Below the pieces are notes generated by a model. It saw only the letters and a program-made list of their open reading frames with translations. It ran no database searches and had not been told where the DNA came from. A stretch of 64,000 nt of DNA from Hyphomicrobiales bacterium (GTDB lineage Bacteria; Pseudomonadota; Alphaproteobacteria; Rhizobiales; Rhizobiaceae): the NCBI GenBank assembly GCA_900472785.1, contig UCJH01000032.1, positions 62,001-126,000 on the forward strand. The letters run 5' to 3'. Of the stretch, positions 1 through 64,000 are shown piece by piece. Both the position numbers and the translations under genes were made by a program. The stretch's first letter is position 1; each line of letters opens with the position of its first letter.

Positions 1-1958
1 AGAAGTCGCCATCCTTCGTCCAGGAAGATCATCGAGGGCGTGCCGTCGAGGATTTCCTGAATGCGGTGGAACATGTAGAGCAGCGCCGCCGACCGAGTGC
101 GCTTGTCGGAAAGGATCTCGGTCATGTCGAAGCCGATGACCGACCTGGAAAAATCGAGCTCGTCGCTCGAATTGTTGAAAAGCCAGCCCTTGTCGCCTGA
201 CGTCCATTCCTTCAAGCGATCAGCCAAGTCACCGATGCCCGAGCGCATGCGGCCCCGCAGAGCTTCGGCCAGCATATCGAGCCGCCGCTGCGATCGCTCA
301 AAATCGGTATAAATACTGTCCACGGCATCGGAGATGACTGCCATTTCCTCGGCGTTGAGCACGCGGTCCGACGGTGTGACGAGGTAGGAGACCAGCGTCT
401 TGCCGAAGCTTCGATTCGCTGGGGTATCCTCGAGTTGAAGCGGCGCGAAACCCGTTGGCTCGCCGGGAGACAGCCGCTCGTAGCGGCCGCCGATGGCGCG
501 CACGAAAATCTCGCCGCCACGGTCCTTGTCGATGAACACGCAGCGCGGCCGCGGCTCTACCCGCATGCCCTGAGCCAATAGGAAAGACAGGGCCACCGTC
601 TTGCCAGAGCCGGTCGGACCGATGACAGTAAAGTTTCCGACATCGTCTTCGTGGAAATTGAAGAAGTATGCAGTCTGGCTGGTTGTCTCGAGCAGCGAAA
701 TCGGTGTTCCCCAATGAACCTTCTGCGCTTGGCCGGAGGGAAAATTGTGGGCAGAGAACAGGCCAGCGAAGTTGACCGACGAAATCAGTCCCTGCCGTGC
801 CACATAGGCGAAATTCGACGGAAGTTGCGCCCACCAGGCCGCTTCCTGATTAAGATCCTCGCGTACGGCGACAACACCCATTCGGGCAAGTTCCGCCGTC
901 ACGTCAGCAACGGCCCGGTTCAGGCCGGGCAGTTCGCACGAAAGCACCGCGACGGTCATGTGATGCTTGCCGAACACCACCTCGCCGGACGCTAGCCGAT
1001 CGCGTGCCGTCTCGATATCGTCCTCAACCACCGTACCCCCATCGTCGGAATTGGAGATCTGCCGGCTTATCGTGGCGATCGCTTCGGTGACGGTGGTGCG
1101 ATCCTCCGGCGCGAAAGAATGTGTGACGATAAACTCGTAGGGCAGCCGAAGGAGTCCGTCGAGCTGACCAGGCGTCGTCATCGGCGGATATTCCTTGATC
1201 GACACCATGGCAGCTACCTTCGAGGTCGCCCCATCCGCCGCCCAGATCTCGGTCGCCTTGCGACCAAAAAGGATACGGCCGGTCCCGACATAATCGGCGA
1301 GCGACATCCGAGGCAACGGCATTGCCCGCTCGTCACCGGCTGCCAGGATCTTGGCGAAGAACTCAGCCGGTTCGGAAAAGATGCCGCCTTCGCGGGTGAC
1401 GCAGGACAGCACTTCCGGACGATAGGTCCGGAAGTCGCCGACGATCCCCGACACCATGTCTTTGAGATCGCGGAGCACCTCACCCCTCGCCTCGATCTCG
1501 TTGTCGGCCATGCGGAAGACGTCGAACATCCGATCGACCTTGCCCGCCCTGCCCGTCATCGGGCGCCGGATCACGGTCAGATAGAGTTCGTTGACGAACA
1601 TCGTCCGGTGTGTGAGGCCCTCCATGTAACGGGCGTTCAGTTCATCGGCGAAGGCGTTCTCGAATTCGCCCTCGATGTGGGGCGCGATCTGCCGGCGGAT
1701 GATCGTGGCGTAAAGTGCAAAGCGTGAGGAACCGAGCGCCCGGACCGTCATATTGCGGTTGGCGAGACGCGCGTTGATCTCGGCCTGATCCATGGTCTGG
1801 TAAGGCAGTCCGGAGAGCCGGATCACCTGCAGGAGCATACCCGTCTTGGTGACGATGGTTTCCTCGTCGACGTGCCGCAGATAGGGCACGTGCGTGCTGA
1901 TACCCATTTCTCGTGCGCGTTCGCGGCCATACTTGAGATCGTGATTGACGATGTTCAC
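1..1958 (-). CDS. virB4: VirB4-family type IV secretion ATPase, C-terminus cut by window edge
   Basis: VirB4 ATPases energise pilus assembly and substrate passage at the inner membrane. The minus strand is open from a GTG at 1958 to the window start (about 652 codons). The translation has Walker A GPTGSGKT near residue 440 and the Walker B-like stretch MIFLDEGW at the very end of the visible part, so only the C-terminal portion is missing. The GTG overlaps the virB3 stop in the sequence GTGA, which implies translational coupling. Gene order virB1-B2-B3-B4 matches VirB/AvhB/Trb-type conjugation systems. The N-terminus (MNIVNHDLKYGRERAREMG) looks more like plasmid-transfer VirB4 proteins than the Ti T-DNA one; that subtype call is inference. 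Confidence 0.93.
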   Translation of the reverse strand, partial: MNIVNHDLKYGRERAREMGISTHVPYLRHVDEETIVTKTGMLLQVIRLSGLPYQTMDQAEINARLANRNMTVRALGSSRFALYATIIRRQIAPHIEGEFENAFADELNARYMEGLTHRTMFVNELYLTVIRRPMTGRAGKVDRMFDVFRMADNEIEARGEVLRDLKDMVSGIVGDFRTYRPEVLSCVTREGGIFSEPAEFFAKILAAGDERAMPLPRMSLADYVGTGRILFGRKATEIWAADGATSKVAAMVSIKEYPPMTTPGQLDGLLRLPYEFIVTHSFAPEDRTTVTEAIATISRQISNSDDGGTVVEDDIETARDRLASGEVVFGKHHMTVAVLSCELPGLNRAVADVTAELARMGVVAVREDLNQEAAWWAQLPSNFAYVARQGLISSVNFAGLFSAHNFPSGQAQKVHWGTPISLLETTSQTAYFFNFHEDDVGNFTVIGPTGSGKTVALSFLLAQGMRVEPRPRCVFIDKDRGGEIFVRAIGGRYERLSPGEPTGFAPLQLEDTPANRSFGKTLVSYLVTPSDRVLNAEEMAVISDAVDSIYTDFERSQRRLDMLAEALRGRMRSGIGDLADRLKEWTSGDKGWLFNNSSDELDFSRSVIGFDMTEILSDKRTRSAALLYMFHRIQEILDGTPSMIFLDEGWRL

Positions 1959-2245
1959 GGGCTGTAGCTCCCGGCTTTCCAGAACCGCCTGTTGCGGATC
2001 GCCCGGCGCATCGACAGGAACACCTGGGCCACGCGAACGATATGAACGTCGCGCTGGCACAGGTAGAGGCCTATGAAATGGATGGGCAGGACGATCAGCG
2101 GTGCCAGGAAGTTCGAGGTTGCGATGAAAAGGACGATCCCGAACAGGCCGTTCACCACGAAGACGATGATATCGACACCGAAATACATTGGTGGCCGGGT
2201 CAGCGGCAGGATGAGCGGCTCGATGTCGGGAGCATCGTCATGCAT
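1955..2245 (-). CDS. virB3: VirB3-family type IV secretion protein
   Basis: This is a 96-aa inner-membrane protein. Residues about 20-65 hold two closely spaced hydrophobic segments, preceded by the proline-rich entry PLTRPPMYFG that is typical of VirB3. The basic C-terminus (RRAIRNRRFW) fits a cytoplasmic tail. VirB3 works with VirB4 in pilus biogenesis. The ATG at 2245 lies one base after the virB2 stop and its own stop overlaps the virB4 GTG, so the genes are co-translated. Size and position both match the family, and no other family fits as well. Confidence 0.9.
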   Translation of the reverse strand: MHDDAPDIEPLILPLTRPPMYFGVDIIVFVVNGLFGIVLFIATSNFLAPLIVLPIHFIGLYLCQRDVHIVRVAQVFLSMRRAIRNRRFWKAGSYSP

Positions 2246-2246
2246 G

Positions 2247-2570
2247 TCAGACGCCCGCCGAAGACTTCATGGCATCGACCAATTCGGCGGCGCCGAAAAT
2301 GATCGCAATGCCGATCACAATCGAAATCGCTCCCTGCCAGGCCATGCGACCGGTCAGGAAAAGGAAGCCGAGGAAGCAGACGGCAATGATCGCAAGCGAA
2401 CGCGCCACATTGCCCTGCAAAACACCGACGAACCATTCGAGGATGCCTTCCACTGGAGCAGCCGACTGTGCATAGGCAAGATCGGGGATGAGAGCCGAGC
2501 TTACAACGGCTAGCGCCACCCAGACGGCGGCTTTCCGGTGCGTACGCAATTGGGTCGAGGAGATTGTCAT
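2247..2570 (-). CDS. virB2: VirB2-family major pilin
   Basis: This 107-aa precursor has a long signal peptide ending near AYAQSAAP (cleavage expected around residue 34). Two hydrophobic helices follow, separated by a short polar loop (TGRMAWQG). That is the architecture of VirB2 pilin, which is inserted in the inner membrane and assembled into the conjugative pilus. It sits between virB1 and virB3 in the normal order. Pilin sequences diverge quickly, so the call rests on size, topology and position rather than on conserved catalytic residues. Confidence 0.88.
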   Translation of the reverse strand: MTISSTQLRTHRKAAVWVALAVVSSALIPDLAYAQSAAPVEGILEWFVGVLQGNVARSLAIIAVCFLGFLFLTGRMAWQGAISIVIGIAIIFGAAELVDAMKSSAGV

Positions 2571-2612
2571 TTCATTATCCTTGGTGGTTGGGGACTGTCA
2601 GGAGCGGGTCAG

Positions 2613-3173
2613 CTATTCGGCAGCCCAGACATGTTCATCACGCCAGGGCGACGCCGCGAGCGCCGCTGTTTCTTTTTCCGGGGGGCCCCCGGGATGCCGC
2701 TTTACTTCTGCAGACGATGCCTTCGCGTGCAGTTTCCAGCGGTTCATCACCTTGACGATGTATTGAGCGGTCTCGTTGAACTCGGGAATACCACCCTTTT
2801 GATAGACCCTCTCCGGTCCGGCATTGTAGGCGGCGAGCATCAGCAGCGGATCGTCGAACTCGGTGTAGAGTTTCTTTAGATAGCGAATGCCGGCGCGGAT
2901 ATTGGACTGAGGCTCGCAGCGGTCCGTCACACCATAGTCGGCGGCTGTCCCCGGCATCAGTTGCATGATCCCCAATGCCCCCGCGTCCGATATCTGATGC
3001 TTTCCGCCAGCACTCTCGACATCAACCACTGCGAGCGCGAGTGCGGGGTCCAAATCCTCGTCGGCGGCAATGGTCCTGACCATCGCTTGGACGAGTTTTG
3101 CGTCGACCGCATCACACGCAAGCGCCGCTGCAGGCGAGCTGATTAATGCAAGCAGAAGGATGGTGGTTTTCAA
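2613..3173 (-). CDS. virB1: VirB1-family lytic transglycosylase
   Basis: This 186-aa exported protein belongs to the SLT/lysozyme-like transglycosylase family and would locally open peptidoglycan for the transfer apparatus. A signal peptide (residues 1-19, ending ALAC) is followed by the catalytic glutamate in DVESAGG, then GALGIMQLMPGTA and AAYNAGP, all hallmarks of the fold. The tail after about residue 145 is proline- and lysine-rich, as in VirB1 proteins with a processed C-terminus. Translation appears to start at a TTG (3173) after a GGGCTGAGA stretch, since there is no in-frame ATG before residue 31. It is the first gene of the virB operon, downstream of the AT-rich motif at 3201. Confidence 0.92.
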   Translation of the reverse strand: MKTTILLLALISSPAAALACDAVDAKLVQAMVRTIAADEDLDPALALAVVDVESAGGKHQISDAGALGIMQLMPGTAADYGVTDRCEPQSNIRAGIRYLKKLYTEFDDPLLMLAAYNAGPERVYQKGGIPEFNETAQYIVKVMNRWKLHAKASSAEVKRHPGGPPEKETAALAASPWRDEHVWAAE

Positions 3174-3200
3174 ATCTCAGCCCCATTGCAACGACGCATA

Positions 3201-3216
3201 ATTAATTATAATTAAT
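3201..3216. promoter_or_regulatory. AT-rich operator-like motif, site 1 (virB promoter)
   Basis: The sequence ATTAATTATAATTAAT differs at one of 16 positions from the motif at 6977. It sits between the divergent virB1 (start 3173) and the exported SNase-like gene at 3262, so it could control both. It is one of six related sites found only near transfer-related promoters. Operator function is inferred. Confidence 0.55.
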
Positions 3217-3261
3217 TTGTCAAACAAGACAATGTCAATCATGAATTCGGAGAAATTGTTA

Positions 3262-3882
3262 ATGCGTAGACAACTTATCAGTTGCGTAAGTCTGATGGTG
3301 GGCCTCGCGGCGACGTCATTCTCCGTCGCCGCAGATGAAGCCTATAGAGCCTATTCCGAACCTGCCGCGACCTATCTTCGTCAGTTCGCCAAAAAGAGCG
3401 GCAGAGTGTTCGTACTGGAGCGCTTTGACAGCGACGGGCGTCTGGTCGACCGAACTGTCGACGAAATTCAGGGGGACGTTTTGATCGACAGTGCTACCGA
3501 TCGAACGATTGCTGGGCGAAAGATCCGTCTGCGCGGTCTGGAAGCATGCCCAACCGAGAAGGTGATCTACAACAGGATGCAGACCTGGTCGTGTCAGGAT
3601 GCAGCAAAAGATTACGCGGGTACCATCTATAATCATCGTGCAAGCGTAGTGCTTTGCAAGACGCTGCTCCTGTCCAACCAAGCCGAAGGAACGATACCGG
3701 CGTCTTGCTTCATTTTGGTGGGAGGAGACGGGGAGCCGTTTCGCACCGTCTACGATGACGACAGCATGGTTTTCCTCGGTATCGCCAGCATCGGACGCAC
3801 GGCCGACGGCCAATCCCGAAGGCTTGATCTCGAGGGAACGCAGGCGCTTTCACAGTCGATGGGTTTCCAAAATGCGGATTGA
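3262..3882 (+). CDS. exported SNase-like protein with degenerate active site
   Basis: This protein has 206 aa from the ATG at 3262, chosen because GGAGA lies 9 bases upstream and a signal peptide (RRQLISCVSLMVGLAATSFSVAA) follows directly. The stretch AGRKIRLRGLEACPTEK resembles the staphylococcal-nuclease core 'IRLxGIDAPE', but the DAPE position reads EACP, so the usual catalytic acid pattern is not preserved. Further cysteines downstream (SCQD, LCK, ASCF) suggest disulfides in the periplasm. It lies divergent from virB1 across a shared AT-rich motif and overlaps a similar gene. A structural or accessory role in transfer is inference; nuclease activity looks unlikely. Confidence 0.6.
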   Translation: MRRQLISCVSLMVGLAATSFSVAADEAYRAYSEPAATYLRQFAKKSGRVFVLERFDSDGRLVDRTVDEIQGDVLIDSATDRTIAGRKIRLRGLEACPTEKVIYNRMQTWSCQDAAKDYAGTIYNHRASVVLCKTLLLSNQAEGTIPASCFILVGGDGEPFRTVYDDDSMVFLGIASIGRTADGQSRRLDLEGTQALSQSMGFQNAD

Positions 3883-4381
3883 TCTGGTTGGATTGTTCCT
3901 TGTTCTGACGATTGCTGTCGCGAATGCACAGCAAAAAGCCGTCTCATTTTCTTCGGGGGTTCGTTTCGAAACCGGCGACACTTGGACGTATAACGGTGAG
4001 AAATACAGGCTTTTCGGGGTGCAGGCCTGTATCAGGGGAACAGTTTACCGGTCGTCAGATGGACAGGAGGCAGACTGTGGTATGCGGTCCATTGCGTCGC
4101 TAGCGGCGCTGTTCGCCACCGACACGGTAGTGTGCCAGCCTATTCAGGCGACCCCAGTCGCCGGCGCAACGCTCGTCGTTTGCGCGGCTGAAATCGAAGG
4201 CGTTGCCGTCGACGTTGGTACGGCTCTTATCTCTTCCGGAGCGGCATTCGCGGCGACTTTGCCTTCCGGTCTTCCGGCGAGCGCAGCCTACGCGGTCGCC
4301 GAGACAACTGCCAAAGAAGGCCGCAGCGGCCTCTGGGCGGGCCATTTCGAGCACCCGGTAGGCCTGCTCCGAGGTCGTTGA
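3872..4381 (+). CDS. second exported SNase-like protein, probably inactive
   Basis: This 169-aa protein starts at the ATG at 3872, 11 bases inside the preceding gene, so the two are translationally coupled. A signal peptide (LVGLFLVLTIAVANA) is followed by GDTWTYNGEKYRLFGVQACIRG. That aligns with the SNase pattern GDT...RLxGVDAPE, but the acidic residues are replaced by QAC. A tail motif (AKEGRSGLWAGHFEHP) is typical of SNase-like proteins, where it reads 'A+..+.GLW'. A second CG pair (ADCG) may form a disulfide with QAC. Together with its neighbour it forms a tandem of cysteine-substituted SNase folds. The function is unknown; export to the periplasm is the firmest inference. Confidence 0.65.
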   Translation: MRIDLVGLFLVLTIAVANAQQKAVSFSSGVRFETGDTWTYNGEKYRLFGVQACIRGTVYRSSDGQEADCGMRSIASLAALFATDTVVCQPIQATPVAGATLVVCAAEIEGVAVDVGTALISSGAAFAATLPSGLPASAAYAVAETTAKEGRSGLWAGHFEHPVGLLRGR

Positions 4382-4588
4382 TCATAGCTGAAACAGATCA
4401 ACGTCGAGGGCTTCCGAGATGGCCGCGATCTCGCGGACCGTCAGGTCTTGCCATTCGCCGCTTTGAAGAAGCTCCAGTCTGTCTTCTCCTATGCCTGTTT
4501 GTACCGCAAAATCTTGAGGGTCTTTTCCGCTCCGTTGGAATTCTTCCGCAAGGATCTGCACGAGATCGGCGGCACTCTCAATGGCCAT
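4382..4588 (-). CDS. small protein with HTH-like fold, unknown function
   Basis: This is a 68-aa acidic protein from an ATG at 4588 (GAAAGG about 9 bases upstream; an alternative ATG lies three codons earlier). The middle (FAVQTGIGEDRLELLQSGEWQDLTVREIAAISEAL) reads like a helix-turn-helix of the XRE/Cro type: helix, turn with a glycine, then a second helix and the 'L.V.EI..ISEAL' tail. It ends one base from the convergent SNase-like gene. A small transcriptional regulator is plausible, but no family was recognised firmly. Confidence 0.5.
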   Translation of the reverse strand: MAIESAADLVQILAEEFQRSGKDPQDFAVQTGIGEDRLELLQSGEWQDLTVREIAAISEALDVDLFQL

Positions 4589-4793
4589 ACGCGGCATCCT
4601 TTCATCCCACCCCATCTGCCGACGGCGCTGAGAGTGGTGCGTTTCGCAAGTTCCCTTTACGCTCTCGACTGACGTTAAGGAGATGAACGAACGGGAGGTC
4701 AGAAGACTGCATCCAACCTAAAATCGCACACAACCTGTACACGAGCGAAAAGCGGCTTTTTCGGGGCAGACCGCGATTATGTTTGTTCCACTC

Positions 4794-4809
4794 AAAAAAT
4801 ATAATAAAT
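4794..4809. promoter_or_regulatory. AT-rich operator-like motif, site 2
   Basis: AAAAAATATAATAAAT matches the 6977 site at 13 of 16 positions. It lies in the 444-base gap between the small minus-strand gene (start 4588) and the winged-helix gene at 5033. Its target is unclear, because it is about 200 bases from either start. Confidence 0.4.
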
Positions 4810-4860
4810 CTTATGACTCGCAATATCGGCTAATTCAGCACGGGGGAACCCATGCCCTAG

Positions 4861-4891
4861 AAAAAATAAACCCGCCTCCAGGGAGACGGGT
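4861..4891 (-). terminator. intrinsic terminator on the minus strand
   Basis: The arms ACCCG-c-CTCC and GGAG-a-CGGGT (4870-4891) form a hairpin. Read on the minus strand it is followed by TTTATTTTTT (4870-4861), a textbook rho-independent terminator. No minus-strand coding gene lies upstream within 1.2 kb, which points to a short non-coding transcript. Confidence 0.6.
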
Positions 4892-4915
4892 CGAGTGACA
4901 CGCAAACAGGTGCGC
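4863..4915 (-). ncRNA. candidate ~50-nt small RNA
   Basis: The minus strand has a -10-like TATAAG (4926-4921) about 50 bases before the intrinsic terminator at 4861-4891, with a weak CAATGT at -35 spacing. The resulting RNA would be about 50 nt and consist mostly of the terminator stem-loop, like plasmid counter-transcribed RNAs. It lies about 120 bases upstream of the divergently oriented winged-helix gene at 5033. There is no direct evidence of transcription. Confidence 0.35.
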
Positions 4916-5032
4916 GAAATCTTATAGCCAATAATTTTCTCGCACATTGACGATCCCGCTGCAAGCCTTACTTGCCACGGATACGTGTGTTTTTTGCCCC
5001 GTTCTCTCCCCTGCTATCAGATAGGAGAGAAT

Positions 5033-5806
5033 ATGATAACGTCCCAAAACAACTATGGGCCGAACCTATTGTCGCGCCTGCTAGACGCCAGTTCAGTGCA
5101 GCAAATCGAGGCTTACGCAAAGGCCGCCTGGATCCTCAATGGAGAGGGATTGATCGCTGACGCCGATATGGATTATCTGGCGCCGGTAATTGAGCACCGG
5201 CGCAACATGAAATGTTCCTCGAATTGCAGTTACCGCCGAAACGCCGGCAAATCGTGGAATCATCCGCGGCCCGTGATTGCGCCAGCGAGGCGCGCAGGTG
5301 CGCTCTTGCAGAGGCGGAGGTTGGCAAAGGACTGCGTCATGCCAACGTCTCTCGTACAGAATTTTACGACCGGCAAGCTCGCTGTGCTCGCCGTCATCGC
5401 TTATGCAGTGATCGATAGAGGATACTCCGACCTGTCTCTCTCTGAGATCGCCGTGCGCGCCGGCGTGGGCTGCACGACCGCCCGCTATGCGATACGCGAA
5501 GCGGTGCGCTTAGGCCTGCTAAGCGTTCAGGAAAATCGACACAATGAAACCTGGAGCCGGCCCAACACAATTCGTATCATATGCAGACGTTGGCTGCGCT
5601 GGCTGGCTGGCCATCTTCGATCGAAAACGAGGGACACATCGGAAGCGGCCAAGGTTACGCCGAACCCCCTCAGAAATGTGATCCCTACAACAGAGACCAA
5701 AAGATTCAATATGACTCGCGATAGGGTCATCATACCGGACGATGGCGCACTTCTTTCCAGGATCGGCGTTGGATCAACGTCCGGGCGAAGTTGGAGCAGG
5801 CCTTGA
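5033..5806 (+). CDS. winged-helix DNA-binding protein, possible transfer regulator
   Basis: This 257-aa protein starts at the ATG at 5033, preceded by AGGAGAGA. A winged-helix/MarR-GntR-like segment lies at about residues 115-165 (LAVLAVIAYAVIDRG, then SLSEIAVRAGVGCTTARYAI, then REAVRLGLLSVQE): 'growth under all conditions, helix, recognition helix, strand'. The region before it is rich in arginine and cysteine, and the C-terminus is basic and low in predicted structure. Rhizobial conjugative plasmids with a virB operon often carry a winged-helix repressor of transfer (RctA) near virB. Position and fold fit that role, but I cannot confirm homology. A plasmid replication-type winged-helix protein is an alternative. 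Confidence 0.55.
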   Translation: MITSQNNYGPNLLSRLLDASSVQQIEAYAKAAWILNGEGLIADADMDYLAPVIEHRRNMKCSSNCSYRRNAGKSWNHPRPVIAPARRAGALLQRRRLAKDCVMPTSLVQNFTTGKLAVLAVIAYAVIDRGYSDLSLSEIAVRAGVGCTTARYAIREAVRLGLLSVQENRHNETWSRPNTIRIICRRWLRWLAGHLRSKTRDTSEAAKVTPNPLRNVIPTTETKRFNMTRDRVIIPDDGALLSRIGVGSTSGRSWSRP

Positions 5807-5915
5807 TCGGCACTGATTCCGAGGTCAGGAAACCAACCGGACGGCGCGAGAGGCCGTAGGCGTGCCATCAGCCGCAGGCAAACTTGCAAGCCTATTTTAA
5901 GTCCGAGGGCCCCTG

Positions 5916-6032
5916 ATGAACTACGATTGGACCGGCATACGGACGAAGCGCGTTAGAGTGATGAAGTCCATCGTCATCGCTGCGTTGCTTGTGGTCCTCT
6001 GCCTGATCCCCTGGCTTGCGCTCACAATCTGA
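5916..6032 (+). CDS. small single-pass membrane protein
   Basis: This is a 38-codon reading frame (MNYDWTGIRTKRVRVMKS followed by one 19-residue hydrophobic segment and a stop). The basic stretch before the membrane segment predicts a cytoplasmic N-terminus. It is short, and the upstream ribosome site (GAGGG) is poor. Such tiny membrane proteins are often missed. The function is unknown. Confidence 0.35.
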   Translation: MNYDWTGIRTKRVRVMKSIVIAALLVVLCLIPWLALTI

Positions 6033-6161
6033 TGGCCGCATGGCGACGGGCGATATCGGTTCTCGGTCGGGGAGGACCACTTTTCTCATCGACGCTGGCA
6101 ATGTCCGCCAACCCTTGTCGCAAGCGGCGAACCTCCTACCGGCTCGCCCAACGGGTCGCGT

Positions 6162-6617
6162 CTATAGCCCTGGGCTACATGCAAGCGGCCTCAATTCCTG
6201 CACGACTACGCCAGCTTTCGGGGACACTATCGCGCCGATCCAATTGTTTGAAAAAGTCGCTGCTCCATCGACGGGTGTAAGCCACAGGACGTCGTTATTG
6301 CTGAGTTCAACCTTCACCTCATCGGAAATCGGACTGCCCGCAACGGTTTGCACGTAATGGCGCTTGATCGAGTGGCTGCTACCGGCTTCATCAGTAACTA
6401 AGTTTTCGGGGTAGTCGAGCTTGATCAAGCCTTCTTTCCGCTCCGCGACGCAGTCAAGCGATCGTTCGCAAACCACCACCGACGTGAAACGACAAGTCCA
6501 TTTCAAATCGGTCTTCCACATCGGGTTGTCTGCGGCAACGGCGGCGGTGCTCGCAATGCATGCCGCGAGGGGCGCCAGACGGTATTTTAGCAAAGTTTCT
6601 ACTCCTGCCCGGTTCAT
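6162..6617 (-). CDS. exported protein of unknown function
   Basis: This 151-aa protein has a signal peptide (RLAPLAACIASTAAVAA) and a mature part with four cysteines, two of them in TCRFTSVVVCERSLDC, consistent with disulfides in the periplasm. The pattern of alternating beta-strand-like stretches (EVKVELSNNDVLWLTPVDG) suggests a small beta-rich domain. The AT-rich motif at 6644 lies 27 bases upstream of its ATG, so it is probably controlled with the transfer genes. No family was recognised. Confidence 0.6.
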   Translation of the reverse strand: MNRAGVETLLKYRLAPLAACIASTAAVAADNPMWKTDLKWTCRFTSVVVCERSLDCVAERKEGLIKLDYPENLVTDEAGSSHSIKRHYVQTVAGSPISDEVKVELSNNDVLWLTPVDGAATFSNNWIGAIVSPKAGVVVQELRPLACSPGL

Positions 6618-6643
6618 GCATCGGCTAGCATGGCAGTGAGCAA

Positions 6644-6659
6644 ATTAAATATAGTTACC
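6644..6659. promoter_or_regulatory. AT-rich operator-like motif, site 3
   Basis: ATTAAATATAGTTACC matches the 6977 site at 13 of 16 positions. It lies just upstream of the exported protein starting at 6617 on the minus strand. Confidence 0.5.
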
Positions 6660-6694
6660 GGTTGCCGCAAGACCCCGAGCGTCTTTGAGTGGAC

Positions 6695-6973
6695 CTACTT
6701 CCCAGGCTTTTCATCGCCGGTCCTTTGACCGAGCATCAATTCCTGCAGGGGGATCTTGAGGTTGGTGCTGATGCGGGTGATGACCTGCAGTGACGGATTG
6801 GCCGAGCCGTCGAGGATCTGCAGATAATAAGGCGACGTCATTTCACAGAGGTGAGCCAATTCCTTCTTGTTCAGGCCACGCTTCTCGCGCTCGCGTTCCA
6901 TCACTTGCGCCATGTTGCGCAGGATCATCGTCCCCAGATCGGTATCGGTCTTCTTTCGCTTGATCGTTGCCAT
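6695..6973 (-). CDS. XRE-family transcriptional regulator
   Basis: This 92-aa protein carries a Cro/C1-type helix-turn-helix at about residues 28-80 (GLNKKELAHLCEMTSPYYLQILDGSANPSLQVITRISTNLKIPLQELM). A lysine-rich N-terminus (MATIKRKKTD) precedes it. Its ATG at 6973 abuts the AT-rich palindrome at 6977-6992, which it shares with the divergent gene at 7024. Autoregulation at that site is likely, and the protein is a candidate for the factor that reads all six copies of the motif. The HTH call is firm; the target assignment is inference. Confidence 0.85.
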   Translation of the reverse strand: MATIKRKKTDTDLGTMILRNMAQVMEREREKRGLNKKELAHLCEMTSPYYLQILDGSANPSLQVITRISTNLKIPLQELMLGQRTGDEKPGK

Positions 6974-6976
6974 CGG

Positions 6977-6992
6977 ATTAAATATAATTAAT
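6977..6992. promoter_or_regulatory. AT-rich operator-like motif, site 4 (reference copy)
   Basis: ATTAAATATAATTAAT is close to a palindrome. It lies immediately before the XRE gene start (6973, minus) and 32 bases before the gene at 7024 (plus), the best-placed of the six copies for autoregulation. Confidence 0.6.
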
Positions 6993-7023
6993 TCTGTGCT
7001 GGAGTGATATGAGAGGTTAGCCG

Positions 7024-7527
7024 ATGTTTGTAAAAGTCATGCAAATCGCCGTCGGAGTGCTTTTGACAGCCGCAGGATTTGCAAGTCCAGTCAGTGCAGA
7101 CGAATGGGGGTGCGAAGTGCTGCTGTGCGCCTCTTCTTCCAACCCTTCCTGGAGGGGGGTTCCTTCCTGCCACCCGCCGATGACCCGATTGATCTCGGCG
7201 ATGAAAAAACCCGATTTTAAATGGCCGATATGCGAGGAAGCCGGAACGGGATCGCCGGGTCATGAACGATACGAGGAATGCCCGGCTGGCTATCAAGTCG
7301 GAAGCAGCCAGGACCGTCACGGCTTCGCCGGAGGGCGCGACCTTTGCATAAAGACAGTCGATATGTGCCAGGGCAATGTGCACGGTCGCTATAACTCTGA
7401 TCGACAGCAAGGCTGCATACAAACGATCTCCATTCCGCGGCCGCTCAGGTCGGAGCCATATTACTTTGACATCAAGAACGACACCTCAGGACAAACCGAG
7501 CGGCACTGGTTCGAGTTGCACAAATAA
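7024..7527 (+). CDS. exported cysteine-rich protein of unknown function
   Basis: This 167-aa protein has a clean signal peptide (VMQIAVGVLLTAAGFASPVSA) and eight cysteines in the mature part, including CEVLLC, SCHPP, CEEA, CPAG and CIKTVDMC. The paired spacing suggests four disulfides. A protein of this design commonly accompanies virB-type transfer genes on rhizobial plasmids (from memory, not checked). It is transcribed away from the XRE gene across the shared AT-rich motif and precedes ssb by 33 bases. A periplasmic accessory role in conjugation is inference. Confidence 0.65.
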   Translation: MFVKVMQIAVGVLLTAAGFASPVSADEWGCEVLLCASSSNPSWRGVPSCHPPMTRLISAMKKPDFKWPICEEAGTGSPGHERYEECPAGYQVGSSQDRHGFAGGRDLCIKTVDMCQGNVHGRYNSDRQQGCIQTISIPRPLRSEPYYFDIKNDTSGQTERHWFELHK

Positions 7528-7560
7528 ATGGTTTTGATCGGTTAAGAAAGGCTTAAATCT

Positions 7561-7878
7561 ATGCGGAGTGTTAATCGCCTCACCCTGCTCGGTCATGTCG
7601 GCCAGGTCGTGCAGCTCAAAAAGGTGCTTAAAGTAAACATCGCCACCAATCGAGACTGGCAGAGCGACGGAGAAAAGAAGACTGCCACGGACTGGGTACA
7701 GGTCACGATCCTCGACAAGAAGCAGGCGGAGTGGATCGAGGAGAATGTCGGTCAGGGAGATCTCGTCTATGTCGAATCCAGGGTGGCGAACTCGAGCTTC
7801 GAGCGCGATGGGGAACAGGTCTATGCTACGGACGTCATTGCCCAGCTCTTCAATCTTGTCTCTAAGAAAGCGCCCTGA
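7561..7878 (+). CDS. ssb: single-stranded DNA-binding protein, short form
   Basis: This 105-aa OB-fold protein begins SVNRLTLLGHVGQVVQLKK and continues with NRDWQSDGEKKTATDWVQVTI, GDLVYVESRVAN and GEQVYATDVIAQ. These correspond to the strands of bacterial SSB. It would coat single-stranded plasmid DNA, for example during transfer. It lacks the glycine-rich linker and acidic DDDIPF-type tail through which chromosomal SSB recruits partners, so it is a plasmid-type short form. The following SNase gene overlaps its 3' end in another frame. Confidence 0.88.
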   Translation: MRSVNRLTLLGHVGQVVQLKKVLKVNIATNRDWQSDGEKKTATDWVQVTILDKKQAEWIEENVGQGDLVYVESRVANSSFERDGEQVYATDVIAQLFNLVSKKAP

Positions 7879-8323
7879 GATCCTAAAAGCAGCTTGCGTC
7901 GCCGCTTTTGTAGCAGCAGCCGGGTCTGCTGCGGCAGAACCTGAGAATAGGCACGTTCCGATATCGACGGTGATCTGCGAGGCGAGCACTTGCAGCACCG
8001 CGACGTTGCTCATCTGGGACGGCGACAGTTTTCTCCTCGCCATCGGCGGTCGGCCGCGTGAGAAAATACGGATCGCGAATATCGACGCACCGGAAATTCG
8101 CGGTCGGTGCGAGGCCGAGGCTGCCTTGGCCATCGCGGCCAAGCGACAACTCGTCAATCTCCTTGAAGCGCAGCGGATCTTGCTGGTTCGCTACGACCGC
8201 GACCGATATGGCCGTCAGTTGGCTCGTCTGCGGGCAGGAAAAGCCGAGATTGGCGAGCTTATGATTGCCCGGGGGCTCGCACGACGCTGGGACGGCCATC
8301 GCACGACCTGGTGCTCCGACTGA
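7823..8323 (+). CDS. exported thermonuclease (SNase family)
   Basis: This protein has about 166 aa from ATG 7823, or about 155 aa from TTG 7856. Both starts lie inside ssb and the true one is uncertain. A hydrophobic export signal (AACVAAFVAAAGSAAA) is followed by the complete SNase pattern: WDGDSFLL, KIRIANIDAPEIRG and RDRYGRQLARL. That supplies the catalytic Asp, Arg, Glu and Arg. The end ARGLARRWDG is also typical. A periplasmic nuclease near conjugation genes might process incoming or outgoing DNA; that role is inferred. Unlike the two SNase-like genes at 3.2-4.4 kb, its active site looks intact. Confidence 0.82.
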   Translation: MLRTSLPSSSILSLRKRPEILKAACVAAFVAAAGSAAAEPENRHVPISTVICEASTCSTATLLIWDGDSFLLAIGGRPREKIRIANIDAPEIRGRCEAEAALAIAAKRQLVNLLEAQRILLVRYDRDRYGRQLARLRAGKAEIGELMIARGLARRWDGHRTTWCSD

Positions 8324-8596
8324 TCGTTCCGTTGGAGATCCGAGGCAGGCCCGACAGTGAGATTGTCCGAGACGCAACTGCAACAGCCGGAGATGGCACC
8401 GAGGAGTGGCCCAACCCCGCTCTTCTGTGATGGCGTCCTGGACCGCGACGGGTTTCCGACGATCAACCCACTTCGGGGTCCGCTAGCAAGCTGCGGCCGC
8501 TTGGGCTACGCCCGGCGCGGTGATCGCAACCCGTTCCGGTCCATTCTTGGCGCCATCGAGCGGGATTTGCCCGCTCCTCAATGGAGCCTCTTTCAT

Positions 8597-8779
8597 ATGT
8601 CGCATGATCTTGCCCTCGCCCAATCCCATGCCTTCCACCTTGCCCGCACCCTGATGGTCCCGGTCACCCTGTTCCAGATCAACGGCGAGTTCGGCGTCCT
8701 GCCGAGCGGAGAACTCGACGACGCCGACGTCGACGTCATCCATGAAATCGATCCCTTCGACTTCGGCCCGGCTCATTGA
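8597..8779 (+). CDS. small conserved plasmid protein, unknown function
   Basis: This is a 60-aa acidic protein (MSHDLALAQSHAFHLARTL... ending PFDFGPAH). The ATG at 8597 was chosen because GGAG lies about 12 bases upstream and the compact predicted domain starts there; an upstream GTG at 8357 would add 80 less convincing residues. The pattern helix (SHAFHLARTL), strand (VPVTLFQI), turn, strand (FGVLPS) and acidic tail suggests a small alpha-beta domain. No function can be assigned. Confidence 0.5.
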   Translation: MSHDLALAQSHAFHLARTLMVPVTLFQINGEFGVLPSGELDDADVDVIHEIDPFDFGPAH

Positions 8780-8967
8780 GCCGCGTCGCTTCATTTACGG
8801 GCGCCGCAGCCACGCGGCGCCTGCAAGGGAGGTTTCACCGCGGCGGGCCTCGGGTTCCTCGCCCCGGCCATCCGCGCCCTTGCAAGCGCCACCCGGCTGC
8901 GGCCCGGTTCGAAGGCAGCACGAAATGAATGGATGAATAGGGAGCGGCCGCTGGCGGCCGAAAAAGG

Positions 8968-10002
8968 ATGAGAAGGACTGAAATTGATGACCTAAAGGAA
9001 AGGGTCGGCTGCGGCGCGGTGCTGGAAAGCTCCGGCTTTGCCATCGACATGAAAGAAAGCACTCGCCGCGCCGTCAAATATCGGCGCGACGCCGAAATCA
9101 TCATCGTCACCCATTATGGCAAAGGCTGGTTTGACCCCCTCGGGGACGCCAAAGGCGATATCTACTCCCTTGCCGAGAGACTTTACCGAGTCGGATTTGT
9201 TGAAGGCTTTGAACGCGTCGCCGGGCTCGTCGGATTCCGGAGCGCCGAGCCGGTCTGGCGCGCACGTCCTAAGCGCCCGCCGCACGACGTATCCCTGCCG
9301 GAGCGTTGGGCAGCACGCCGCAGACCCTGGCCCGGCTCTTCGACCTGGCGCTATCTCTGCGAGCAACGCTTCCTGCCACCCGCCGTCGTTCAAGCGGCCT
9401 TGGCAGCAGATCTGCTTCGCGAAGGCCCGTACGGCAGCATGTGGGCAGCGCATACCGATGAGGGGGGCGTCGTCGAAGGCTGGGAAGAGCGCGGGCCGGA
9501 TTGGCGCGGATTTGCCAGCGGCGGCGCCAAGACGCTGTTTCGTTTCGGTGCGCCGACGGCCCTACGCCTTTGTGTCACCGAGGCCGCGATCGACGCCATG
9601 AGCCTCGCGGCCATCGAAGGCATCAGGGAGGGTACGCTTTATCTCAGCACCGGCGGCGGCTGGTCGCCACAGACAGACGCGGCGCTGCAGGCGCTGGCGT
9701 CGCGTACGGGAGCGCTGCTCGTTGCGGCGACGGATGCCAATCAGCAAGGAGAGAGTTATGCCGAGCGTCTCGCAACACTTGCCGAGGCCGCATCCTGCGA
9801 CTGGCAGCGACTGAAGCCTTCCGCCGACGACTGGAACGAGGTCCTGAAGGAAAGAAGAAAGGAAAACGAGGAGAAAAGACGGAGAAAGAGGCGTGCCGCA
9901 TCCGCGTCGGCCGCGTCAAGGGTGAAGCTGCGCCCGGCCAAGCCGGCCCTTGACCCGACCGAACGCGATGCCGGCGGCTCGGGAGGGGTGATGAAGGACT
10001 GA
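8968..10002 (+). CDS. DUF3991/toprim-domain plasmid protein
   Basis: This 344-aa protein has an N-terminal DUF3991-like part (LKERVGCGAVLESSGFAID...YRRDAEIIIVTHYGKGWFDP) and a toprim domain from about residue 195 (LCVTEAAIDAMSLAAIEG, then GALLVAATDANQQGESYAERL). TEAAIDA supplies the toprim glutamate and ATDANQQGE stands for the DxD region. Toprim domains act in primases, topoisomerases and related nucleases; this family is common on rhizobial plasmids and is probably primase-like. The C-terminus is strongly basic (RRKENEEKRRRKRRAA). A hairpin (CGGCCGC-TG-GCGGCCG) sits just before AAAAAGG and the ATG, and may tune translation. Confidence 0.82.
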   Translation: MRRTEIDDLKERVGCGAVLESSGFAIDMKESTRRAVKYRRDAEIIIVTHYGKGWFDPLGDAKGDIYSLAERLYRVGFVEGFERVAGLVGFRSAEPVWRARPKRPPHDVSLPERWAARRRPWPGSSTWRYLCEQRFLPPAVVQAALAADLLREGPYGSMWAAHTDEGGVVEGWEERGPDWRGFASGGAKTLFRFGAPTALRLCVTEAAIDAMSLAAIEGIREGTLYLSTGGGWSPQTDAALQALASRTGALLVAATDANQQGESYAERLATLAEAASCDWQRLKPSADDWNEVLKERRKENEEKRRRKRRAASASAASRVKLRPAKPALDPTERDAGGSGGVMKD

Positions 10003-10065
10003 AAAGGATGGCGAGGTCGAAGGGATCCGCCGCACTTCGGTTCGCAAACTCCGAAGGTGCCGCAG

Positions 10066-10671
10066 ATGACCAACTTCCCCCTACCCCGCAAGATCTTCCA
10101 GGGCGTCGCCGACCGCCACCAGATGTTCCGCATGTTCGACCGGCATGCCCAGCGTCCTAACCGCTGGGACGGCGATGCGACAGCACTCTACGCCGGCGAA
10201 TGGTTCGAGATCGCCGAACCTGACCACGATTACATGTTCGAAATCCTGCCGCCGCTCTGGATCCGTGGATCGATGTTCGCAATGCGGGAATTCCTGACCG
10301 GTTCAGTAACCTCTGTATTTTTTGCATTGCGCATTGATGGCGCCATTCGTCATTTTCACGGATATTGCGACCTCGCAGATCACGCGGCCGTCGAGACGAT
10401 GCGGCTCGCTATCATTGACCGGGAAAGCCGGCCGGTACGTACTATGAACCGCAACGAGCGCCTCGAGCACATTTGGAGCACGACGGCCGACAGCTATCGG
10501 GGTTATACGGATGAGACCACGCCCCAGCATTTGCCCTCGCGCCGGCTCGTCATGCTTTATGGCGTAAACGGTCGAAGCCGGTCGAAATTACTCGATGATC
10601 TGACAAACGAGGAAATCGCGGCAAAACTTCCTGTGCATCTGCGTCATCTGCCCGACGCTGTTGCGGCTTGA
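10066..10671 (+). CDS. DUF1419-family plasmid protein
   Basis: This protein has 201 aa from the ATG at 10066 (AAGG 8 bases upstream; a GTG three codons earlier is possible). Blocks such as RKIFQGVADRHQMFRMFDRHAQRPNRWDGDATALYAG, EWFEIAEPDHDYMFEILPPLW and RGSMFAMREF are characteristic of DUF1419 as I remember it. The family has no known biochemistry and is confined largely to alphaproteobacterial plasmids. It lies in a plus-strand run between the toprim and DUF3085 genes and is probably co-transcribed with them. Confidence 0.72.
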   Translation: MTNFPLPRKIFQGVADRHQMFRMFDRHAQRPNRWDGDATALYAGEWFEIAEPDHDYMFEILPPLWIRGSMFAMREFLTGSVTSVFFALRIDGAIRHFHGYCDLADHAAVETMRLAIIDRESRPVRTMNRNERLEHIWSTTADSYRGYTDETTPQHLPSRRLVMLYGVNGRSRSKLLDDLTNEEIAAKLPVHLRHLPDAVAA

Positions 10672-10682
10672 GGAGGTGGTCG

Positions 10683-11084
10683 ATGCTTTCTTTTCCGATC
10701 GAATGCGTGCGCGCAGTCATCGCGCGTGGCCGCGCCGATGCTGAGGCGAATGGCGGTTTCCGCGATCCCTATCACGGCCTTCGCGCTTCCGAAGGCGAGC
10801 AGCCCGGCCTCTGGTTGGTGGGTGACCATGGTGTCTATCTTTGCTCCAATGGAAAACTCGCCGATGGCGAAAAGCCGCTGGTCGCTTACGCCGAAGAGTG
10901 CAATCCCGATAACAACGACAACTGGTTCGACGTCAAACGCAGCACGTTCGGTGGCGACGACGGGGTCGATTTTATCGATGCCGAACAACTGGAAGCGATG
11001 ATGGCAGCCAGCCCCATGGCCACACATCTGCGTATCGATTTCATCGGCGATACAATGCAACTCTGCCTGCCCGACCGCCGCTAA
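10683..11084 (+). CDS. DUF3085-family plasmid protein
   Basis: This 133-aa protein has its ATG at 10683, preceded by GAGGAGG and 12 bases after the previous gene. It carries FPIECVRAVIARGRADAEANGG, GLWLVGDHGVYLCSN and VAYAEECNPDNNDNWFDVKRSTFGGDDG, recognised as the DUF3085 pattern. The cysteine and the NPDND.WFD stretch may bind a ligand or metal, but nothing is known. It is almost certainly in one operon with the DUF1419 gene. Confidence 0.72.
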   Translation: MLSFPIECVRAVIARGRADAEANGGFRDPYHGLRASEGEQPGLWLVGDHGVYLCSNGKLADGEKPLVAYAEECNPDNNDNWFDVKRSTFGGDDGVDFIDAEQLEAMMAASPMATHLRIDFIGDTMQLCLPDRR

Positions 11085-11200
11085 CGCCGGCGTCGCGTCG
11101 AGCGCGGCCAACCTCCCCTCACCCTCCCTTCTTCAGTCGCAACAACCGCGGGCATTCGCGTGGCGGTCGCTGCGGCGTGCCTGCTCGTAAGGAGACAATC

Positions 11201-14200
11201 ATGAGCAAAGATCCTTTCACCCTCGACATATTCGCAAACACCGCGCTGTCATCCGGCCTCGGTCTTGGCGTAACCGCTTTTGGCGATTTCGGACCGGTTG
11301 CCGACAACGATGACAATCCGGATCCGACACCGTCCTCGCCGGCTCCGGCCCGCGCCGTCGGCAAGACACCGCGCCAGGCCCAGCGCAGACAGGGCGACCA
11401 CGAAAATTTCTATCTCGACGATCAGGACCGTGGACTTGCCGCCACCTGGAAAGAACGCGCGGCGATCAACGTCGCTGCCATCCTGAGCGCAAACGAGATC
11501 GAGCGAAACAATGTGCCTGTCACGCGTGAGCACCAGAAGTGGTTGATCCGATTTACCGGTTTCGGCGCCAGTGATTTGGCCAACGGCATGTTCCGACGTC
11601 CGGGCGAGGTCAAGTTTCGCGAGGACTGGGATGATCTCGGCAATTCGCTGCAGACGGCGGTCGGTGAGGCCGAATACGCGTCTCTCGCCCGCTGCACCCA
11701 GTATGCACATTTCACGCCTGAGTTCATCATCCGGGCGATCTGGGCCGGTCTGCAACGCCTCGGCTGGCGCGGCGGCCGTGTGCTGGAGCCAGGAATCGGA
11801 ACCGGCCTTTTCCCTGCCCTGATGCCGGCCGAATATCGTAATAGCGCCTACGTCACAGGGATCGAGCTCGATCCCGTCACAGCCCGCATTGCGCGTCTGC
11901 TACAGCCGAAGGCCCGGATCATCAACAGCGATTTCGCGCGCACCGATCTTGCACCAGTTTACGATCTTGCCGTCGGCAACCCTCCTTTTTCCGATCGCAT
12001 AGTCCGATCCGACCGCAATTATCGGACGCTCGGCCTGCGCCTGCACGACTATTTCATCGTCCGGTCCATCGATCTCCTCAAGCCAGGTGCGCTTGCCGCT
12101 TTCGTCACAAGCGTCGGCACCATGGATAAGGCAGACTCGGCGGCGCGCGAGCACATCGCCAAGTCGGCCGATCTGATCGCTGCCATTCGGCTGCCAGAGG
12201 GCAGTTTCCGACGCGATGCCGGGACTGACGCGGTCGTCGATATCCTCTTCTTCCGCAAGCGTAAGCCTGCTGAGCCGCACGGCGACCAGTTCTGGCTCGA
12301 TCTCGATGAGATCCGTCCGGCCACCGACGACGAGGGCGCCATTCGCGTCAATCGTTGGTTTGCTCGGCATAGCCAGTTCGTGCTCGGCGAACATGCGCTG
12401 ACATCCGGTCCCTTCGGCGAGACCTATACTTGCCGCCCGCGCATGCACGACGATCTTGAATCCTTGCTTAGTACTGCGGTCGAGAAACTACCGAAAAACG
12501 TCTACGACGGCGAGCCCACCGAGCTCGACATCAATCTCGAGCACGAATTGGCCGAGATCGTTGATCTTCGCCCTGACAACACGAAAGTTCGGGAGGGTAG
12601 CTTCTTCATCGACGTCAGGCATGGGCTCATGCAGATCATCGATGGGCAGTCGGTGGTAATCAAGGTCCGAAAGGCCCGCGGCGGTGAAGGAATTCCCGAA
12701 CAGCATCATCGGATCATCAAAAAACTAATCCCAATCCGCGACGCGTTGCGTGAGGTGCTCAAGGCGCAGGAAACTGACCGTCCATGGCGGGAGTTGCAGG
12801 TCCGCTTGCGTATTGCGTGGTCGAGCTTCGTTCGAGACTTCGGGCCGATCAACCATACGGCCGTTGCGATCTTAGAGGATGATCAAAGCGGCGAGGTTCG
12901 CGAGACCCACCGCCAACCAAATCTTCTACCATTTCGGGACGATCCCGATTGCTGGCTCGTCGCCTCTATTGAGGACTACGACCTCGACACCGATACGGCC
13001 AAACCTGGACCAATCTTCACCGAGCGCGTCATCGCACCCCCTGCCCCGCCTGTGGTGACCAATGCGGCCGACGCACTTGCCGTGGTGCTCAATGATCGGG
13101 GCCGCGTTGACCTCGATCATATTGCCGAGTTCCTGCATTGCGGCCGTGAGGCGGTGATCGATCAGCTCGGCGACACGGTGTTTCAGGACCCGGCGGACGG
13201 ATCTTGGCAAACAGCCGACGCCTATCTTTCGGGTCCAGTTCGCACGAAGCTCGCGGTCGCCGAAGCGGCTGCCGCCCTGGATCCTATCTACGAGCGCAAT
13301 GTCGGCGCGCTGCGTGCGGTACAGCCGGCCGATCTGCGCCCCTCCGATATCACGGCACGCTTGGGCGCGCCGTGGATCCCGGCCAGCGATGTCGTCGCCT
13401 TCGTCAAGGAGCGGATGGAGGCGGATATCCGCATCCACCATATGCCCGAGCTGGGTTCTTGGACGGTCGAAGCCCGACAGCTTGGATATTCCGCCGCCGG
13501 CACATCGGAATGGGGCACGAGCCGCCGGCATGCTGGCGAGCTGCTTTCCGATGCGCTTAACAGCCGCGTTCCTCAGATCTTCGATGTCTTCAAGGACGCC
13601 GGCGGTGAGAGACGGGTCCTCAATGTCGTCGACACCGAGGCGGCGCGGGAAAAACTGCAGAAAATCCGCAGCGAGTTCGAGCACTGGGTCTGGACCGATC
13701 CGGATCGCACCGATCGGCTGGCGCGGGTCTATAATGACCGCTTCAATAACCTCGCGCCGCGACAATTCGACGGCTCGCATCTCAAACTGCCTGGCGCCTC
13801 TGGCGCCTTCGTTCTTTATGGACATCAAAAACGCGGCATCTGGCGCATCATCGCCGATGGCGCGACCTATCTCGCCCACGCCGTTGGTGCCGGCAAGACG
13901 ATGACGATGGCGGCAGCGATCATGGAGCAACGTCGGCTCGGCCTGATCGCCAAGGCGATGCTGGTCGTGCCCGGCCATTGCCTTGCGCAGTCCGCACGTG
14001 AATTTCTGGCGCTCTACCCGAACGCACGCATTCTCGTCGCCGACGAAACCAACTTTTCCAAGGACAAGCGTGCCCGGTTCCTTAGCCGCGCCGCAACCGC
14101 GACCTGGGATGCGATTATTATCACCTACTCTGCCTTCAAGTTCATCGGCGTCCCAAGCGCCTTCGAACAGAGCATGATTCAGGATGAGCTTCAGCTCTAC

Positions 14201-16306
14201 GAGGACCTGCTGGCGAAGGTCGACCGCGAAGACCGCGTATCCCGCAAGCGCCTGGAGCGGTTGAAGGAGGGATTGGAGGAGCGGCTCCGGGCGCTCACAA
14301 CACGAAAAGACGACCTGCTGACGATCTCGGAAATTGGCGTCGATCAGATCGTCATTGACGAGGCACAGGAGTTTCGCAAGCTCTCCTTTGCTACCAACAT
14401 GTCGACGCTGAAGGGCATCGATCCGAATGGGTCGCAACGTGCTTGGGACCTCTATGTAAAATCCCGATTCATCGAGACGAAGAATCCAGGTCGGGCGCTG
14501 GTGTTGGCGTCGGGCACGCCGATTACCAATACGCTGGGTGAGATGTTTTCCATCCAGCGCCTGCTTGGTGATGAGGATCTTCGGGAGCGTAGCCTTCATG
14601 AATTCGACGCCTGGGCATCCTGCTTTGGCGACACCGTCACCGAACTCGAAATCCAGCCATCTGGTAAATACAAGCCAGTCAGCCGCTTTGCGTCCTTTGT
14701 GAACGTACCCGAGTTGATCGCAATGTTCCGCAGTTTTGCGGACGTGGTGATGCCGTCGGACCTGCGCGATTATGTTCGCGTGCCGGACATCTCGACGGGG
14801 CGCCGGCAGATCCTGACCGCTGCTCCCAGCCCAATGTTCAAAACGTATCAAAAGCACCTCGAGGCCCGGATCAAGGTCATCGAAGAGCGACAGGGTCCTG
14901 CCCAGCCAGGCGACGATATCCTACTTTCGGTGATCACTGACGGTCGTCACGCCGCCATCGATCTGCGTCTCGTATTGCCCGCGGCCGAAGACGAGCCGGG
15001 TAACAAGCTCAATCTCTTGATCCGGAACGCGTTGCGCATCTGGCAGGAGACGTCGGAACGCATCTATATGCGTCCGGATGGCAAGCCGTACGAGCTTCCT
15101 GGCGCCGCGCAGATGATTTTCTCCGACCTCGGCACCATCAATGTCGAAAAGACTCGCGGGTTCTCCGCCTATCGCTGGATCCGCGACGAGCTTATCCGGC
15201 TGGGCGTCCCTCCATCGGAAATAGCCTATATGCAGGACTTTAAGAAGGCCGAGGCAAAACAACGCCTGTTTGGCGACGTCCGTGCTGGCCGGATACGCTT
15301 CCTGATCGGTTCATCCGAAACCATGGGCACCGGAGTCAACGCCCAGCTTCGATTGAAAGCGCTTCATCACCTCGAAGTGCCGTGGCTTCCCTCGCAGATC
15401 GAGCAGCGGGAGGGAAGGATCGTGCGGCAGGGCAATCAGCATGAGGTCGTGGATATTTATGCTTATGCCACACAGGGGTCGTTGGACGCGAGCATGTGGC
15501 AAAACAACGAGCGTAAGGCGCGTTTCATTGCCGCTGCCCTAAGCGGGGATACTTCGATCCGCCGCCTGGAAGATCTCGGAGAAGGCCAGGCCAACCAGTT
15601 CGCAATGGCCAAGGCCATCGCGTCTGGCGACGAGCGGTTGATGAAAAAAGCCGGTCTCGAAGCGGATATTGCTCGTCTTGAGCGTCTTCGGGCGGCCCAC
15701 GACGACGACCTTTTCGCCGTCCGCCGGCAGATCCGCGACGCCGAGCGCGACATCGAGGTCTCGACGCGACGAATTGCGGAGATTGGCAGGGATATCGAGC
15801 TTCTTGTCCCGACAACAGGTGACGCTTTCACGATGAGCGTCATCGACCAGCTATATCGGGAACGCAAGGTCGCCGGTCGGGCATTGATGAAAGAGATCCT
15901 TACGCTTGTCCAGCGTCAGCAAGAGGGCGATGCTCATCTTGCCAGCATAGGTGGGTTTGATCTCGTTTATAAAGGGGAACGGCTCGGAAAAGACGGCTAT
16001 CGTTACCAGACGCTGCTCCGACGAACCGGCGCCGACTACGATATCGACCTTGCCGTGACGGTCACACCGCTCGGCGCCGTCTCGCGCCTGGAGCATTCCC
16101 TCGCTGATTTTGAGGGGGAGCGCTGGCATTACCAACAGCGGCTGGAGAAGGCCCAATTGAGGCTGGCGTCCTATCGGTCGCGCGAGAGAGGGACGTTCTC
16201 TTTCGCCGATGAACTCGCCGACAAGCGCCGGCAGCTTGTGGAGGTCGATGAAGCGTTGACAGCTGCAACCTGCGAGGATGCTCAGCGCGCGCCTGGAGCA
16301 GCGTAG
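11201..16306 (+). CDS. giant N6-adenine methylase / SNF2-type helicase fusion
   Basis: This 1701-aa protein has its ATG at 11201 behind AAGGAG. A Rossmann methyltransferase near residues 180-330 has VLEPGIGTGLFP for SAM binding and VGNPPF (about residue 258) as the amino-methylase catalytic motif. A superfamily-2 helicase follows from about 880: AVGAGKT (Walker A, about 895), IDEAQEF (DEAQ box, about 1052), SGTPITNT, and QREGRIVRQGNQ (motif VI, about 1401). The C-terminus from about 1480 is coiled coil. Such fusions are common on rhizobial plasmids and resemble phage P1 DarB, which protects incoming DNA from restriction. An anti-restriction role during transfer is inference from architecture and from the ArdC gene nearby. 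Confidence 0.88.
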   Translation: MSKDPFTLDIFANTALSSGLGLGVTAFGDFGPVADNDDNPDPTPSSPAPARAVGKTPRQAQRRQGDHENFYLDDQDRGLAATWKERAAINVAAILSANEIERNNVPVTREHQKWLIRFTGFGASDLANGMFRRPGEVKFREDWDDLGNSLQTAVGEAEYASLARCTQYAHFTPEFIIRAIWAGLQRLGWRGGRVLEPGIGTGLFPALMPAEYRNSAYVTGIELDPVTARIARLLQPKARIINSDFARTDLAPVYDLAVGNPPFSDRIVRSDRNYRTLGLRLHDYFIVRSIDLLKPGALAAFVTSVGTMDKADSAAREHIAKSADLIAAIRLPEGSFRRDAGTDAVVDILFFRKRKPAEPHGDQFWLDLDEIRPATDDEGAIRVNRWFARHSQFVLGEHALTSGPFGETYTCRPRMHDDLESLLSTAVEKLPKNVYDGEPTELDINLEHELAEIVDLRPDNTKVREGSFFIDVRHGLMQIIDGQSVVIKVRKARGGEGIPEQHHRIIKKLIPIRDALREVLKAQETDRPWRELQVRLRIAWSSFVRDFGPINHTAVAILEDDQSGEVRETHRQPNLLPFRDDPDCWLVASIEDYDLDTDTAKPGPIFTERVIAPPAPPVVTNAADALAVVLNDRGRVDLDHIAEFLHCGREAVIDQLGDTVFQDPADGSWQTADAYLSGPVRTKLAVAEAAAALDPIYERNVGALRAVQPADLRPSDITARLGAPWIPASDVVAFVKERMEADIRIHHMPELGSWTVEARQLGYSAAGTSEWGTSRRHAGELLSDALNSRVPQIFDVFKDAGGERRVLNVVDTEAAREKLQKIRSEFEHWVWTDPDRTDRLARVYNDRFNNLAPRQFDGSHLKLPGASGAFVLYGHQKRGIWRIIADGATYLAHAVGAGKTMTMAAAIMEQRRLGLIAKAMLVVPGHCLAQSAREFLALYPNARILVADETNFSKDKRARFLSRAATATWDAIIITYSAFKFIGVPSAFEQSMIQDELQLYEDLLAKVDREDRVSRKRLERLKEGLEERLRALTTRKDDLLTISEIGVDQIVIDEAQEFRKLSFATNMSTLKGIDPNGSQRAWDLYVKSRFIETKNPGRALVLASGTPITNTLGEMFSIQRLLGDEDLRERSLHEFDAWASCFGDTVTELEIQPSGKYKPVSRFASFVNVPELIAMFRSFADVVMPSDLRDYVRVPDISTGRRQILTAAPSPMFKTYQKHLEARIKVIEERQGPAQPGDDILLSVITDGRHAAIDLRLVLPAAEDEPGNKLNLLIRNALRIWQETSERIYMRPDGKPYELPGAAQMIFSDLGTINVEKTRGFSAYRWIRDELIRLGVPPSEIAYMQDFKKAEAKQRLFGDVRAGRIRFLIGSSETMGTGVNAQLRLKALHHLEVPWLPSQIEQREGRIVRQGNQHEVVDIYAYATQGSLDASMWQNNERKARFIAAALSGDTSIRRLEDLGEGQANQFAMAKAIASGDERLMKKAGLEADIARLERLRAAHDDDLFAVRRQIRDAERDIEVSTRRIAEIGRDIELLVPTTGDAFTMSVIDQLYRERKVAGRALMKEILTLVQRQQEGDAHLASIGGFDLVYKGERLGKDGYRYQTLLRRTGADYDIDLAVTVTPLGAVSRLEHSLADFEGERWHYQQRLEKAQLRLASYRSRERGTFSFADELADKRRQLVEVDEALTAATCEDAQRAPGAA

Positions 16307-16644
16307 CCAATCGCGCGAAGTCGATCGAACAGGCCATGCCCTTCTGATGCCGACCGGCATCGCGGCGATATGAAAACAGGGAATTGCACGAAATGGAAAG
16401 GAGAAAAAGGGAGGAACCGGTCGCAGATCGGCTCACCCGCCGCCGCTATGCTCAACCGTCGTCGTCGCAATCCCGGCCACTCGCACCTCGCAGGGCTGTA
16501 AGCCCCGCTTGCGCATCGCAGCAGGGATGCTCCGGCGCAGTTGCGTCGGTCGGTCCGCTCTGCGGTCCGGGAGATGTCTTCGCAATGAAATGAAGACAGG
16601 AAGGACCGGCAAAGGCCGGCTCCGCAACTGGAAAGGACTTTCTC
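16307..16644 (+). other. gene-free leader upstream of the ParB-like gene
   Basis: This is a 338-base GC-rich stretch with no convincing gene. It holds several short inverted repeats (for example GGTCGGTCCGC/GCGGTCC and CCGGC-AAA-GGCCGG at about 16606) ending about 20 bases before the GAAAGG ribosome site of the next gene. Similar leaders precede the genes at 8968, 21448, 23069 and 24877. Confidence 0.45.
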
Positions 16645-18417
16645 ATGCATGTTCTCAAGATCGACCCACGTGCACTCAAGGACAATCCCGATGACGCTCG
16701 TCGTTCCAAATCCTCACCGCAAGCCGACGCGCTGCTCCTTGCCACTATCAAGGCGGTCGGCATCATTCAGCCACCAGTGATTTCACCGGAGAGCGACGGC
16801 GGTAACGGTTACTTGATCCAGGCCGGCCACCGCCGCGTCAAACAGGCGATCGCCGCCGGGCTCGAGGAAATCGAGGTTCTGGTCAGCGAGGCCGCTAATG
16901 ACAACGGGGCCATGCGCTCGATGGTCGAGAACATTGCCCGCGAGCCTCTCAATCCCGTCGACCAATGGCGTGGGATCGAACGCCTCGTCGCATTGAGCTG
17001 GACCGAAGAGGCAATAGCCGTTGCACTTGCCCTGCCCGTTCGCCAGATCCGAAAATTGCGTCTGCTCGCCAACGTCTTGCCTGCCATGCTCGACCAGATG
17101 GCCAAGGGCGATATGCCGAACGAGCAACAGCTCCGCACCATCGCGGCAGCCTCCCTCGACGAGCAGAAGGAAGTTTGGAAGGCCCACAAGCCCAAGAAAG
17201 GCGACACGGCATCATGGTGGCAGATCGCCAATGGCCTCACCAAGACGCGGATGTATGCCCGCGACGCAAGCTTCGACGAGGATTTGCGCCAGGCCTATGG
17301 GATCGAATGGGCCGAAGATCTGTTTGGTCCGGCCGATGAGGACAACCGCTACACGACCAATGTCGATGCATTTCTCGGTGCCCAACAGGAGTGGATGACA
17401 GTGAACCTTCCGAAAAAAGGGGCGATCGTCGAGGTCAACACATGGGGCCAGCCAGAGCTGCCGAAAAAGGCCGAACGTGTTTACGGCAAGCCCGGCAAGG
17501 GCGATCATACCGGCATGTACCTTGATCGCGACGGCAGGGTAAAAACCGTCCACTTCCGGATGCCGGAAGCAAAAAAGCCCAACGGCCGGACCAATCCGGA
17601 GGCCGATGGCTCGGGTATGGTCGATGACGAGACGGCTGTCGTTGCCAAATCGCGCCCTGACGTGACCCAGAAGGGCCAGGACATGATTGGCGACTTCCGC
17701 ACCGATGCGCTGCACGATGCGCTTGGTCGCGCGCCGATCGAGGATGACATGCTGATGGCGCTGCTCGTCCTGGCTTTTTCTGGCCTGAACGTCCGCGTCG
17801 ATTCCGGCGCAAATGACACCGTGGTCGGGCCGAAACGGATGCAGCGCCACGCCGCCCGGCTCTTCAACGCCGACGGTTCCCTCTCCTTCGACATGGAAAC
17901 GTTGCGCAGCGCGGCCCGCGCCATCCTGATCGAGGTCCTGTCGTGCAGGCGTGGCATGTCCAACAGCGGCGTCGTGTCGCGCGTCGCTGGCGAAGCAATC
18001 GGCGCCGACAACTTCCTCCCGAACATGGGCACGGAGGATTTCCTCACATGCCTGTCGCGCCAGGCGCTGGAGGCTGCGGCCAAGGAGGCGAATGTTTCGC
18101 CGCGCGCCCGTGTCCGCGAAACCCGGGCTGCTTTGGTCGAGCACTTCAACGGAGCCTGCTTCGTCCATCCGGCGGCCCTGTTTGCGCCTAACGCGAAGGA
18201 CGTGTCCGATCTGATCCAACACGGCGATCTGGACGATGAGGATAATGGCTCATTGGGCGAACCTGACGCCGATCTCGACGAGAGCGGTGAACCCGACGAT
18301 GCGACGGCCGAAAATGCAGGCGCCGAGTTCGATCAGCTGGTTGAAGGGGCGCCTGGCGCGACAGTTACGCCATCCTCGGAAGGCGACGACACCGCCTACG
18401 GGATCGCGGCCGAATAG
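16645..18417 (+). CDS. ParB/Spo0J-like nuclease-domain protein
   Basis: This 590-aa protein has an N-terminal ParB/sulfiredoxin-like domain: VLKIDPRALKDNPDDARR, then LATIKAVGIIQPPVISPE, then YLIQAGHRRVKQAIAAGLEEIEVLV. The GHRR box is the classic ParB motif 2, and MVENIAREPLNPVDQW stands for the ENIxRxxLxPxE region. An HTH segment follows (WTEEAIAVALALPVRQIRKLRLLANV). The large C-terminus is unlike partition ParB and is acidic at the end. A separate repB lies at 28.4 kb, so this is not the plasmid partition protein. ParB-like plasmid proteins of this size may act as nucleases or regulators; the precise role is unknown. Confidence 0.82.
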   Translation: MHVLKIDPRALKDNPDDARRSKSSPQADALLLATIKAVGIIQPPVISPESDGGNGYLIQAGHRRVKQAIAAGLEEIEVLVSEAANDNGAMRSMVENIAREPLNPVDQWRGIERLVALSWTEEAIAVALALPVRQIRKLRLLANVLPAMLDQMAKGDMPNEQQLRTIAAASLDEQKEVWKAHKPKKGDTASWWQIANGLTKTRMYARDASFDEDLRQAYGIEWAEDLFGPADEDNRYTTNVDAFLGAQQEWMTVNLPKKGAIVEVNTWGQPELPKKAERVYGKPGKGDHTGMYLDRDGRVKTVHFRMPEAKKPNGRTNPEADGSGMVDDETAVVAKSRPDVTQKGQDMIGDFRTDALHDALGRAPIEDDMLMALLVLAFSGLNVRVDSGANDTVVGPKRMQRHAARLFNADGSLSFDMETLRSAARAILIEVLSCRRGMSNSGVVSRVAGEAIGADNFLPNMGTEDFLTCLSRQALEAAAKEANVSPRARVRETRAALVEHFNGACFVHPAALFAPNAKDVSDLIQHGDLDDEDNGSLGEPDADLDESGEPDDATAENAGAEFDQLVEGAPGATVTPSSEGDDTAYGIAAE

Positions 18418-18447
18418 CCGCCTCCCCTCCTCCGTTTCGAATCAACC

Positions 18448-18473
18448 CCGCCGTCGGCCGATGCCGACGGCGG
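18448..18473. terminator. perfect 11-bp hairpin after the ParB-like gene
   Basis: The arms CCGCCGTCGGC and GCCGACGGCGG are separated by CGAT, 31 bases after the stop at 18417. The following bases (TTGCGTTTCC) are only weakly T-rich, so it may be a terminator, an attenuator or an mRNA-stabilising stem before the gene at 18513. Confidence 0.5.
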
Positions 18474-18512
18474 TTGCGTTTCCGTCTTCCGCAGAAGCTG
18501 AAGGAGATATTC

Positions 18513-18989
18513 ATGTCTGCGTCCTTGATCCATGATCTCGTCCCGATTGCCGCCATCGTTGCCTGGTCCGACGGCTCGCCGCGCCCGCCCGAACGCTTCA
18601 AGAAGAAGCTCGCGGTCTGGAAAACCCGCAACGGTCAGGGTCGACTTATCCGGAAAGAAGGCCCACGAGATTCCGGAAACTATGCGTCGCCCGGGTATTT
18701 TACCCTCCACGAGGGCGATATCGGGGGCAAGGGCACGATCGTCGTTTCGATACGCCGGACCTTTGGCCTCGACTCCAACCTTTCGTTCAACGTGATTGAA
18801 TGGCCGCCCGTGGGTTCCGTGCGCATCTTCGACCGTACCGGCTTTGCCGCCGAACTCGTTCATCTTGCTGAGAACCGTGACGCAGCCGAATTCTGGCTGA
18901 AGGAGCATGGTTATCCCAATGCCGTCCTCGAAGAGGTCACCGCCGATGAGGTCGCTGCCGCCCATGTCGAAGGGAGGACGGCAGCATGA
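18513..18989 (+). CDS. conserved plasmid protein, unknown function
   Basis: This 158-aa protein has its ATG at 18513, 6 bases after GAAGGAGA. The first half is basic (PPERFKKKLAVWKTRNGQGRLIRKEG); the second is acidic and helical (LVHLAENRDAAEFWLKEHGYPNAVLEEVTADEVAAAHVEG). FTLHEGDIGGKGTIVVSIRRTFGLDSNLSF suggests a beta-rich centre. It overlaps the next gene by four bases (ATGA), beginning a coupled run of four genes to 20663. No family was recognised beyond frequent occurrence on rhizobial plasmids (memory). Confidence 0.65.
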   Translation: MSASLIHDLVPIAAIVAWSDGSPRPPERFKKKLAVWKTRNGQGRLIRKEGPRDSGNYASPGYFTLHEGDIGGKGTIVVSIRRTFGLDSNLSFNVIEWPPVGSVRIFDRTGFAAELVHLAENRDAAEFWLKEHGYPNAVLEEVTADEVAAAHVEGRTAA

Positions 18990-19870
18990 CCCTCGATCCT
19001 GCCAAAGGCGATCTCTATCCCGCTCCTGACGACTCAGGTGTGGAATTCGGGACCAGTGCCGACGGGCTGTCGGTCGCCCGCATCGGCGATCTGGCATTCG
19101 CAATGGTGCCCTCTCGGGACGGGAGCCACTTCCTTGCCAGCGCCTGGCGCGTCCCTCGGCGGCTCATGGCCTTAAGACGCGGCGACTTCTGTTCGCATCA
19201 TGGGCGCGTCGAAAATGACGCCGATTTTCGTGCCCGCATGCTCGAACAGGCCGAGCATAGCCGCGAGCTCGGAAAGCTTGCGCGCCAGACGGCGCGGATC
19301 AATTTCAGCACTCCCTGGGGGGTGTCGCAGGGCGCCACCGTTTACGCCGAAGGTGTTGTCTCGCACACAACGGCGGGCCATGGCGGTTTCAAATTATCGG
19401 CCGAATGCAACGCCAGGGTCTCCGAGTTGCGTCGAGAGCCTGGCGGTTGGTACGAGGAAGATGCTGCCTGGTCGATCGTTGCGACGACTTTTCCCGACCT
19501 GTTTGCCGCTTACGAACGTAAGATCGCCGATCAAACGTTGCGCGATTCATGGCCAGACGCGTGGGAGGCGATCTATGGTCGAACCCTCGGGCCTGGTGAA
19601 TCCCAGGAAAGGGACCGGCGAGCTTTCCAGGCAGAACGCGCAGCCGACTGGATTGTCATCTCGGCTATCGTCTCGCGCCATCACCCCGGCATGACGGAAG
19701 TAATCGCAACTGTTGGCGGCAGCCGCGCGACAAGTGCTAAAGAACGCAGATTTCTCGTTCCCAACGATGAGTATCGCGCCGGACAGTTTGGATTCGTCAT
19801 CGATGAAGCCAGGCATGTCCACTATGGCGGCCCATCCAGCTTCGCCGGATACGAAGGGAGGGCGGGATGA
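18986..19870 (+). CDS. conserved plasmid protein (DUF7007-like), unknown function
   Basis: This 294-aa protein is translationally coupled at both ends (ATGA overlaps). Distinct stretches are FSTPWGVSQGATVYAEGVVSHTTAGHGGFKLSAECN and REPGGWYEEDAAWSIVATTFPDLF. I associate these with a domain of unknown function named DUF7007, without certainty. The HTTAGHGG region is rich in His, Thr and Gly and could bind metal or ligand. There is no signal peptide or membrane segment, so it is cytoplasmic. Its place between other plasmid-only genes suggests a role in the early life of the plasmid in a new host, which is inference. Confidence 0.65.
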   Translation: MTLDPAKGDLYPAPDDSGVEFGTSADGLSVARIGDLAFAMVPSRDGSHFLASAWRVPRRLMALRRGDFCSHHGRVENDADFRARMLEQAEHSRELGKLARQTARINFSTPWGVSQGATVYAEGVVSHTTAGHGGFKLSAECNARVSELRREPGGWYEEDAAWSIVATTFPDLFAAYERKIADQTLRDSWPDAWEAIYGRTLGPGESQERDRRAFQAERAADWIVISAIVSRHHPGMTEVIATVGGSRATSAKERRFLVPNDEYRAGQFGFVIDEARHVHYGGPSSFAGYEGRAG

Positions 19871-20226
19871 GGACACTCTCTGCGAGCCGCGCGCAACTGT
19901 TGCGCATGGAGGCAGCGCGCCGGCAGACACAGCATCAGCTTGAAGTAATTGATCGGCAGATTACGCGAGCCATGACAGCATTCCTTCCGCGGCTCGGTCG
20001 ACGCCAAAACGGATATCGTCACGGCAAGGCACCGGTTCCTGGGGCGTTTCTTGAACGCTACCGTGCTTACCATGCCGCGCTGACGGCCGAGCGGCAGCCG
20101 GAGGTCGATGCGCCGTTGCGGGAGCTCGCCCGTCAAGACGCGATAATCCTTGGGATGCGAACGACCGAAGGGCTTTCCCCGGTACGGCGAGATGTTCGGC
20201 AGGCAATCCTCGGAGTCGCGCAATGA
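19867..20226 (+). CDS. small basic plasmid protein, unknown function
   Basis: This 119-aa protein starts in an ATGA overlap with the previous gene and overlaps the next one the same way. The first 40 residues form a strongly helical, arginine-rich stretch (SRAQLLRMEAARRQTQHQLEVIDRQITRAMTAFL), likely coiled coil or nucleic-acid binding. The rest is also basic. No homologous family was recognised. Tight coupling supports it being a real gene. Confidence 0.55.
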   Translation: MRTLSASRAQLLRMEAARRQTQHQLEVIDRQITRAMTAFLPRLGRRQNGYRHGKAPVPGAFLERYRAYHAALTAERQPEVDAPLRELARQDAIILGMRTTEGLSPVRRDVRQAILGVAQ

Positions 20227-20663
20227 GTACGATTGGAGACTTGGAGCGCAAAGTCGGGATTGGGCCCACTTCTGAAGAGCGCACCGCCTTCTGGATCCGG
20301 TTCGGACACCTCAAAGGGGAGGATTTCTTAAGAGCTGGCGTGGCTGAACTCAACAGGCTGATCGCGCAGAACGAACACCAGCCCACAGCTCCTCGACCGC
20401 AGGGTCGCGTCGCTCCCAACAGGCTGAACGCCCTTCCGCGCCTCACCACCGAGCAGCACGAGGCGCTTCAAGCCTATGCCGCGAAACATGGACGTCGATG
20501 GAAAAACATCCTCAACAACGCCTGGATGGGCGGACCGCCTTATGACGATGGCGGGATCCTGCGAGGATTGCGCAACTCGCACGGCCCCTCATGGCTCGTG
20601 TCCTATCGGTTACGAAAGTCGGGCGGGTTGATTGATCCGGACACCAAGGTTCCAGACAGCTGA
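20223..20663 (+). CDS. plasmid protein of unknown function, end of operon
   Basis: This 146-aa protein is coupled by ATGA to the gene before it. The N-terminal part (IGPTSEERTAFWIRFGHLKGEDFLRAGVAELNRL) is helical. The C-terminal half (LPRLTTEQHEALQAYAAKHGRRWKNILNNAWMGGPPYDDGGILRGLRNSHGPSWL) has a compact Trp-rich pattern reminiscent of small DNA-handling proteins. No function can be given. It closes the coupled group 18513-20663 and is followed by a long gene-free leader. Confidence 0.6.
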   Translation: MSTIGDLERKVGIGPTSEERTAFWIRFGHLKGEDFLRAGVAELNRLIAQNEHQPTAPRPQGRVAPNRLNALPRLTTEQHEALQAYAAKHGRRWKNILNNAWMGGPPYDDGGILRGLRNSHGPSWLVSYRLRKSGGLIDPDTKVPDS

Positions 20664-21447
20664 TATTCGTTCATCGCTTGCACAGGAGTTCCGTGCCTTG
20701 GGCGGGGGGCTCCTGAACACCCACGCCGGCAATCGAACTCGCCTGCATTGGCGGTGAACCGAATTGATCGAATGTCCGCTCACCGCATCGACGTTGCCTC
20801 GCGCACTTTACCGCGAGCTTTGTGCGTAGCGCCACGCGATCGCGGTTTCCCAGGGCGTTGTCCAATCAGCCCTAAACCGAGTCCGCCCTCTTCCGTCTCA
20901 AACATGCGATTGCGGATGCAGGCCGCTTTTGCCAAGGCCCTCACCGGTTCGCTTCCACGGGCCAAGCCGCCGCTCTAGCATCGCTCATCTGTTCCCGCCT
21001 TCGCCCTTGTCGAGCCTGTCATATCCGCGTCCCGATCTTGGCTGCGGAACGTCGATGCCGGGAGCCTCCGCGCCCGTGGGACACCGGCGCAAATGGTGTC
21101 GGTGGTGATCCTTACGAGCGTCGTGGACTTACCGGATGCGTTCCTTTCTTCGCTTCTCTTTGTCGGCACCACGCCAGATGCCCTTCGGTTTTGCTTCGGT
21201 CTGAACCAGCGGCCGGTCCTTTCAAGGCCGCTATCGCGCCGCGGGGCGGCCGGATCACGCCGCTCTCTCAAAGTAGGCCCGCGTGCCTCGCCAGGTCGAA
21301 TCGACCCGCTGGCACGCAGACCGGCTTCGCTCGTGCCGGCGCGGCCGGACCCTGAAATGCCCGTCTTCCGCCGGTTCGGGTCGACCGCACCGAAGGGCAA
21401 GCCGGCATGGGGCCGGAACGACCCCGGAGCCACGAAAGGAAGACACA
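20664..21447 (+). other. 784-base gene-free region, long GC-rich leader
   Basis: No reading frame here has convincing codon structure or a ribosome site. The region is rich in short inverted repeats (for example CCGGCTTCGCTCGTGCCGG near 21322 and GCCGGCATGGGGCCGG near 21400). The last 200 bases resemble the other leaders in this block. It may be an unusually long 5' untranslated region of the gene at 21448 or a degraded gene. Confidence 0.4.
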
Positions 21448-22035
21448 ATGGCCAAGTCCACAAACACCCCTCGTCAATCCCCTCGCATCGTCCAACTGCG
21501 CAAGGGTGCCACCGTCGAGATGGTAAGGCTCACCTGCCCCGACAGTGCCCAGGCTCTGAAGATCGCTGAGAGCTTCGGGACAGCAACGGTCGATAGCGAC
21601 GGCATCCGCACCCTGCATGAACGCCTCATCGTCGAAACGGCCGAGGCACTCGGCGAAGGCCTTGGCGAAAGGGCCATGCAGATCCATCTGCAGCGAATCG
21701 TCGGCGCCTTTGTCGGCTCCGCCCACGGGGCAGGACAGTTCTATAGCCGCGCGGTGACCGAGGCGCGCGATGCAACAGCCAAGGCCGCCAACGACGCCCG
21801 CGACGAAGACCTCGACGGGCCCGTCGGATATGATGGCAACGCTCAGCGCAAGCGTGAATTCGCAGCCGACATGGGCATTCAGGCCCATGCCCTCAGGATG
21901 GCCGCCGAGGGGGCTGTCGCTGCATACGAGAACGTCGTCGGCGAGGCATGGAAGCCTTTCGACCGCCCTGTCGAAAATCCGGGAGCATCGCTCGATCGCA
22001 AAGCGGCGGAAGCCCAGATGGAGGCGCTCGGCTGA
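21448..22035 (+). CDS. conserved plasmid protein, unknown function
   Basis: This protein has 195 aa from the ATG at 21448 (GAAAGGAAG upstream). It is alanine-rich and mainly helical (LHERLIVETAEALGEGLGERAMQIHLQRIVGAFVGSAHGAGQFYSRAVTEARDATAKAANDARDEDLDG), with a C-terminal helix (AADMGIQAHALRMAAEGAVAAYENVVGEAW). There is no signal peptide. It ends just before a strong symmetrical hairpin. Proteins of this type are widespread on rhizobial plasmids (memory), always uncharacterised. It has its own long leader and so probably its own promoter. Confidence 0.65.
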   Translation: MAKSTNTPRQSPRIVQLRKGATVEMVRLTCPDSAQALKIAESFGTATVDSDGIRTLHERLIVETAEALGEGLGERAMQIHLQRIVGAFVGSAHGAGQFYSRAVTEARDATAKAANDARDEDLDGPVGYDGNAQRKREFAADMGIQAHALRMAAEGAVAAYENVVGEAWKPFDRPVENPGASLDRKAAEAQMEALG

Positions 22036-22042
22036 GCCGAAA

Positions 22043-22066
22043 CCGGCGGGGCTGCGGCCCCGCCGG
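22043..22066. terminator. bidirectional hairpin between convergent genes
   Basis: The arms CCGGCGGGGC and GCCCCGCCGG are separated by TGCG. They lie between the stops of the plus-strand gene ending at 22035 and the minus-strand XRE gene ending at 22068. There is no clear T-run on either side, but the position is typical for a shared terminator. Confidence 0.55.
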
Positions 22067-22067
22067 C

Positions 22068-22298
22068 TTATCGGTCGCCTTGATGACTGTTCGGATCTTT
22101 TACGAGTTCGGCCGCCGATGTTTGGAGCACGTTCGCGATTTGCTGCACGACGTCGATTGTCGGGCTGTAGATGCACCGCTCCAACGAGCTGATATAAGTG
22201 CGATCAAGCCCAGCGCGATGCGCGAGCTCTTCTTGCGAAACCTTCCGGCGGGTTCTCAGCGCCTTTAAATTTGCGGCAAATATCTCTCGGATGTTCAT
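22068..22298 (-). CDS. XRE-family regulator (small)
   Basis: This 76-aa protein from ATG 22298 is almost only a helix-turn-helix domain: NLKALRTRRKVSQEELAHRAGLDRTYISSLERCIYSPTIDVVQQIANVLQTSAAELV, an excellent Cro/C1 match of the type common in rhizobia. It is divergent from a second XRE gene at 22370, with an inverted repeat between them. The two probably form a small switch. The start was set at the ATG that begins NIREIFAANL, since the upstream GTG has no ribosome site. Confidence 0.85.
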   Translation of the reverse strand: MNIREIFAANLKALRTRRKVSQEELAHRAGLDRTYISSLERCIYSPTIDVVQQIANVLQTSAAELVKDPNSHQGDR

Positions 22299-22321
22299 GA
22301 AACGAGAGATCACAGGTTGTC

Positions 22322-22346
22322 GAGTATACCACCACGGAGTAAACTC
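22322..22346. promoter_or_regulatory. inverted repeat between divergent XRE genes
   Basis: GAGTATAC and GTAAACTC (7 of 8 positions complementary) flank a 9-base spacer in the 71-base gap between the two XRE genes. It is a likely operator bound by one or both regulators. Confidence 0.5.
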
Positions 22347-22369
22347 TACAAACCATTGAGGAGATCAGT

Positions 22370-22807
22370 ATGACGGGCAGCGACCCATTGATGGCGAGAG
22401 AAAAACAACCCAACCAAGTAGATGTGGATGTGGGGCGCCGGATCCGGATTCAGCGCAAAAACAAGGGGTTGAGCCAGAGTGGCTTAGCGGATGCCTTGGG
22501 TATCACGTTTCAGCAGGTCCAAAAATACGAAAAGGGGACCAACAGGGTTGGCGCCAGCCGCATCAGTCATATCGCCCAAATCCTAGAGGTTCCGGTTGCA
22601 TTTTTCTTTGACGGCAACCAACCGCAAGCTGGCGAAGCGGGCTCGATTGACCACGAGACAAAAGCCACCGAACTCATGAAGTTCGTGGCGAGTCCGGTAG
22701 GGCGCGATCTCAATGAAGCCTTCATGCAGATCCGATCCCACTCGGTAAAGAAGAGAGTGGTGAACCTCGTCAAAGCCCTGGCACTCGATTCCGAAGACGG
22801 TCCCTAG
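22370..22807 (+). CDS. XRE-family regulator with C-terminal extension
   Basis: This 145-aa protein has its ATG at 22370, behind GAGGAG. The HTH at about residues 20-75 (VGRRIRIQRKNKGLSQSGLADALGITFQQVQKYEKGTNRVGASRISHIAQILEVPVAFFF) is of the C1/SinR-like alphaproteobacterial type also found in phage-like and chromosomal repressors. The C-terminus (ELMKFVASPVGRDLNEAFMQIRSHSVKKRVVNLVKALA) is helical and probably dimerises. It is divergent from the smaller XRE gene and may repress the ArdC gene downstream; that target is inference. Confidence 0.87.
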   Translation: MTGSDPLMAREKQPNQVDVDVGRRIRIQRKNKGLSQSGLADALGITFQQVQKYEKGTNRVGASRISHIAQILEVPVAFFFDGNQPQAGEAGSIDHETKATELMKFVASPVGRDLNEAFMQIRSHSVKKRVVNLVKALALDSEDGP

Positions 22808-22923
22808 ACGACGGGAATTGGAATTCGCAGGACGCAGCAAGGACAGGGAACATTGATGGGTCCCGTCAATCACGACCCCGCCGTCGTTGTCCTGCCGGAT
22901 TGAGACGCGCAGGCAACGGCTCC

Positions 22924-22953
22924 GCCGTCCTCCACTTTGTTTCGGCCATGACC
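22924..22953. repeat. dispersed leader repeat, copy 1
   Basis: A stretch starting GCCGTCCTCCACTTTGTTTC matches the one at 24764 at about 24 of 28 positions. It lies in the leader about 120 bases before the ArdC gene. Confidence 0.45.
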
Positions 22954-23068
22954 ACCCCTTGCGTGGGACGCAAGGGGCCCCGGTCGGTGCCGGCTTCTCT
23001 CCGCTCCGGCTCTTGGACCGCCGTGACGGGGTCGCGATAGGCGCGACCTTGGGAAACGGAGGTTTGAA

Positions 23069-24001
23069 ATGAACGGAAGACAAAAGAGCGGCCGACCGGA
23101 TATCTACGCAGAGATCACCAACAAGATCGTATGCGAGCTTGAACGGGGTGTGCGACCATGGACGCAGCCTTGGTCGGCATCGAACGCAGTCGGCCGCGTG
23201 ACGCGGCCGCTACGCCACAATGGCGAGCCATATAGCGGAATGAATGTGCTGCTGCTTTGGTCGGAAGGACTGGCCCGTGGCTATCGCTCCCCAACCTGGA
23301 TGACCTTCAAGCAAGCTCTCGAGCTCGGGGCCGCGGTTCGAAAGGGCGAGACTGGTGCGACGGTGATCTATGCCAGCCGGTTCACCAAAACCGAAACCGA
23401 TGCCAAAGGCTCGGAGGTTGAGCGCGATATTCCGTTCCTGAAAGCCTATACGGTCTTCAACGTTGCGCAGATAGACGGTTTGGCAGATCGACATTACGAT
23501 CAAGCGCCTTCCCACCATGACCCGATCGCCCATATTGAACATGCCGATCGGTTCTTCCAAAATACCAATGCGATAATTCGGCATGGCGGCAAGCAGGCTT
23601 ATTATTCTCCAGCCGGGGATTTCATTCAGATGCCGCCATTCGAAGCCTTCAAGGATGCCGCCTCCTACGTGGCGACCCTCAGCCACGAAAGTTGCCACTG
23701 GACGGCGGCTCCCGGTCGGGTCGGCCGCGATCTCAGCCGTTACGGCAAAGACCGTAGCGAGCGCGCCCGAGAGGAACTGATTGCCGAATTGGGCAGTTGC
23801 TTCCTTTGCGCTGATCTTGGCATCGCGCCCGAATTACAGCCTCGTCCGGATCACGCATCGTACCTGCAGTCCTGGCTGAAGGTGTTGGCCAATGACAAGC
23901 GGGCGATCTTTCAGGCGGCCGCTCACGCTCAGCGCGCTGTCGCCTACCTTCATAGCCTGCAACCGCAGACCGAAACTCGGTCCCTGGCGGAAGCGGCCTG
24001 A
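23069..24001 (+). CDS. ardC: ArdC-family antirestriction protein
   Basis: This 310-aa protein matches ArdC closely: an N-terminal ssDNA-binding domain (DIYAEITNKIVCELERGVRPWTQPW, then NGEPYSGMNVLLLW, then WMTFKQALELGAAVRKGETGATVIYASR) and a C-terminal zincin-like metallopeptidase domain. The zinc motif is HESCHW (HExxH) near residue 213, followed by the downstream glutamate region RAREELIAELGSCFL. ArdC proteins shield incoming plasmid DNA from host restriction during conjugation. GGAGG lies 5 bases upstream of the ATG. Its leader contains a stem GGTCGCG/CGCGACC. Confidence 0.92.
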   Translation: MNGRQKSGRPDIYAEITNKIVCELERGVRPWTQPWSASNAVGRVTRPLRHNGEPYSGMNVLLLWSEGLARGYRSPTWMTFKQALELGAAVRKGETGATVIYASRFTKTETDAKGSEVERDIPFLKAYTVFNVAQIDGLADRHYDQAPSHHDPIAHIEHADRFFQNTNAIIRHGGKQAYYSPAGDFIQMPPFEAFKDAASYVATLSHESCHWTAAPGRVGRDLSRYGKDRSERAREELIAELGSCFLCADLGIAPELQPRPDHASYLQSWLKVLANDKRAIFQAAAHAQRAVAYLHSLQPQTETRSLAEAA

Positions 24002-24086
24002 CATCTGGAACATTTTCGGCGGCATCATCACGCCGCAGGCCCGGAAGATCGACGTCGCAAACGATATTGCGGCGTCGACACGTGCT

Positions 24087-24365
24087 TTATTTGTTCAGAG
24101 CGTCCTTCAGGGCTTTCGCTGGCTGGAAGGAGAGCTTTCTGGCGGCCGGGACCTTGATCGTTGCTCCGGTCGATGGGTTGCGCGCATCGCGTTCCGGCGT
24201 GTCCTTTACCTTGAATTTTCCGAAGCCAGGGATCGAGGTCTCCGCTCCCGATGTCGCGGTGCTGGCGATGGCAGCGAATACGGCCTCGACAATCGTCTTG
24301 CTCTGAGCCTTCGTCAGGCCGTGCTCTGTAGCAATCTTGTCTGCAATCTCATTTGTCGTGCTCAT
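24087..24365 (-). CDS. HU-family DNA-binding protein
   Basis: This 92-aa histone-like protein starts at the ATG at 24365, preceded by AAAGGAG at good spacing. The HU/IHF pattern is complete: NEIADKIATEHGLTKAQSKTIVEAVFAAIAS, then SIPGFGKFKVKDTPERDARNPSTGATIKVPAARKLSFQPAKALKDAL. GFGKF and RNPxTG are the signature arms that contact bent DNA. It may organise the plasmid or assist relaxosome or replication complexes. It is transcribed against its neighbours, so it has its own promoter upstream of 24400. Confidence 0.93.
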   Translation of the reverse strand: MSTTNEIADKIATEHGLTKAQSKTIVEAVFAAIASTATSGAETSIPGFGKFKVKDTPERDARNPSTGATIKVPAARKLSFQPAKALKDALNK

Positions 24366-24876
24366 GAATATCTCCTTTCGATATTGCGAATTCATTTCAT
24401 CCACTTGGAACGTTGTCACCAGACCGTTTGCCCGATGCACTTGCGAGACCACGATTTCCACAGTTTGTCACGGCTAAGTCCGAAGATCGCCAATGACTCG
24501 GGAACAGTCTCACCCAACGGGTCCACGCAGAAAGGGCGCACGGGCCGGCTGGGAGATTGTCGTACGGAGCAAACCCGGACGATGACAGCCAGTTTCGACC
24601 CATCGGATTTGATCGAACTGGGCGGCGGCCACCACGTCCTCGATGTGGCATGTCTGATCGGGAGAACGGCTGCGCCTCGATCGTTTTCCCGCAACGGCCA
24701 TCCGCAGCTTTCTTCCCCTGCGAACAGGTTCGCATTCCTCGCGAGGCAACAAAGCCGCTCCCGGCCGCCCTCCACGTTGTTCCGGCCTGACGGTGCGGTC
24801 CGCTCGTCCCCGATCCGGTCGACAGCCATCGAGGTCGCGGTGGTCGCGGCCCGAACAACCCGAAAGGATCTCGAAA
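24366..24876. other. gene-free region with promoter for HU gene and leader of DUF736 gene
   Basis: Over 511 bases no reading frame stands out on either strand. The right part (from about 24700) is GC-rich and resembles the other leaders, including the repeat at 24764. Confidence 0.45.
24764..24791. repeat. dispersed leader repeat, copy 2
   Basis: The stretch starting GCCGCCCTCCACGTTGTTCC is similar to the copy at 22924. It is located about 90 bases before the DUF736 gene. Confidence 0.45.
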
Positions 24877-25191
24877 ATGGCTATCATCGGCGAATTCACC
24901 ACCAACGGCAACACCATCACCGGCAACGTCCGCACCCTCACCGTCTCGCTAAAGGCCCGCCTCAACCCGATCGAGCGCACTTCGCGCGACGCCCCTGACT
25001 TCCGCATCACCGCCGGCCCCGGCGTCGAGATCGGCGCAGGCTGGAGCCAGGTCTCCAACGACGGCGAGCCCTACATCTCCGTCAAGCTCGACGATCCGAG
25101 CTTCAACGCCCCGATCAACGCGGCCCTGTGGCCGGCCGAGGCAGAGGGCGAATACACACTGGTGTGGAACCGCCCCAAACGCGACGCCTGA
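24877..25191 (+). CDS. DUF736-family plasmid protein
   Basis: This 104-aa protein starts at ATG 24877 (GAAAGGA upstream). The sequence AIIGEFTTNGNTITGNVRTLTVSLKARLNPIER, then APDFRI.AGPGVEIGAGW and YISVKLDDPSFNAPINAALW is the full DUF736 pattern. DUF736 proteins are small beta proteins found almost only on conjugative plasmids and integrative elements of proteobacteria. Their function is unproven, though a single-strand DNA or stabilising role has been proposed. It is followed by a strong intrinsic terminator. Confidence 0.92.
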   Translation: MAIIGEFTTNGNTITGNVRTLTVSLKARLNPIERTSRDAPDFRITAGPGVEIGAGWSQVSNDGEPYISVKLDDPSFNAPINAALWPAEAEGEYTLVWNRPKRDA

Positions 25192-25204
25192 TCAACACCC
25201 ACCG

Positions 25205-25229
25205 GCCCCGCCGAAAGGCGGGGCTTTTT
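25205..25229 (+). terminator. intrinsic terminator after DUF736 gene
   Basis: The stem GCCCCGCC/GGCGGGGC with loop GAAA is followed by TTTTT, 14 bases after the stop at 25191. All elements of a rho-independent terminator are present. Confidence 0.88.
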
Positions 25230-25247
25230 CTGTGTTCCCACTACTAA

Positions 25248-25263
25248 GTTCTCAGCTGAGAAC
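25248..25263. repeat. parS: parS partition site 1 (repABC type)
   Basis: GTTCTCAGCTGAGAAC is a perfect 16-bp palindrome that fits the repABC centromere consensus GTTNNCNGCNGNNAAC. RepB would bind it and RepA would move it. It lies about 1.9 kb upstream of repA. Confidence 0.85.
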
Positions 25264-25604
25264 TTTTACTTGTGAGAGAGGCGAGAGAGCCCGTCGGGGA
25301 AGCAGTCCTCAGTGTGGGCGATCAGGAGCCTCAGTCCTTCATCTCGCCGGGCAGCGTGGGAAGGTGGCCGGGTGATGGGCTTTAAGCCAGCCAGCCACCC
25401 GGGACGACGCTACCCTTGCCTTAGCCATTGCTTCCGGCGCGTGACGCTTCTCCCTCTTTCCCAGTTCAACCACTGCCTCGACCCCCTCAGGGCGCATTGC
25501 AGCCAGAATGTTCCGAGATTGAACGGAGCCGTCTGTGCAGGATGATCCACGTCTGGCTCTGCCGGACGCGCGGTTGCGCCCGCACAGTCGTAGCCAACGA
25601 AAAA
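25264..25604. other. gene-free spacer between the two parS sites
   Basis: These 341 bases have no supportable gene on either strand. Reading frames present lack ribosome sites and codon structure. It is probably part of the centromere region. Confidence 0.5.
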
Positions 25605-25620
25605 GTTCTCAGCTGAGAAC
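25605..25620. repeat. parS: parS partition site 2 (repABC type)
   Basis: This is a second copy, GTTCTCAGCTGAGAAC, identical over 18 bp with flanking A and T, 357 bases from the first. Two identical copies in a gene-free stretch upstream of repA support a centromere role. Confidence 0.85.
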
Positions 25621-25945
25621 TCTGCCCCGAGGCGCACGCCGGGCAGATCTTTCGAGCGAAAACCAAGCAGGCGAAGTAGGCGCTGGACCCACGCTAAGGG
25701 CGCCGGCCGTGCCGACGCAAAAAAAGAGGGGTGCCATACAGAACCGAATATTGTCTGCTCAGTCAGAGCGATCATGCCATTGCGCCAGCAAGGCCTCAAG
25801 GACGAGCGGTCCCCCCAATTTTGCCGCCTTGCGACAAAATCGGTTCCCCCACTCGCCGGCGCTGCCGGCCGCTTTCGCGGTCCCTGACCCCTCGCCGTCC
25901 CAATGACCCCGGGTGTCATCTTTCTCAAACGTCAAGGAGATGACG
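25621..25945. other. gene-free region right of parS2
   Basis: These 325 bases lie between parS2 and the small gene at 25946. I see no gene, repeat or clear promoter in it. Confidence 0.4.
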
Positions 25946-26113
25946 ATGACCTACGACCTCGACCGCACGATCCTCGAACTCGAAGCCGAACTCCGCAACG
26001 CCCACCCCGACGAGCGTCGTCAGATTGAGGCAGAACTCCAACGCGCGCTCGAGGAGCGCCTGATATCTCTGGCAGAGCTGGCGAGCGAACCAAGCGCGGA
26101 GCCGCCCTTCTAA
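25946..26113 (+). CDS. small helical protein, unknown function
   Basis: This 55-aa protein starts at ATG 25946 with CAAGGAGA at ideal spacing. Residues 4-45 form a continuous charged helix (DLDRTILELEAELRNAHPDERRQIEAELQRALEERLISL), probably a coiled coil. The strong ribosome site and regular heptad pattern support a real gene. It lies between parS and repA, so a partition- or replication-related role is possible but unproven. Confidence 0.55.
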   Translation: MTYDLDRTILELEAELRNAHPDERRQIEAELQRALEERLISLAELASEPSAEPPF

Positions 26114-26447
26114 GGCGGCTTTTCCGGCGCCAACATTTCATCATCCTGACGATGCGGCCATGAGCCGATTATCTCGACGGACCACCCCGCTTTCCTCTGG
26201 CGCATGGGTGCAAGGCGAGCCGACGAGGGTTTGATCCCTCCTGGCGTACCCAACGATTTGGGAATTCCAATCTCGTGCTAAAAACGGATGCTCTCTTCTC
26301 ACGCGCTGCGTTCGCCGCGCCTTCGAATTTAATCGTCGATGGACCGGAGTCGCTCTAGAGTTGGATAAGACAGACGGACGGCGATGCATTAACAGGCTGA
26401 TAGCGGGCATGATCCTTGCTTCGCGTGACCGATCTTTCATCAACAGC
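26114..26447. other. gene-free region
   Basis: Between the small helical gene and the WGR gene I find no reading frame with a plausible ribosome site, and no repeats. It is a possible terminator region for both flanking genes, which converge here. Confidence 0.4.
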
Positions 26448-26744
26448 TTAAACCACTATTCCCGCGCGCGGCACGTCCATCTGCCGGCGACTTGCCGTCG
26501 TCACGGGCCTATATCCTCGCGCCCGTTTCTTCCGTACGAGATCGAGAAATCCCATCACCGCCTCCGCTTCGCAATCGAAAAGCAGGACTGTTTCCTGCCC
26601 GCGCGTCCCAATCCGCCCCCAACGTCGCGACAGAGAAATTCGACCAAACAACGTAGGTTCAATCGACATCGCGTAATAGCGCGCCATGTTGCACGCCGGG
26701 TCGGTCCTTTCGAGGTAGAGGCAATAAGGCTGGCAAATCATCAT
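26448..26744 (-). CDS. WGR-domain protein
   Basis: This protein has about 98 aa from the ATG pair near 26744. Almost the whole protein is a WGR domain: CLYLERTDPACNMARYYAMSIEPTLFGRISLSRRWGRIGTRGQETVLLFDCEAEAVMGFLDLVRKKRARGY. WGR domains, known from PARPs and from bacterial single-domain proteins, bind DNA ends or nicked DNA. Single-domain forms like this are very common on rhizobial plasmids. It is transcribed away from repA. Whether it serves replication, partition or protection is unknown. Confidence 0.85.
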   Translation of the reverse strand: MMICQPYCLYLERTDPACNMARYYAMSIEPTLFGRISLSRRWGRIGTRGQETVLLFDCEAEAVMGFLDLVRKKRARGYRPVTTASRRQMDVPRAGIVV

Positions 26745-27150
26745 GAGAGTAGTGTCGCGCGCGGGGAAAGCCTCGTCCAATGAGACTTTTGAATCAGTGC
26801 CGCTCTACCGATTCACGTCGAAGATCGGTCGAGGGTGGTAGACCATTTCCCAAGATGGCGAGGCTAGCCAAGCAGCTCAGTCTCAGCCCCTCGCGGTCCT
26901 CTGAAAAGCGAGGGGCTCGCACGTTTCCTGGCGGATTCGAAAAAGCAATAACTTCAAGGAAGGGGAGGGCCGAATGGGTCGTTCAGGCTCCACCGGAGAG
27001 CATATCAGGATCGCAAGACGTCACAGCTTGAAACTTGCTGACACCAAAACCGTGCGTTAAGCCCTTGTTAACCCAATTCTCCTTGACCGACTCGCCGACT
27101 CGTAGCATTTTCACGCTCAACAGCCGATTTCACCGGATTGAGCGTTTAAA
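26745..27150 (+). promoter_or_regulatory. repABC upstream region with candidate operator
   Basis: No gene is seen in these 406 bases. Just before the repA ATG, CGCTCAA (27114-27120) and TTGAGCG (27138-27144) form an inverted repeat, a plausible RepA/RepB autorepression operator. Promoter boxes are not certain; TTGACC at 27083 is a possible -35. Confidence 0.5.
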
Positions 27151-28365
27151 ATGAATTCAGTCGCTACTCACTCTTTGGCGCGTGCATCAGCGGTCCCGTC
27201 GCTAACACGTCTCATCGAGGCCGACGCCGATCTCCTGAGCGCGCAGCTACAGCAATTGCGGGCGCGTGCTTTTCCACCGACGGCGGAAAAGCAGCTTCGA
27301 AAGTTCATGGCCGGCGAGGCGGCCAAGCTGATAGGAATCAGCGACGCCTACCTTCGCCTCCTGGCGTCGGAAGGCAACATTCCAGAAGCGGAAAAGAATG
27401 GCGCCGGGCGCCGCCTCTATTCGCTCGAGCAGATCCATGAGATCCGCGCCTATCTCAGCGCCAACAAAAAAGGCTATTCTCCGCGACGCATGGAGAACGA
27501 AGCGCTGCAAGTCATTGCAGTTACCAACTTCAAGGGCGGTTCCGGGAAGACCACGACGGCGGCGCATCTCGCGCAATATTTTGCGTTGCGCGGTTATCGC
27601 ACGTTGGCCATCGATCTCGACCCGCAGGCCTCGCTTTCCGCGCTGTTCGGCATCCAGCCAGAATTCGATCTCGGCGCCAACGAAACGATGTACGGCGCTA
27701 TTCGCTACGACCAGCAGCAGCGAGCGCTATCAGACATCATCCGCAAAACCTACTTCACGGGCCTCGACATCGTGCCGGGCAATCTCGAACTGCAGGAGTT
27801 CGAGCATGACACCCCGCGTATCCTGAGTGAAAAACGCAACCGCGAACAGATGTTCTTCACGCGGATCGCAACCTCACTTTCGTCTGTTGATAAGGACTAC
27901 GACGTCGTCATCCTCGATTGCCCGCCTTCACTTGGCTATCTCACACTTTCGGCGCTCTGCGCAGCGAGAAGCGTCGTGGTTACAATCCATCCCCAAATGC
28001 TCGATGTCGCCTCGATGTCGCAGTTCCTGCATATGACTGCCGGGCTCTTCGACGTCGTCGAAAAGGCCGGCGGGAACGCTGAATACGATTTCTTCCGCTA
28101 TGCTGTCACACGCTACGAGCCAAGCGATGGCCCGCAGGGCCAGATAGTCGGCCTGCTGAAGAGCCTCTTTGGTGAGCGCGTGCTGACCAACGCCATGGTA
28201 AAATCAGCGGCGATCTCGGACGCCGGGATCACTAAGCAGACTCTCTACGAGGTCGGCCGTGAGAATTTCACCCGCGCCACCTACGACCGCGCCATTGAGT
28301 CTCTCGACAGCATGAATGGCGAAATCGAGATGCTCGTCAAACAGGCCTGGGGGCGCAAGACATGA
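27151..28365 (+). CDS. repA: plasmid partition ATPase RepA (ParA family)
   Basis: This 404-aa protein has an N-terminal HTH region (MAGEAAKLIGISDAYLRLLASEGNIPEAEKNGAGRRLYSLEQI) followed by the ParA core: NFKGGSGKTTTAAHLAQYFA (deviant Walker A, about residues 131-140), LAIDLDPQASLSALFG and YDVVILDCPPSLGYLTLSAL. RepA drives segregation of the replicon and, with RepB, represses the operon. Length and domain order match repABC RepA proteins. Its stop overlaps the repB start in ATGA, so the two are coupled. Confidence 0.96.
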   Translation: MNSVATHSLARASAVPSLTRLIEADADLLSAQLQQLRARAFPPTAEKQLRKFMAGEAAKLIGISDAYLRLLASEGNIPEAEKNGAGRRLYSLEQIHEIRAYLSANKKGYSPRRMENEALQVIAVTNFKGGSGKTTTAAHLAQYFALRGYRTLAIDLDPQASLSALFGIQPEFDLGANETMYGAIRYDQQQRALSDIIRKTYFTGLDIVPGNLELQEFEHDTPRILSEKRNREQMFFTRIATSLSSVDKDYDVVILDCPPSLGYLTLSALCAARSVVVTIHPQMLDVASMSQFLHMTAGLFDVVEKAGGNAEYDFFRYAVTRYEPSDGPQGQIVGLLKSLFGERVLTNAMVKSAAISDAGITKQTLYEVGRENFTRATYDRAIESLDSMNGEIEMLVKQAWGRKT

Positions 28366-29384
28366 GTAGGCGAAGCGATCAACTGAAGAATTTTCTCGAA
28401 CCGATCCAGACCGCCGTCGATTCGGAACCTGCCCCGCGCACGAAACCTACCGTGCAATCGGGTGCCTTGAACTCCATGAACCAAGCAATCGCCAATCTCG
28501 CCACTGAGGCGGAGGAGGCAGAGCGACTTCGCGCGCAGCTCGAAGCCGGCGAAAGCATCATCGAACTTGAGCCAAATGTTATTCACAGGTCATTCGTCAA
28601 GGACCGCCTAGACGATTACACGGGGCCAAATTTCGTTGAACTGCGTGAAAGCCTGCGTAACAGCGGTCAGATCGTGCCCGTCATGGTGCGGCCGCATCCG
28701 GAAAAGCCGGGCGAGTATCAGCTTGCTTTCGGACATCGCCGTCTGGAGGCCCTTCGGCAGATCGGCGGCAAGGTGAAGGCGATCGTCCGGCCACTTTCGG
28801 ATGAAGAACTGATCCGTGCGCAAGGAAAGGAAAACACAGACCGCCTCGATTTGTCGTTCATCGAAAAGGCGCTGTTTGCATTGCGCCTGGAAGAAAGGGG
28901 TATCCGCCGTCCTGTCATCATGGAGGCGTTGACACTTTCATCCAAGGGTGTGCTGTCCGGTATGATCTCGCTTGCGAGCTCGCTTCCCGCCGAACTTATC
29001 GAGGCCATCGGTCCCGCCCCGTCGATCGGGCGGCCACGCTGGGAGAGCTTCGCCGCATTGCTAGCGGCGGCGAACACTGAAGAGCGATGGCGCCATCTGA
29101 TTGACGATAGCGCCTTTCGCGCTCGATCGAGCGATCTACGTTTCGAAGCCGTTGCACGTGCGCTCACGTCGCGAAAGTCCGCCCCGGAGGACGAACGCGT
29201 CATCCAGACAGGGGAGGGACACCGGATTGCCACTGCACAATTCGCCAAGCGGGCTGTGAAGGTAACAATCCAGACCAAGGATTCGCCAGCCTTTGCGGAG
29301 TTTCTGCTTCGCAAGCTGCCAGACATTTACGCCGCGTACGTCTCGGAACGGGCAGGCACTGTTGAAACAGAAACACAGGAGTAG
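28362..29384 (+). CDS. repB: plasmid partition protein RepB (ParB family)
   Basis: This 340-aa protein has the ParB N-terminal region (LEPNVIHRSFVKDRLDDY, FVELRESLRNSGQIVPVMVRPHPEKPGEYQLAFGHRRLEALRQIGGKVKAIV, then QGKENTDRLDLSFIEKALFALRLE) and an HTH with RepB-type helices (ALTLSSKGVLSGMISLASSLPAELIEAIG). It would bind the GTTCTCAGCTGAGAAC palindromes at 25248 and 25605. It sits between repA and repC in the canonical order and overlaps repA by four bases. Confidence 0.96.
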   Translation: MSRRSDQLKNFLEPIQTAVDSEPAPRTKPTVQSGALNSMNQAIANLATEAEEAERLRAQLEAGESIIELEPNVIHRSFVKDRLDDYTGPNFVELRESLRNSGQIVPVMVRPHPEKPGEYQLAFGHRRLEALRQIGGKVKAIVRPLSDEELIRAQGKENTDRLDLSFIEKALFALRLEERGIRRPVIMEALTLSSKGVLSGMISLASSLPAELIEAIGPAPSIGRPRWESFAALLAAANTEERWRHLIDDSAFRARSSDLRFEAVARALTSRKSAPEDERVIQTGEGHRIATAQFAKRAVKVTIQTKDSPAFAEFLLRKLPDIYAAYVSERAGTVETETQE

Positions 29385-29390
29385 GATGCA

Positions 29391-29445
29391 AAAGAAAAAG
29401 GCCCCCAAACGGTAAACCGTGGAAGCCTCTCTCGTATCTGTGACA
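29391..29445 (-). ncRNA. counter-transcribed RNA (incompatibility RNA) between repB and repC
   Basis: On the minus strand a strong promoter is visible: TTGACT (29480-29475), 17-base spacer, GATTCT (29457-29452). The RNA would start near 29445 and end at TTTTTCTTT (29399-29391) after a hairpin containing ACGGT-TT-ACCGT. About 55 nt long and antisense to the repC leader, it matches the ctRNA of other repABC plasmids, which lowers repC expression and sets copy number and incompatibility. Confidence 0.85.
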
Positions 29446-29537
29446 AGACCGAGAATCGCATTTCCCCGAATCGCAGTCAAGTGTTTTTGGCACCGTTTTG
29501 GTGAGCAAATTTCTTTTGCCTGAAGAAAGGTGAGAGA

Positions 29538-30752
29538 ATGCAGAATGGACATGTGACGACGCCTTTTGGGCGGCGGTCTATGACGCTTGCCTTGGTGAAA
29601 GGTCAGTTGGAAACATCTGGCCGCCAAACCGGTAAAGCGATCGACAAATGGAAAGTCTTCCGTGACGTGTGCGAGGCCAAAGATGTTTTGGGCTTGCAGG
29701 ATCGCGCGATTGCGGTCCTTCACGCCCTGATCAGTTTTTATCCCGAGACTGAATTGAACGGCGAAAGTGGCCTCGTCGTGTTCCCGTCGAATGCCCAGCT
29801 GACGATCCGCGCCCATGGCATCGCAGGGACGACGCTTCGACGCCATCTCGGTCAACTGGTCGACACGGGCCTGATTCAGCGCCGCGACAGTCCGAACGGA
29901 AAGCGGTACGCGCATCGCAGCAGGGGAGGGGCAATCGAGGAAGCGTTCGGCTTCAGCCTTGCGCCGTTGCTGGCACGCGCCAGCGAACTGGCGGGACTTG
30001 CACAGCAGGTCGCCGAGCAGCGAAGTCGTTTCAAGCGTTCCAAGGAAGCCCTGTCGCTTTGCCGTCGCGATGTCCGCAAATTGATCTCGGCGGCAATGGA
30101 GGAGGGCGCGGACGGCGACTGGACCGAGATCGAAGCGATATATCTGGCGTTGATAGCCCGACTTCCGCGCGCGCCGCGCCATGACGACGTCACGGCAGTG
30201 CTTGACGAAATGCAGATGCTCCGCGAAGAGATCGTCAACTTGTTGGAAATCCAGCTAAATACAGTTAAAACAGACGGCAATGCTATCCAGGATGGATGCC
30301 ACATACAGAATTCAAAACCCGAATCCATCAATGAACTTGAACCTAGCTCTGAAAAAGAGCAGTGCGAGAAGGCGAGCCCAGAACCGACACGACCGAGGGA
30401 GCCGCTGAAGGCATTCCCCTTGAGCATGGTGCTCAAAGCCTGCCCCCAAATTGCTGACTACGGGGCTGGAGGCCAGATCGGCCATTGGCGCGAACTGATG
30501 TCGGCCGCGATCGTCGTCCGGTCGATGCTGGGGGTCAGTCCCTCGGCCTATCAGGAGGCGTGCGAAGTCATGGGGCCGGAAAACGCGGCCGTGGCCATCG
30601 CCTGCATCCTGGAGAGGGCAGGGCATATCAATTCGGCTGGCGGATATCTGCGCGATCTGACGCGAAAGGCGGCGCGCGGTGAATTCGGGCTCGGTCCGAT
30701 GATCATGGCCGCATTGCGGGGCAATGCCGGAGCCGAAAAGCGAAGCGCGTGA
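29538..30752 (+). CDS. repC: replication initiator RepC
   Basis: This 404-aa protein has its ATG at 29538 behind AAGGTGAGAG. Typical RepC N-terminus: KWKVFRDVCEAKDVLGLQDRAIAVLHALISFYPE, SNAQLTIRAHGIAGTTLRRHLGQLVDTGLIQRRDSPNGKRYAHR (a winged helix), and the C-terminal domain AYQEACEVMGPENAAVAIACILERAGHINSAGGYLRDLTRKAARGEFGLGPMIMAAL. In this family the replication origin usually lies within repC. The 153-base repB-repC gap carries the ctRNA and the leader structures through which it acts. Confidence 0.96.
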   Translation: MQNGHVTTPFGRRSMTLALVKGQLETSGRQTGKAIDKWKVFRDVCEAKDVLGLQDRAIAVLHALISFYPETELNGESGLVVFPSNAQLTIRAHGIAGTTLRRHLGQLVDTGLIQRRDSPNGKRYAHRSRGGAIEEAFGFSLAPLLARASELAGLAQQVAEQRSRFKRSKEALSLCRRDVRKLISAAMEEGADGDWTEIEAIYLALIARLPRAPRHDDVTAVLDEMQMLREEIVNLLEIQLNTVKTDGNAIQDGCHIQNSKPESINELEPSSEKEQCEKASPEPTRPREPLKAFPLSMVLKACPQIADYGAGGQIGHWRELMSAAIVVRSMLGVSPSAYQEACEVMGPENAAVAIACILERAGHINSAGGYLRDLTRKAARGEFGLGPMIMAALRGNAGAEKRSA

Positions 30753-30771
30753 TCCACTCCGCTTCTGATTG

Positions 30772-31152
30772 TCACGAGATATCGGGTATCCGATCGGCGA
30801 TCTTCTCAAGATAGTCGTCGATCGCCTCCTCGATATAGGAGTTGAACTTGCGCCGTTCGATTGCCGCGAGGATCTTCAGCTGCTTGTGGACGGTGGCGCG
30901 GATATGGATGCCGGTCGTGACCTTCTCCGTATCGCGGAAGCGCTTTCCAGCGATCGGATCGCGGCTTTCGCCCTTGGCGACCATCTCCCGGAATTGGGTC
31001 CGGCCAATACCAGGGTCCGCTGCTGTCGCTTCCGATTTGTCAACGGAAGGCAGAGAAGAGGCTTGCGGCTGCTTTTCCCGAACCGTGGGCTTCTGGCCGG
31101 TCGTCGATATCAAGCCGAGAACGAGGTTTTTACTGTCCCGCGTGTCGTTCAT
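30772..31152 (-). CDS. VirC2-like ribbon-helix-helix relaxosome protein
   Basis: This 126-aa protein (ATG 31152, AAGGAG upstream) overlaps the ParA-like gene before it by four bases. The C-terminal half (VTTGIHIRATVHKQLKILAAIERRKFNSYIEEAIDDYLEKIADR) reads as a ribbon-helix-helix DNA-binding fold: strand, helix, helix. The N-terminus is polar and disordered. VirC2 of Agrobacterium has the same arrangement and binds near the transfer origin with VirC1. Pairing and order here support a virC1-virC2 equivalent, although this protein is shorter (VirC2 has about 200 aa). Confidence 0.7.
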   Translation of the reverse strand: MNDTRDSKNLVLGLISTTGQKPTVREKQPQASSLPSVDKSEATAADPGIGRTQFREMVAKGESRDPIAGKRFRDTEKVTTGIHIRATVHKQLKILAAIERRKFNSYIEEAIDDYLEKIADRIPDIS

Positions 31153-31832
31153 ACGTGAACTCCTTCGAGGCTCGACCTATAGAGGTCAAGCAACTCACCA
31201 AGCAGGGTCTCCATCTCAGCGATCGCCTTCGGATCGGATTTTGCGACAGTCTGAAGCGTTCCGGCCGCACCGATCGACTGATAAGATGCCCGTCGTGCAA
31301 TTGGCTGCGAAGCGAGTGCAACACCGCTCTCTCGAAGAATTTCCCGCAGCGGTTCATGTGCCTTCGCACGGCCTGTCACGAGATCATGCTGATTGATGAC
31401 AATCATCGCCGGGAGCTTGCGCTTCTGGTCTTCCTCGACAACCGGGATATGGTTCAACGCCAGCTGCATTCCTGCGACTACGTCGTCCTGTGTCGTCTGC
31501 AGCGGGATCAGCACGACGTCGGCGGAGTACAGACCAGCAAAGAGATTTTCGTTGGTGGTTCCTTCGATGTCGATGAAGACAATCTTGCCGTCCTTCTGCC
31601 GGTCCAGCGCAAGTTTATAGATGCGATCTGGATCGAGGCAGCTTTCGGCCTCTAGGCGATCCGGCCACACATTCATTTGTCTCGACATCGTCACCCAGCG
31701 CATGGTGTTGGCGCGACTGTCTGCATCGATCAGGAACACTTGATTACCCGCGTAAGCGGCGGTTCCAGACAAAGCTCGGACAAGTGTGGTCTTTCCGGTC
31801 CCGCCTTTGGGATTAGCGATGGTGACGATCAT
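31149..31832 (-). CDS. VirC1-like ParA-family ATPase
   Basis: This 227-aa protein starts at ATG 31832, chosen for AAAGGAG 6 bases upstream and because the Walker motif follows at once: VTIANPKGGTGKTTLVRALS (residues 2-21). LIDADSRANTMRW and KIVFIDIEGTTNENL complete the ParA pattern. Small ParA proteins paired with an RHH protein beside relaxase genes act like VirC1, which recruits the relaxosome to the coupling protein at the cell pole. The AT-rich motif shared with virB lies at 31854, about 20 bases upstream, which suggests joint control. Confidence 0.82.
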   Translation of the reverse strand: MIVTIANPKGGTGKTTLVRALSGTAAYAGNQVFLIDADSRANTMRWVTMSRQMNVWPDRLEAESCLDPDRIYKLALDRQKDGKIVFIDIEGTTNENLFAGLYSADVVLIPLQTTQDDVVAGMQLALNHIPVVEEDQKRKLPAMIVINQHDLVTGRAKAHEPLREILRESGVALASQPIARRASYQSIGAAGTLQTVAKSDPKAIAEMETLLGELLDLYRSSLEGVHV

Positions 31833-31853
31833 GATGGCTCCTTTCGAAATCGG

Positions 31854-31869
31854 ATAAAATATAATTATC
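31854..31869. promoter_or_regulatory. AT-rich operator-like motif, site 5 (virC promoter)
   Basis: ATAAAATATAATTATC matches the 6977 site at 13 of 16 positions and lies within a larger inverted repeat GGATAA...TTATCC (31852-31870). It is immediately upstream of the virC1-like ATG. Confidence 0.55.
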
Positions 31870-31954
31870 CTCATCCCTTCCGGATGGCAACGTCCGGGCT
31901 GCCCGTTGATGATTGCCCGATAATGATTAGTGAGCGACAATCGTTAGTGGGCCG

Positions 31955-32089
31955 TTGGCAATGGGTAATTCCAGAGTTGGTAATTGTCGGCGAGCAGGAA
32001 ACCATTATTTATTGTTGATGTGCAACGGTTATTTCGACCATTGGCAACGACCCGGTGGGCAATAGTCAATGAGCAACTGGCAATTAACA
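31955..32089. repeat. degenerate direct repeats upstream of oriT
   Basis: Five related units of the type TTGGCAATGGGTAATT occur at 31955, 31977 (TTGGTAATTG), 32041 (TTGGCAAC), 32057 (GGGCAATAGTCAAT) and 32078 (CTGGCAATTAAC). They lie between the divergent virC and mob promoters and could be binding sites for the RHH protein, MobC or an IHF/HU-type factor. Confidence 0.4.
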
Positions 32090-32169
32090 GAGCTGCGATT
32101 GATGAGTGTGGTTGTTTTTGGGAGCGCAACCAAAGTGCAGCGAAGAGTCTGCACTCATCGCGCGTTGTG

Positions 32170-32185
32170 AGAAAATATAATTTAT
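32170..32185. promoter_or_regulatory. AT-rich operator-like motif, site 6 (mob promoter)
   Basis: AGAAAATATAATTTAT matches the 6977 site at 13 of 16 positions. It lies next to the predicted nic site and about 125 bases upstream of mobC. Confidence 0.5.
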
Positions 32186-32193
32186 TTGTTGTG

Positions 32194-32221
32194 GCAGGAT
32201 AGTCAAGTTTGTGGTACAAAC
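32194..32221 (-). other. oriT: predicted transfer origin (oriT) with RP4-like nic
   Basis: The minus strand reads GTTTGT-ACC-ACAAAC (32221-32207, perfect inverted repeat), then TTGACTATCCTG^CCAC. TATCCTG^C fits the nic consensus YATCCTG^Y of RP4-like (MOBP) origins; RP4 itself has CACCTATCCTG^C. The predicted nick lies between 32195 and 32194, 12 bases from the repeat, the usual geometry. It is directly upstream of mobC and the relaxase. The T-strand would lead toward virC and repABC. Confidence 0.7.
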
Positions 32222-32308
32222 TCGACACGCCCGCCTCCGGCAGGGCTCAGGTTCGCGCTTCAAGCGCTCTGGGGCGCCTCCGGCACCCTGGCAGACGGAA
32301 AGGAAACG

Positions 32309-32677
32309 ATGCGAAGCGAAGTGGTCAGAGTCCGTTTGCGGCCGGAAGAGCGGCAGGCTCTGGCCGCCCTTTGCGGAGAAAATCGCACCGCCAGCGACGT
32401 GATCCGGCTGCTGTTTCGCGATCAGGCGGGACTGCCATTACCGGTCGGGCCGGCCGAGGCGGGCGCCCTGCGTGGAACGAATGAGGAGCTTCGGCGCATT
32501 GGCATCAATCTCAACCAGGCCGTCCGGGCGATGAACGAAGGTCGGGTGAACTATGAACCGCAACTCGACGCCGCGCTGCGCCACCTTCTCGCAGGCGTGT
32601 ACCAGTTGCGGGCGGACATCGACCTGATGCTACGGGTCAGTCGTCAGGAGAGACGAGGGGGCGGTCATGGCGCATGA
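32309..32677 (+). CDS. mobC: MobC-like relaxosome accessory protein
   Basis: This 122-aa protein starts at ATG 32309 (GGAAAGGAAAC upstream). An N-terminal RHH-type start (SEVVRVRLRPEERQALAALCGENRTASDVIRLLFRDQ) is followed by the MobC signature LRRIGINLNQAVRAMNEG and a helical end. MobC-type proteins bind oriT and help the relaxase melt it. It overlaps the relaxase gene by 11 bases, and oriT lies just upstream, a classical mob arrangement. Confidence 0.86.
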   Translation: MRSEVVRVRLRPEERQALAALCGENRTASDVIRLLFRDQAGLPLPVGPAEAGALRGTNEELRRIGINLNQAVRAMNEGRVNYEPQLDAALRHLLAGVYQLRADIDLMLRVSRQERRGGGHGA

Positions 32678-35207
32678 CTGGTCGAGTTTGCTTGGCGAGA
32701 TAGAGACCGTCACGTCGAGGCGGGAAAAGTCACTTCTGGACGAGGAGGACGAGCGTCGTCGGCGGGCAGGAGCGTTGCCCATCGCCGCCTCTTCTCAGCC
32801 TCGGCCGCAGCGATACATGCCAACTGGTATCATCCGCAAAAGTGGGAGTGCAGCCACTGCGTCGGGCGAGACTAGCATAGCCTCTATCCTGCGCCCGACA
32901 CCTACGTCGTCCGACACCATTATCAGCCTGGTTGGCGCTCTCGATGTGGGCAAAAGCTCCGAACAGGATGACGAACTGCGCAAATCGGGCGGCGGGGGAG
33001 GGGCGGCCGGCAACGGACCAAGTGACGATCGGCCGCTTGACGTTCGGCCCTCCACTACGAGCCGAGCTTCGAGGGAGACTGCGAGCAGGGCAGCAATCGC
33101 GGCCGGCGCGCAGTCGGTAATGATCAAGGTGACGTCGACCGTGTCGAGCAAAGCGTCTGCCGCGGGTCTGATGACTTATCTGGGGACGCGCGAGGTCGAG
33201 AGGGAGAATGGCGAAAAGGGCAAGACCGACATCCCGATCTTTGACCAGGACGGGATCGCGATCGCGAGCCGAGAGGAACGTGCGGCGGTCCTGCAGGCTT
33301 GGGTATCGGAGTTTCGCGAACCTTACGCTGTAGACGCTGTCGCCACATTGTCCGTCACCTTGACCGGGACCGTTGGCGATGACGAGCTGCACGATGCGTT
33401 AAACAAGGCTTTTGGCACCAAGCCTTTCCTCTATGCACGGCATCCAGATGGCAAGGTGTCCATCTATGCGGTCACCGACCTGCCGGCCAAAAAGATCGCA
33501 GGGGCGCTTGGGGCTCGCGAGAAAGGGGAGGAGACAGCGCGTACCATCGAGAAGGCAGAGGCGGATATCGCTCAAAGGCTGTCGGACGCTGGCGTTCCGG
33601 CAAGGGTGCAAATTATGGGCGCCGCCGTCTCGGAAAAGTCGGGCCGCTATTATATGGAGAAGTTTCTGCGCACCGAGAACAATGTCAGCACCAGTGCTGG
33701 CGACAAGGTCAAGCGCGAGCCGACGGTGAAGGAAGCCGCGGATCGAATATGGCAAGGTTGGTCTGCTGACGTTCGGACCGTCGAGCCGCGCAACGCCTTC
33801 CATGTCATCTTCTCCGCTCGCGCCGGGACCGATCCAGAGGCCATGAAACGTGCAGTCCGTGATTTCCTGAGCGAACAGGTGGCTGGCCACCGCTGGATAA
33901 CCGCCCATCATCCGGAAACCGGCCATGTGCATGTCCACGCGATGATCTCGTCGCGCGATGATGTCGGCAAGGCTTTGCGGCTTACCAAGCCGGACCTTTA
34001 CGAATGGCGGGAGCGGTTCGCAGCAAAGGCCCGGTCGCACGGGATCGCGATGGTGGCCACTCGGCGTGCCGACGTTGCAGCCACGCGGCCCTATAGTCAG
34101 GCACAGGCCGGCGCCTATGAGCGGGGTCGCACCGATCCACGCTATCTCAAGACACCGTCGGTCACGCAGCGGGTCGAGCGCAAGCGCGCCGGCGTTGTGG
34201 ATCGCGCCTCGCTGACAGACGGCAATCTTGCCCTTGCCGCCAAATGGCAGGCGACATCGACTGCGTTGACACAAGTTGGCGCAAAAACATCAGTAATCGC
34301 AGCAGCCGACAGGTTCGCTACCGCGGCGGCTCAGGCGAAGGGCTACGTGATTTTTAGGCTGGTCACCGATGAGAAAGAGGACCGCGAAGCGATTGTTGCC
34401 GCGATCCAAAGCGCCGTCGGCGTCGATCGCCACGCCATCTTTGTCCACGGCAATACTGCGCATGTTCTGGCATCTACGACGGCGAGCGTGAGCAAGATTG
34501 AGCGCGAACTGGCTCGTCAAAATGACGAGATCGGGCCGGGTGGAGAAATGCAGGTGGCGGTGAGGCAAATCACAAAGCGGCTTCAGGCCCAAGGGCTGCA
34601 AGCCACTGTGACGATCGAGGCGGCAGGATCCGCGAAGAACGGCTCCCCATCTCCGTGGTTGCGAAAGCGCTTCAAAACATTGACGCGGTCCGGGAAAGGG
34701 CCGTCGCCGGTCGCAGAAATTCAGACTTTCATTTCCAATCTGAAGCAGCAAAAGGGAAAAGTCATGCCTTTGTCACTGGAACAGTTCGATGAGCGTGTCG
34801 CTCGCGCCAACAAATCCATGGAACGCCTCGAGACCATGGTCGATAGCGGCGGTGAGCGTCAGGCCGTCGAAGAGATGCGGCGGGAGATTTCCGCGCTGTT
34901 CGCCGAGCAACGTCGTGATATCGAACTGCAGCAGATGCCGTCTGCGATTGATACGAGCGGAGGAGGGGGCACTCAACCGGTCGTGCGGATAAGCGAGCCC
35001 CGCGGCCCAGAGCGAGCTTCGCCTCCCATTGTCGATCCGGCGATCGCCGCTCAGCAGCAGGCAATTGCCGCCGGTCGCGCCGCACGCCCTGTGGGGGATC
35101 AGGCGGGAGCGACTAAGGGATCCCAGGAAGAGCACCGGCAGCAGGTTCTCCGGCAGGCTGAACAAGAGCGGCAGCGCGATAACGGCCGCGACGGCGCCGA
35201 ACGATAG
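32667..35207 (+). CDS. conjugative relaxase (MobA/VirD2-type)
   Basis: This 846-aa protein nicks oriT and stays covalently bound to the T-strand. The relaxase domain spans about residues 155-470: IKVTSTVSSKASAAGLMTYLGTREV includes a tyrosine well placed for catalysis, and HHPETGHVHVHAM (about 413-425) is the metal-binding HUH-type motif. A 150-residue N-terminal extension rich in Ser, Gly and Arg precedes it, which is unusual because most relaxases begin with the catalytic domain. The C-terminus after about residue 700 is helical with coiled-coil character (FDERVARANKSMERLETMV...EEMRREISALFAEQRRDIELQ) and a basic, Gln-rich tail, suited as a transfer signal. An internal ATG at 34764 follows AAAGGGAAAAG. 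Confidence 0.88.
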   Translation: MAHDWSSLLGEIETVTSRREKSLLDEEDERRRRAGALPIAASSQPRPQRYMPTGIIRKSGSAATASGETSIASILRPTPTSSDTIISLVGALDVGKSSEQDDELRKSGGGGGAAGNGPSDDRPLDVRPSTTSRASRETASRAAIAAGAQSVMIKVTSTVSSKASAAGLMTYLGTREVERENGEKGKTDIPIFDQDGIAIASREERAAVLQAWVSEFREPYAVDAVATLSVTLTGTVGDDELHDALNKAFGTKPFLYARHPDGKVSIYAVTDLPAKKIAGALGAREKGEETARTIEKAEADIAQRLSDAGVPARVQIMGAAVSEKSGRYYMEKFLRTENNVSTSAGDKVKREPTVKEAADRIWQGWSADVRTVEPRNAFHVIFSARAGTDPEAMKRAVRDFLSEQVAGHRWITAHHPETGHVHVHAMISSRDDVGKALRLTKPDLYEWRERFAAKARSHGIAMVATRRADVAATRPYSQAQAGAYERGRTDPRYLKTPSVTQRVERKRAGVVDRASLTDGNLALAAKWQATSTALTQVGAKTSVIAAADRFATAAAQAKGYVIFRLVTDEKEDREAIVAAIQSAVGVDRHAIFVHGNTAHVLASTTASVSKIERELARQNDEIGPGGEMQVAVRQITKRLQAQGLQATVTIEAAGSAKNGSPSPWLRKRFKTLTRSGKGPSPVAEIQTFISNLKQQKGKVMPLSLEQFDERVARANKSMERLETMVDSGGERQAVEEMRREISALFAEQRRDIELQQMPSAIDTSGGGGTQPVVRISEPRGPERASPPIVDPAIAAQQQAIAAGRAARPVGDQAGATKGSQEEHRQQVLRQAEQERQRDNGRDGAER

Positions 35208-35403
35208 GTTCCTCAACGGGTCCGCAATCTGCAGTGCACCGGTCTTTGGTTGCCGGTGCCTGCTATGGATATCATGTCAACTTTTCAACCTGATGCAAAT
35301 TTCAGGATTTCAGCGACAGTCAGTTTAAGCCCAAAGCCGCCATTGAACATGGAGGGCCAGTTCACGTATCAGGCGTTCTCGTCCTATCAGGAGTAACGCT
35401 TCA

Positions 35404-36009
35404 ATGCAGCCACCGCCAGATGACGCTTGGGAACCATGGTCCCCGGATGAATTGTTCGCTCGTCTCGGCGGGTCTAATGCCGACTGGTATGTCGTAGGCG
35501 GCTGGGCCCTGGACCTTTGGTACGGCGAGCCGACCCGTTCCCATGAAGACTTGGAGTTCTCGGTGCTTGCCTGTCAGGCTCAACGCTATCGCGGCGCCCT
35601 GTCGGATCTTGAGTTCTTCACAGCGAAGGATGGCAAACTCGACCATCTCCCCCTGGTAGAACCACCGCCTACGGATGTGTGGCAGCTGTGGGGTGCGGAT
35701 ATTGGCGCCGGGCGCTGGCGCATCGATATGATGGTTGATCGGGGATCGTCGGATATGTGGGTCTACAAGCGCGATCCATCTTTCTCCTTGCCGCGAACCA
35801 AAGCCATACGCGCAACAGCCGGCGGCATCCGATATCTGGCACCGCACATCGTCCTGCTCTTCAAAGCCAAGCACGTCCGTGAGAAAGATCACGGGGACTT
35901 CCGCAATGCCTTACCTCGCTTGGAATCCAGTGAGAAATCCGCCCTTCGTCGATGGTTGGAGGTGCTGCATCCAGGACATCCCTGGATTCCAGAGCTTCAA
36001 TCCGGCTGA
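35404..36009 (+). CDS. nucleotidyltransferase, aminoglycoside adenylyltransferase-like
   Basis: This 201-aa protein starts at ATG 35404, 9 bases after AGGAG. DWYVVGGWALDLWYGEPTRSHEDLEFSVL is the nucleotidyltransferase core: GGWALDL for substrate and phosphate contact and HEDLE in the place of the metal-binding DxD pair. RWRIDMMVDRG supplies a further acid. The family includes ANT(2'')-like aminoglycoside adenylyltransferases and many uncharacterised relatives, so resistance cannot be assumed. It is a stand-alone cargo gene between the transfer block and the recombinase. Confidence 0.72.
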   Translation: MQPPPDDAWEPWSPDELFARLGGSNADWYVVGGWALDLWYGEPTRSHEDLEFSVLACQAQRYRGALSDLEFFTAKDGKLDHLPLVEPPPTDVWQLWGADIGAGRWRIDMMVDRGSSDMWVYKRDPSFSLPRTKAIRATAGGIRYLAPHIVLLFKAKHVREKDHGDFRNALPRLESSEKSALRRWLEVLHPGHPWIPELQSG

Positions 36010-36084
36010 CCGTCTACTTAAAGCGAGAATTCCGACACCAAAATCTCCGCTTACGATTTCATGCGGAGGAGGGGAGGGGGCCAG

Positions 36085-37221
36085 CTAAAGACCTGAAGCC
36101 TTGGTCAAATTCACGCGGAAGCGATCACGGCGTCTCTGATATCTGCGGGTCATCTCTGCGGACGCATGCCCCAGTTGCTTCTGGACATATCGCTCATCGA
36201 CTTCGGCAGAAGAAGCGAGGCCTGCACGAAGGGAATGACCGGAGAACTTAAACGCACGCTCGATCTCGCTGAGATCACCGCGAACGCCGGCCGCCATCGC
36301 GGCCCGCTTCACCAGCCGAGCCACTTCCTTGTCATTCAGCCGTTCTGGCCCAACCGCTTTGCCTTGTCCCGTGACCCGACGGAAGAGGGGGCCGTGCGCA
36401 AGCTTGGCAAACTTGACCCAGGTCTCGACTGCCGCGATCGGGCAGGTGGAGTCTGAAGAACCGCGGCCAATTTCGACTTCCCGCCATCCAGTTTTGCCGT
36501 GCAGGGTGACGAGCATTCCCTTGTCGAGGATTTCGATCCAGCCGCACCCATCTTCGGTCTGGTCTGCCCTCAGATCAAGGCCAACGATCTCGGAGCGGCG
36601 AAGACCTCCTGCAAAGCCGATGAGCAGCATGGCACGGTCTCGCAGGCCGCGCAGCGAACCGCGGTCGAGCATCTCGACCATGGCAATGATATCCTCTGCC
36701 ATGACCGCCTCCTTCTGCACCGGCGGCCTGGCATGGCTGTTGCGAATCCCGGCCATAACGGTTGCGATGTGCCGGTCCCTGCGATTGAGGGCGAGCCCGC
36801 GCTGCGCATAATTCCATGATAGGGAGGAAAGGCGGCGCTCGATCGTGGAAACAGAATTGGCCTTGGCTCCTCTTTCGGCCGTGCCGGAGGCGCAGGCGGT
36901 GATATAGAGCCCGACGGTTTGCGGGTGTGGCGGGAGCGGAGCCAGATTGGACCGCCGGCACCAGGCGGCGAAGTGTTTCCAGTCTGAGGCATAGGCCTTG
37001 CGGGTATTGGCGGAGCTTGCCGCTTCCACATAGCCGCGGGCACGCTCGGCAAGACTTGTGAGATGCGCTGGTGGATGGTCCTTGCCGGCAGGCGAGGGGA
37101 GGGCAGTGTTCTCGCTCGACACCTCCGGCGCGGAAACATCACGCTCGGCCACTGTGCTGAGAGGCGGCGCTGAGCTCTCTTTGACGTGAATTTCGCTGTT
37201 TTGCTCGATGATTTGGGCCAT
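36085..37221 (-). CDS. tyrosine recombinase / integrase
   Basis: This 378-aa protein has an N-terminal SAM-like core-binding domain (YVEAASSANTRKAYASDWKHFAAWCRRSNLAPLPP) and a catalytic domain with FAGGLRRSEIVGLD (Arg I, about 207), SGHSLRAGLASS (His-x-x-Arg, about 327), LGHASAEMTRRYQRR (His and the nucleophilic Tyr, about 358). All catalytic residues are present. Directly upstream lies a perfect inverted repeat (37241-37267) that could be its recombination or operator site. It is divergent from DUF1403-scpB; the three genes form a set I recall from other rhizobial plasmids. It may move the unit or resolve plasmid multimers. Confidence 0.9.
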   Translation of the reverse strand: MAQIIEQNSEIHVKESSAPPLSTVAERDVSAPEVSSENTALPSPAGKDHPPAHLTSLAERARGYVEAASSANTRKAYASDWKHFAAWCRRSNLAPLPPHPQTVGLYITACASGTAERGAKANSVSTIERRLSSLSWNYAQRGLALNRRDRHIATVMAGIRNSHARPPVQKEAVMAEDIIAMVEMLDRGSLRGLRDRAMLLIGFAGGLRRSEIVGLDLRADQTEDGCGWIEILDKGMLVTLHGKTGWREVEIGRGSSDSTCPIAAVETWVKFAKLAHGPLFRRVTGQGKAVGPERLNDKEVARLVKRAAMAAGVRGDLSEIERAFKFSGHSLRAGLASSAEVDERYVQKQLGHASAEMTRRYQRRRDRFRVNLTKASGL

Positions 37222-37240
37222 TTCTCTATAATGAGCAATA

Positions 37241-37267
37241 CGTCCGATAATGCAAGATTATCGGACG
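37241..37267. repeat. perfect inverted repeat, candidate recombination core
   Basis: CGTCCGATAAT and ATTATCGGACG flank GCAAG; with one extra base the symmetry extends about 4 bp outward on each side. Two 11-bp arms around a short spacer is the design of sites used by Xer-like tyrosine recombinases. It sits 20 bases from the integrase start, so an operator role is the alternative. Confidence 0.6.
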
Positions 37268-37344
37268 TTATTTGTATCCGACAGGCCGTGCGGTTTTAAT
37301 TCGTATTGCTGGTATAAACCGCGCTTATGATTTAAGCTTACCGA

Positions 37345-38298
37345 ATGGATTCGCTCGCGCCCGCCGCTTCAACGACATCGATATGGCCTCAACGCCTTCC
37401 TGCTTGGGCGGTGTCGCGCGGCCGCGACATCCCCGAATGCGACGCTGCCTTCGCCGCCGGTATCGCCCTGAAATCCCTGGATGATCTGATCCGTGCTGAT
37501 CCGCCATGGCTCGGCTGCTGGCGCGATCGGTTAGCCCTCAAATCGGCCGCCGTCGCCGCCAGGATGCTCGGCCGGAACGAGGACGAACAGGCGTTGCGTG
37601 ACGCCATCCTGCTCACTACACCAGGCGACAATCCCGGTCCGGCCGGAAAGCTGTTTTTGGCCACACGATTGCTGGCGCGTCGGACTGGAACAATCACCAC
37701 AGCTTTCGTTAAGGAAGTCGCCGAACGGCTGGGGACGAAGTGGGACGACAGCCTTGCCTCGATCCCCGATATGATCGACTCTACCATCCAGTCCGGGCGA
37801 GCAGCACCCTTCGCGGTGGCGGACCTGATAACGGCGATCTCTGCCGTTCGCCCGGACGCCGAGGCGATGGCCCTCGGGATGGCCGACGTCGTGCTGGCAC
37901 AAAAACTGAAATGGCCGAAACCCGTGCCGCTGCTATTGCCCGAGCGTTTCGGGTCCGCGTTCCGCACCATCGGCGGACGAGGCCGCCTCCAACCGGGAGA
38001 GCCAGCCTATCCGAAAGCGATCTGCCTGGCATTGGTTGACGGCGTTGAGGCAGCGCTGCGGTCCGCCGTCGAGATCGATCGTCGTGCCACACGGTTGCTG
38101 GCCGTAGCGCCTAAGGTGCGGACCAAGGGCGCCGAGCCCGTCATGGGCAGATTGCTGAGCGAGGATGCCATCGCAGCTTCGGCGCCGGGCTTAAAACTGT
38201 CGCGCTGGGCGGCCAACCGACTGTTCGAGCGGCTTGAAACATTCGAGGCGGTGCGTGAACTGTCCGGCCGCTCCTCCTTTCGCATATTCGGGTTGTGA
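37345..38298 (+). CDS. DUF1403-family protein
   Basis: This 317-aa protein is alanine- and leucine-rich, helical and soluble. WPQRLPAWAVSRGRDIPECDAAFAAGIALKSLDDLIRADPPWLGCWRDRLALKSAAVAARMLGRNEDEQALRDA is the DUF1403 N-terminal pattern as I know it. The function is unknown. Its stop overlaps the start of scpB (GTGA), so the two are translated together; a joint DNA-structuring role with ScpB is inferred. It starts 78 bases from the inverted repeat shared with the recombinase. Confidence 0.8.
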   Translation: MDSLAPAASTTSIWPQRLPAWAVSRGRDIPECDAAFAAGIALKSLDDLIRADPPWLGCWRDRLALKSAAVAARMLGRNEDEQALRDAILLTTPGDNPGPAGKLFLATRLLARRTGTITTAFVKEVAERLGTKWDDSLASIPDMIDSTIQSGRAAPFAVADLITAISAVRPDAEAMALGMADVVLAQKLKWPKPVPLLLPERFGSAFRTIGGRGRLQPGEPAYPKAICLALVDGVEAALRSAVEIDRRATRLLAVAPKVRTKGAEPVMGRLLSEDAIAASAPGLKLSRWAANRLFERLETFEAVRELSGRSSFRIFGL

Positions 38299-39011
38299 CG
38301 ATGGCGGGAGCGAGCGCAGCCAAGCCCAGTCGGCGACAAGCGAAAGAGCGACAGCAGGAAGTCCTCTACGATCGCGAGCTCGAGGATCTGCCGCCAGAGA
38401 TGCGCTGGCGCGAGTGGATGCTGCGGGTCGAGGCGGTGATCTTTGCCTCCGCCGAACCGGTCAGCCGCGAGACGCTGGCGCGGGTGGTGGGAAAAGACTG
38501 CAGCATCGAGCTGCTGATCGACGACCTCGTCGAGGAACTGCGGGATCGGCCCTACCAACTGGTATCGGTCGCCGGCGGCTGGCAGCACCGAACGCGTTCG
38601 CGTTACGCGGCCGCGATCCGGGCTTCAGCTGCCCCAACGCGCGGCGCGGCAACGCCGCTGTTGGAGTTCGAGGCGATGGTGCTGATGGCGGTGGGATATT
38701 TCCAGCCGATCACCCGTGGCGAGCTGTCGAATATTTTTAGCAGGGAGGTCAGCCGAGACACCATTGGCAATCTGCGCAGCGCTGGATTTATCGGCTCCGG
38801 GCCGCGGAGCCCAACGCCGGGTGCGCCTTATACCTATGTGACAACGCCACACTTTCTCTCGGCTTTTGGTATGGACACGTTGCTCAATCTTCCGAATATG
38901 GAAGCGCTCGAGGACGCCGGCCTGCTGAGCCGACATGCGGTTCAAAACGAAATCGCCGCCTCGGGAGGCGGCGAAAGCGACACGGACGAGGAAGCGTCCT
39001 TTATTGAATGA
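38295..39011 (+). CDS. scpB: ScpB-like chromosome segregation protein, plasmid copy
   Basis: This 238-aa protein starts at GTG 38295 or ATG 38301. It resembles the kleisin partner ScpB of the SMC complex: RVEAVIFASAEPVSRETLARVV (first winged helix), IDDLVEELRDRPYQLVSVAGGWQHRTR, LEFEAMVLMAVGYFQPITRGELSNIFSREVSRDTIGNLRSAGFIGSGPRSPTPGAPYTYVTTPHFLSAFGM (second winged helix). No smc or scpA gene is nearby, so it would have to work with host SMC or in another role with DUF1403. A decayed relative lies at 42717. Confidence 0.85.
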   Translation: MTMAGASAAKPSRRQAKERQQEVLYDRELEDLPPEMRWREWMLRVEAVIFASAEPVSRETLARVVGKDCSIELLIDDLVEELRDRPYQLVSVAGGWQHRTRSRYAAAIRASAAPTRGAATPLLEFEAMVLMAVGYFQPITRGELSNIFSREVSRDTIGNLRSAGFIGSGPRSPTPGAPYTYVTTPHFLSAFGMDTLLNLPNMEALEDAGLLSRHAVQNEIAASGGGESDTDEEASFIE

Positions 39012-39166
39012 TGGCGGTCGTCGGCAGCCGCTTCGTCATCGCAATCGGGCTGACAAGGATCGCCGTCGAGGCCAGTGCCAACGATAGGCCAATCTTGGCG
39101 CCGGAAGATTTGGGCATTGGGATGCCAAAAGGTCACCGGCGTGGGTGCCTTCGTGCTCCGAGATTG

Positions 39167-39484
39167 TCAGGAGAACAAAGACTTGATCCAAGCGATGAGA
39201 ATATCTATCGAGTCTCCGATCTGTTTACCCGCCTCGTCAACGAGCTCTTGTTCAACTCGGTTCTTCAACTTCCGCAGAAGCGCCCGAGCGATGCTCGGGT
39301 CGATTTCTTTTTCGTCTTTTCGAAGGATGATCGACGCGATACGCGCCACTTCATTGCCCTCTTTGGAGTAGATTACGATGCGTTCCGTCGGGCCCTTCTG
39401 GTCGGATATTTCGACCAGCCAACCGTTCTCGGTCGCCAACGCTTTTATGCCGCGCTTAAAGTCGATTGATTTCCTGGGGTTCAT
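39167..39484 (-). CDS. HicA-like small protein, possible toxin
   Basis: This 105-aa basic protein has its ATG at 39484 behind AAGGAG. The stretch IKALATENGWLVEISDQKGPTERIVIYSKEGNEV...KEIDPSIARALLRKLK follows the HicA outline (helix, 'GW', strand, strand, 'KEI......LRKIL'), but the catalytic His of HicA ('GSHH') is not visible and the protein is longer than usual. It faces a HicB-like gene across a palindromic operator. A toxin or a decayed toxin is plausible; this is not a firm family call. Confidence 0.4.
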   Translation of the reverse strand: MNPRKSIDFKRGIKALATENGWLVEISDQKGPTERIVIYSKEGNEVARIASIILRKDEKEIDPSIARALLRKLKNRVEQELVDEAGKQIGDSIDILIAWIKSLFS

Positions 39485-39506
39485 GGCGCAACTCCTTAAC
39501 CACTAA

Positions 39507-39536
39507 TGACATAATATCACTTGTGAGATATTGTCA
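39507..39536. promoter_or_regulatory. palindromic operator between HicA-like and HicB-like genes
   Basis: TGACATAATATCAC and GTGAGATATTGTCA are imperfect inverted repeats in the divergent promoter region. The HTH of the HicB-like protein is the obvious candidate to bind it. Confidence 0.55.
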
Positions 39537-39607
39537 ATAGTGCGATTCTGCGATATTTGTTATCTATCGCGAAACTCCCGACAGGGACCCAAAAAGGGAT
39601 CTACGTA

Positions 39608-40057
39608 ATGTCGCTGACTTATGCCTACGAACTCAATGAAGACGAGGGCGTCTACGTCCTCGACGTTCCGAAGTTTCCGGAAATCGTCGTGTCGGTTACA
39701 CACGAGGATATTGAATCGGCTCAGGTCCGATCAATAGCAGAGGATGCTGTACGTAATGCGTTACAAGCCCGGATCGATTACAATGATGAAATCCCGGACG
39801 CAGACGCGGTTACGGCTGGTTCCGACGTTCCGTACGTATCGCTTTCCCCTCTCGTTCAGAGCAAAATCCTGCTCTACAAAGAGTATCGGAAGCGCGGCGG
39901 ACACAGAGCTGACTTTGCAAAGGTCTTGGGGGTCACCCAAACCACGTTGTCGCGCATATTTGACTTGTCACACAATTCACGGTTCGACGTCGTAATCGGT
40001 GCGTTTGAATCGCTGGGGCTCTCGGTAGAAGCGGAGGTTCGAGTAAGATCCGCTTAG
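39608..40057 (+). CDS. HicB-family antitoxin with C-terminal HTH
   Basis: This 149-aa protein starts at ATG 39608. The N-terminal part SLTYAYELNEDEGVYVLDVPKFPEIVVSVTHEDIESAQVRSIAEDAVRNALQARIDYNDEIP is the partial RNase-H-like fold of HicB. The C-terminal part LLYKEYRKRGGHRADFAKVLGVTQTTLSRIFDLSHNSRFDVVIGAFESLG is a helix-turn-helix. HicB proteins neutralise HicA and repress the operon. Here the presumed partner is transcribed divergently instead of upstream in the same operon, which is unusual. Confidence 0.78.
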   Translation: MSLTYAYELNEDEGVYVLDVPKFPEIVVSVTHEDIESAQVRSIAEDAVRNALQARIDYNDEIPDADAVTAGSDVPYVSLSPLVQSKILLYKEYRKRGGHRADFAKVLGVTQTTLSRIFDLSHNSRFDVVIGAFESLGLSVEAEVRVRSA

Positions 40058-40064
40058 ACGGGCC

Positions 40065-42458
40065 TTAAGCTGGAAGAAGCCCACGCTTCTTCCAGTGCCC
40101 AGTGATATTGCGGATCTCCTCGACCGCAGTGCTGCATATCCAGCTTGCATCGTTCTGGGCCTGCTTCGAGCTTTCCAGCGCGCCTTGTGGTGAAGCGCCC
40201 GGCCGTGTCATCCTCTCCAGAGACTTCACGATGCTAGATTGAACGCTTTCGTAGAGCCGATAGCGTTGTGGCACGACGACACCCGAAGCCGGGTTCTTTT
40301 CGATATGGTTGAAATAGCATAGCAGAATGAAAGCGTTCCGGATTGAGCGAGCCGCCCACAGGAGGCTGTTGCTATCGCGAGGATCGTCTTCAATCTTTTC
40401 GATCAACACCTCAGGCAACAGCGTCTTGTGAAAAACATGCTCCAAATAGGAGAGGTTTTTGAGGAGAGACGAGACGCAGAGCCTACCGCGTGTCGTTGCG
40501 GAGAGGTAGACAGAGAACGTCATATCGGCTCTGCTGATATGCGCTTCGATGAAATTGGTTTTCAAAAGGAAGCGCAGCAGGGAAGGAAGGTCCGAAGGCT
40601 GATATCCAAAATCTTCCTGTAAGCGCCTTTCAAGATCCTCCTCGCTGATACTTTTGTCAGAACAGATTTGAATGATGCGAATTTTCTCTAAGAGCGCGTG
40701 TCCGTCTACGGATGCCTTTCGCTCTCTGTCTATGTAGTTGAACACGTTATCGACGTGGCCGCTAAAAGTAGAGTTCGCCACGACATGCCTCTCCGCCGGA
40801 CCGCTGCCAAGCAAATGCCCCTTTGTCGTCACAATGCCCGCAGAATTCTCAAACCATAACCCGTCGTCGAACAGCAATACTTCGACGATTCGATATGATT
40901 TTCGAGTGAGAAATGCGGTTCCTCGATCCGAGGCAAGCCTCTTTATTAGCGCATGAGCGTTCGAGGACCAGTAGTCATCACTCTCGAGCATGTCCGAACT
41001 AAGCATTTGACGGACGGTCCACACGAAAACACGCTCGATGAAACCGAAAAGTTCTCTGAGATTGCCATCGAAGAATTCATAGACCGTCCGTCCTTTCGCG
41101 TAGGGCCCATGCCCGCGCCAGATCGCAATCATCGTCCGCTGGATGACCCGCATAAAATCGTAAACGAATTTCGCCTTGACCTCAGCACTCTGCACGCGAA
41201 CTTCTGGCAGTAATTCGGCAGCTCTCTCAACAACACTAAGGATTGCCGCTAGCCCATGAAGATTCCCTAGCTCATAGTATTGCTGAATTCCTAGCTGTTC
41301 GCTTCTCTTGGCAAATTCGTATTCTAGAAAAGCAGCAGTGTTGCTTCGCATGACAACGATACTGTTGCTTTCCTCGGTTTTGCCGATACGGCGTAGATCG
41401 GTAGGCGCCGAAAGCGACTGGCGGTTCGAAATTATATGGACTATGGCATCCCACTCTTTCGTTTTCTGAAATGCGTCTTCAATCCTCAGCGAGTCCAACC
41501 CATCGAAGACTGTAACAAGGCAGTTCGTCTCCCAAAACACACCTATCAGAAGGATCCGCATCGAGGTCGGCAGGTTGCGCAGCCATTCCATCAGGCTCTT
41601 ATTGCTGTTGCTTGCGGCGGCAAATGTCTCCGTCAACAAGAAATCTGTCACCGGCCCAGTCTTATGCCCCAGCAATGAGGCAAGGGAATCAAGCTCCCGC
41701 TGGAGCATGGCAAGGTGAGCCTCGCAATCCTTCGGTCTCCGAAATTGAAACTTCAACTCGAACTTATCGCCGTCTTTGAAATCAAAGAAGTGATCCAGGA
41801 TCAAATCTCGCGCGTGAATGAACGAAAGATAGTTCGCTAGCGCGGTATCTAAGCTGCTCGTGTCCGAGCGCCACTCCTTCCAGAATTTCAGAAACTCAAA
41901 TCGCGAGACAACAATCTTACTTTTTCGCAAAGCGTCGGAATTCTCAGAAATAAGATACTTTGTCAGCGTCGATTTCCCCGATCCGGGCGCCCCAATAACG
42001 GCCAAAGAATGTCGCGGATTGCCACCGGCTCTAAGTCTCGGAATTAGATGTTGCACGAACCAGTGATTGGCTGAGGCCATGCTTTGATTTATGGGCATTC
42101 CGTCGGCCCACAGCGTAGTTCGATCAGCTAGTTTCCTATAGGCGCTGTCCCGAGAGCGACGTACGCAGCGGTCCCCATGAAAAACAAGCGAGGATCTCCA
42201 AAGGTTGATGTTCGTCCGCGTAAATTCTCGCTTGCTGGCCGCTTTTCGGATCGCCTTAAAAACTCGGTCGATCGCCTTTGCATCGCCAATCTCACTATCA
42301 AAATTCTCTGATGTGACCTCTGGAGATCGTTCGGAGCGTTTGAGCCTGGTCGATGCACCTTTCATCTTGGGCATTGAAACTCGATCGTCACCCAAGACTT
42401 TAGAGTTCAACGAGGGGATCTGGGCAAATAAGTCGAGAAGATTATCTCTGGTTGCCAT
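40065..42458 (-). CDS. orphan P-loop ATPase (STAND/AAA-like), candidate defence protein
   Basis: This 797-aa protein has its ATG at 42458 behind GGAAG. The ATPase core has GAPGSGKST (Walker A, residues 156-164), LVTVFDGLDSL (Walker B with two acids) and an arginine-bearing HIISNRQSL. The N-terminal 150 residues include LWRSSLVFHGDRCVRRSRDSAYR and no recognised domain. The C-terminal half is helical with a winged-helix-like stretch (EEDLERRLQEDFGYQPSDLPSLLRFLLKTNFIEAHISRADMTFSVYLSATTRGRLCVSSL). There is no transmembrane segment and no obvious nuclease motif. The base composition is more AT-rich than the plasmid backbone, suggesting recent arrival. Large single-gene ATPases in such places are often anti-phage sensors; that is inference. 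Confidence 0.6.
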   Translation of the reverse strand: MATRDNLLDLFAQIPSLNSKVLGDDRVSMPKMKGASTRLKRSERSPEVTSENFDSEIGDAKAIDRVFKAIRKAASKREFTRTNINLWRSSLVFHGDRCVRRSRDSAYRKLADRTTLWADGMPINQSMASANHWFVQHLIPRLRAGGNPRHSLAVIGAPGSGKSTLTKYLISENSDALRKSKIVVSRFEFLKFWKEWRSDTSSLDTALANYLSFIHARDLILDHFFDFKDGDKFELKFQFRRPKDCEAHLAMLQRELDSLASLLGHKTGPVTDFLLTETFAAASNSNKSLMEWLRNLPTSMRILLIGVFWETNCLVTVFDGLDSLRIEDAFQKTKEWDAIVHIISNRQSLSAPTDLRRIGKTEESNSIVVMRSNTAAFLEYEFAKRSEQLGIQQYYELGNLHGLAAILSVVERAAELLPEVRVQSAEVKAKFVYDFMRVIQRTMIAIWRGHGPYAKGRTVYEFFDGNLRELFGFIERVFVWTVRQMLSSDMLESDDYWSSNAHALIKRLASDRGTAFLTRKSYRIVEVLLFDDGLWFENSAGIVTTKGHLLGSGPAERHVVANSTFSGHVDNVFNYIDRERKASVDGHALLEKIRIIQICSDKSISEEDLERRLQEDFGYQPSDLPSLLRFLLKTNFIEAHISRADMTFSVYLSATTRGRLCVSSLLKNLSYLEHVFHKTLLPEVLIEKIEDDPRDSNSLLWAARSIRNAFILLCYFNHIEKNPASGVVVPQRYRLYESVQSSIVKSLERMTRPGASPQGALESSKQAQNDASWICSTAVEEIRNITGHWKKRGLLPA

Positions 42459-42716
42459 GCGTCATTCTTCCGTGAGTGTCAGAAGTGATAGTCGCATGCC
42501 ACACGCTACCGTTGTCAAGCAGAGTTCTTCGCAAAAGCACACTTTCACGCTCGAGAACTAAGCAGTTGACGCCGGCTCATCGAAGCAGATCTTCAAGATG
42601 AAATCGAATCACCAGTTCCGCTTTGAAAGCCCAGCCCGAGTATCGTCAGGCCGGTCCAGCGTTTAGGCAAGATCGAATGGTGCGTCGTCTGGCACGAGAA
42701 CCGTCGTAGACAATCG

Positions 42717-43321
42717 GGGTGTGAATGGACGCTGCGGGTGGAGGCAGTGATCTTTGCGTCCGCCGAACCGGTGAGCGGCGAGACCCTGGCCCGGGTGGTC
42801 GGTCGCGATGGCAGCATCGACCTGCTGATCGACGATCTCATCGAGGAATTGCGTGACAGACGTATGAACTTGTGTCGGTTGCCGGCGGCTGGCAATGTCG
42901 CACCCGACCGCGGTTCGCCGACACGATTCGTGCCTCGTCGGCGCCGACCCGCGGAGGCGCTGCGGCGCTGTCGGAGTTAGAGGCGATAGTGTTGATGGCG
43001 GTGGGATATTTCCAGCCAGTCACCCGCGGCGAGCTATCAAAGATCTTTGGCAAGGAGGTCAGCCGTGACGTCATTGGCAATCTGCGTGGCGCCGGGTTTA
43101 TCGGCTCGGAACCGCGTAGCCCGATGCTTGGCGCACCCTATACCTATGTGACGACCAAGCACTTCCTCACAGCATATGGCATGGAGACGCTCCGAGATCT
43201 GCCTGATGTTGAAGCACTTGAGGACGCGGGACTTCTAAGCAAACATGGTGTTCAAAACGAACTTGCCGCTTCGCAGCGCGATCTCATAGAGACGGAGGAG
43301 GAAACCTCCTTTACCAATTGA
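42717..43321 (+). pseudogene. decayed scpB-like gene
   Basis: This is a relative of the scpB at 38295, diverged in about one of every five to six bases. The first 37 or so codons are missing; homology begins at EWTLRVEAVIFASAEPVSGE. A one-base deletion near 42860 shifts the frame between IEELRDR and VAGGW. The rest is readable to the stop (MAVGYFQPVTRGELSKIFGKEVSRDVIGNLRGAGFIGSEPRSP). It marks the right side of a 3.7-kb segment whose left side is the intact copy. Confidence 0.85.
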
Positions 43322-43662
43322 TGCCAATCGTCTCCGCTTACGAAATGCATCCTTGCATTCCGCGGCTGTCCGGGAATGATAGCAAATGCCTGTCTATCAG
43401 AGGGCAAGCGCTGAAGGGATGGGACGGGCATAGGATAAGGATTCCGAAAACAGGGAACCGGCCGGCCGGCGTGCCAGAGCATCTATATGGCGGAACCTGT
43501 TGAACTTATGGCGCAACCACTTGTCTCGGCCGCGATGTGATAAATACATAGAGATGGCGAACCGTGAGCTGAGTTCGATTTCAGGTAGGGGCTAGATGCC
43601 GGCAATGACGCTGTAAAATGTCGATGTCGGATCCGCAAGAGTTGCATCACCAGGAGTAGTCG
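43322..43662. other. gene-free region upstream of the nuclease-like gene
   Basis: These 341 bases have no supportable gene. The composition changes from GC-rich (scpB remnant) to more AT-rich toward 43600. The promoter of the gene at 43663 is expected here, but no clear boxes are seen. Confidence 0.4.
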
Positions 43663-44958
43663 ATGCCGGACAATCCCAGAGAGACGAAGTCTAGTATCGG
43701 CCGCGCATACTGGTCGTTCCACGGAAAGCTCTTTGCTGACTTGAAACCCATGTTCCTCCCGTGGGTCTCAATTTCAGTCTTAGATGGAGTGGAGCGCATA
43801 GCTGAAGCCGATAGCACGTCTGAGATTGCTGCACTCCATCGCAAAATGATGTCGATGCTCGATTCACTGAGCTACTCCGATGAACGCGTGCAGAATGACT
43901 TCAAATCTCTTTACGACAAGGCCAACGTCCTAGCGCATCCGGTCACCGAAGCCTTTCTCAAACACTGCCATTCGATCAACTCGATAACGCGCAATCATAG
44001 TCTTAGCGGTGTTGACCCAGAAATTTTGCGTGAGATCGACTTACTGGCGCATCAGGATCCGGCGTACAAAAGATTCGCTGATGACATGAAAAAGAAAGTC
44101 AGCGCAAAAATAGCGCCTGGGGACATCGTCAGCTACAACCAATTCTTCGAAATATTCTGCGAAGCCACCGTCTTACGCTACCTTCGGGCGCGTGAAGGTC
44201 TCCAGGTAGCCAGAGTCCCGGAAGCCGGAAAAGATGAGGAAAGTCGCCCAGATTTTCAATGCTGGATCGCCGACGAATCGTCATTCTTTGTGGAGGTTAA
44301 GACCCTGGATGTTGTTGGAGGGCAATTCCGACACGGCGAGATGATGGCTGACGCAATCAACGTTCAAATCGACATCGACAAACAGATCGCGGCTGGGTCT
44401 CGGATAGCGATGGCCGAAAGCGAAATCGACCCTTATCGACCGTACGGCGGGTCTGAAGATTACGATCCGGGCTCTTTGATAAAGGTAATCGATACGTTGA
44501 GAGCCAAACTTAAGCAGGCCTTTAAACCAAGCCAATTCGCTATGGGTCCGACCTTCGCTCTTGCGGTGATTGATAGACTTGAACAATTCGGTAGAGCCGT
44601 TGATCTCGCTCCCTACTACCAAGAAAATCAAACCTGCCTAAGCGGCGTGTTTTGGCATAGCGCTTTTGGTCGAGAGGGCACTCCAATCTTCAAGCACCCC
44701 GATTTCGAGGGCAAACCCTCTCTGGAAGGCCACTTGGCTCGGCCGGGCTACTTGATCGACAGCACTAACCCCTTTACCGGGGCGGGTCTAGTGATCATGG
44801 CAAACTCTCAGACCGAGCGTGTTGCTTACGGACTAAAGGCTGACCACCAGCCCATCGGGGACTGGACGCGAGAGCAATCAGATCACGCGCTGCAGATTAT
44901 GTGCGACTTCCATAACGATCAGGGTAACACCTATGGGTATAGGCTCTACAGCTCGTGA
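43663..44958 (+). CDS. PD-(D/E)XK nuclease-like protein
   Basis: This 431-aa protein has its ATG at 43663 with AGGAG 6 bases upstream. A restriction-endonuclease-like core lies around residues 165-215: FFEIFCEATVLRYLRAREG (helix with Glu), RPDFQCWIADE (Asp, about 197) and SFFVEVKTLD (E-x-K, about 212-214). Spacing and hydrophobic strands fit the fold well. The N-terminal 150 residues are helical (LYDKANVLAHPVTEAFLKHCHSINS) and may bind a partner. The gene converges on the receiver/kinase pair. It could be the effector of that cassette or an independent defence gene. Confidence 0.65.
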   Translation: MPDNPRETKSSIGRAYWSFHGKLFADLKPMFLPWVSISVLDGVERIAEADSTSEIAALHRKMMSMLDSLSYSDERVQNDFKSLYDKANVLAHPVTEAFLKHCHSINSITRNHSLSGVDPEILREIDLLAHQDPAYKRFADDMKKKVSAKIAPGDIVSYNQFFEIFCEATVLRYLRAREGLQVARVPEAGKDEESRPDFQCWIADESSFFVEVKTLDVVGGQFRHGEMMADAINVQIDIDKQIAAGSRIAMAESEIDPYRPYGGSEDYDPGSLIKVIDTLRAKLKQAFKPSQFAMGPTFALAVIDRLEQFGRAVDLAPYYQENQTCLSGVFWHSAFGREGTPIFKHPDFEGKPSLEGHLARPGYLIDSTNPFTGAGLVIMANSQTERVAYGLKADHQPIGDWTREQSDHALQIMCDFHNDQGNTYGYRLYSS

Positions 44959-45008
44959 CACGAACTCTCATCTTTTGCCATTGTGAATCTAGACCGAAGT
45001 GGATTTGG

Positions 45009-46961
45009 CTACTCCTCTTTCAAAATGATTGTCGGGTCGACGCTCAACAGATCCTCCATCGCCTCGTCAGATAACTTGAGCGTAAACTGCAGCCACGCAC
45101 CGTCTTTCCCGGCGTCAGGCCTCGCCGCTATTTTGATCGTTGTCCCTAGAGGACCTTTGTCTTTCGTAGCCGCACCTTTAATAAGGAAACCGCTCAACAG
45201 CTGATCTTCATTCTTCTCTTTCAAGAAGTCTGCAAGCTTCGCGTTATCGTCAGGTGAGAGCGTCGAGGTATCAACAGACTTCAGCTTATCAACCAGACTA
45301 TGAATTGATGAGCGGCGAAGCAAAACGCGATGCCCCTTCACTGCATCACCTCGCTCAGGAAGCACCGTCGCCGTCGCCGGCTGGCCGATGTCCAGTACTT
45401 CGAACGTAATCTTATTGCCGTCGGTCTTCCGCAGATGAGCTGTCACTTGGGCATCAACACCCATAATTGGAGACACGCTCAAGCCGATGCGACCAAGGTC
45501 CGTAAGCGCGAGGCGTTGCGCCTCTTGGGCATAAAGCGGACGGAGTGTGCCAAGGAACTCAGCGCCTTTTACCGTGCCGAGCGATCCCGGGCCCGCTATC
45601 GGAAATGTCTGCAGAGCTTTCGGATTCCATTTCAGACTGTACGCTTTTTTCTTATAAAAAATGAACTGATCGGCTGAAGCGCTTTCCTGATCGAACGAAC
45701 GCAATTCGCCGTCCATGGTTAGAACGCGTTTGGCTTTGGGGCCAGTCCCGCGTGGCACCAGATCGCAGTCTGGCGTGAGTACGACCATGACCTTGTTCTC
45801 GCTGTGCTTGATGAACATGTCGCCCATCTTACGCCGGGATGCGCCTGGTCGCTCATCGACACGAACACGATTGAAAATTCGTGCAATCGGGACTGAGGGG
45901 CCATCGAATGCCCCTTCGATACCTTTACTCAGTTCGGCGTCGTCGATCTGCTTGAATGCATCACTTTCCCAGTTCACATTCTCAGCGACCATTGCTCGAA
46001 GGTTTTCGCCGAAAAGCCATTCGAGATATTCCCCCATCCTCTCGCCTTCTGAAGCAAGGCGGAACCGGAAAAGATAAGCAAAGTCCTTCGGCTCTAGGCT
46101 ACCTATTTGTTTTAAGACCTCGGCCATGGCGTTTTCGGCACCGGAGCGCCATTCCTTAAGTGCTTGATGGAGCACTTTCCCGAAGACATAGCCCTGGCTC
46201 GTGTCGAGAAGAGCATCGGCTGCTTCATGCTCAATCTTGAGCGCGTTCGCCTCACCGCTTATCCAGCCCTTCTGGAGAAAACGGAAGCGAAGTGCCATGA
46301 CATTTTCACCGAGCGACTCAACGTCTTGCCGAAAGCTCTGAGCCTTTTCCTTTACTTGCTCCGACGACATCAGAACGATGGCTGGCTCCTCAACAGGCCT
46401 CGTTTTGAGCAGCCTACTCAGCAGTTCGACTGATGCTTTGCGTGCTTTGGTCTTCACCGCGGCGCTTACATTATCGCCCGTCGCATCTGGGCTCAGATAG
46501 TAATCAAGAAATACAACCTGCGGCTTAAATACCTGAAACCTCTCTTCTCCGTCTAGAATCCCCGAAAGCTGGATCGACACGTCTTGTCCGCATTTTTTGA
46601 GAAGAGCGATCAGAGGGTCTAGAATGGAAAGGGTCAGACCCTTCAACGTTTTGAAGTGACCGCCCGGATCGAATCGATCTTCACGCGTGTCGACATAGGC
46701 GAGATATAGAGCGCGCATGACATCTTGAAAGGCTTCAGCGTTCGGGTCGTCGTCCCGAACGGCTTCGACAGCAGACTGCAGGTCCTGGTCGGCTACGCCC
46801 GCATCGCGACAGGCATCCAATCCATCGATCCCCTCCATGAACTCGAGGATGTCACCCGTGATCTCGGCGGCAACCGGCATATCATAGACGTCGTCAATTA
46901 GGAGAACGCGCTCAATCTTGTTGTACGCGAAGGCTTCGACAATTCGCTTTTCGTGACCCAT
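45009..46961 (-). CDS. response-receiver-like protein of the defence cassette
   Basis: This 650-aa protein starts 6 bases after the kinase-like gene ends. The N-terminus RVLLIDDVYDMP (acid pair at about 23-24) and VVFLDYYLSPDATGDNV (Asp about 151) match the first and third strands of a CheY-like receiver, and EPAIVLMSS matches the fourth strand with its Ser. The two acidic sites are about 127 residues apart instead of about 45, so a helical insertion splits the receiver. The remaining 450 residues show no known output domain; HSENKVMVVLTPDCDLVPRG and AQEAQRLALTDLGRIGLSVSP recall uncharacterised defence-linked receiver proteins. There is no HTH, so it is probably not a transcription factor. 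Confidence 0.65.
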   Translation of the reverse strand: MGHEKRIVEAFAYNKIERVLLIDDVYDMPVAAEITGDILEFMEGIDGLDACRDAGVADQDLQSAVEAVRDDDPNAEAFQDVMRALYLAYVDTREDRFDPGGHFKTLKGLTLSILDPLIALLKKCGQDVSIQLSGILDGEERFQVFKPQVVFLDYYLSPDATGDNVSAAVKTKARKASVELLSRLLKTRPVEEPAIVLMSSEQVKEKAQSFRQDVESLGENVMALRFRFLQKGWISGEANALKIEHEAADALLDTSQGYVFGKVLHQALKEWRSGAENAMAEVLKQIGSLEPKDFAYLFRFRLASEGERMGEYLEWLFGENLRAMVAENVNWESDAFKQIDDAELSKGIEGAFDGPSVPIARIFNRVRVDERPGASRRKMGDMFIKHSENKVMVVLTPDCDLVPRGTGPKAKRVLTMDGELRSFDQESASADQFIFYKKKAYSLKWNPKALQTFPIAGPGSLGTVKGAEFLGTLRPLYAQEAQRLALTDLGRIGLSVSPIMGVDAQVTAHLRKTDGNKITFEVLDIGQPATATVLPERGDAVKGHRVLLRRSSIHSLVDKLKSVDTSTLSPDDNAKLADFLKEKNEDQLLSGFLIKGAATKDKGPLGTTIKIAARPDAGKDGAWLQFTLKLSDEAMEDLLSVDPTIILKEE

Positions 46962-46967
46962 TCCGCC

Positions 46968-49319
46968 TCAACCCATATCCAGTACAAACATGTTTATGCG
47001 GCCTTTCCGCACTCTCCCCACGTTAGTATCCATTGCCAACTTCCATTTGTGGTATTCAGCAAGTTCCCTGGCGATATACAGCCCAAGACCTCGACCCTGC
47101 CCGGTGGGCTTGGAGGTTATGAACGGTTGAAATATCCGCTCGCTGCGATCTTCCATCACTCCCGGTCCGTTATCTTCAACAGTTAACGCTCGGGAATCTG
47201 CGTCCAGGACAACGTTGAGGCGAGGAACGAAACTGTCTTCAAATTTCTTCTGTTGTTTCAACCAGTAGGCTGCGTTGACGAACAGATTTTCTAGAATTTG
47301 AATGACCATACCTTTTACAGCGTTCACGACATAAGGCCGTTCAGGCCGTTCAAATTTGACCTCTATACCATGTCGCTCAAATTCCTTCAGATGATTGGAC
47401 AGAACGTCATCGACAACGGTGGCGAGATCGAACTTGGTCTTGGATTGCCTCTTCTCCCCGGTAAGTTCGTCGAAAGCCGCAATTCTTTTATGTAACGTTT
47501 TCAATTGCTCACGCAGCGAGTCGATCGTCGCCTGCCGGAGACTGCCGGCCGAAAGCAAATCCATGGTGTGACCGACAGCTCGCTCCAGCTCGTGAAAGAT
47601 GAATTCGGTCATCAGCCCAACGCCGGCCAAGTATACAAACTTTTCGCGCTCTTCGTCGGCCTCATGTATGACTTTTTCAATGCGTTCGACCAAGGCGGCC
47701 GATTGGCCGGAAAGCTGTGAAACGCTCCTCGAGAGGTCGTCAATCTCATCATGGGCGCTTTCCCCTACGATATCCTTTAAGCGATCGAGAGCACGATTTA
47801 CCCTGATACGAGTGTCAGTTGCTAGTTTGGTATCCTCATCTGCAGCACGACGTTCAATCTGCTCAATTTTGTCGGCCTCGTTGATCAACCCACGCATCTC
47901 GGAATGGACAACCCACATGAGGATCTTACGCAGTGCGTCTGATGCGTCCGACTGCATGAGCCCTTCACGATTGGTCTGTTCGCTTAGAGCCGTATGCGGA
48001 GTTTCCAATAAAACGCGACCTAGAACTTGCTGACGATTTAGCTTGAACCCTGCTGATCCAAAAGCGATCTCGTCCAATTCCAGCCAGTCGTTAGACGGAT
48101 CACCGTAAGGGAGGATACGGAACCCATAGCGATAAAGCATCGGACCGCCGCTCCAATTAGAGATTTCGCGACGCGTATCTGCGGCCTTTTGCGTCAGCCC
48201 AGAAACGGCTTCGACAACCCTACGATTGAACCAGTAGATGTCGCACGAGAATTTTCCTAGTGCTCGAAGGGCCGATGGACGAACGGCTGTAAGACTGAAT
48301 GCCGCATGTCCACGCTTGGCCCTCCTTTTAATCACGGTTTGGGTCAGGGAATAGACACTCGCACCACGTTCATCGATCCTGATGCTCCGATGGCGAAAGC
48401 GATAATCCACCGAACCGGAAAGCACTGGCTCGTCGCCGATCATCTCGAAGGTGACGTGGCAGTAGGCGTGAGCCGAATCGAGAAGTTCACGGGGAATGGA
48501 CGGCACGCTTATACGACGACCGTTGAATCGTGCATTTAAAAGCCTGTTCGCGGAACCGGGGACGAAAGGATCGATCATTCTCGCGATGCGGCCCTGCAAC
48601 ACGTCGGTAAATCGAGCTTCGGTCCAGTCGCTTTGTAGCGACGAAATAATGATTTTCGTGCCTTGCAAAGATGACGCCGATTTCTCTTCTCCCAAAACGG
48701 GTTCGATCTTGATGTCTTCAACCGGCTTGCGGTTGTCGTGGGAAAAGAGGGACCAATCGATATCTAGGAGGTTCCAATGGGCTTCGCCGGAACGCGTAGA
48801 GACGACCCGTAATCTGTCGCCTAGCCGCATTGCCGACAGGCGGCCAATGCCTTTGTCACCCAGGTTATGGCTGCCAGCCAGGTTTTCGTCGCGGCGTGAC
48901 CTGGTCCCGATCGTCAGGAAAATGTCTTTAAGTTGGAACAACGACATACCGTGTCCGGTATCGCGGACTTCGATAAAGTTGAGCTCCGCATAGTGCTGGC
49001 TCAACCTATTCTTAAACTCCTCCGCATTTTTAGCAGCTCTCAAAGAGGCCATCATCTGAACCGCGCTTGGGTCCTCGGCATCAACCAGGCAGCTCTGGAC
49101 ATAGTCCGCCACGTCTGCGATCGGTTTTCGCTCCTCATCGATCCGTGCGACCGCCTCCCTGAAATCGGCAAAGGTCAACGATACATGGATGGAGAGCTCC
49201 ACTTGAGGAGAGCCCGCATCGACGGAGTTTTTGATGAGTTCGTAGATCGCGACTTCGTCAGAGCTAATCAACTCCTTACCAAGTTCAAGGAGAGTGCGCG
49301 CTTCAAATTTAAAGCTCAC
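46968..49319 (-). CDS. dual-GHKL ATPase / histidine-kinase-like sensor
   Basis: This 783-aa protein (GTG start) has two GHKL ATPase modules. The first, at residues 1-190, is Hsp90/MutL-like: DEVAIYELIKNSVDAGS (N box), EVRDTGHGM (G1), GDKGIGRLSAMRLG (G2). The second, at the C-terminus, is kinase-like: MTEFIFHELERAVGHTM holds a candidate phospho-His near 576, then GMVIQILENLFVNAAYWL (N box), LTVEDNGPGVM (G1), IFQPFITSKP (F box) and GRGLGLYIARELA (G2). A coiled-coil region joins them. There is no membrane segment, so it senses something in the cytoplasm. With the receiver gene it forms a phosphorelay-like pair downstream of the phosphorothioate genes. Computational surveys have described similar pairs in conflict systems. 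Confidence 0.75.
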   Translation of the reverse strand: MSFKFEARTLLELGKELISSDEVAIYELIKNSVDAGSPQVELSIHVSLTFADFREAVARIDEERKPIADVADYVQSCLVDAEDPSAVQMMASLRAAKNAEEFKNRLSQHYAELNFIEVRDTGHGMSLFQLKDIFLTIGTRSRRDENLAGSHNLGDKGIGRLSAMRLGDRLRVVSTRSGEAHWNLLDIDWSLFSHDNRKPVEDIKIEPVLGEEKSASSLQGTKIIISSLQSDWTEARFTDVLQGRIARMIDPFVPGSANRLLNARFNGRRISVPSIPRELLDSAHAYCHVTFEMIGDEPVLSGSVDYRFRHRSIRIDERGASVYSLTQTVIKRRAKRGHAAFSLTAVRPSALRALGKFSCDIYWFNRRVVEAVSGLTQKAADTRREISNWSGGPMLYRYGFRILPYGDPSNDWLELDEIAFGSAGFKLNRQQVLGRVLLETPHTALSEQTNREGLMQSDASDALRKILMWVVHSEMRGLINEADKIEQIERRAADEDTKLATDTRIRVNRALDRLKDIVGESAHDEIDDLSRSVSQLSGQSAALVERIEKVIHEADEEREKFVYLAGVGLMTEFIFHELERAVGHTMDLLSAGSLRQATIDSLREQLKTLHKRIAAFDELTGEKRQSKTKFDLATVVDDVLSNHLKEFERHGIEVKFERPERPYVVNAVKGMVIQILENLFVNAAYWLKQQKKFEDSFVPRLNVVLDADSRALTVEDNGPGVMEDRSERIFQPFITSKPTGQGRGLGLYIARELAEYHKWKLAMDTNVGRVRKGRINMFVLDMG

Positions 49320-49463
49320 GTTGTTTCGGGTTGTCTAGAAAAATCGAGCAAGGTTCAACCCCTCCTGTATTTGTAACTCGGTACTGTTCTGCACGTTTAA
49401 GCAAAATGCCACCCTGAGTGAATTTACCAATTCCCTTCCCGTAGAAGGCTATTTGAAATTCCT

Positions 49464-49492
49464 GTTATAGTCTAATAGCTCGCGACTCCTAA
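49464..49492 (-). promoter_or_regulatory. possible promoter for the kinase-receiver cassette
   Basis: On the minus strand TTAGGA (49492-49487), a 17-base spacer and TATAAC (49469-49464) lie at the end of sspH, 145 bases before the kinase-like gene. The -35 is weak. If real, the cassette can be expressed apart from the ssp operon. Confidence 0.3.
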
Positions 49493-49494
49493 TT

Positions 49495-52400
49495 TTAGGT
49501 TGCACTGTGGCTATCATCTTCCCTCTGATGGATCATATCCTTCCGCACTGATCCGATCGCTGACACAATTTCGGAGATCAAAGCTTCCGTCGCGAATGGG
49601 ACTTGAGCATAAATAAGCCCCTGTTCGCCCTCCGCCCGGATAATCATATGGCCTTTGCCCAAGAGTCTTTCGGCGCCGCGTTCGCCGAGAGCGATTTCGG
49701 AAGTGCCTTCGGAATCCACCCGTAAAATGAGCCGATTGCCGAGTTGGGACCGCAGCTGCATAGGCATGACATTCGCTTCAGGTCGCTGAGCCGCGAAAAT
49801 GAGGTGAATGCCCGCGGCTCTCGCCTTTACGCCAAGCCTGCCAACCGTTGAGGTTACCGCAGCGCGATAATCGTCGGTTAGCATCCATTCCGCGAACTCA
49901 TCGTGTATGATCCAATAAGTGGGCAGGGCATCCTCGGGCAAAGCTTTGCGGTTATAAGCGGTGATATTTGGTACTCGGGCCTCTTTGAAAAGCCGGTAGC
50001 GACGATCCATCTCAAGCACCATGTGCTCAAGTTGGTCGATAGCTGTCTCTTGTTGATCGATGATGCCGCCTTCCAGGTGGGGAAGGGCATCAAAGGCAAA
50101 GTAATCGACGCCTTGTTTCGGATCGATCAGCACTATCCTCGCGTGGCGTGGATCATTCGTTACAGCGATTCCCAAGATGATCGATTGCATCAGGACCGAT
50201 TTTCCTGAGCCGGTACTGCCGGCAATCAAAGTATGCGGTGCATGCTTATGGCTGGGCGAAAGCACGAAAAGCTCATTGTCGTCCTCTCTTACCCCAATGG
50301 CCAGGTTCTGATTTCCGGTCGGTGACACGACCGGCTTCCATCTGCTCCAAAGACTCTGAAGGTCAACGACCTGTCGTTGCGAGCGCGCGACATAAACAGC
50401 GATAGCACCGGGCTCTGGTCTTACCGAGATGATGTCCAGGCGATGGGTGGTCAGAAGCTCGGACCGGCGTTTGAGTACCTGTTCCACGGTTAAATTCGCA
50501 CTTCCGCTGAAGCGAAGAATGGCCGCGTTGGGTGTGAGCTTTTGATCGATCAGTTTTGCTTGCAGGCCGAGCTGTTGGAACGCGCTGCGAGCCATCATAG
50601 CTGTACTCGCTAGCCATTCATCGTCGGCCTCCGTTTGTGTCGGCGCTTTGTCGAGATGTTCTTCAATAATATCCGCGACAGTTCGCTCCGCCGAGAAGGC
50701 GGGTGACTCTTTCGATTCAGCTAGTTTTGACCCGGCTAGCTCGTCAATGGCTGGCACAGGGGAGCGCTGCAGGTCATCCACATTCACGACAGGAGCGGGC
50801 ACTGATCTCGCCGAATGGCCAGCTCGGACGGGCGGATCTGGCGTTATGCCGGGCGTGTGCGGTTCCGGTACTTTGCCGTAGATAGGATCTATGGACGTCA
50901 GAAGCGCATTAACGTTTGCGTTGGCGAGATACGCCGTGACTAGCGCTTTTAGGTCTGCGCGACCAAAAATCATTTGCCTGCTCGCCGGCGCTCCGGTTAC
51001 TTCGCTGAAATCCGTCACATTTGCTCCATCAAGAGCCGTGGGAACGAAGACATGGCTAAAACCAACGATTTCGAACCGGGCGCGTCCGTCTCTGATCAGG
51101 CGCCGCCATTCCACGAGAGGTACGATGCTAGCGGCCGGGATCTGAATTCCATCCAGCAACAGATCGCCCAGGCGTGAAAGCCATGACTCGCGGTCCAGGC
51201 GGTCTGGCCCAGCCAGAGCATCGACAATCCGGCGCATCGTGTCGCGAAGCTGTTTTTCCGACTCTTTGCGTTTTGGCGGGAACGACACCGCGTCGACATA
51301 CTTTGCCTCCGTCACGATGATCCGCAGACTAAGCTGGCCTGTGGCGTCGATCGCAGGAGACAAAGCTAGAATATCCGCTTGGGTTTCCTCACGGGCTCCA
51401 AGCCAACTTGCGTAGTCGTCTAGGAAATACCAACCAACGAGACGATTGTCATCGAGGGACTGCCGAGCAAGAAACCGGCTCAGGACGATGCCGATGAGTT
51501 CGCCCGCCGCCTCGCCGCGTTTTGCCGCGCGTAAGACGATGTCCCCGGAAATATCGTTGGCGTCGCCAATGAAGCGGTCTGCAAGTCCATCGACTTCATC
51601 GGCCGAGAGATCGAGTTGTAACTCTTCGAGCCGGCGCCTTACCATGGCGCGAAGCAACGTGAGAGGGGCACGCGATGAAATCACGACGTTGCGGCCCTGC
51701 GTCGCGGACTGCTTATAGCGGATCACCCGAACGCTTTGGTTTTGGAGTTGGCGGCGATCAAGAAGTTCATCGTAATTGACGACCCACGCACCCAGATCAT
51801 GGGTTTCTTCGAAGATCCTTGCTGTGCGATCGTCCCGGAAATCAAGTTGGCGGACCGGCAGCAGACGCTTTCCGTCCTGCAGATCTTCCGCATCCTTCAG
51901 GAATGCAGTTGTCGCGGCCAGGTACGCCCAACCCTCCCGGCTTTGAACTGGAGAGCACAGATAGACGCTCGATTTTAGGTCGTCCATCGCGCCTGGCCGG
52001 CGGCGCGACCACCGTGCGGGAAGGAGACTCGCAATGTCTGCCGGATCAGCTGACTCTCGGTACCATTCGACGGATGCATGCCGGGAAATGACATCCTGAC
52101 TGAAAACGATGTCGTACGGCCGTCCGTCCCGAGGATCTGGCGGCGGCGCCTGGTCTGCGATCACGCTAATGCGGAGCCTTGCCATGAAGTCTTGGGTAAT
52201 TTCCGAGGCTGCAAGAACTTCGGCCGATCCGCCGGTGCTCGTCAAAATGGATCGGTAAATATCACGAAGTCGAGTTCCATCTGTGTGACGTAACATCACC
52301 TGGCATCGCATGTCCTCGTCGTCATTCAGTTCGCCCAGGCCTTCGACCAACTGCTGGGGGAGACGCGCTGAATCGCAGTTATAGAGAACAAGCGACATGT

Positions 52401-54783
52401 TCGCTCGTTCGTGCGGATGCAAATTGAGGTAGCGCTGGGTCAGATCCAGCAAGGTGTTCGTGCCGGCCTTTGCATCGTCATTTGTTTCACCTCCGCCGAC
52501 TCCATCGAGAACAGGTCGTTCATGAAGGGAATAGTCGCCTTGATGATCAGCCAGCGACAGGAGGTCGGGCTTTCGGCCGCTCCAGGAGACGACGACCTCA
52601 GGGTAGAAAACGTGCCGCATATCTTCGGCGAGATCTCTGAAGAACAGCTTCGTGTCGCCTTCCAGGCCGCCGGGCACGTCAATGATTTTGCGTACAACCT
52701 GTTGAACGAGATGCGCTTTGCGCCAAACTGCCGCCAAGCGCAGCGGGTGCCACGGGGCAACGATGGCGGCTGCCGCCCCATCTCCGACTGGTGCTTGTCC
52801 CAACTCCAAGAGAGGGCGCAACAGCAACTCTTTGTTGCGATCCCCAGGCGCCAAGGTTCGAACGAGATCAAGAAGCTCTGCATAGCTCGTTGCCTGGTCG
52901 CGACACACCGGGTTAGAGGCGCCCTCGTTCCGGAACGCCCTAATCGCGTTTTGATACTGCTCGCAAAAGATTTCGAACGCGGCAGACAGCTTTTTCGCTA
53001 CGGCCGCGTCGATGAGCTCCTGGTCGACCGCTGCTTTGAGATTGGTTTTCCAATTCAGCCGCAGGTCACGCTCACGCCTGTAGGTCGGGACGAGTGACCC
53101 TCGATCGCGGTCGTAGGCAGGAACGAGCGTTTTCACATCTGAGAGGTCGATCGAACCTGGCCGCCGACCGGCCATACCGGGCTCTCGGCCAGATCGAAGG
53201 GCCACAAACGCGTGCTCCGATAGACGATCCCAATCGTCCGTCAACTGTGAGGAGATGACATCGGGTCTATACTTCCAAATCAACTGCGCAGATGCGGTTG
53301 ACGTCCCTCCTTCAAAATCGGTGGTTTCAAGTTCCAGCTGAAACTTTAGCTGCAGCGCTGCTTTCGCAAAGGATCGGTTGACCGCCGATTTGTCTTTAGC
53401 ATCCTGCCAACCGCGTAACACCGAGGGAAAGTCCATCAACGAGCCAAATTCGATGATGACGTCCGGACCCAGCAACCGCTGCAAGCCAGCATAGCGCAGC
53501 GAGAAGAACAGGCCGGCTTCGGTGTTTAAGCTGCGAAGGTCTCGCTTCGTCAGCGAGTCGCATCGGATGGTGAGAATTCGGCCAACACCAACCATTGCAC
53601 GAGCGTTGAGCGTGTCCATCATCATCGCAAGGCCTGCCAGGAAGTCTTCGGTTTCTAGCGGACGCCCGTAGATAAATTTGTCCCAGGAAGATTTGAGTTT
53701 GCGATCCTCCCTGATCTCATCGCGGTGGCTTTCGTAGAATTCGATATCTTCAGGCTCCGGGCTGCCGGTGGTTTTCCTCCGGGCGAGAAGCTCTAGATAC
53801 TCATCATCTTCCTTGGAAAGGAGGTCCTGCGGACCTTCGGCGTAGAATCGCTGAGTGTCTTGTCCAAGGTTGGTTTTTTCTCTCGCCAGGCCCTCGAAGA
53901 GCGGCTTTACATGCTCCCAGAGACAGTTCGCCAAGGCCTCCGAACTTGAGTTCCAGGCGGGCCGGCTTTCGATGAAAAGCTCGACTACCGGGTGGATGAT
54001 CTCAGGAATTACATCTCGTGCCTTTTCGAATGCATCCCGCAACTCGGACTCCGAGATGACGATTTGGTTCGGATTCTGTTTGAGCAGATAGGGATGTCGT
54101 TTACGGCGCAGCCCAATATACTCACGCTTCCATACCGATGCATGGCGGCGAGACCTGTCTTTTATGCCCGCGAAGGCCGCCGGATCGCGAGGTAGCTGAA
54201 GCGCTGGCAGGGCATATCCTAGTGCTTCGATGATCGGGTACCCTTCATCTATCACTGCCTCCCTGGTCGCTACGATGTATCTGGCAAAGCGTTCAAGAGC
54301 GACCGAGCCCACCTGGCTAAGCCCTGCGAGGGACCGCTCCCACCAGGCTTTCGCATCATCTGTTAGTGCAAGACCAGCGCTCGCTGACGAAACCCAAGCG
54401 GGCAAACGCTCAATGAGTTGAGCCGCTCCAATAGGTGTGACTTCGTGGAGGGACATATCTTCAGCCTGTCCCTCATCCGCACTCGCGTTTGTTATGAGGA
54501 AAGCCGCCTTATCGCAATCGGCGCTTCGGTAAAACGTCGCATTACGGTCAGTCAGGACTTCGTCAGGTAAAGCGTATCCGTCGAAAAGGGCACGGGGCAA
54601 TTTGATGTCGACACGTCCGTTCAAGAAGACATCGGTCAGGACAGCACGTGTGACGGCAAGTGTCTGGGGAATACTCAGGCCATCCAACAGGAATCTGGCA
54701 GTCCCTGCCTCTCCGCCGGCATCGCCCAATTCCTCCTTGAGGATCGAGACTGCAACTTTCCCAATCAGTTCGTGGATATCCAT
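49495..54783 (-). CDS. sspH: SspH/DptH-like restriction protein, FtsK/HerA-type motor
   Basis: This 1762-aa protein is the largest component of the restriction half. The C-terminal motor domain has LIAGSTGSGKSVLMQ (Walker A, about residue 1523), ARIVLIDPKQGVDYFAFD, TYWIIHDEFAEW (Walker B, about 1626) and IFAAQRPEANVMPMQLRSQLGNRL, an FtsK/SpoIIIE translocase set. In the middle, TQADILAL (about 1135) and LSLRIIVTEAKYVDAV (about 1157-1160) look like a PD-(D/E)XK nuclease core. That would combine DNA pumping with cleavage. DndH/DptH/SspH proteins share this size and C-terminal motor. SspFGH is reported to damage DNA lacking phosphorothioate. It follows sspG by 6 bases. Confidence 0.85.
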   Translation of the reverse strand: MDIHELIGKVAVSILKEELGDAGGEAGTARFLLDGLSIPQTLAVTRAVLTDVFLNGRVDIKLPRALFDGYALPDEVLTDRNATFYRSADCDKAAFLITNASADEGQAEDMSLHEVTPIGAAQLIERLPAWVSSASAGLALTDDAKAWWERSLAGLSQVGSVALERFARYIVATREAVIDEGYPIIEALGYALPALQLPRDPAAFAGIKDRSRRHASVWKREYIGLRRKRHPYLLKQNPNQIVISESELRDAFEKARDVIPEIIHPVVELFIESRPAWNSSSEALANCLWEHVKPLFEGLAREKTNLGQDTQRFYAEGPQDLLSKEDDEYLELLARRKTTGSPEPEDIEFYESHRDEIREDRKLKSSWDKFIYGRPLETEDFLAGLAMMMDTLNARAMVGVGRILTIRCDSLTKRDLRSLNTEAGLFFSLRYAGLQRLLGPDVIIEFGSLMDFPSVLRGWQDAKDKSAVNRSFAKAALQLKFQLELETTDFEGGTSTASAQLIWKYRPDVISSQLTDDWDRLSEHAFVALRSGREPGMAGRRPGSIDLSDVKTLVPAYDRDRGSLVPTYRRERDLRLNWKTNLKAAVDQELIDAAVAKKLSAAFEIFCEQYQNAIRAFRNEGASNPVCRDQATSYAELLDLVRTLAPGDRNKELLLRPLLELGQAPVGDGAAAAIVAPWHPLRLAAVWRKAHLVQQVVRKIIDVPGGLEGDTKLFFRDLAEDMRHVFYPEVVVSWSGRKPDLLSLADHQGDYSLHERPVLDGVGGGETNDDAKAGTNTLLDLTQRYLNLHPHERANMSLVLYNCDSARLPQQLVEGLGELNDDEDMRCQVMLRHTDGTRLRDIYRSILTSTGGSAEVLAASEITQDFMARLRISVIADQAPPPDPRDGRPYDIVFSQDVISRHASVEWYRESADPADIASLLPARWSRRRPGAMDDLKSSVYLCSPVQSREGWAYLAATTAFLKDAEDLQDGKRLLPVRQLDFRDDRTARIFEETHDLGAWVVNYDELLDRRQLQNQSVRVIRYKQSATQGRNVVISSRAPLTLLRAMVRRRLEELQLDLSADEVDGLADRFIGDANDISGDIVLRAAKRGEAAGELIGIVLSRFLARQSLDDNRLVGWYFLDDYASWLGAREETQADILALSPAIDATGQLSLRIIVTEAKYVDAVSFPPKRKESEKQLRDTMRRIVDALAGPDRLDRESWLSRLGDLLLDGIQIPAASIVPLVEWRRLIRDGRARFEIVGFSHVFVPTALDGANVTDFSEVTGAPASRQMIFGRADLKALVTAYLANANVNALLTSIDPIYGKVPEPHTPGITPDPPVRAGHSARSVPAPVVNVDDLQRSPVPAIDELAGSKLAESKESPAFSAERTVADIIEEHLDKAPTQTEADDEWLASTAMMARSAFQQLGLQAKLIDQKLTPNAAILRFSGSANLTVEQVLKRRSELLTTHRLDIISVRPEPGAIAVYVARSQRQVVDLQSLWSRWKPVVSPTGNQNLAIGVREDDNELFVLSPSHKHAPHTLIAGSTGSGKSVLMQSIILGIAVTNDPRHARIVLIDPKQGVDYFAFDALPHLEGGIIDQQETAIDQLEHMVLEMDRRYRLFKEARVPNITAYNRKALPEDALPTYWIIHDEFAEWMLTDDYRAAVTSTVGRLGVKARAAGIHLIFAAQRPEANVMPMQLRSQLGNRLILRVDSEGTSEIALGERGAERLLGKGHMIIRAEGEQGLIYAQVPFATEALISEIVSAIGSVRKDMIHQREDDSHSAT

Positions 54784-54789
54784 CTCTGA

Positions 54790-56310
54790 TTACATCCTGA
54801 CTGAAAGTGGGTTTTCGACGTAAGCGCAAGCGTCAGAAAGACGCCTCAACATACCGAGGGTTCGCAGTCGTCGCTCAAGGCGTGCTGAGTTCATCTGGAA
54901 GGATTTTCGATCAAATTCATCGTCAGACAGTACCTGCACAGCCTCGCGTTCGCCGATAACAAGACCGTATCTTCGGTAGAGAAGATCCAAAAACTCGCTA
55001 TAGTCCATGCGGGTTTCAACGTTCGCCATGATCAAAGACTTCAGCAATGCGTCTGTTGGGGCGTAACGGAGCTGACTTGTTCCCCGCCGAGATACCAGTC
55101 CGGCCCCTGCGCCGTACGAGCGGTGAACTGCTGCGACATGCTTACGATGTCGCGCCTGGGCAGCTCGTTTCAAGTCCGCTAAAAGCTCAGCCTCATCCGG
55201 TTGCCCGCTGTAGTCGTCTTCTTCCGGCCAGCGCACGATGTCGACAAGCAAACGTCGGCAGTCAGGGAATGGCGTCTCCCCAAGGCGTCGGCGCTCCCAC
55301 TCCTCGCTTCTGCCAATGGCATCGATATAGGCATCGACTGCCCTCGACGGCAGCGTGTCATTGGACTGGAAATTCGAAATCGACAATTCGCGAACCGGCG
55401 TCCGTTTGGGAGCGATGATCTCACAAATGAAGTGCGGCTTTGCTGAGAAGCAATGCGTGGCTGCGACGAGAAGCTGGTAGCGCAGCAGGTGCAACGCGGT
55501 GAGCGAAGCCAGGTGGGGATAGGTATCAAAGCGCGGAAGGGGGCCGCGCAAAAGCGAAAGCCAATCTTGGCCTAGATCGTCAAAGCTCTCGTGCCGCGCG
55601 TAGGGAAGATAGCTATTGCCCCGCGTCGACCGGTCTTCATCATAGTCCGGCTCCATTAATTGCAGAAGGCGATCGCAAGGATCTCCGTCCAACATCTTGG
55701 CAATTTCGGGTGCCAGCTCGGTCGCATATGCCGAGCGGCACAGCATCTGGTAAACCAGCTCACCGGGCAGGCCAAAGTTGATATATTCGCGCGATGCTGT
55801 CAGGCTCAGATCTTCGTAAAGCGCATGGCGTCCAAACGGAAATACGAAGCGAGAAGACCACCGTTTGTTGGGCCCATTCTCGATCGTTGTCCCACGCAGC
55901 ATGGATACCAGCGCCACGAAGTCCGAGAACGAGTTGAACCGTTTGCGCAGGTACGAGAAATCTCTAAGAGGTACTCCTTGCGCACGATTGGCAATCGCCG
56001 ACAACCATTTGTCCCACGATGCGCTGTCAGCCAATTTCTCGTCGGCAATCCGCAACATCGGCTCGTTATTGTAGAGAATGTTTCGGACATACATCCGCTG
56101 CGCCGGTTTAAAGCGCAGCGGATACGTCTTTCCTTGGCCATCAAGGAGCGACTGGTCTCTATCCTTTGCTTCGGCAACGCCGAGAAATTCCAGGAAAATC
56201 AGCCAGGGGGTCGTCGCGTCCCAAAGACGATGACCCCAAATTTGCTCGTCGATCCACATATCGTTTTGCGGGTGATCATTTCGCGGAGGTGGGGGAAGGG
56301 TCTCAAGCAA
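54790..56310 (-). CDS. sspG: SspG/DptG-like restriction component
   Basis: This protein has 506 aa from a TTG at 56310 that overlaps the sspF stop. GAGGTGA lies 5 bases before it and supports this unusual start (the next in-frame ATG is codon 18). The N-terminus (MWIDEQIWGHRLWDATTPWLIFLEFLGVAEA) is Trp-rich; the rest is mostly helical without a known enzymatic motif. The C-terminus (EFLDLLYRRYGLVIGEREAVQVLSDDEFDRKSFQMNSARLERRLRTLGMLRRLSDACAYVENPL) reads like a winged helix. DndG/DptG proteins are likewise about 450-500 aa with no clear catalytic site. The assignment depends mainly on gene order between SspF- and SspH-like genes. Confidence 0.72.
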   Translation of the reverse strand: MLETLPPPPRNDHPQNDMWIDEQIWGHRLWDATTPWLIFLEFLGVAEAKDRDQSLLDGQGKTYPLRFKPAQRMYVRNILYNNEPMLRIADEKLADSASWDKWLSAIANRAQGVPLRDFSYLRKRFNSFSDFVALVSMLRGTTIENGPNKRWSSRFVFPFGRHALYEDLSLTASREYINFGLPGELVYQMLCRSAYATELAPEIAKMLDGDPCDRLLQLMEPDYDEDRSTRGNSYLPYARHESFDDLGQDWLSLLRGPLPRFDTYPHLASLTALHLLRYQLLVAATHCFSAKPHFICEIIAPKRTPVRELSISNFQSNDTLPSRAVDAYIDAIGRSEEWERRRLGETPFPDCRRLLVDIVRWPEEDDYSGQPDEAELLADLKRAAQARHRKHVAAVHRSYGAGAGLVSRRGTSQLRYAPTDALLKSLIMANVETRMDYSEFLDLLYRRYGLVIGEREAVQVLSDDEFDRKSFQMNSARLERRLRTLGMLRRLSDACAYVENPLSVRM

Positions 56311-58147
56311 AGTTCACCTCGATCACATCATCCACGGGCTCACCCTCGCCGTTGAGGCTAAGGATTCTGAAGCTCAGGTCTTTGGTTTCTTCCATGGGGC
56401 GAGACCGGGAGAATGCCGCCAGAATGGCACTTTTGAACGCGAGAATGTCCTCATGACACTCTTTGGAAAAGCTGCCCGGCAGTGCCCCGCCGGCAACCCG
56501 CATCAAAAATTCATAGCGGACGAGGTTTAGTTTTAGTCCGATTTCGACCCCGCTGTCGATCTGCACGATCAGAGTTGGGAGGTTTCCATCCCGAAGCTCG
56601 ATCCGCTCATGCCGCCGGGGCGCCACACTTATCCGCTCAACCAGGATTTGACTAAGGCCTGCGGCTGAACCTGATAGTCCTGCGGCGATCAAGAGCTCCC
56701 TGTCAGTCGTCACCAGCATACCGGTGAAGATCCTGTTGAGGCCATTCACCAGACGCGCGGTGATAGACCGGTTTGCCTTTCCAACATCTCGAAGCGGTTT
56801 GACAACGTCCCGCAGGAACTCGCCAGCGTGACGAAACACGGTGAGATCCCACAGCCTCAAATCGTCAGATTGATCATCGCCAATCTGAAAGAAAATAGCG
56901 CGCCGTTGAGCCTGCAGGCTATTCAAAAAGGGATGTTCGCCTTCCTGTGTCGCGTCAGGTCGTTCAAGATAATCATTCCGCAGCGCCGAGAGGTCATCCA
57001 ATGCTTGAGCAGAGAAGGCTCCGACCACAAGGCTTTCGTAGTAGGGCCGCAACGTTTCATCGGATGGGCCGAAGACCAGGATGTTGTCGATCCGGTTTGT
57101 GGTTTCATCGCCTATGCCGAACCGATTGAGGAACTCGAAAATTTCTAGGCTTTCTCGCCGGGCGGATGTCAGATTGGCGCCAAACAGGTTCTGATGGATG
57201 TCTGCGATATGAGCCTTGCCTGCGCGCACGAACGGCCTGATATCTGCTGGTGACATCAAACGATCTTTAGCTGACGGGTGGCCAAGCAACATATTTGCGA
57301 TCAGCAGAAGGACCCGCCGAATTGGCGTATGGAGTTCGTTTAGGTCCATCAATTCGAACAGCTGCCGCAGCCGCGATTTGAACTGCGGAGATGACATGAT
57401 CTCGAAATTGCGCCGGATTGGACAAACCTCTGAGAAAAAGCCCTCGGCTTCCTCTTCTGCATAAGCCGCCGCCCAGCCTGGATGGGCGATAATGGCTTCG
57501 AGCGTCAGGTCGATGATCCTTGCACATGAAACGGCGCTCAGATTGAAAAATGCCACGTCACCCTGACTGGCGGGCTGTCCTTCGACCAAGCAGGCCTCAA
57601 GCAGCTCGTAGCTCTCCTGCGATAGCGGCACTTCTGCAGACCTGCGCCACGTGTCGAGAAGTTGCCCGTCATTAGCTGCAACAACAAAGATCCAGTCGGG
57701 GTCTGCTGAAAAGAAGCTTTTATTCACCGCCTCTAGTAAGGCATTCTTGCCCTCCCACATCCCATAAGTCCCTTGTGAAGGGAGGGCCGTCAGATCGCGG
57801 ATGATCCCGACGGTTCGAACGCGGCCGGCTATTTCGGCGGTGATTTCCTGATAAATTTCGTTGGCAGTCCAATCATCGGAACTTCCACCCAATTCGGTCC
57901 ACAGCCGGCCGCAAAGCCGGCTTTTTCCATCGCCCGCGGTTCCGGTTAAGATGATGGAACGAGCGCGTTCAGCACCCTTGGAGACAGCGGAAAAAAGATC
58001 CGTCTCAAGCGGATGTACGAAATCCAAGGCGTCGACGTCGTATCGACGTGCAGACCGACGAATTTGCTCGTCGTACATGTTGTCATTTCTTGAGATTGGT
58101 CCGTACTGCCGCAAGAAGCGAACCCATCGGCCCCCCAGCCCATTCAT
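56303..58147 (-). CDS. sspF: SspF/DptF-like P-loop restriction component
   Basis: This 614-aa protein has its ATG at 58147 behind GGGGGAG. The P-loop IILTGTAGDGKSRLC (GTAGDGKS at residues 69-76) and IFVVAANDGQLLDTW (strand with Asn and Asp) show an AAA/STAND-like ATPase. GDGKS instead of GSGKS is typical of DndF/DptF proteins as I recall them. The following part is helical (LTLEAIIAHPGWAAAYAEEEAEG). It is 80 bases downstream of sspD and overlaps sspG by 8 bases. SspF is needed for phage protection together with SspG and SspH in the described system. Confidence 0.78.
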   Translation of the reverse strand: MNGLGGRWVRFLRQYGPISRNDNMYDEQIRRSARRYDVDALDFVHPLETDLFSAVSKGAERARSIILTGTAGDGKSRLCGRLWTELGGSSDDWTANEIYQEITAEIAGRVRTVGIIRDLTALPSQGTYGMWEGKNALLEAVNKSFFSADPDWIFVVAANDGQLLDTWRRSAEVPLSQESYELLEACLVEGQPASQGDVAFFNLSAVSCARIIDLTLEAIIAHPGWAAAYAEEEAEGFFSEVCPIRRNFEIMSSPQFKSRLRQLFELMDLNELHTPIRRVLLLIANMLLGHPSAKDRLMSPADIRPFVRAGKAHIADIHQNLFGANLTSARRESLEIFEFLNRFGIGDETTNRIDNILVFGPSDETLRPYYESLVVGAFSAQALDDLSALRNDYLERPDATQEGEHPFLNSLQAQRRAIFFQIGDDQSDDLRLWDLTVFRHAGEFLRDVVKPLRDVGKANRSITARLVNGLNRIFTGMLVTTDRELLIAAGLSGSAAGLSQILVERISVAPRRHERIELRDGNLPTLIVQIDSGVEIGLKLNLVRYEFLMRVAGGALPGSFSKECHEDILAFKSAILAAFSRSRPMEETKDLSFRILSLNGEGEPVDDVIEVNFA

Positions 58148-58227
58148 GCTATTCGCTCCCCCTAAAGCATTGTCTCAGTATCCGGCTAAAACGATCGACC
58201 ATCCATTCGCGCTATAAAACATAGACC

Positions 58228-59082
58228 TTAAATAGAGCAGACAAGACAACCGTCTCGGAGATGACTGTCGTCTTCAACTTCAAGACCACCTAACGTCTCA
58301 ACAAGAGAAAGCGATTTGCGATTGGCTCTTTTCTTGGCTTGAGATTTCTCCCAATCGGACTTGATCCTTGCAACGCGCTCCGGCATTGCGAGCTGACGCA
58401 ATGACTCGCTCTGGCACCAAAAGAACTGCTCACCAAACTGGACAGCCCGTTCTTCGTACTCCATCGCGAGCTCGAAGTATGTTGGATGCGTCTCCAGCAA
58501 CCGGACCCATTCGATCTTCTGTTGGTAGAAGCAGAAATAGCATCCTGACCGCGACCTGCCCCAATCCATATAGGGCGGAAGACCAAGGCCCGAATCTTCC
58601 AGTATCGAGATGATGTCAGCTCGTACCAAACCATCATCCTGAAATGGATAGACGGCGAGAATGTTGGGCTTTGTGCTGATGTAGCCGGTGCGATTTTCAT
58701 CTGCCCGAAGGCCGACGTAATTTATGACAGGTCCGTCGCCCACATATGTCTCGAAAGGCTTTAACTTGAGCATCTTGGTGCACCATCGACGATGGTTCGA
58801 CGGCAGCATGCCACGATAAACGGTCAGCCAATGATCGAAGCTGTCGGTTGGAGTTGTGCGGACAATTGGTTTTCCCAAGATTGCTTCTAGGCGACCGATA
58901 TAATCGTAAGTCTCCGGAAGTTCTTTATCTGTGTCATGGAAGATATACTCAATGTCCGGGACCCGATCGCGCAGATAAATGGCGAGTGCCGCGCTATCTT
59001 TGCCACCAGACAGGCTTAAAATATGTCGTGGTTGCTCGTTGCCAAACGACGAAAATATTTGTGAAGCATAATCAGTTATCAT
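58228..59082 (-). CDS. sspD: SspD-like ATP pyrophosphatase (PAPS reductase fold, DndC relative)
   Basis: This 284-aa protein starts at ATG 59082, 11 bases inside sspC. The PP-loop SGGKDSAAL (residues 25-33) activates the DNA backbone or sulfur carrier through adenylation; IEYIFHDTDKELPETYDYI follows as in PAPS reductases and DndC. Cysteine pairs GCYFCF (about residue 203) and GCLVCSI at the very C-terminus probably hold an iron-sulfur cluster, as in DndC. It performs the sulfur insertion step of phosphorothioation with SspA, SspB and SspC. Residue order and length fit SspD; a DndC of a double-strand system would normally come with DndB, DndD and DndE genes, which are absent. Confidence 0.88.
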   Translation of the reverse strand: MITDYASQIFSSFGNEQPRHILSLSGGKDSAALAIYLRDRVPDIEYIFHDTDKELPETYDYIGRLEAILGKPIVRTTPTDSFDHWLTVYRGMLPSNHRRWCTKMLKLKPFETYVGDGPVINYVGLRADENRTGYISTKPNILAVYPFQDDGLVRADIISILEDSGLGLPPYMDWGRSRSGCYFCFYQQKIEWVRLLETHPTYFELAMEYEERAVQFGEQFFWCQSESLRQLAMPERVARIKSDWEKSQAKKRANRKSLSLVETLGGLEVEDDSHLRDGCLVCSI

Positions 59083-62000
59083 TCTGTGTTCTCACGCTTG
59101 CCAGATCACTGGAGCTTTTGTCGTCCGCTGACGTTTCTCTGGTACGGGACAACTCTTGCCAGAGCAGACTTGCCAGGATCTGAATGCGTTGTGCATCCCC
59201 CTGCGGCAGCCAGTCGGTGAATGTTGCCATTTTCTTTTGATCGGCAGCATCCAGATCGACCGGATGGAGGACACGGACCAAGTCCCGTCCGTCGCCGCGA
59301 GTGAGGTTTAATCGTATAGCTTCGGTATCCGGGCGATCCTCCGAGGTCGAAAACGCCGTACTTTCGACCTTTGCGAAAAGCTCGGCCAGCGCAGCAATCT
59401 CCTCGGTGAACCTAGCCTCGTCTCCCGGCAACCAACGGGCAGGTGGCTTCGAGACCACGAAACTTGCTAGCGATTCGGCCCATGCATCGTCATGCAAGGC
59501 GGGGTCCCTCAAACGAAGTGCGAAGGCGCGAAGCCGCGGCTCTCGTGCTGCGAGCGAGACGCGAGCGCCTCGAGACGCGAGCGCGACTCGGTCGAATTTG
59601 TCCGGGTCTTGACCGGCTGCCTCGCTCGTTCTTTGGACAATGCGCGCAAGCAAGTTGGAATAGGTGTTCTGAAGCTCCTGAACCGCATCGCTAAAACGGT
59701 TGATGAATTCATCAACCGCACTGTCATCGGCCTCATCGACCTGGAAAACCGGAAGACCGCAGGCATTCGGCAGATCGGCGAATAGGAGTGTCGCGGGCTC
59801 GCGGGCCGAGAGGAGCGCGTCTCGCACGGCAATTGTTGTCGGCGGCAACCCTTTTGCCTTGCGCGTATATTCGGGAAGCTTGGCAGCAAACTGGCAAAGC
59901 TCGGTTACGACGTCCAAGAGAACAGGCTGACGACCCTCGATACCCGATGCGAAGAGGTGAGCCAGGCGGGCAAATACGTTCGAACGCACGCCCTCGACAC
60001 TGCAAAGTTGCACTTCGAACGCCTGTGGCGCCTTGATCAAACGCAGGAATTCCATTGCGCCGAATTTCGGGAGAAAGGTCCCGTTTTCATAGATCGCCAA
60101 TTCATGTCCATGCACTCGCACCACAACCGCCAGCAAAATCGGTGACAGCCCATCTCGAACGCCATACGGGCGGCCTGACATCCTTGCTAGAATGTCCGTG
60201 ATCGCAATCCTGCAACCCTTTCCAGCCTTGATCATCCTGACGATCTCGGCCAAGGCAGGTTGCAGATGCAGGGGATCGTTCGACGGCTGGGGTATCTGTA
60301 GCGCAAAGCCTTCGCCGTCCGGAATATGCAGCGCGCCCTTCTGAAGGACAGAAAGATACATCGATTTTTCGGGTGGAGCCTTGCGCTCGTCCATTCCCAG
60401 GAGCGGCATTCCGGGAGCCTTGAACAGACCTTCGATCAAACGCATACGAGCAGAAGCCGCAGCACTGCTAAGGACGTTGCGATTGATGAGTTCATTGGTA
60501 ACCTTGGGGCTCGACGGGTAAAGGTCGGTGCAAAGTTGAGAAACGATTTTTGGAAGGTTTCCTGTCGCGTCAAAAGTCTTGCCGCCGTAAAGCAATTCCA
60601 TGCCTGACTTGGCATTAATCTTCGTCAGTTCGGCGAATTGCGCAAGCAGGGCTTGGCGCGTGCGCGAGATCTGCCGTTTCACCTCCGCAGACGCGAAGTC
60701 ATCGCTCGACAGGTCAGGCGTATTGGCCTCAACCCAGCGCCACACCATGACGTCGCGGAGATATGAGGCGAGCTGCCAGACAGGTGCAGGCACCGCCACC
60801 AGCGTCGATGGGTTCTCGGACAGGATTGGGGTGGCCGCAAGATCCCGCGCGATCTGCTGCTGGTCTTTATGGTCGGCGAGGGCAACGATAATAAGACCGT
60901 CCGCATTGGTAGCCTTGCTGGCGCATTTGCCAATGTCTTCCGCAGCCGTATACCGCAATTCGAAATACCGCATCGTGCCGGTTTCAAGATAGTGGCGGCG
61001 GGCAAGTACCATTTCGCCGTCCAGGATCCCGGAGAGCGCCGGGGCAACGGCCTCGACTTCACCAACCGCCCGCTTAGCGGCATTGAAAGAAGCCGACAGA
61101 TTAATGCTCGAGCTTGGCCAGAGGCGATACACCCCAGATCCGCCACGCTCGAACAGGAGGCCATCGCGAACCAGACGGTCGATCGCAGCAGTGACATCGC
61201 CGGTCCCTGACAAGCACGATGACACTGTCCGGTCGGTCGGCAAAAGATCGTCAGAGTCGAGCAGGTTGAGCAGTCCGACCGTCTTCAGGACATTCAGTCC
61301 ATCCGTGTCGATCCCCACACAGCCATCAATCGTCGCGACGATACGCAGCCATTGGCTCTGGTAGTTTCCAGCCGATACGCGATGACCGAAGGAAGCGCGG
61401 ACATAGTCGTAGAACCTGGCGGTATCGAACCAGCCTTCGCCCACCTGTGTCGAGGCAGCGAAAGCCTGCAATCCCATCGGTTCGCTCGATAGTAGGAAGC
61501 CGAACAAGGATCGTTCGCTCTGACCGAAGCGCGAGAAAAACCGGACCATGACAGGAAGAAGCGCTGGGTGCAGCGGATAAAAGCGGGCGGGATCAATAGC
61601 AAAACCGCGTCCACCTAACCAACCAACTTGTTCCGCCATCTCAAGAGCCGTGGTGGCCTGGTTCCTGACGAATGCAGGAAGCGCGCTCTCGTCAACACCC
61701 AGGGCGCCAGCAACCAGAGAAGCGGAATGAACCAGCGGCTGGTCAAACACAATTTCTTCGAAACGGCCCGCGACCTTGTCCCACTCGTGGCGCAATGCGA
61801 GCGGAAGGCGCTCTGCATAGGCTTGAAAGCCCTGATGCAAGATTCCGATAAGCAGGAATGGCGTGGCATTGCTGCGAGCAGCCATCTCGGCGAGCCGCTG
61901 CAGCGCAAATACATCTTCTTGGTCGGGGTTCAACGCCGCATGCTCAAGCAGCTTTCCCAGTTCGTCGATGATGAGCAGCAATCCCAGGTCACGCTCTGCT

Positions 62001-62524
62001 GCACGCTTCGTCAGCATCGAGACCAGTTGTTCCAATGCGCGAACCGAGCCGGTGGTTTCACAGGTAGCCAAAGCCACTTCAATCCGAGGGGTCAGCAAGT
62101 CCTCAAAATCAGGATGAAGCGTGCTCTCTCGAATGGCACGAGCAACAGCAGTTGCTATGCTTTCACGACTTCCTGTCACGAGAACGGGAAGAAAACGTCG
62201 AGCGGCGTCGCCAGAGCGCCAACCAATAGTCTTCGCTACCCGCTTTGCGTCCTTCGTCGAGGGGGCAGATAGAAGTCGAGCCAAGACCAGAGCCATCGAA
62301 GACTTGCCGACGCCATAGTCCCCCGTAATGCGCCATGCCCGTCGCTTAGACCCATCGCGGACGCTCGCAAGTATTTGGAGCAGCGCGTCTGCCATCGGAG
62401 GCGTGACGATATAGTTTTCGAGCGCGGACGCGTCCAGGAAGTCCTTTTCAAGTTGGACCGACCGAAGAAAGCGACCGGGGATCGAGAAAATCTCGGCGAT
62501 TGTTGCAGCGCTCGTCTCAGCCAT
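59072..62524 (-). CDS. sspC: SspC-like large ATPase of phosphorothioation
   Basis: This 1150-aa protein starts at ATG 62524 (overlaps sspB by 8 bases, ATGGCTGA). RITGDYGVGKSSMALVLARLL (Walker A, residues 68-75) and LGLLLIIDELGKLLEHA (Walker B) define an AAA-like ATPase, with LIGILHQGFQAYAERL as the sensor strand. Residues about 400-520 hold winged-helix-like segments (VLKTVGLLNLLDSDDLLPTDRTVSSCLSGTGDVTAAIDRLVRDGLLFERG). The long remainder is helical. In the Ssp scheme SspC supplies ATP-driven remodelling for single-strand phosphorothioate insertion. Similar ATPases also accompany DUF4007 and PAPS-reductase genes in uncharacterised islands. Confidence 0.82.
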   Translation of the reverse strand: MAETSAATIAEIFSIPGRFLRSVQLEKDFLDASALENYIVTPPMADALLQILASVRDGSKRRAWRITGDYGVGKSSMALVLARLLSAPSTKDAKRVAKTIGWRSGDAARRFLPVLVTGSRESIATAVARAIRESTLHPDFEDLLTPRIEVALATCETTGSVRALEQLVSMLTKRAAERDLGLLLIIDELGKLLEHAALNPDQEDVFALQRLAEMAARSNATPFLLIGILHQGFQAYAERLPLALRHEWDKVAGRFEEIVFDQPLVHSASLVAGALGVDESALPAFVRNQATTALEMAEQVGWLGGRGFAIDPARFYPLHPALLPVMVRFFSRFGQSERSLFGFLLSSEPMGLQAFAASTQVGEGWFDTARFYDYVRASFGHRVSAGNYQSQWLRIVATIDGCVGIDTDGLNVLKTVGLLNLLDSDDLLPTDRTVSSCLSGTGDVTAAIDRLVRDGLLFERGGSGVYRLWPSSSINLSASFNAAKRAVGEVEAVAPALSGILDGEMVLARRHYLETGTMRYFELRYTAAEDIGKCASKATNADGLIIVALADHKDQQQIARDLAATPILSENPSTLVAVPAPVWQLASYLRDVMVWRWVEANTPDLSSDDFASAEVKRQISRTRQALLAQFAELTKINAKSGMELLYGGKTFDATGNLPKIVSQLCTDLYPSSPKVTNELINRNVLSSAAASARMRLIEGLFKAPGMPLLGMDERKAPPEKSMYLSVLQKGALHIPDGEGFALQIPQPSNDPLHLQPALAEIVRMIKAGKGCRIAITDILARMSGRPYGVRDGLSPILLAVVVRVHGHELAIYENGTFLPKFGAMEFLRLIKAPQAFEVQLCSVEGVRSNVFARLAHLFASGIEGRQPVLLDVVTELCQFAAKLPEYTRKAKGLPPTTIAVRDALLSAREPATLLFADLPNACGLPVFQVDEADDSAVDEFINRFSDAVQELQNTYSNLLARIVQRTSEAAGQDPDKFDRVALASRGARVSLAAREPRLRAFALRLRDPALHDDAWAESLASFVVSKPPARWLPGDEARFTEEIAALAELFAKVESTAFSTSEDRPDTEAIRLNLTRGDGRDLVRVLHPVDLDAADQKKMATFTDWLPQGDAQRIQILASLLWQELSRTRETSADDKSSSDLASVRTQNDN

Positions 62525-63467
62525 TGATATTCGCCTCGTTTGTATAAATCGTCCGAGCCTCAGCACTGATGGGAGCGTCGCGCGTCAAGAGGCCTTGGAT
62601 TGCTGACGGCCTATACGCAAATCCATATCGTCCATCGAGAGAAAGGCTCTCTAGTCGCGCACGAACGTCTTCCTCCGGAAGTTTGAACGACTGCCCAGGT
62701 GCCCCTGCTGCCGAAAGAATATGCCGAATAGGGATTGTCTTTTCGCCGGGCGCGTTTCGCTCCCAGTAATCCAGAATAGTGTAAGCGAAAAGATCGTTGG
62801 TGATGTCAGCTTTTGGCTCTTTCCGGAAAGCGTAGACCGCCTCCCAACGTCCGCCCTCGCCACGCCGCTCACCGGTCTGCTGCAGGAGGCGTAATTCCAC
62901 GAGTGGCCCGTCCAGGGAATCTTCGATCCCCGATCTTGCACCCCGTGCTGAGAGATAGGTATGCAGAAAGACGTCAAGGTGTTGGCTAAGCGTGATTTCT
63001 GAGTGAGAATGCCCCAAGCGCTGGGATTGTCTCGCAAATGCTGCAAGGGCCTCAGTCCGAGAAAATTCCGCGTAAGGCCATGCCCCAAGCAAATAGTGCC
63101 ATGCGAAAGGGGCAGGCGTCGCCGATGAGGAAAGGTTCCAGTGAAGAAGCCAGAGCGTCCTTGTGTCTTCCAGATAGGGATCGCAGCCTCCGGCTCCGAA
63201 GACAGTATGGGCAAGCTTGGTAAGCTGGTGTTGGCGTTCAGAGGTCGGGTGAGCAATGCCCATCGCGTCGATCCAGAAACGCAGCGAACGAACCATGTTC
63301 TTGCCGATGCCGAGCTCGACCATCGCAGCATCCTCGTCGTAGAAGATACTGGCATCTGCGGCAATGGCTCGATATGCCTTCGGCAACCATGCATACCGGC
63401 ATGCAAAGGTCTCGTGACCCGAAAATCGATAGCTTGGCTGACCTTCGGCCGTGGATATGTCAAACAT
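62517..63467 (-). CDS. sspB: SspB-like protein with DUF4007 domain
   Basis: This protein has 316 aa from ATG 63467; GGAG lies 7 bases upstream and the start overlaps the sspA stop by 8 bases. The N-terminus YRFSGHETFACRYAWLPKAYRAI, MVELGIGKNMVRSLRFWIDAMGIAHPT and HTVFGAGGCDPYLEDTRTLWLLHWNLS is the DUF4007 signature. SspB is reported to nick DNA at the modification site before sulfur insertion. The C-terminal part (IPIRHILSAAGAPGQSFKLPEEDVRARLESLSLDGRYGFAYRPSAIQGL) is a winged-helix-like region. DUF4007 next to a PAPS-reductase gene is the key indicator of an Ssp, not a Dnd, system. Confidence 0.87.
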   Translation of the reverse strand: MFDISTAEGQPSYRFSGHETFACRYAWLPKAYRAIAADASIFYDEDAAMVELGIGKNMVRSLRFWIDAMGIAHPTSERQHQLTKLAHTVFGAGGCDPYLEDTRTLWLLHWNLSSSATPAPFAWHYLLGAWPYAEFSRTEALAAFARQSQRLGHSHSEITLSQHLDVFLHTYLSARGARSGIEDSLDGPLVELRLLQQTGERRGEGGRWEAVYAFRKEPKADITNDLFAYTILDYWERNAPGEKTIPIRHILSAAGAPGQSFKLPEEDVRARLESLSLDGRYGFAYRPSAIQGLLTRDAPISAEARTIYTNEANING

Positions 63468-64000
63468 CGAGAACTCCAGAAAAAGAACCGCGGACATCAT
63501 TGATAGCCTCAGCTATCTCGACGGCAGCACGCTCAACGTCGGCGGCTGTGGTTGTGCGGCCCAAACCAATCCGCAGGCAGCTGTCGATATAGGGGTCTGG
63601 CAATCGCATAGCCCTTAGCACGTGTGAGGGCTCCTGTGCGCCCGTGTTACACGCTGATCCCGTGGAAATCGAAACCTTGCCTCGAAGACGGCTCAAGACG
63701 ACATCGTTGGGGGCCCCTGGCGCGGAGACGTGCAGGTTATGAGGCAGGCGTTCAGTTTGAGGGCCATTTACGATCAGCCCGGGAACCAAGGATTTTAGGC
63801 GCTCCTGCAGCTGGTCTCGTAACTGCGCGAGCCGATGGCTTTCCGCCTCGCCTTCCCGCGCCATCAACTCACAGGCGAAACCGAAAGCTACGATGCCGCT
63901 GACATTGGGGGTTGGATGATGGGCGCCTTGAAGACCGAATATCGACGCATACTCAAAAACGGGAGAGATGAGTGCCCCGACGCCCTTCGGCCCGTAAACC
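63460..64000 (-). CDS. sspA: SspA-like cysteine desulfurase, N-terminus beyond window
   Basis: About 180 C-terminal codons are visible. VYGPKGVGALISP follows the PLP-binding lysine region, GAHHPTPNVSGIVAFGFA gives the substrate loop, and SISTGSACNTGAQEPSHVLRAM contains the catalytic cysteine in the SxGSACxTG motif. LRIGLGRTTTAADVERAA is the conserved end. Cysteine desulfurases of the NifS/IscS class feed sulfur to SspD. The gene runs off the right edge and is the first in the visible operon order A-B-C-D-F-G-H. Identification as the dedicated SspA, rather than a housekeeping desulfurase, rests on its overlap with sspB. Confidence 0.9.
   Translation of the reverse strand, partial: VYGPKGVGALISPVFEYASIFGLQGAHHPTPNVSGIVAFGFACELMAREGEAESHRLAQLRDQLQERLKSLVPGLIVNGPQTERLPHNLHVSAPGAPNDVVLSRLRGKVSISTGSACNTGAQEPSHVLRAMRLPDPYIDSCLRIGLGRTTTAADVERAAVEIAEAINDVRGSFSGVLDV

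Follow-up and report, generated by a model that had tools for sequence, protein, structure and literature searches.

SspABCD-SspE was reportedly described by Xiong and co-workers in 2020. SspABCD-SspE and SspABCD-SspFGH were both treated by Wang et al. (Wang et al., 2021, PMC8092258). The available text of that paper gave 2,211 of 2,678 sspBCD loci (printed as 83.9%) as lacking sspE or sspFGH, raised the question of other restriction partners and suggested non-defence roles for orphan SspBCD; it did not mention a kinase-receiver pair. According to the accessible part of PMC12421847, 61.91% of A. baumannii genomes carry Ssp, and 5,518 of the 5,530 genomes with Ssp have no accompanying sspE; it also remarks once that a two-component system lies close to the Ssp of A. 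baumannii global clone 2, which has no nuclease.

Two-component-like pairs with a paraMORC domain, HEF_HK (PF19191) and Response_reg_2 (PF19192), were described by Bellieny-Rabelo et al. (2021, PMC8011034), and the MORC/paraMORC GHKL ATPases of restriction systems by Iyer et al. (2008, PMC2292703). The architecture of the pair reported here is therefore already in print beside R-M genes (PMC8011034). The terms 'phosphorothio', 'DUF4007' and 'SspB' were absent from the main text of PMC8011034, and no such pair was seen in the available portions of two papers on phosphorothioate and BREX-type systems (PMC10853773, PMC12839542). A sequence-only reading of the locus had stated that similar pairs were predicted in conflict systems and had no known worked-out link to Ssp. 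The A. baumannii remark is the single mention of an Ssp-pair link found in the open-access literature, to which the search was confined.

Gene layout and predicted domains of the pair

The window, the 64,000-nucleotide stretch of DNA that was analysed, carries a kinase-like gene (KIN, 46968-49319, minus strand, 783 aa, GTG start) followed after 6 bases by a receiver-like gene (REC, 45009-46961, minus strand, 650 aa). The preceding genes on the same strand are, in order, sspA (cysteine desulfurase, 63460-63999, cut by the window end and complete in extended locus L037), sspB (DUF4007, 62517-63500), sspC (AAA+, 59072-62566), sspD (PAPS-reductase-like, 58228-59082), sspF (56303-58147), sspG (54790-56310) and sspH (FtsK/HerA-like, 49495-54783). 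SspB, C, D, F, G and H were assigned with PADLOC, SspB and SspD also with Pfam. The sspH stop codon is 175 bases from KIN (gap at 49320-49494, minus strand). Positions, shared strand and both spacings were as the sequence-only reading had them. A simple scan of the gap, which is weak evidence, gave no promoter- or terminator-like site. No ribosome site clearly belonging to the GTG start of KIN was evident (49320-49360, minus strand); an AGGAGG in that stretch lies upstream of a TTG-initiated frame of 11 codons, the TGA of which overlaps that GTG, and a coupled leader is possible. The pair is on a 158-kb contig that also carries genes for a relaxase and an integrase and, at 27151-30752, genes of repABC type; the contig is therefore probably a plasmid.

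Other genes of the same island were recorded. A 431-aa protein (43663-44958, plus strand), convergent with REC and 50 bases from it, has a PDF...FFVEVKT stretch that by eye resembles PD-(D/E)xK nucleases; it gave no Pfam, NCBIfam or PADLOC match and was not recurrent in the other loci compared. A 797-aa P-loop NTPase (40065-42458, minus strand; NPHP3_N at 26.5 bits, just above cut-off) is a STAND-like candidate. Mutually related integrase genes were present near the ssp island in 9/33 pair-bearing loci (window 36085-39011; L004, L005, L007, L008, L013 and L040 among them). On rhizobial plasmids the island often adjoins repABC or VapBC genes, a shared integration hot spot.

KIN matched HATPase_c_3 (61 bits) and HATPase_c (66.8 bits) above the Pfam cut-offs, in agreement with the two GHKL domains first read from the sequence. 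In an AlphaFold2 model (mean pLDDT 77) the N-terminal ATPase module (residues ∼1-483, 47871-49319, minus strand) matched Hsc82, TRAP1 and MORC3 with Z 17.8, 17.5 and 17.4 over 293, 289 and 304 residues. The C-terminal module (residues 625-783, 46971-47447, minus strand) matched histidine-kinase catalytic domains with a best Z of 19.3. The two modules are joined by a long helix (458-590), a low-confidence stretch of the model, with an H-box that contains H576 (codon 47592-47594, minus strand). This predicted phospho-histidine was conserved in 31/31 kinases in the alignment of relatives. HATPase_c_3 was found in 19/19 KIN relatives; E27, N31, D120, G122 and G124 were conserved in 30/30 rows having a residue there, and G154, G157 and G159 in 31/31. 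KIN has the intact N, G1 and G2 GHKL motifs and S5-like domain of MORC/paraMORC proteins together with the H-box histidine and catalytic ATP-binding domain of two-component kinases, and is predicted to be a MORC/Hsp90-type GHKL ATPase joined to a histidine-kinase core. No 19-residue window in KIN or REC exceeded 1.3 (Kyte-Doolittle), in line with the soluble protein that had been proposed for KIN.

REC gave no credible match in Pfam, NCBIfam or PADLOC. Its structure model (pLDDT 78) had a receiver fold over residues 15-271 (NtrX Z 11.7, KdpE Z 11.1), and the earlier receiver-like assignment is borne out by fold, with no sequence-family match. The receiver part (residues 1-245, 46227-46961, minus strand) holds a helical insert at ∼36-123, between the first strand and the remaining fold, and is followed by helices and then by a conserved beta-rich part (residues 372-500, 45462-45848, minus strand) with a GD...CD...W...Q...RxG motif. 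C399 and D400 (codons 45762-45767, minus strand) were each conserved in 32/32 receivers. D24, D153 and K231 were likewise conserved in 32/32 and D23 in 31/32, and position 199 was S in 31 and T in 1 (n = 32); on its fold REC has the DD, phospho-Asp, S/T and Lys of a receiver. The phosphorylation sites had originally been placed at H576 and D151. The histidine stands, and the predicted phospho-aspartate moves to D153 (codon 46503-46505, minus strand). None of 19 receivers gave a match to an HTH family, in keeping with the original description of REC.

The window's KIN gave no match to the HEF_HK model. Its relatives matched weakly (14/19 at E <= 1, best 7.3e-5), and the kinase of A. baumannii locus L038 scored 18.8 bits against a cut-off of 24.1. 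Response_reg_2 was found in 0/8 and 0/19 receivers, nor did it match the partner in L038. Because the window's proteins match neither Pfam model, they are best classed, on sequence profiles, as divergent relatives of HEF_HK/Response_reg_2 and not as members. Neither protein matched a PADLOC Ssp model, and neither is homologous to SspE, SspF, SspG or SspH. Among phage records, two metagenomic fragments had kinases 24% identical to KIN.

The REC profile aligned with partners from R-M loci (hhalign E 1.7e-4); for the C-terminal part the score was 29.05, against 21.9 for the best of 100 shuffles. Partners in L064 and L065 were matched (E 1.9e-9 and 7.3e-9), those in L047, L059 and L066 weakly. In 385 genomes of the class, a weak search with this profile, which scored up to three candidates per genome, gave the window's own genome alone among the matches listed. 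A viral fold library yielded no match at E <= 0.001, and REC had none among the sequences of solved structures. Judged from the model, the C-terminal half of REC is a candidate output domain.

REC as a phosphorylation-gated MazF-like RNase, which would make the pair a switchable toxin for abortive infection, was considered. E. coli MazF was among the top Foldseek matches of the whole model (probability 0.98-0.99, TM to target 0.51-0.58), and the region has a GD motif and a beta-rich fold. However, the Foldseek E-values were 0.04-0.06, and the profile scored 13.1 against 14 PemK/MazF proteins, within shuffled decoys (best 14.6 of 60). With neither this comparison nor the search of solved-structure sequences supporting the Foldseek hint, an RNase of this kind was rated very unlikely.

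Linkage of the pair to ssp genes

Loci were collected with REC or KIN, not ssp, as the query. The 33 loci comprised 7 of 8 plasmid records from one search, 20 genome loci, 5 further plasmid loci and the window. Of the 16 top plasmid records, 12 were among these loci, L090 was added later and H17, H23 and H24 were judged from match lists alone. The linkage count left out L010 and L011 (short contigs), and the sspFGH count also L019.

Genes of the ssp system stood beside the pair in 31/31 evaluable loci, window included, within 1.1 kb in 29/31 and at 4-4.5 kb in L018 and L040. SspD lay within ∼13 kb in 16/16 plasmid records having a full-length KIN relative (at least 28% identity). Near more distant double-GHKL/HEF_HK loci ssp genes were found in 0/19. 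Six of these were loci of weaker KIN relatives (23-28% identity; L043-L048, 6 of the 17 records H25-H41), which adjoin DNA methylase genes and not ssp. The other 13 came from a HEF_HK model search of 398 genomes of the phylum (L059-L071, 13 of 27 matches), for which absence of ssp genes was the only feature scored, methylase neighbours being recorded for L043-L048 alone. By record titles the pair clade covers Pseudomonadota, Bacteroidota, Planctomycetota, Chloroflexota, Fibrobacterota and Myxococcota.

The Ssp-linked kinases formed one side of a tree branch with support 100/99 (30 rows vs 14). Long branches (L046, L048, L069) and fragments (L010, L011) had been excluded, and the clade persisted with these rows restored (SH-aLRT 96). 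KIN and REC overlapped by 4 bases in 15/33 loci and were no more than 12 bases apart in all except L040. In five loci (L016, L017, L024, L026, L039) the order was sspC-KIN-REC-sspD in a single direction.

For this clade the coupling of the pair to Ssp is real. The sequence-only reading had named in advance one finding that would speak against it, a pair occurring equally beside unrelated defence genes; at 31/31 against 0/19, the pair is not scattered among such genes. The same counts, across six phyla, weigh against the pair being a defence-island passenger with no working link to Ssp. Its place on mobile elements and plasmids, adjoining integrases, would suit a passenger, as would the double-GHKL pairs of other clades beside R-M genes (PMC8011034), but this explanation was judged exceedingly improbable.

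In A. baumannii locus L038 the kinase was 100% covered at 28% identity, with an adjacent receiver, and the genes are convergent with sspDCB. The two-component system remarked on in PMC12421847 would be this pair. Genes annotated endonuclease, transposase, transposase and excisionase follow the Ssp locus (L038:24096-29634), in an arrangement that could be read as resembling Tn7-type elements.

Seen from SspB, the pair is rare. SspB was present in 8 of 385 genomes from the class and in 11 of 398 from the phylum, the window's own genome being in each count; in the stretches read, the pair was in 0/17 of the other SspB loci. It was present in 16/71 plasmid records with SspD. Of the 17 pair-less loci, 3 had sspFGH, 1 had SspE and 8 had a cassette with another MORC-type ATPase. 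SspABCD would therefore appear to have several alternative companions, of which KIN-REC is one.

The recurrent cassette comprises an SF2 helicase (∼545 aa), a MORC-type GHKL ATPase (∼600 aa) and a PLD-type nuclease-like protein (∼310 aa). It was confirmed with Pfam at L030:2797-7204, L034:359-4836, L051:15316-19668 and L018:3095-7475, and found in part in L036, L054, L055, L056 and L033. Its MORC-type ATPase was in 8/17 ssp loci without KIN-REC and in 1/33 with it, and the cassette is a candidate for another restriction partner of orphan SspBCD. A family of ∼800-aa proteins occurred in four KIN-REC loci without sspFGH and in one other ssp locus (L004:8499-10916, L014:4499-6901, L015:11988-14420, L040:20624-23044, L035:14843-17281); three members had weak, below-cut-off HATPase_c_3 matches. 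In L002 (18044-21876, minus strand) genes for a 530-aa protein that begins like a receiver and for a 747-aa protein without a Pfam or PADLOC match are convergent with REC, a second signalling-like pair behind KIN-REC.

Relation to SspFGH and exchange between cores

The pair had been suggested as a layer of control that activates or restrains SspFGH. Its place immediately after sspH, seen in L009, L041 and the window, speaks for such a switch, as does the presence of sspF, G or H in the flanks of 15/30 loci. In the other 15/30 none was found; the flanks covered 4.5-16 kb only, and sspE or sspFGH may therefore lie elsewhere in those 15 genomes. A single SspE query gave none in the 33 loci. Neither sspFGH nor the helicase-MORC-PLD cassette nor a GHKL-like gene of the ∼800-aa family was seen in the flanks of 10/30 loci, L038 being one of them; PADLOC was run on some neighbours of these 10 loci, L012 and L038 excepted. 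Another of the 10, L026, has an SNF2-helicase-like gene that could be an effector.

Two Hymenobacter were compared directly. H. elongatus (L017, with the pair) and H. yonginensis (L088) had SspF/G/H 95.0/97.3/94.6% and SspD 87% identical, while SspA/B/C were 64/59/55% identical. No pair was present in the 24.8 kb plasmid stretch of L088, and the same SspFGH therefore exists with and without the pair alongside. One pair type (KIN 78-84% identical) likewise accompanied SspFGH in two loci, L007 and L013; in L004 and L014 it adjoins sspDCBA, and SspFGH is missing there. Together with the five insertions inside sspBCD and the loci that lack sspFGH, these comparisons weaken SspFGH-specific control. 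The pair is probably not a layer on SspFGH, and a role in switching SspFGH restriction on or off was considered distinctly unlikely. The alternative offered with it, a second effector module, fits the loci better.

Exchange of the pair was seen between closely related cores. The window and L013 had SspF/G/H 98/99/91% identical, with KIN at 39% and REC at 25%. Against L007, SspC was 86%, SspH 88% and KIN 39% identical; across the window, L007 and L008 the ranges were 83-86% for SspC, 88-89% for SspH and 33-39% for KIN. DNA similarity between the window and L007 or L008 runs from inside sspB to ∼100 bases before the sspH stop and then ends. Over 17 shared loci the distance correlation was r 0.945 for KIN-REC, 0.655 for KIN-SspC and 0.972 for SspC-SspD. 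By these sequence comparisons KIN-REC appears to behave as an exchangeable cassette. As a subunit of the complex KIN would be expected to co-vary highly with SspC; the correlation was 0.53-0.66 across two runs, and this candidate was rejected. On the SspC tree, pair presence needs 6 changes among 41 rows, and one branch of 15 rows has the pair throughout; nearly all pair-bearing rows were fetched through the pair, so no rate follows from this tree.

The main rival to a defence role is that the pair regulates SspABCD modification, a relay adjusting the amount or place of marks, for example in replication or stress. A regulator devoted to a single complex usually co-varies with it. KIN tracks SspC loosely (r 0.655; SspB, C and D give 0.97-0.99 with one another), deeply different pairs lie beside near-identical cores, and a close core occurs without the pair. 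The sspC-KIN-REC-sspD order in five loci argues for regulation, as do the constant neighbours of the pair, which are the ssp genes and not sspFGH, and the non-defence roles suggested for orphan SspBCD in the available text of PMC8092258. Control of modification was rated rather unlikely overall.

Proposed role and comparison with known systems

The explanation preferred here, put at slightly under an even chance, is that the two genes form a single, exchangeable signalling cassette devoted to phosphorothioation by SspABCD, and most likely a separate defence arm beside the two known ones, SspE and SspFGH. A dimeric MORC/Hsp90-like clamp of KIN would engage DNA or the SspB/C complex and sense whether a mark is absent. 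Its ATP cycle would, via the long helix, switch on the kinase core, which would phosphorylate H576, and the phosphate would pass to D153 of REC, as the conserved residues and folds suggest. Phosphorylated REC would then free its C-terminal, beta-rich part, which holds the invariant Cys-Asp. Given that no HTH family was matched, this part may act on the infected cell or the invading DNA directly and not via transcription. Where SspFGH is present, it and KIN-REC would be two arms side by side.

Several observations sit less well with an own arm. The pair was rare with Ssp in evenly drawn genomes (0/17; 16/71 on plasmids). It was enriched with SspFGH (15/30 vs 3/17; Fisher p 0.03, relatedness ignored and a guide only), as an SspFGH partner would be. 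REC could not be identified with any known nuclease or toxin, and near-identical cores with SspFGH would hardly need the pair if it were the only effector.

Pairs of this kind lie beside sulfur-marking genes in several phyla, deeply different versions adjoin near-identical marking genes, and the pair may therefore be a missing partner in phage defence. It is a candidate partner for part of the sspBCD loci without sspE or sspFGH, and would be a likely partner to name for the Ssp of A. baumannii, which almost always lacks sspE according to the accessible part of PMC12421847. Phosphorelay signalling, joined to MORC-type ATPases, would thereby enter phosphorothioate defence. A stronger version, held as a tentative possibility, makes KIN-REC a third, self-sufficient phosphorothioate executor, in which a MORC-type clamp would sense missing marks and the phosphorelay would unleash a receiver-gated Cys-Asp effector. 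If this is true, a share of 'orphan' SspBCD, including the Ssp of A. baumannii global clone 2, would have its restriction partner, and swapping of pairs between near-identical Ssp cores would reflect an arms race with phages.

Like SspE and SspFGH, KIN-REC is a module accompanying the same modification genes. The two-component system remarked on in PMC12421847 has neither its domains nor its spread described in the accessible part of that paper. In the available text of PMC2292703, GHKL + S5 proteins near DNA-modification genes were proposed to loop DNA and so link recognition to cleavage. KIN shares the module and the setting, but those ATPases go with SFII helicases and nucleases, whereas KIN goes with a kinase core and a receiver partner. 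The pairs of PMC8011034, as described in its available text, are among the closest known systems. As in KIN-REC, the genes are adjacent, the kinase has an N-terminal HATPase_c_3, an H-box and a C-terminal HATPase_c, the proteins are soluble, the partner has receiver residues and long loops, and the genes adjoin DNA-modification genes. Those pairs accompany C5 methylases and type II R-M genes; KIN-REC has ssp genes as its neighbours in 31/31 loci.
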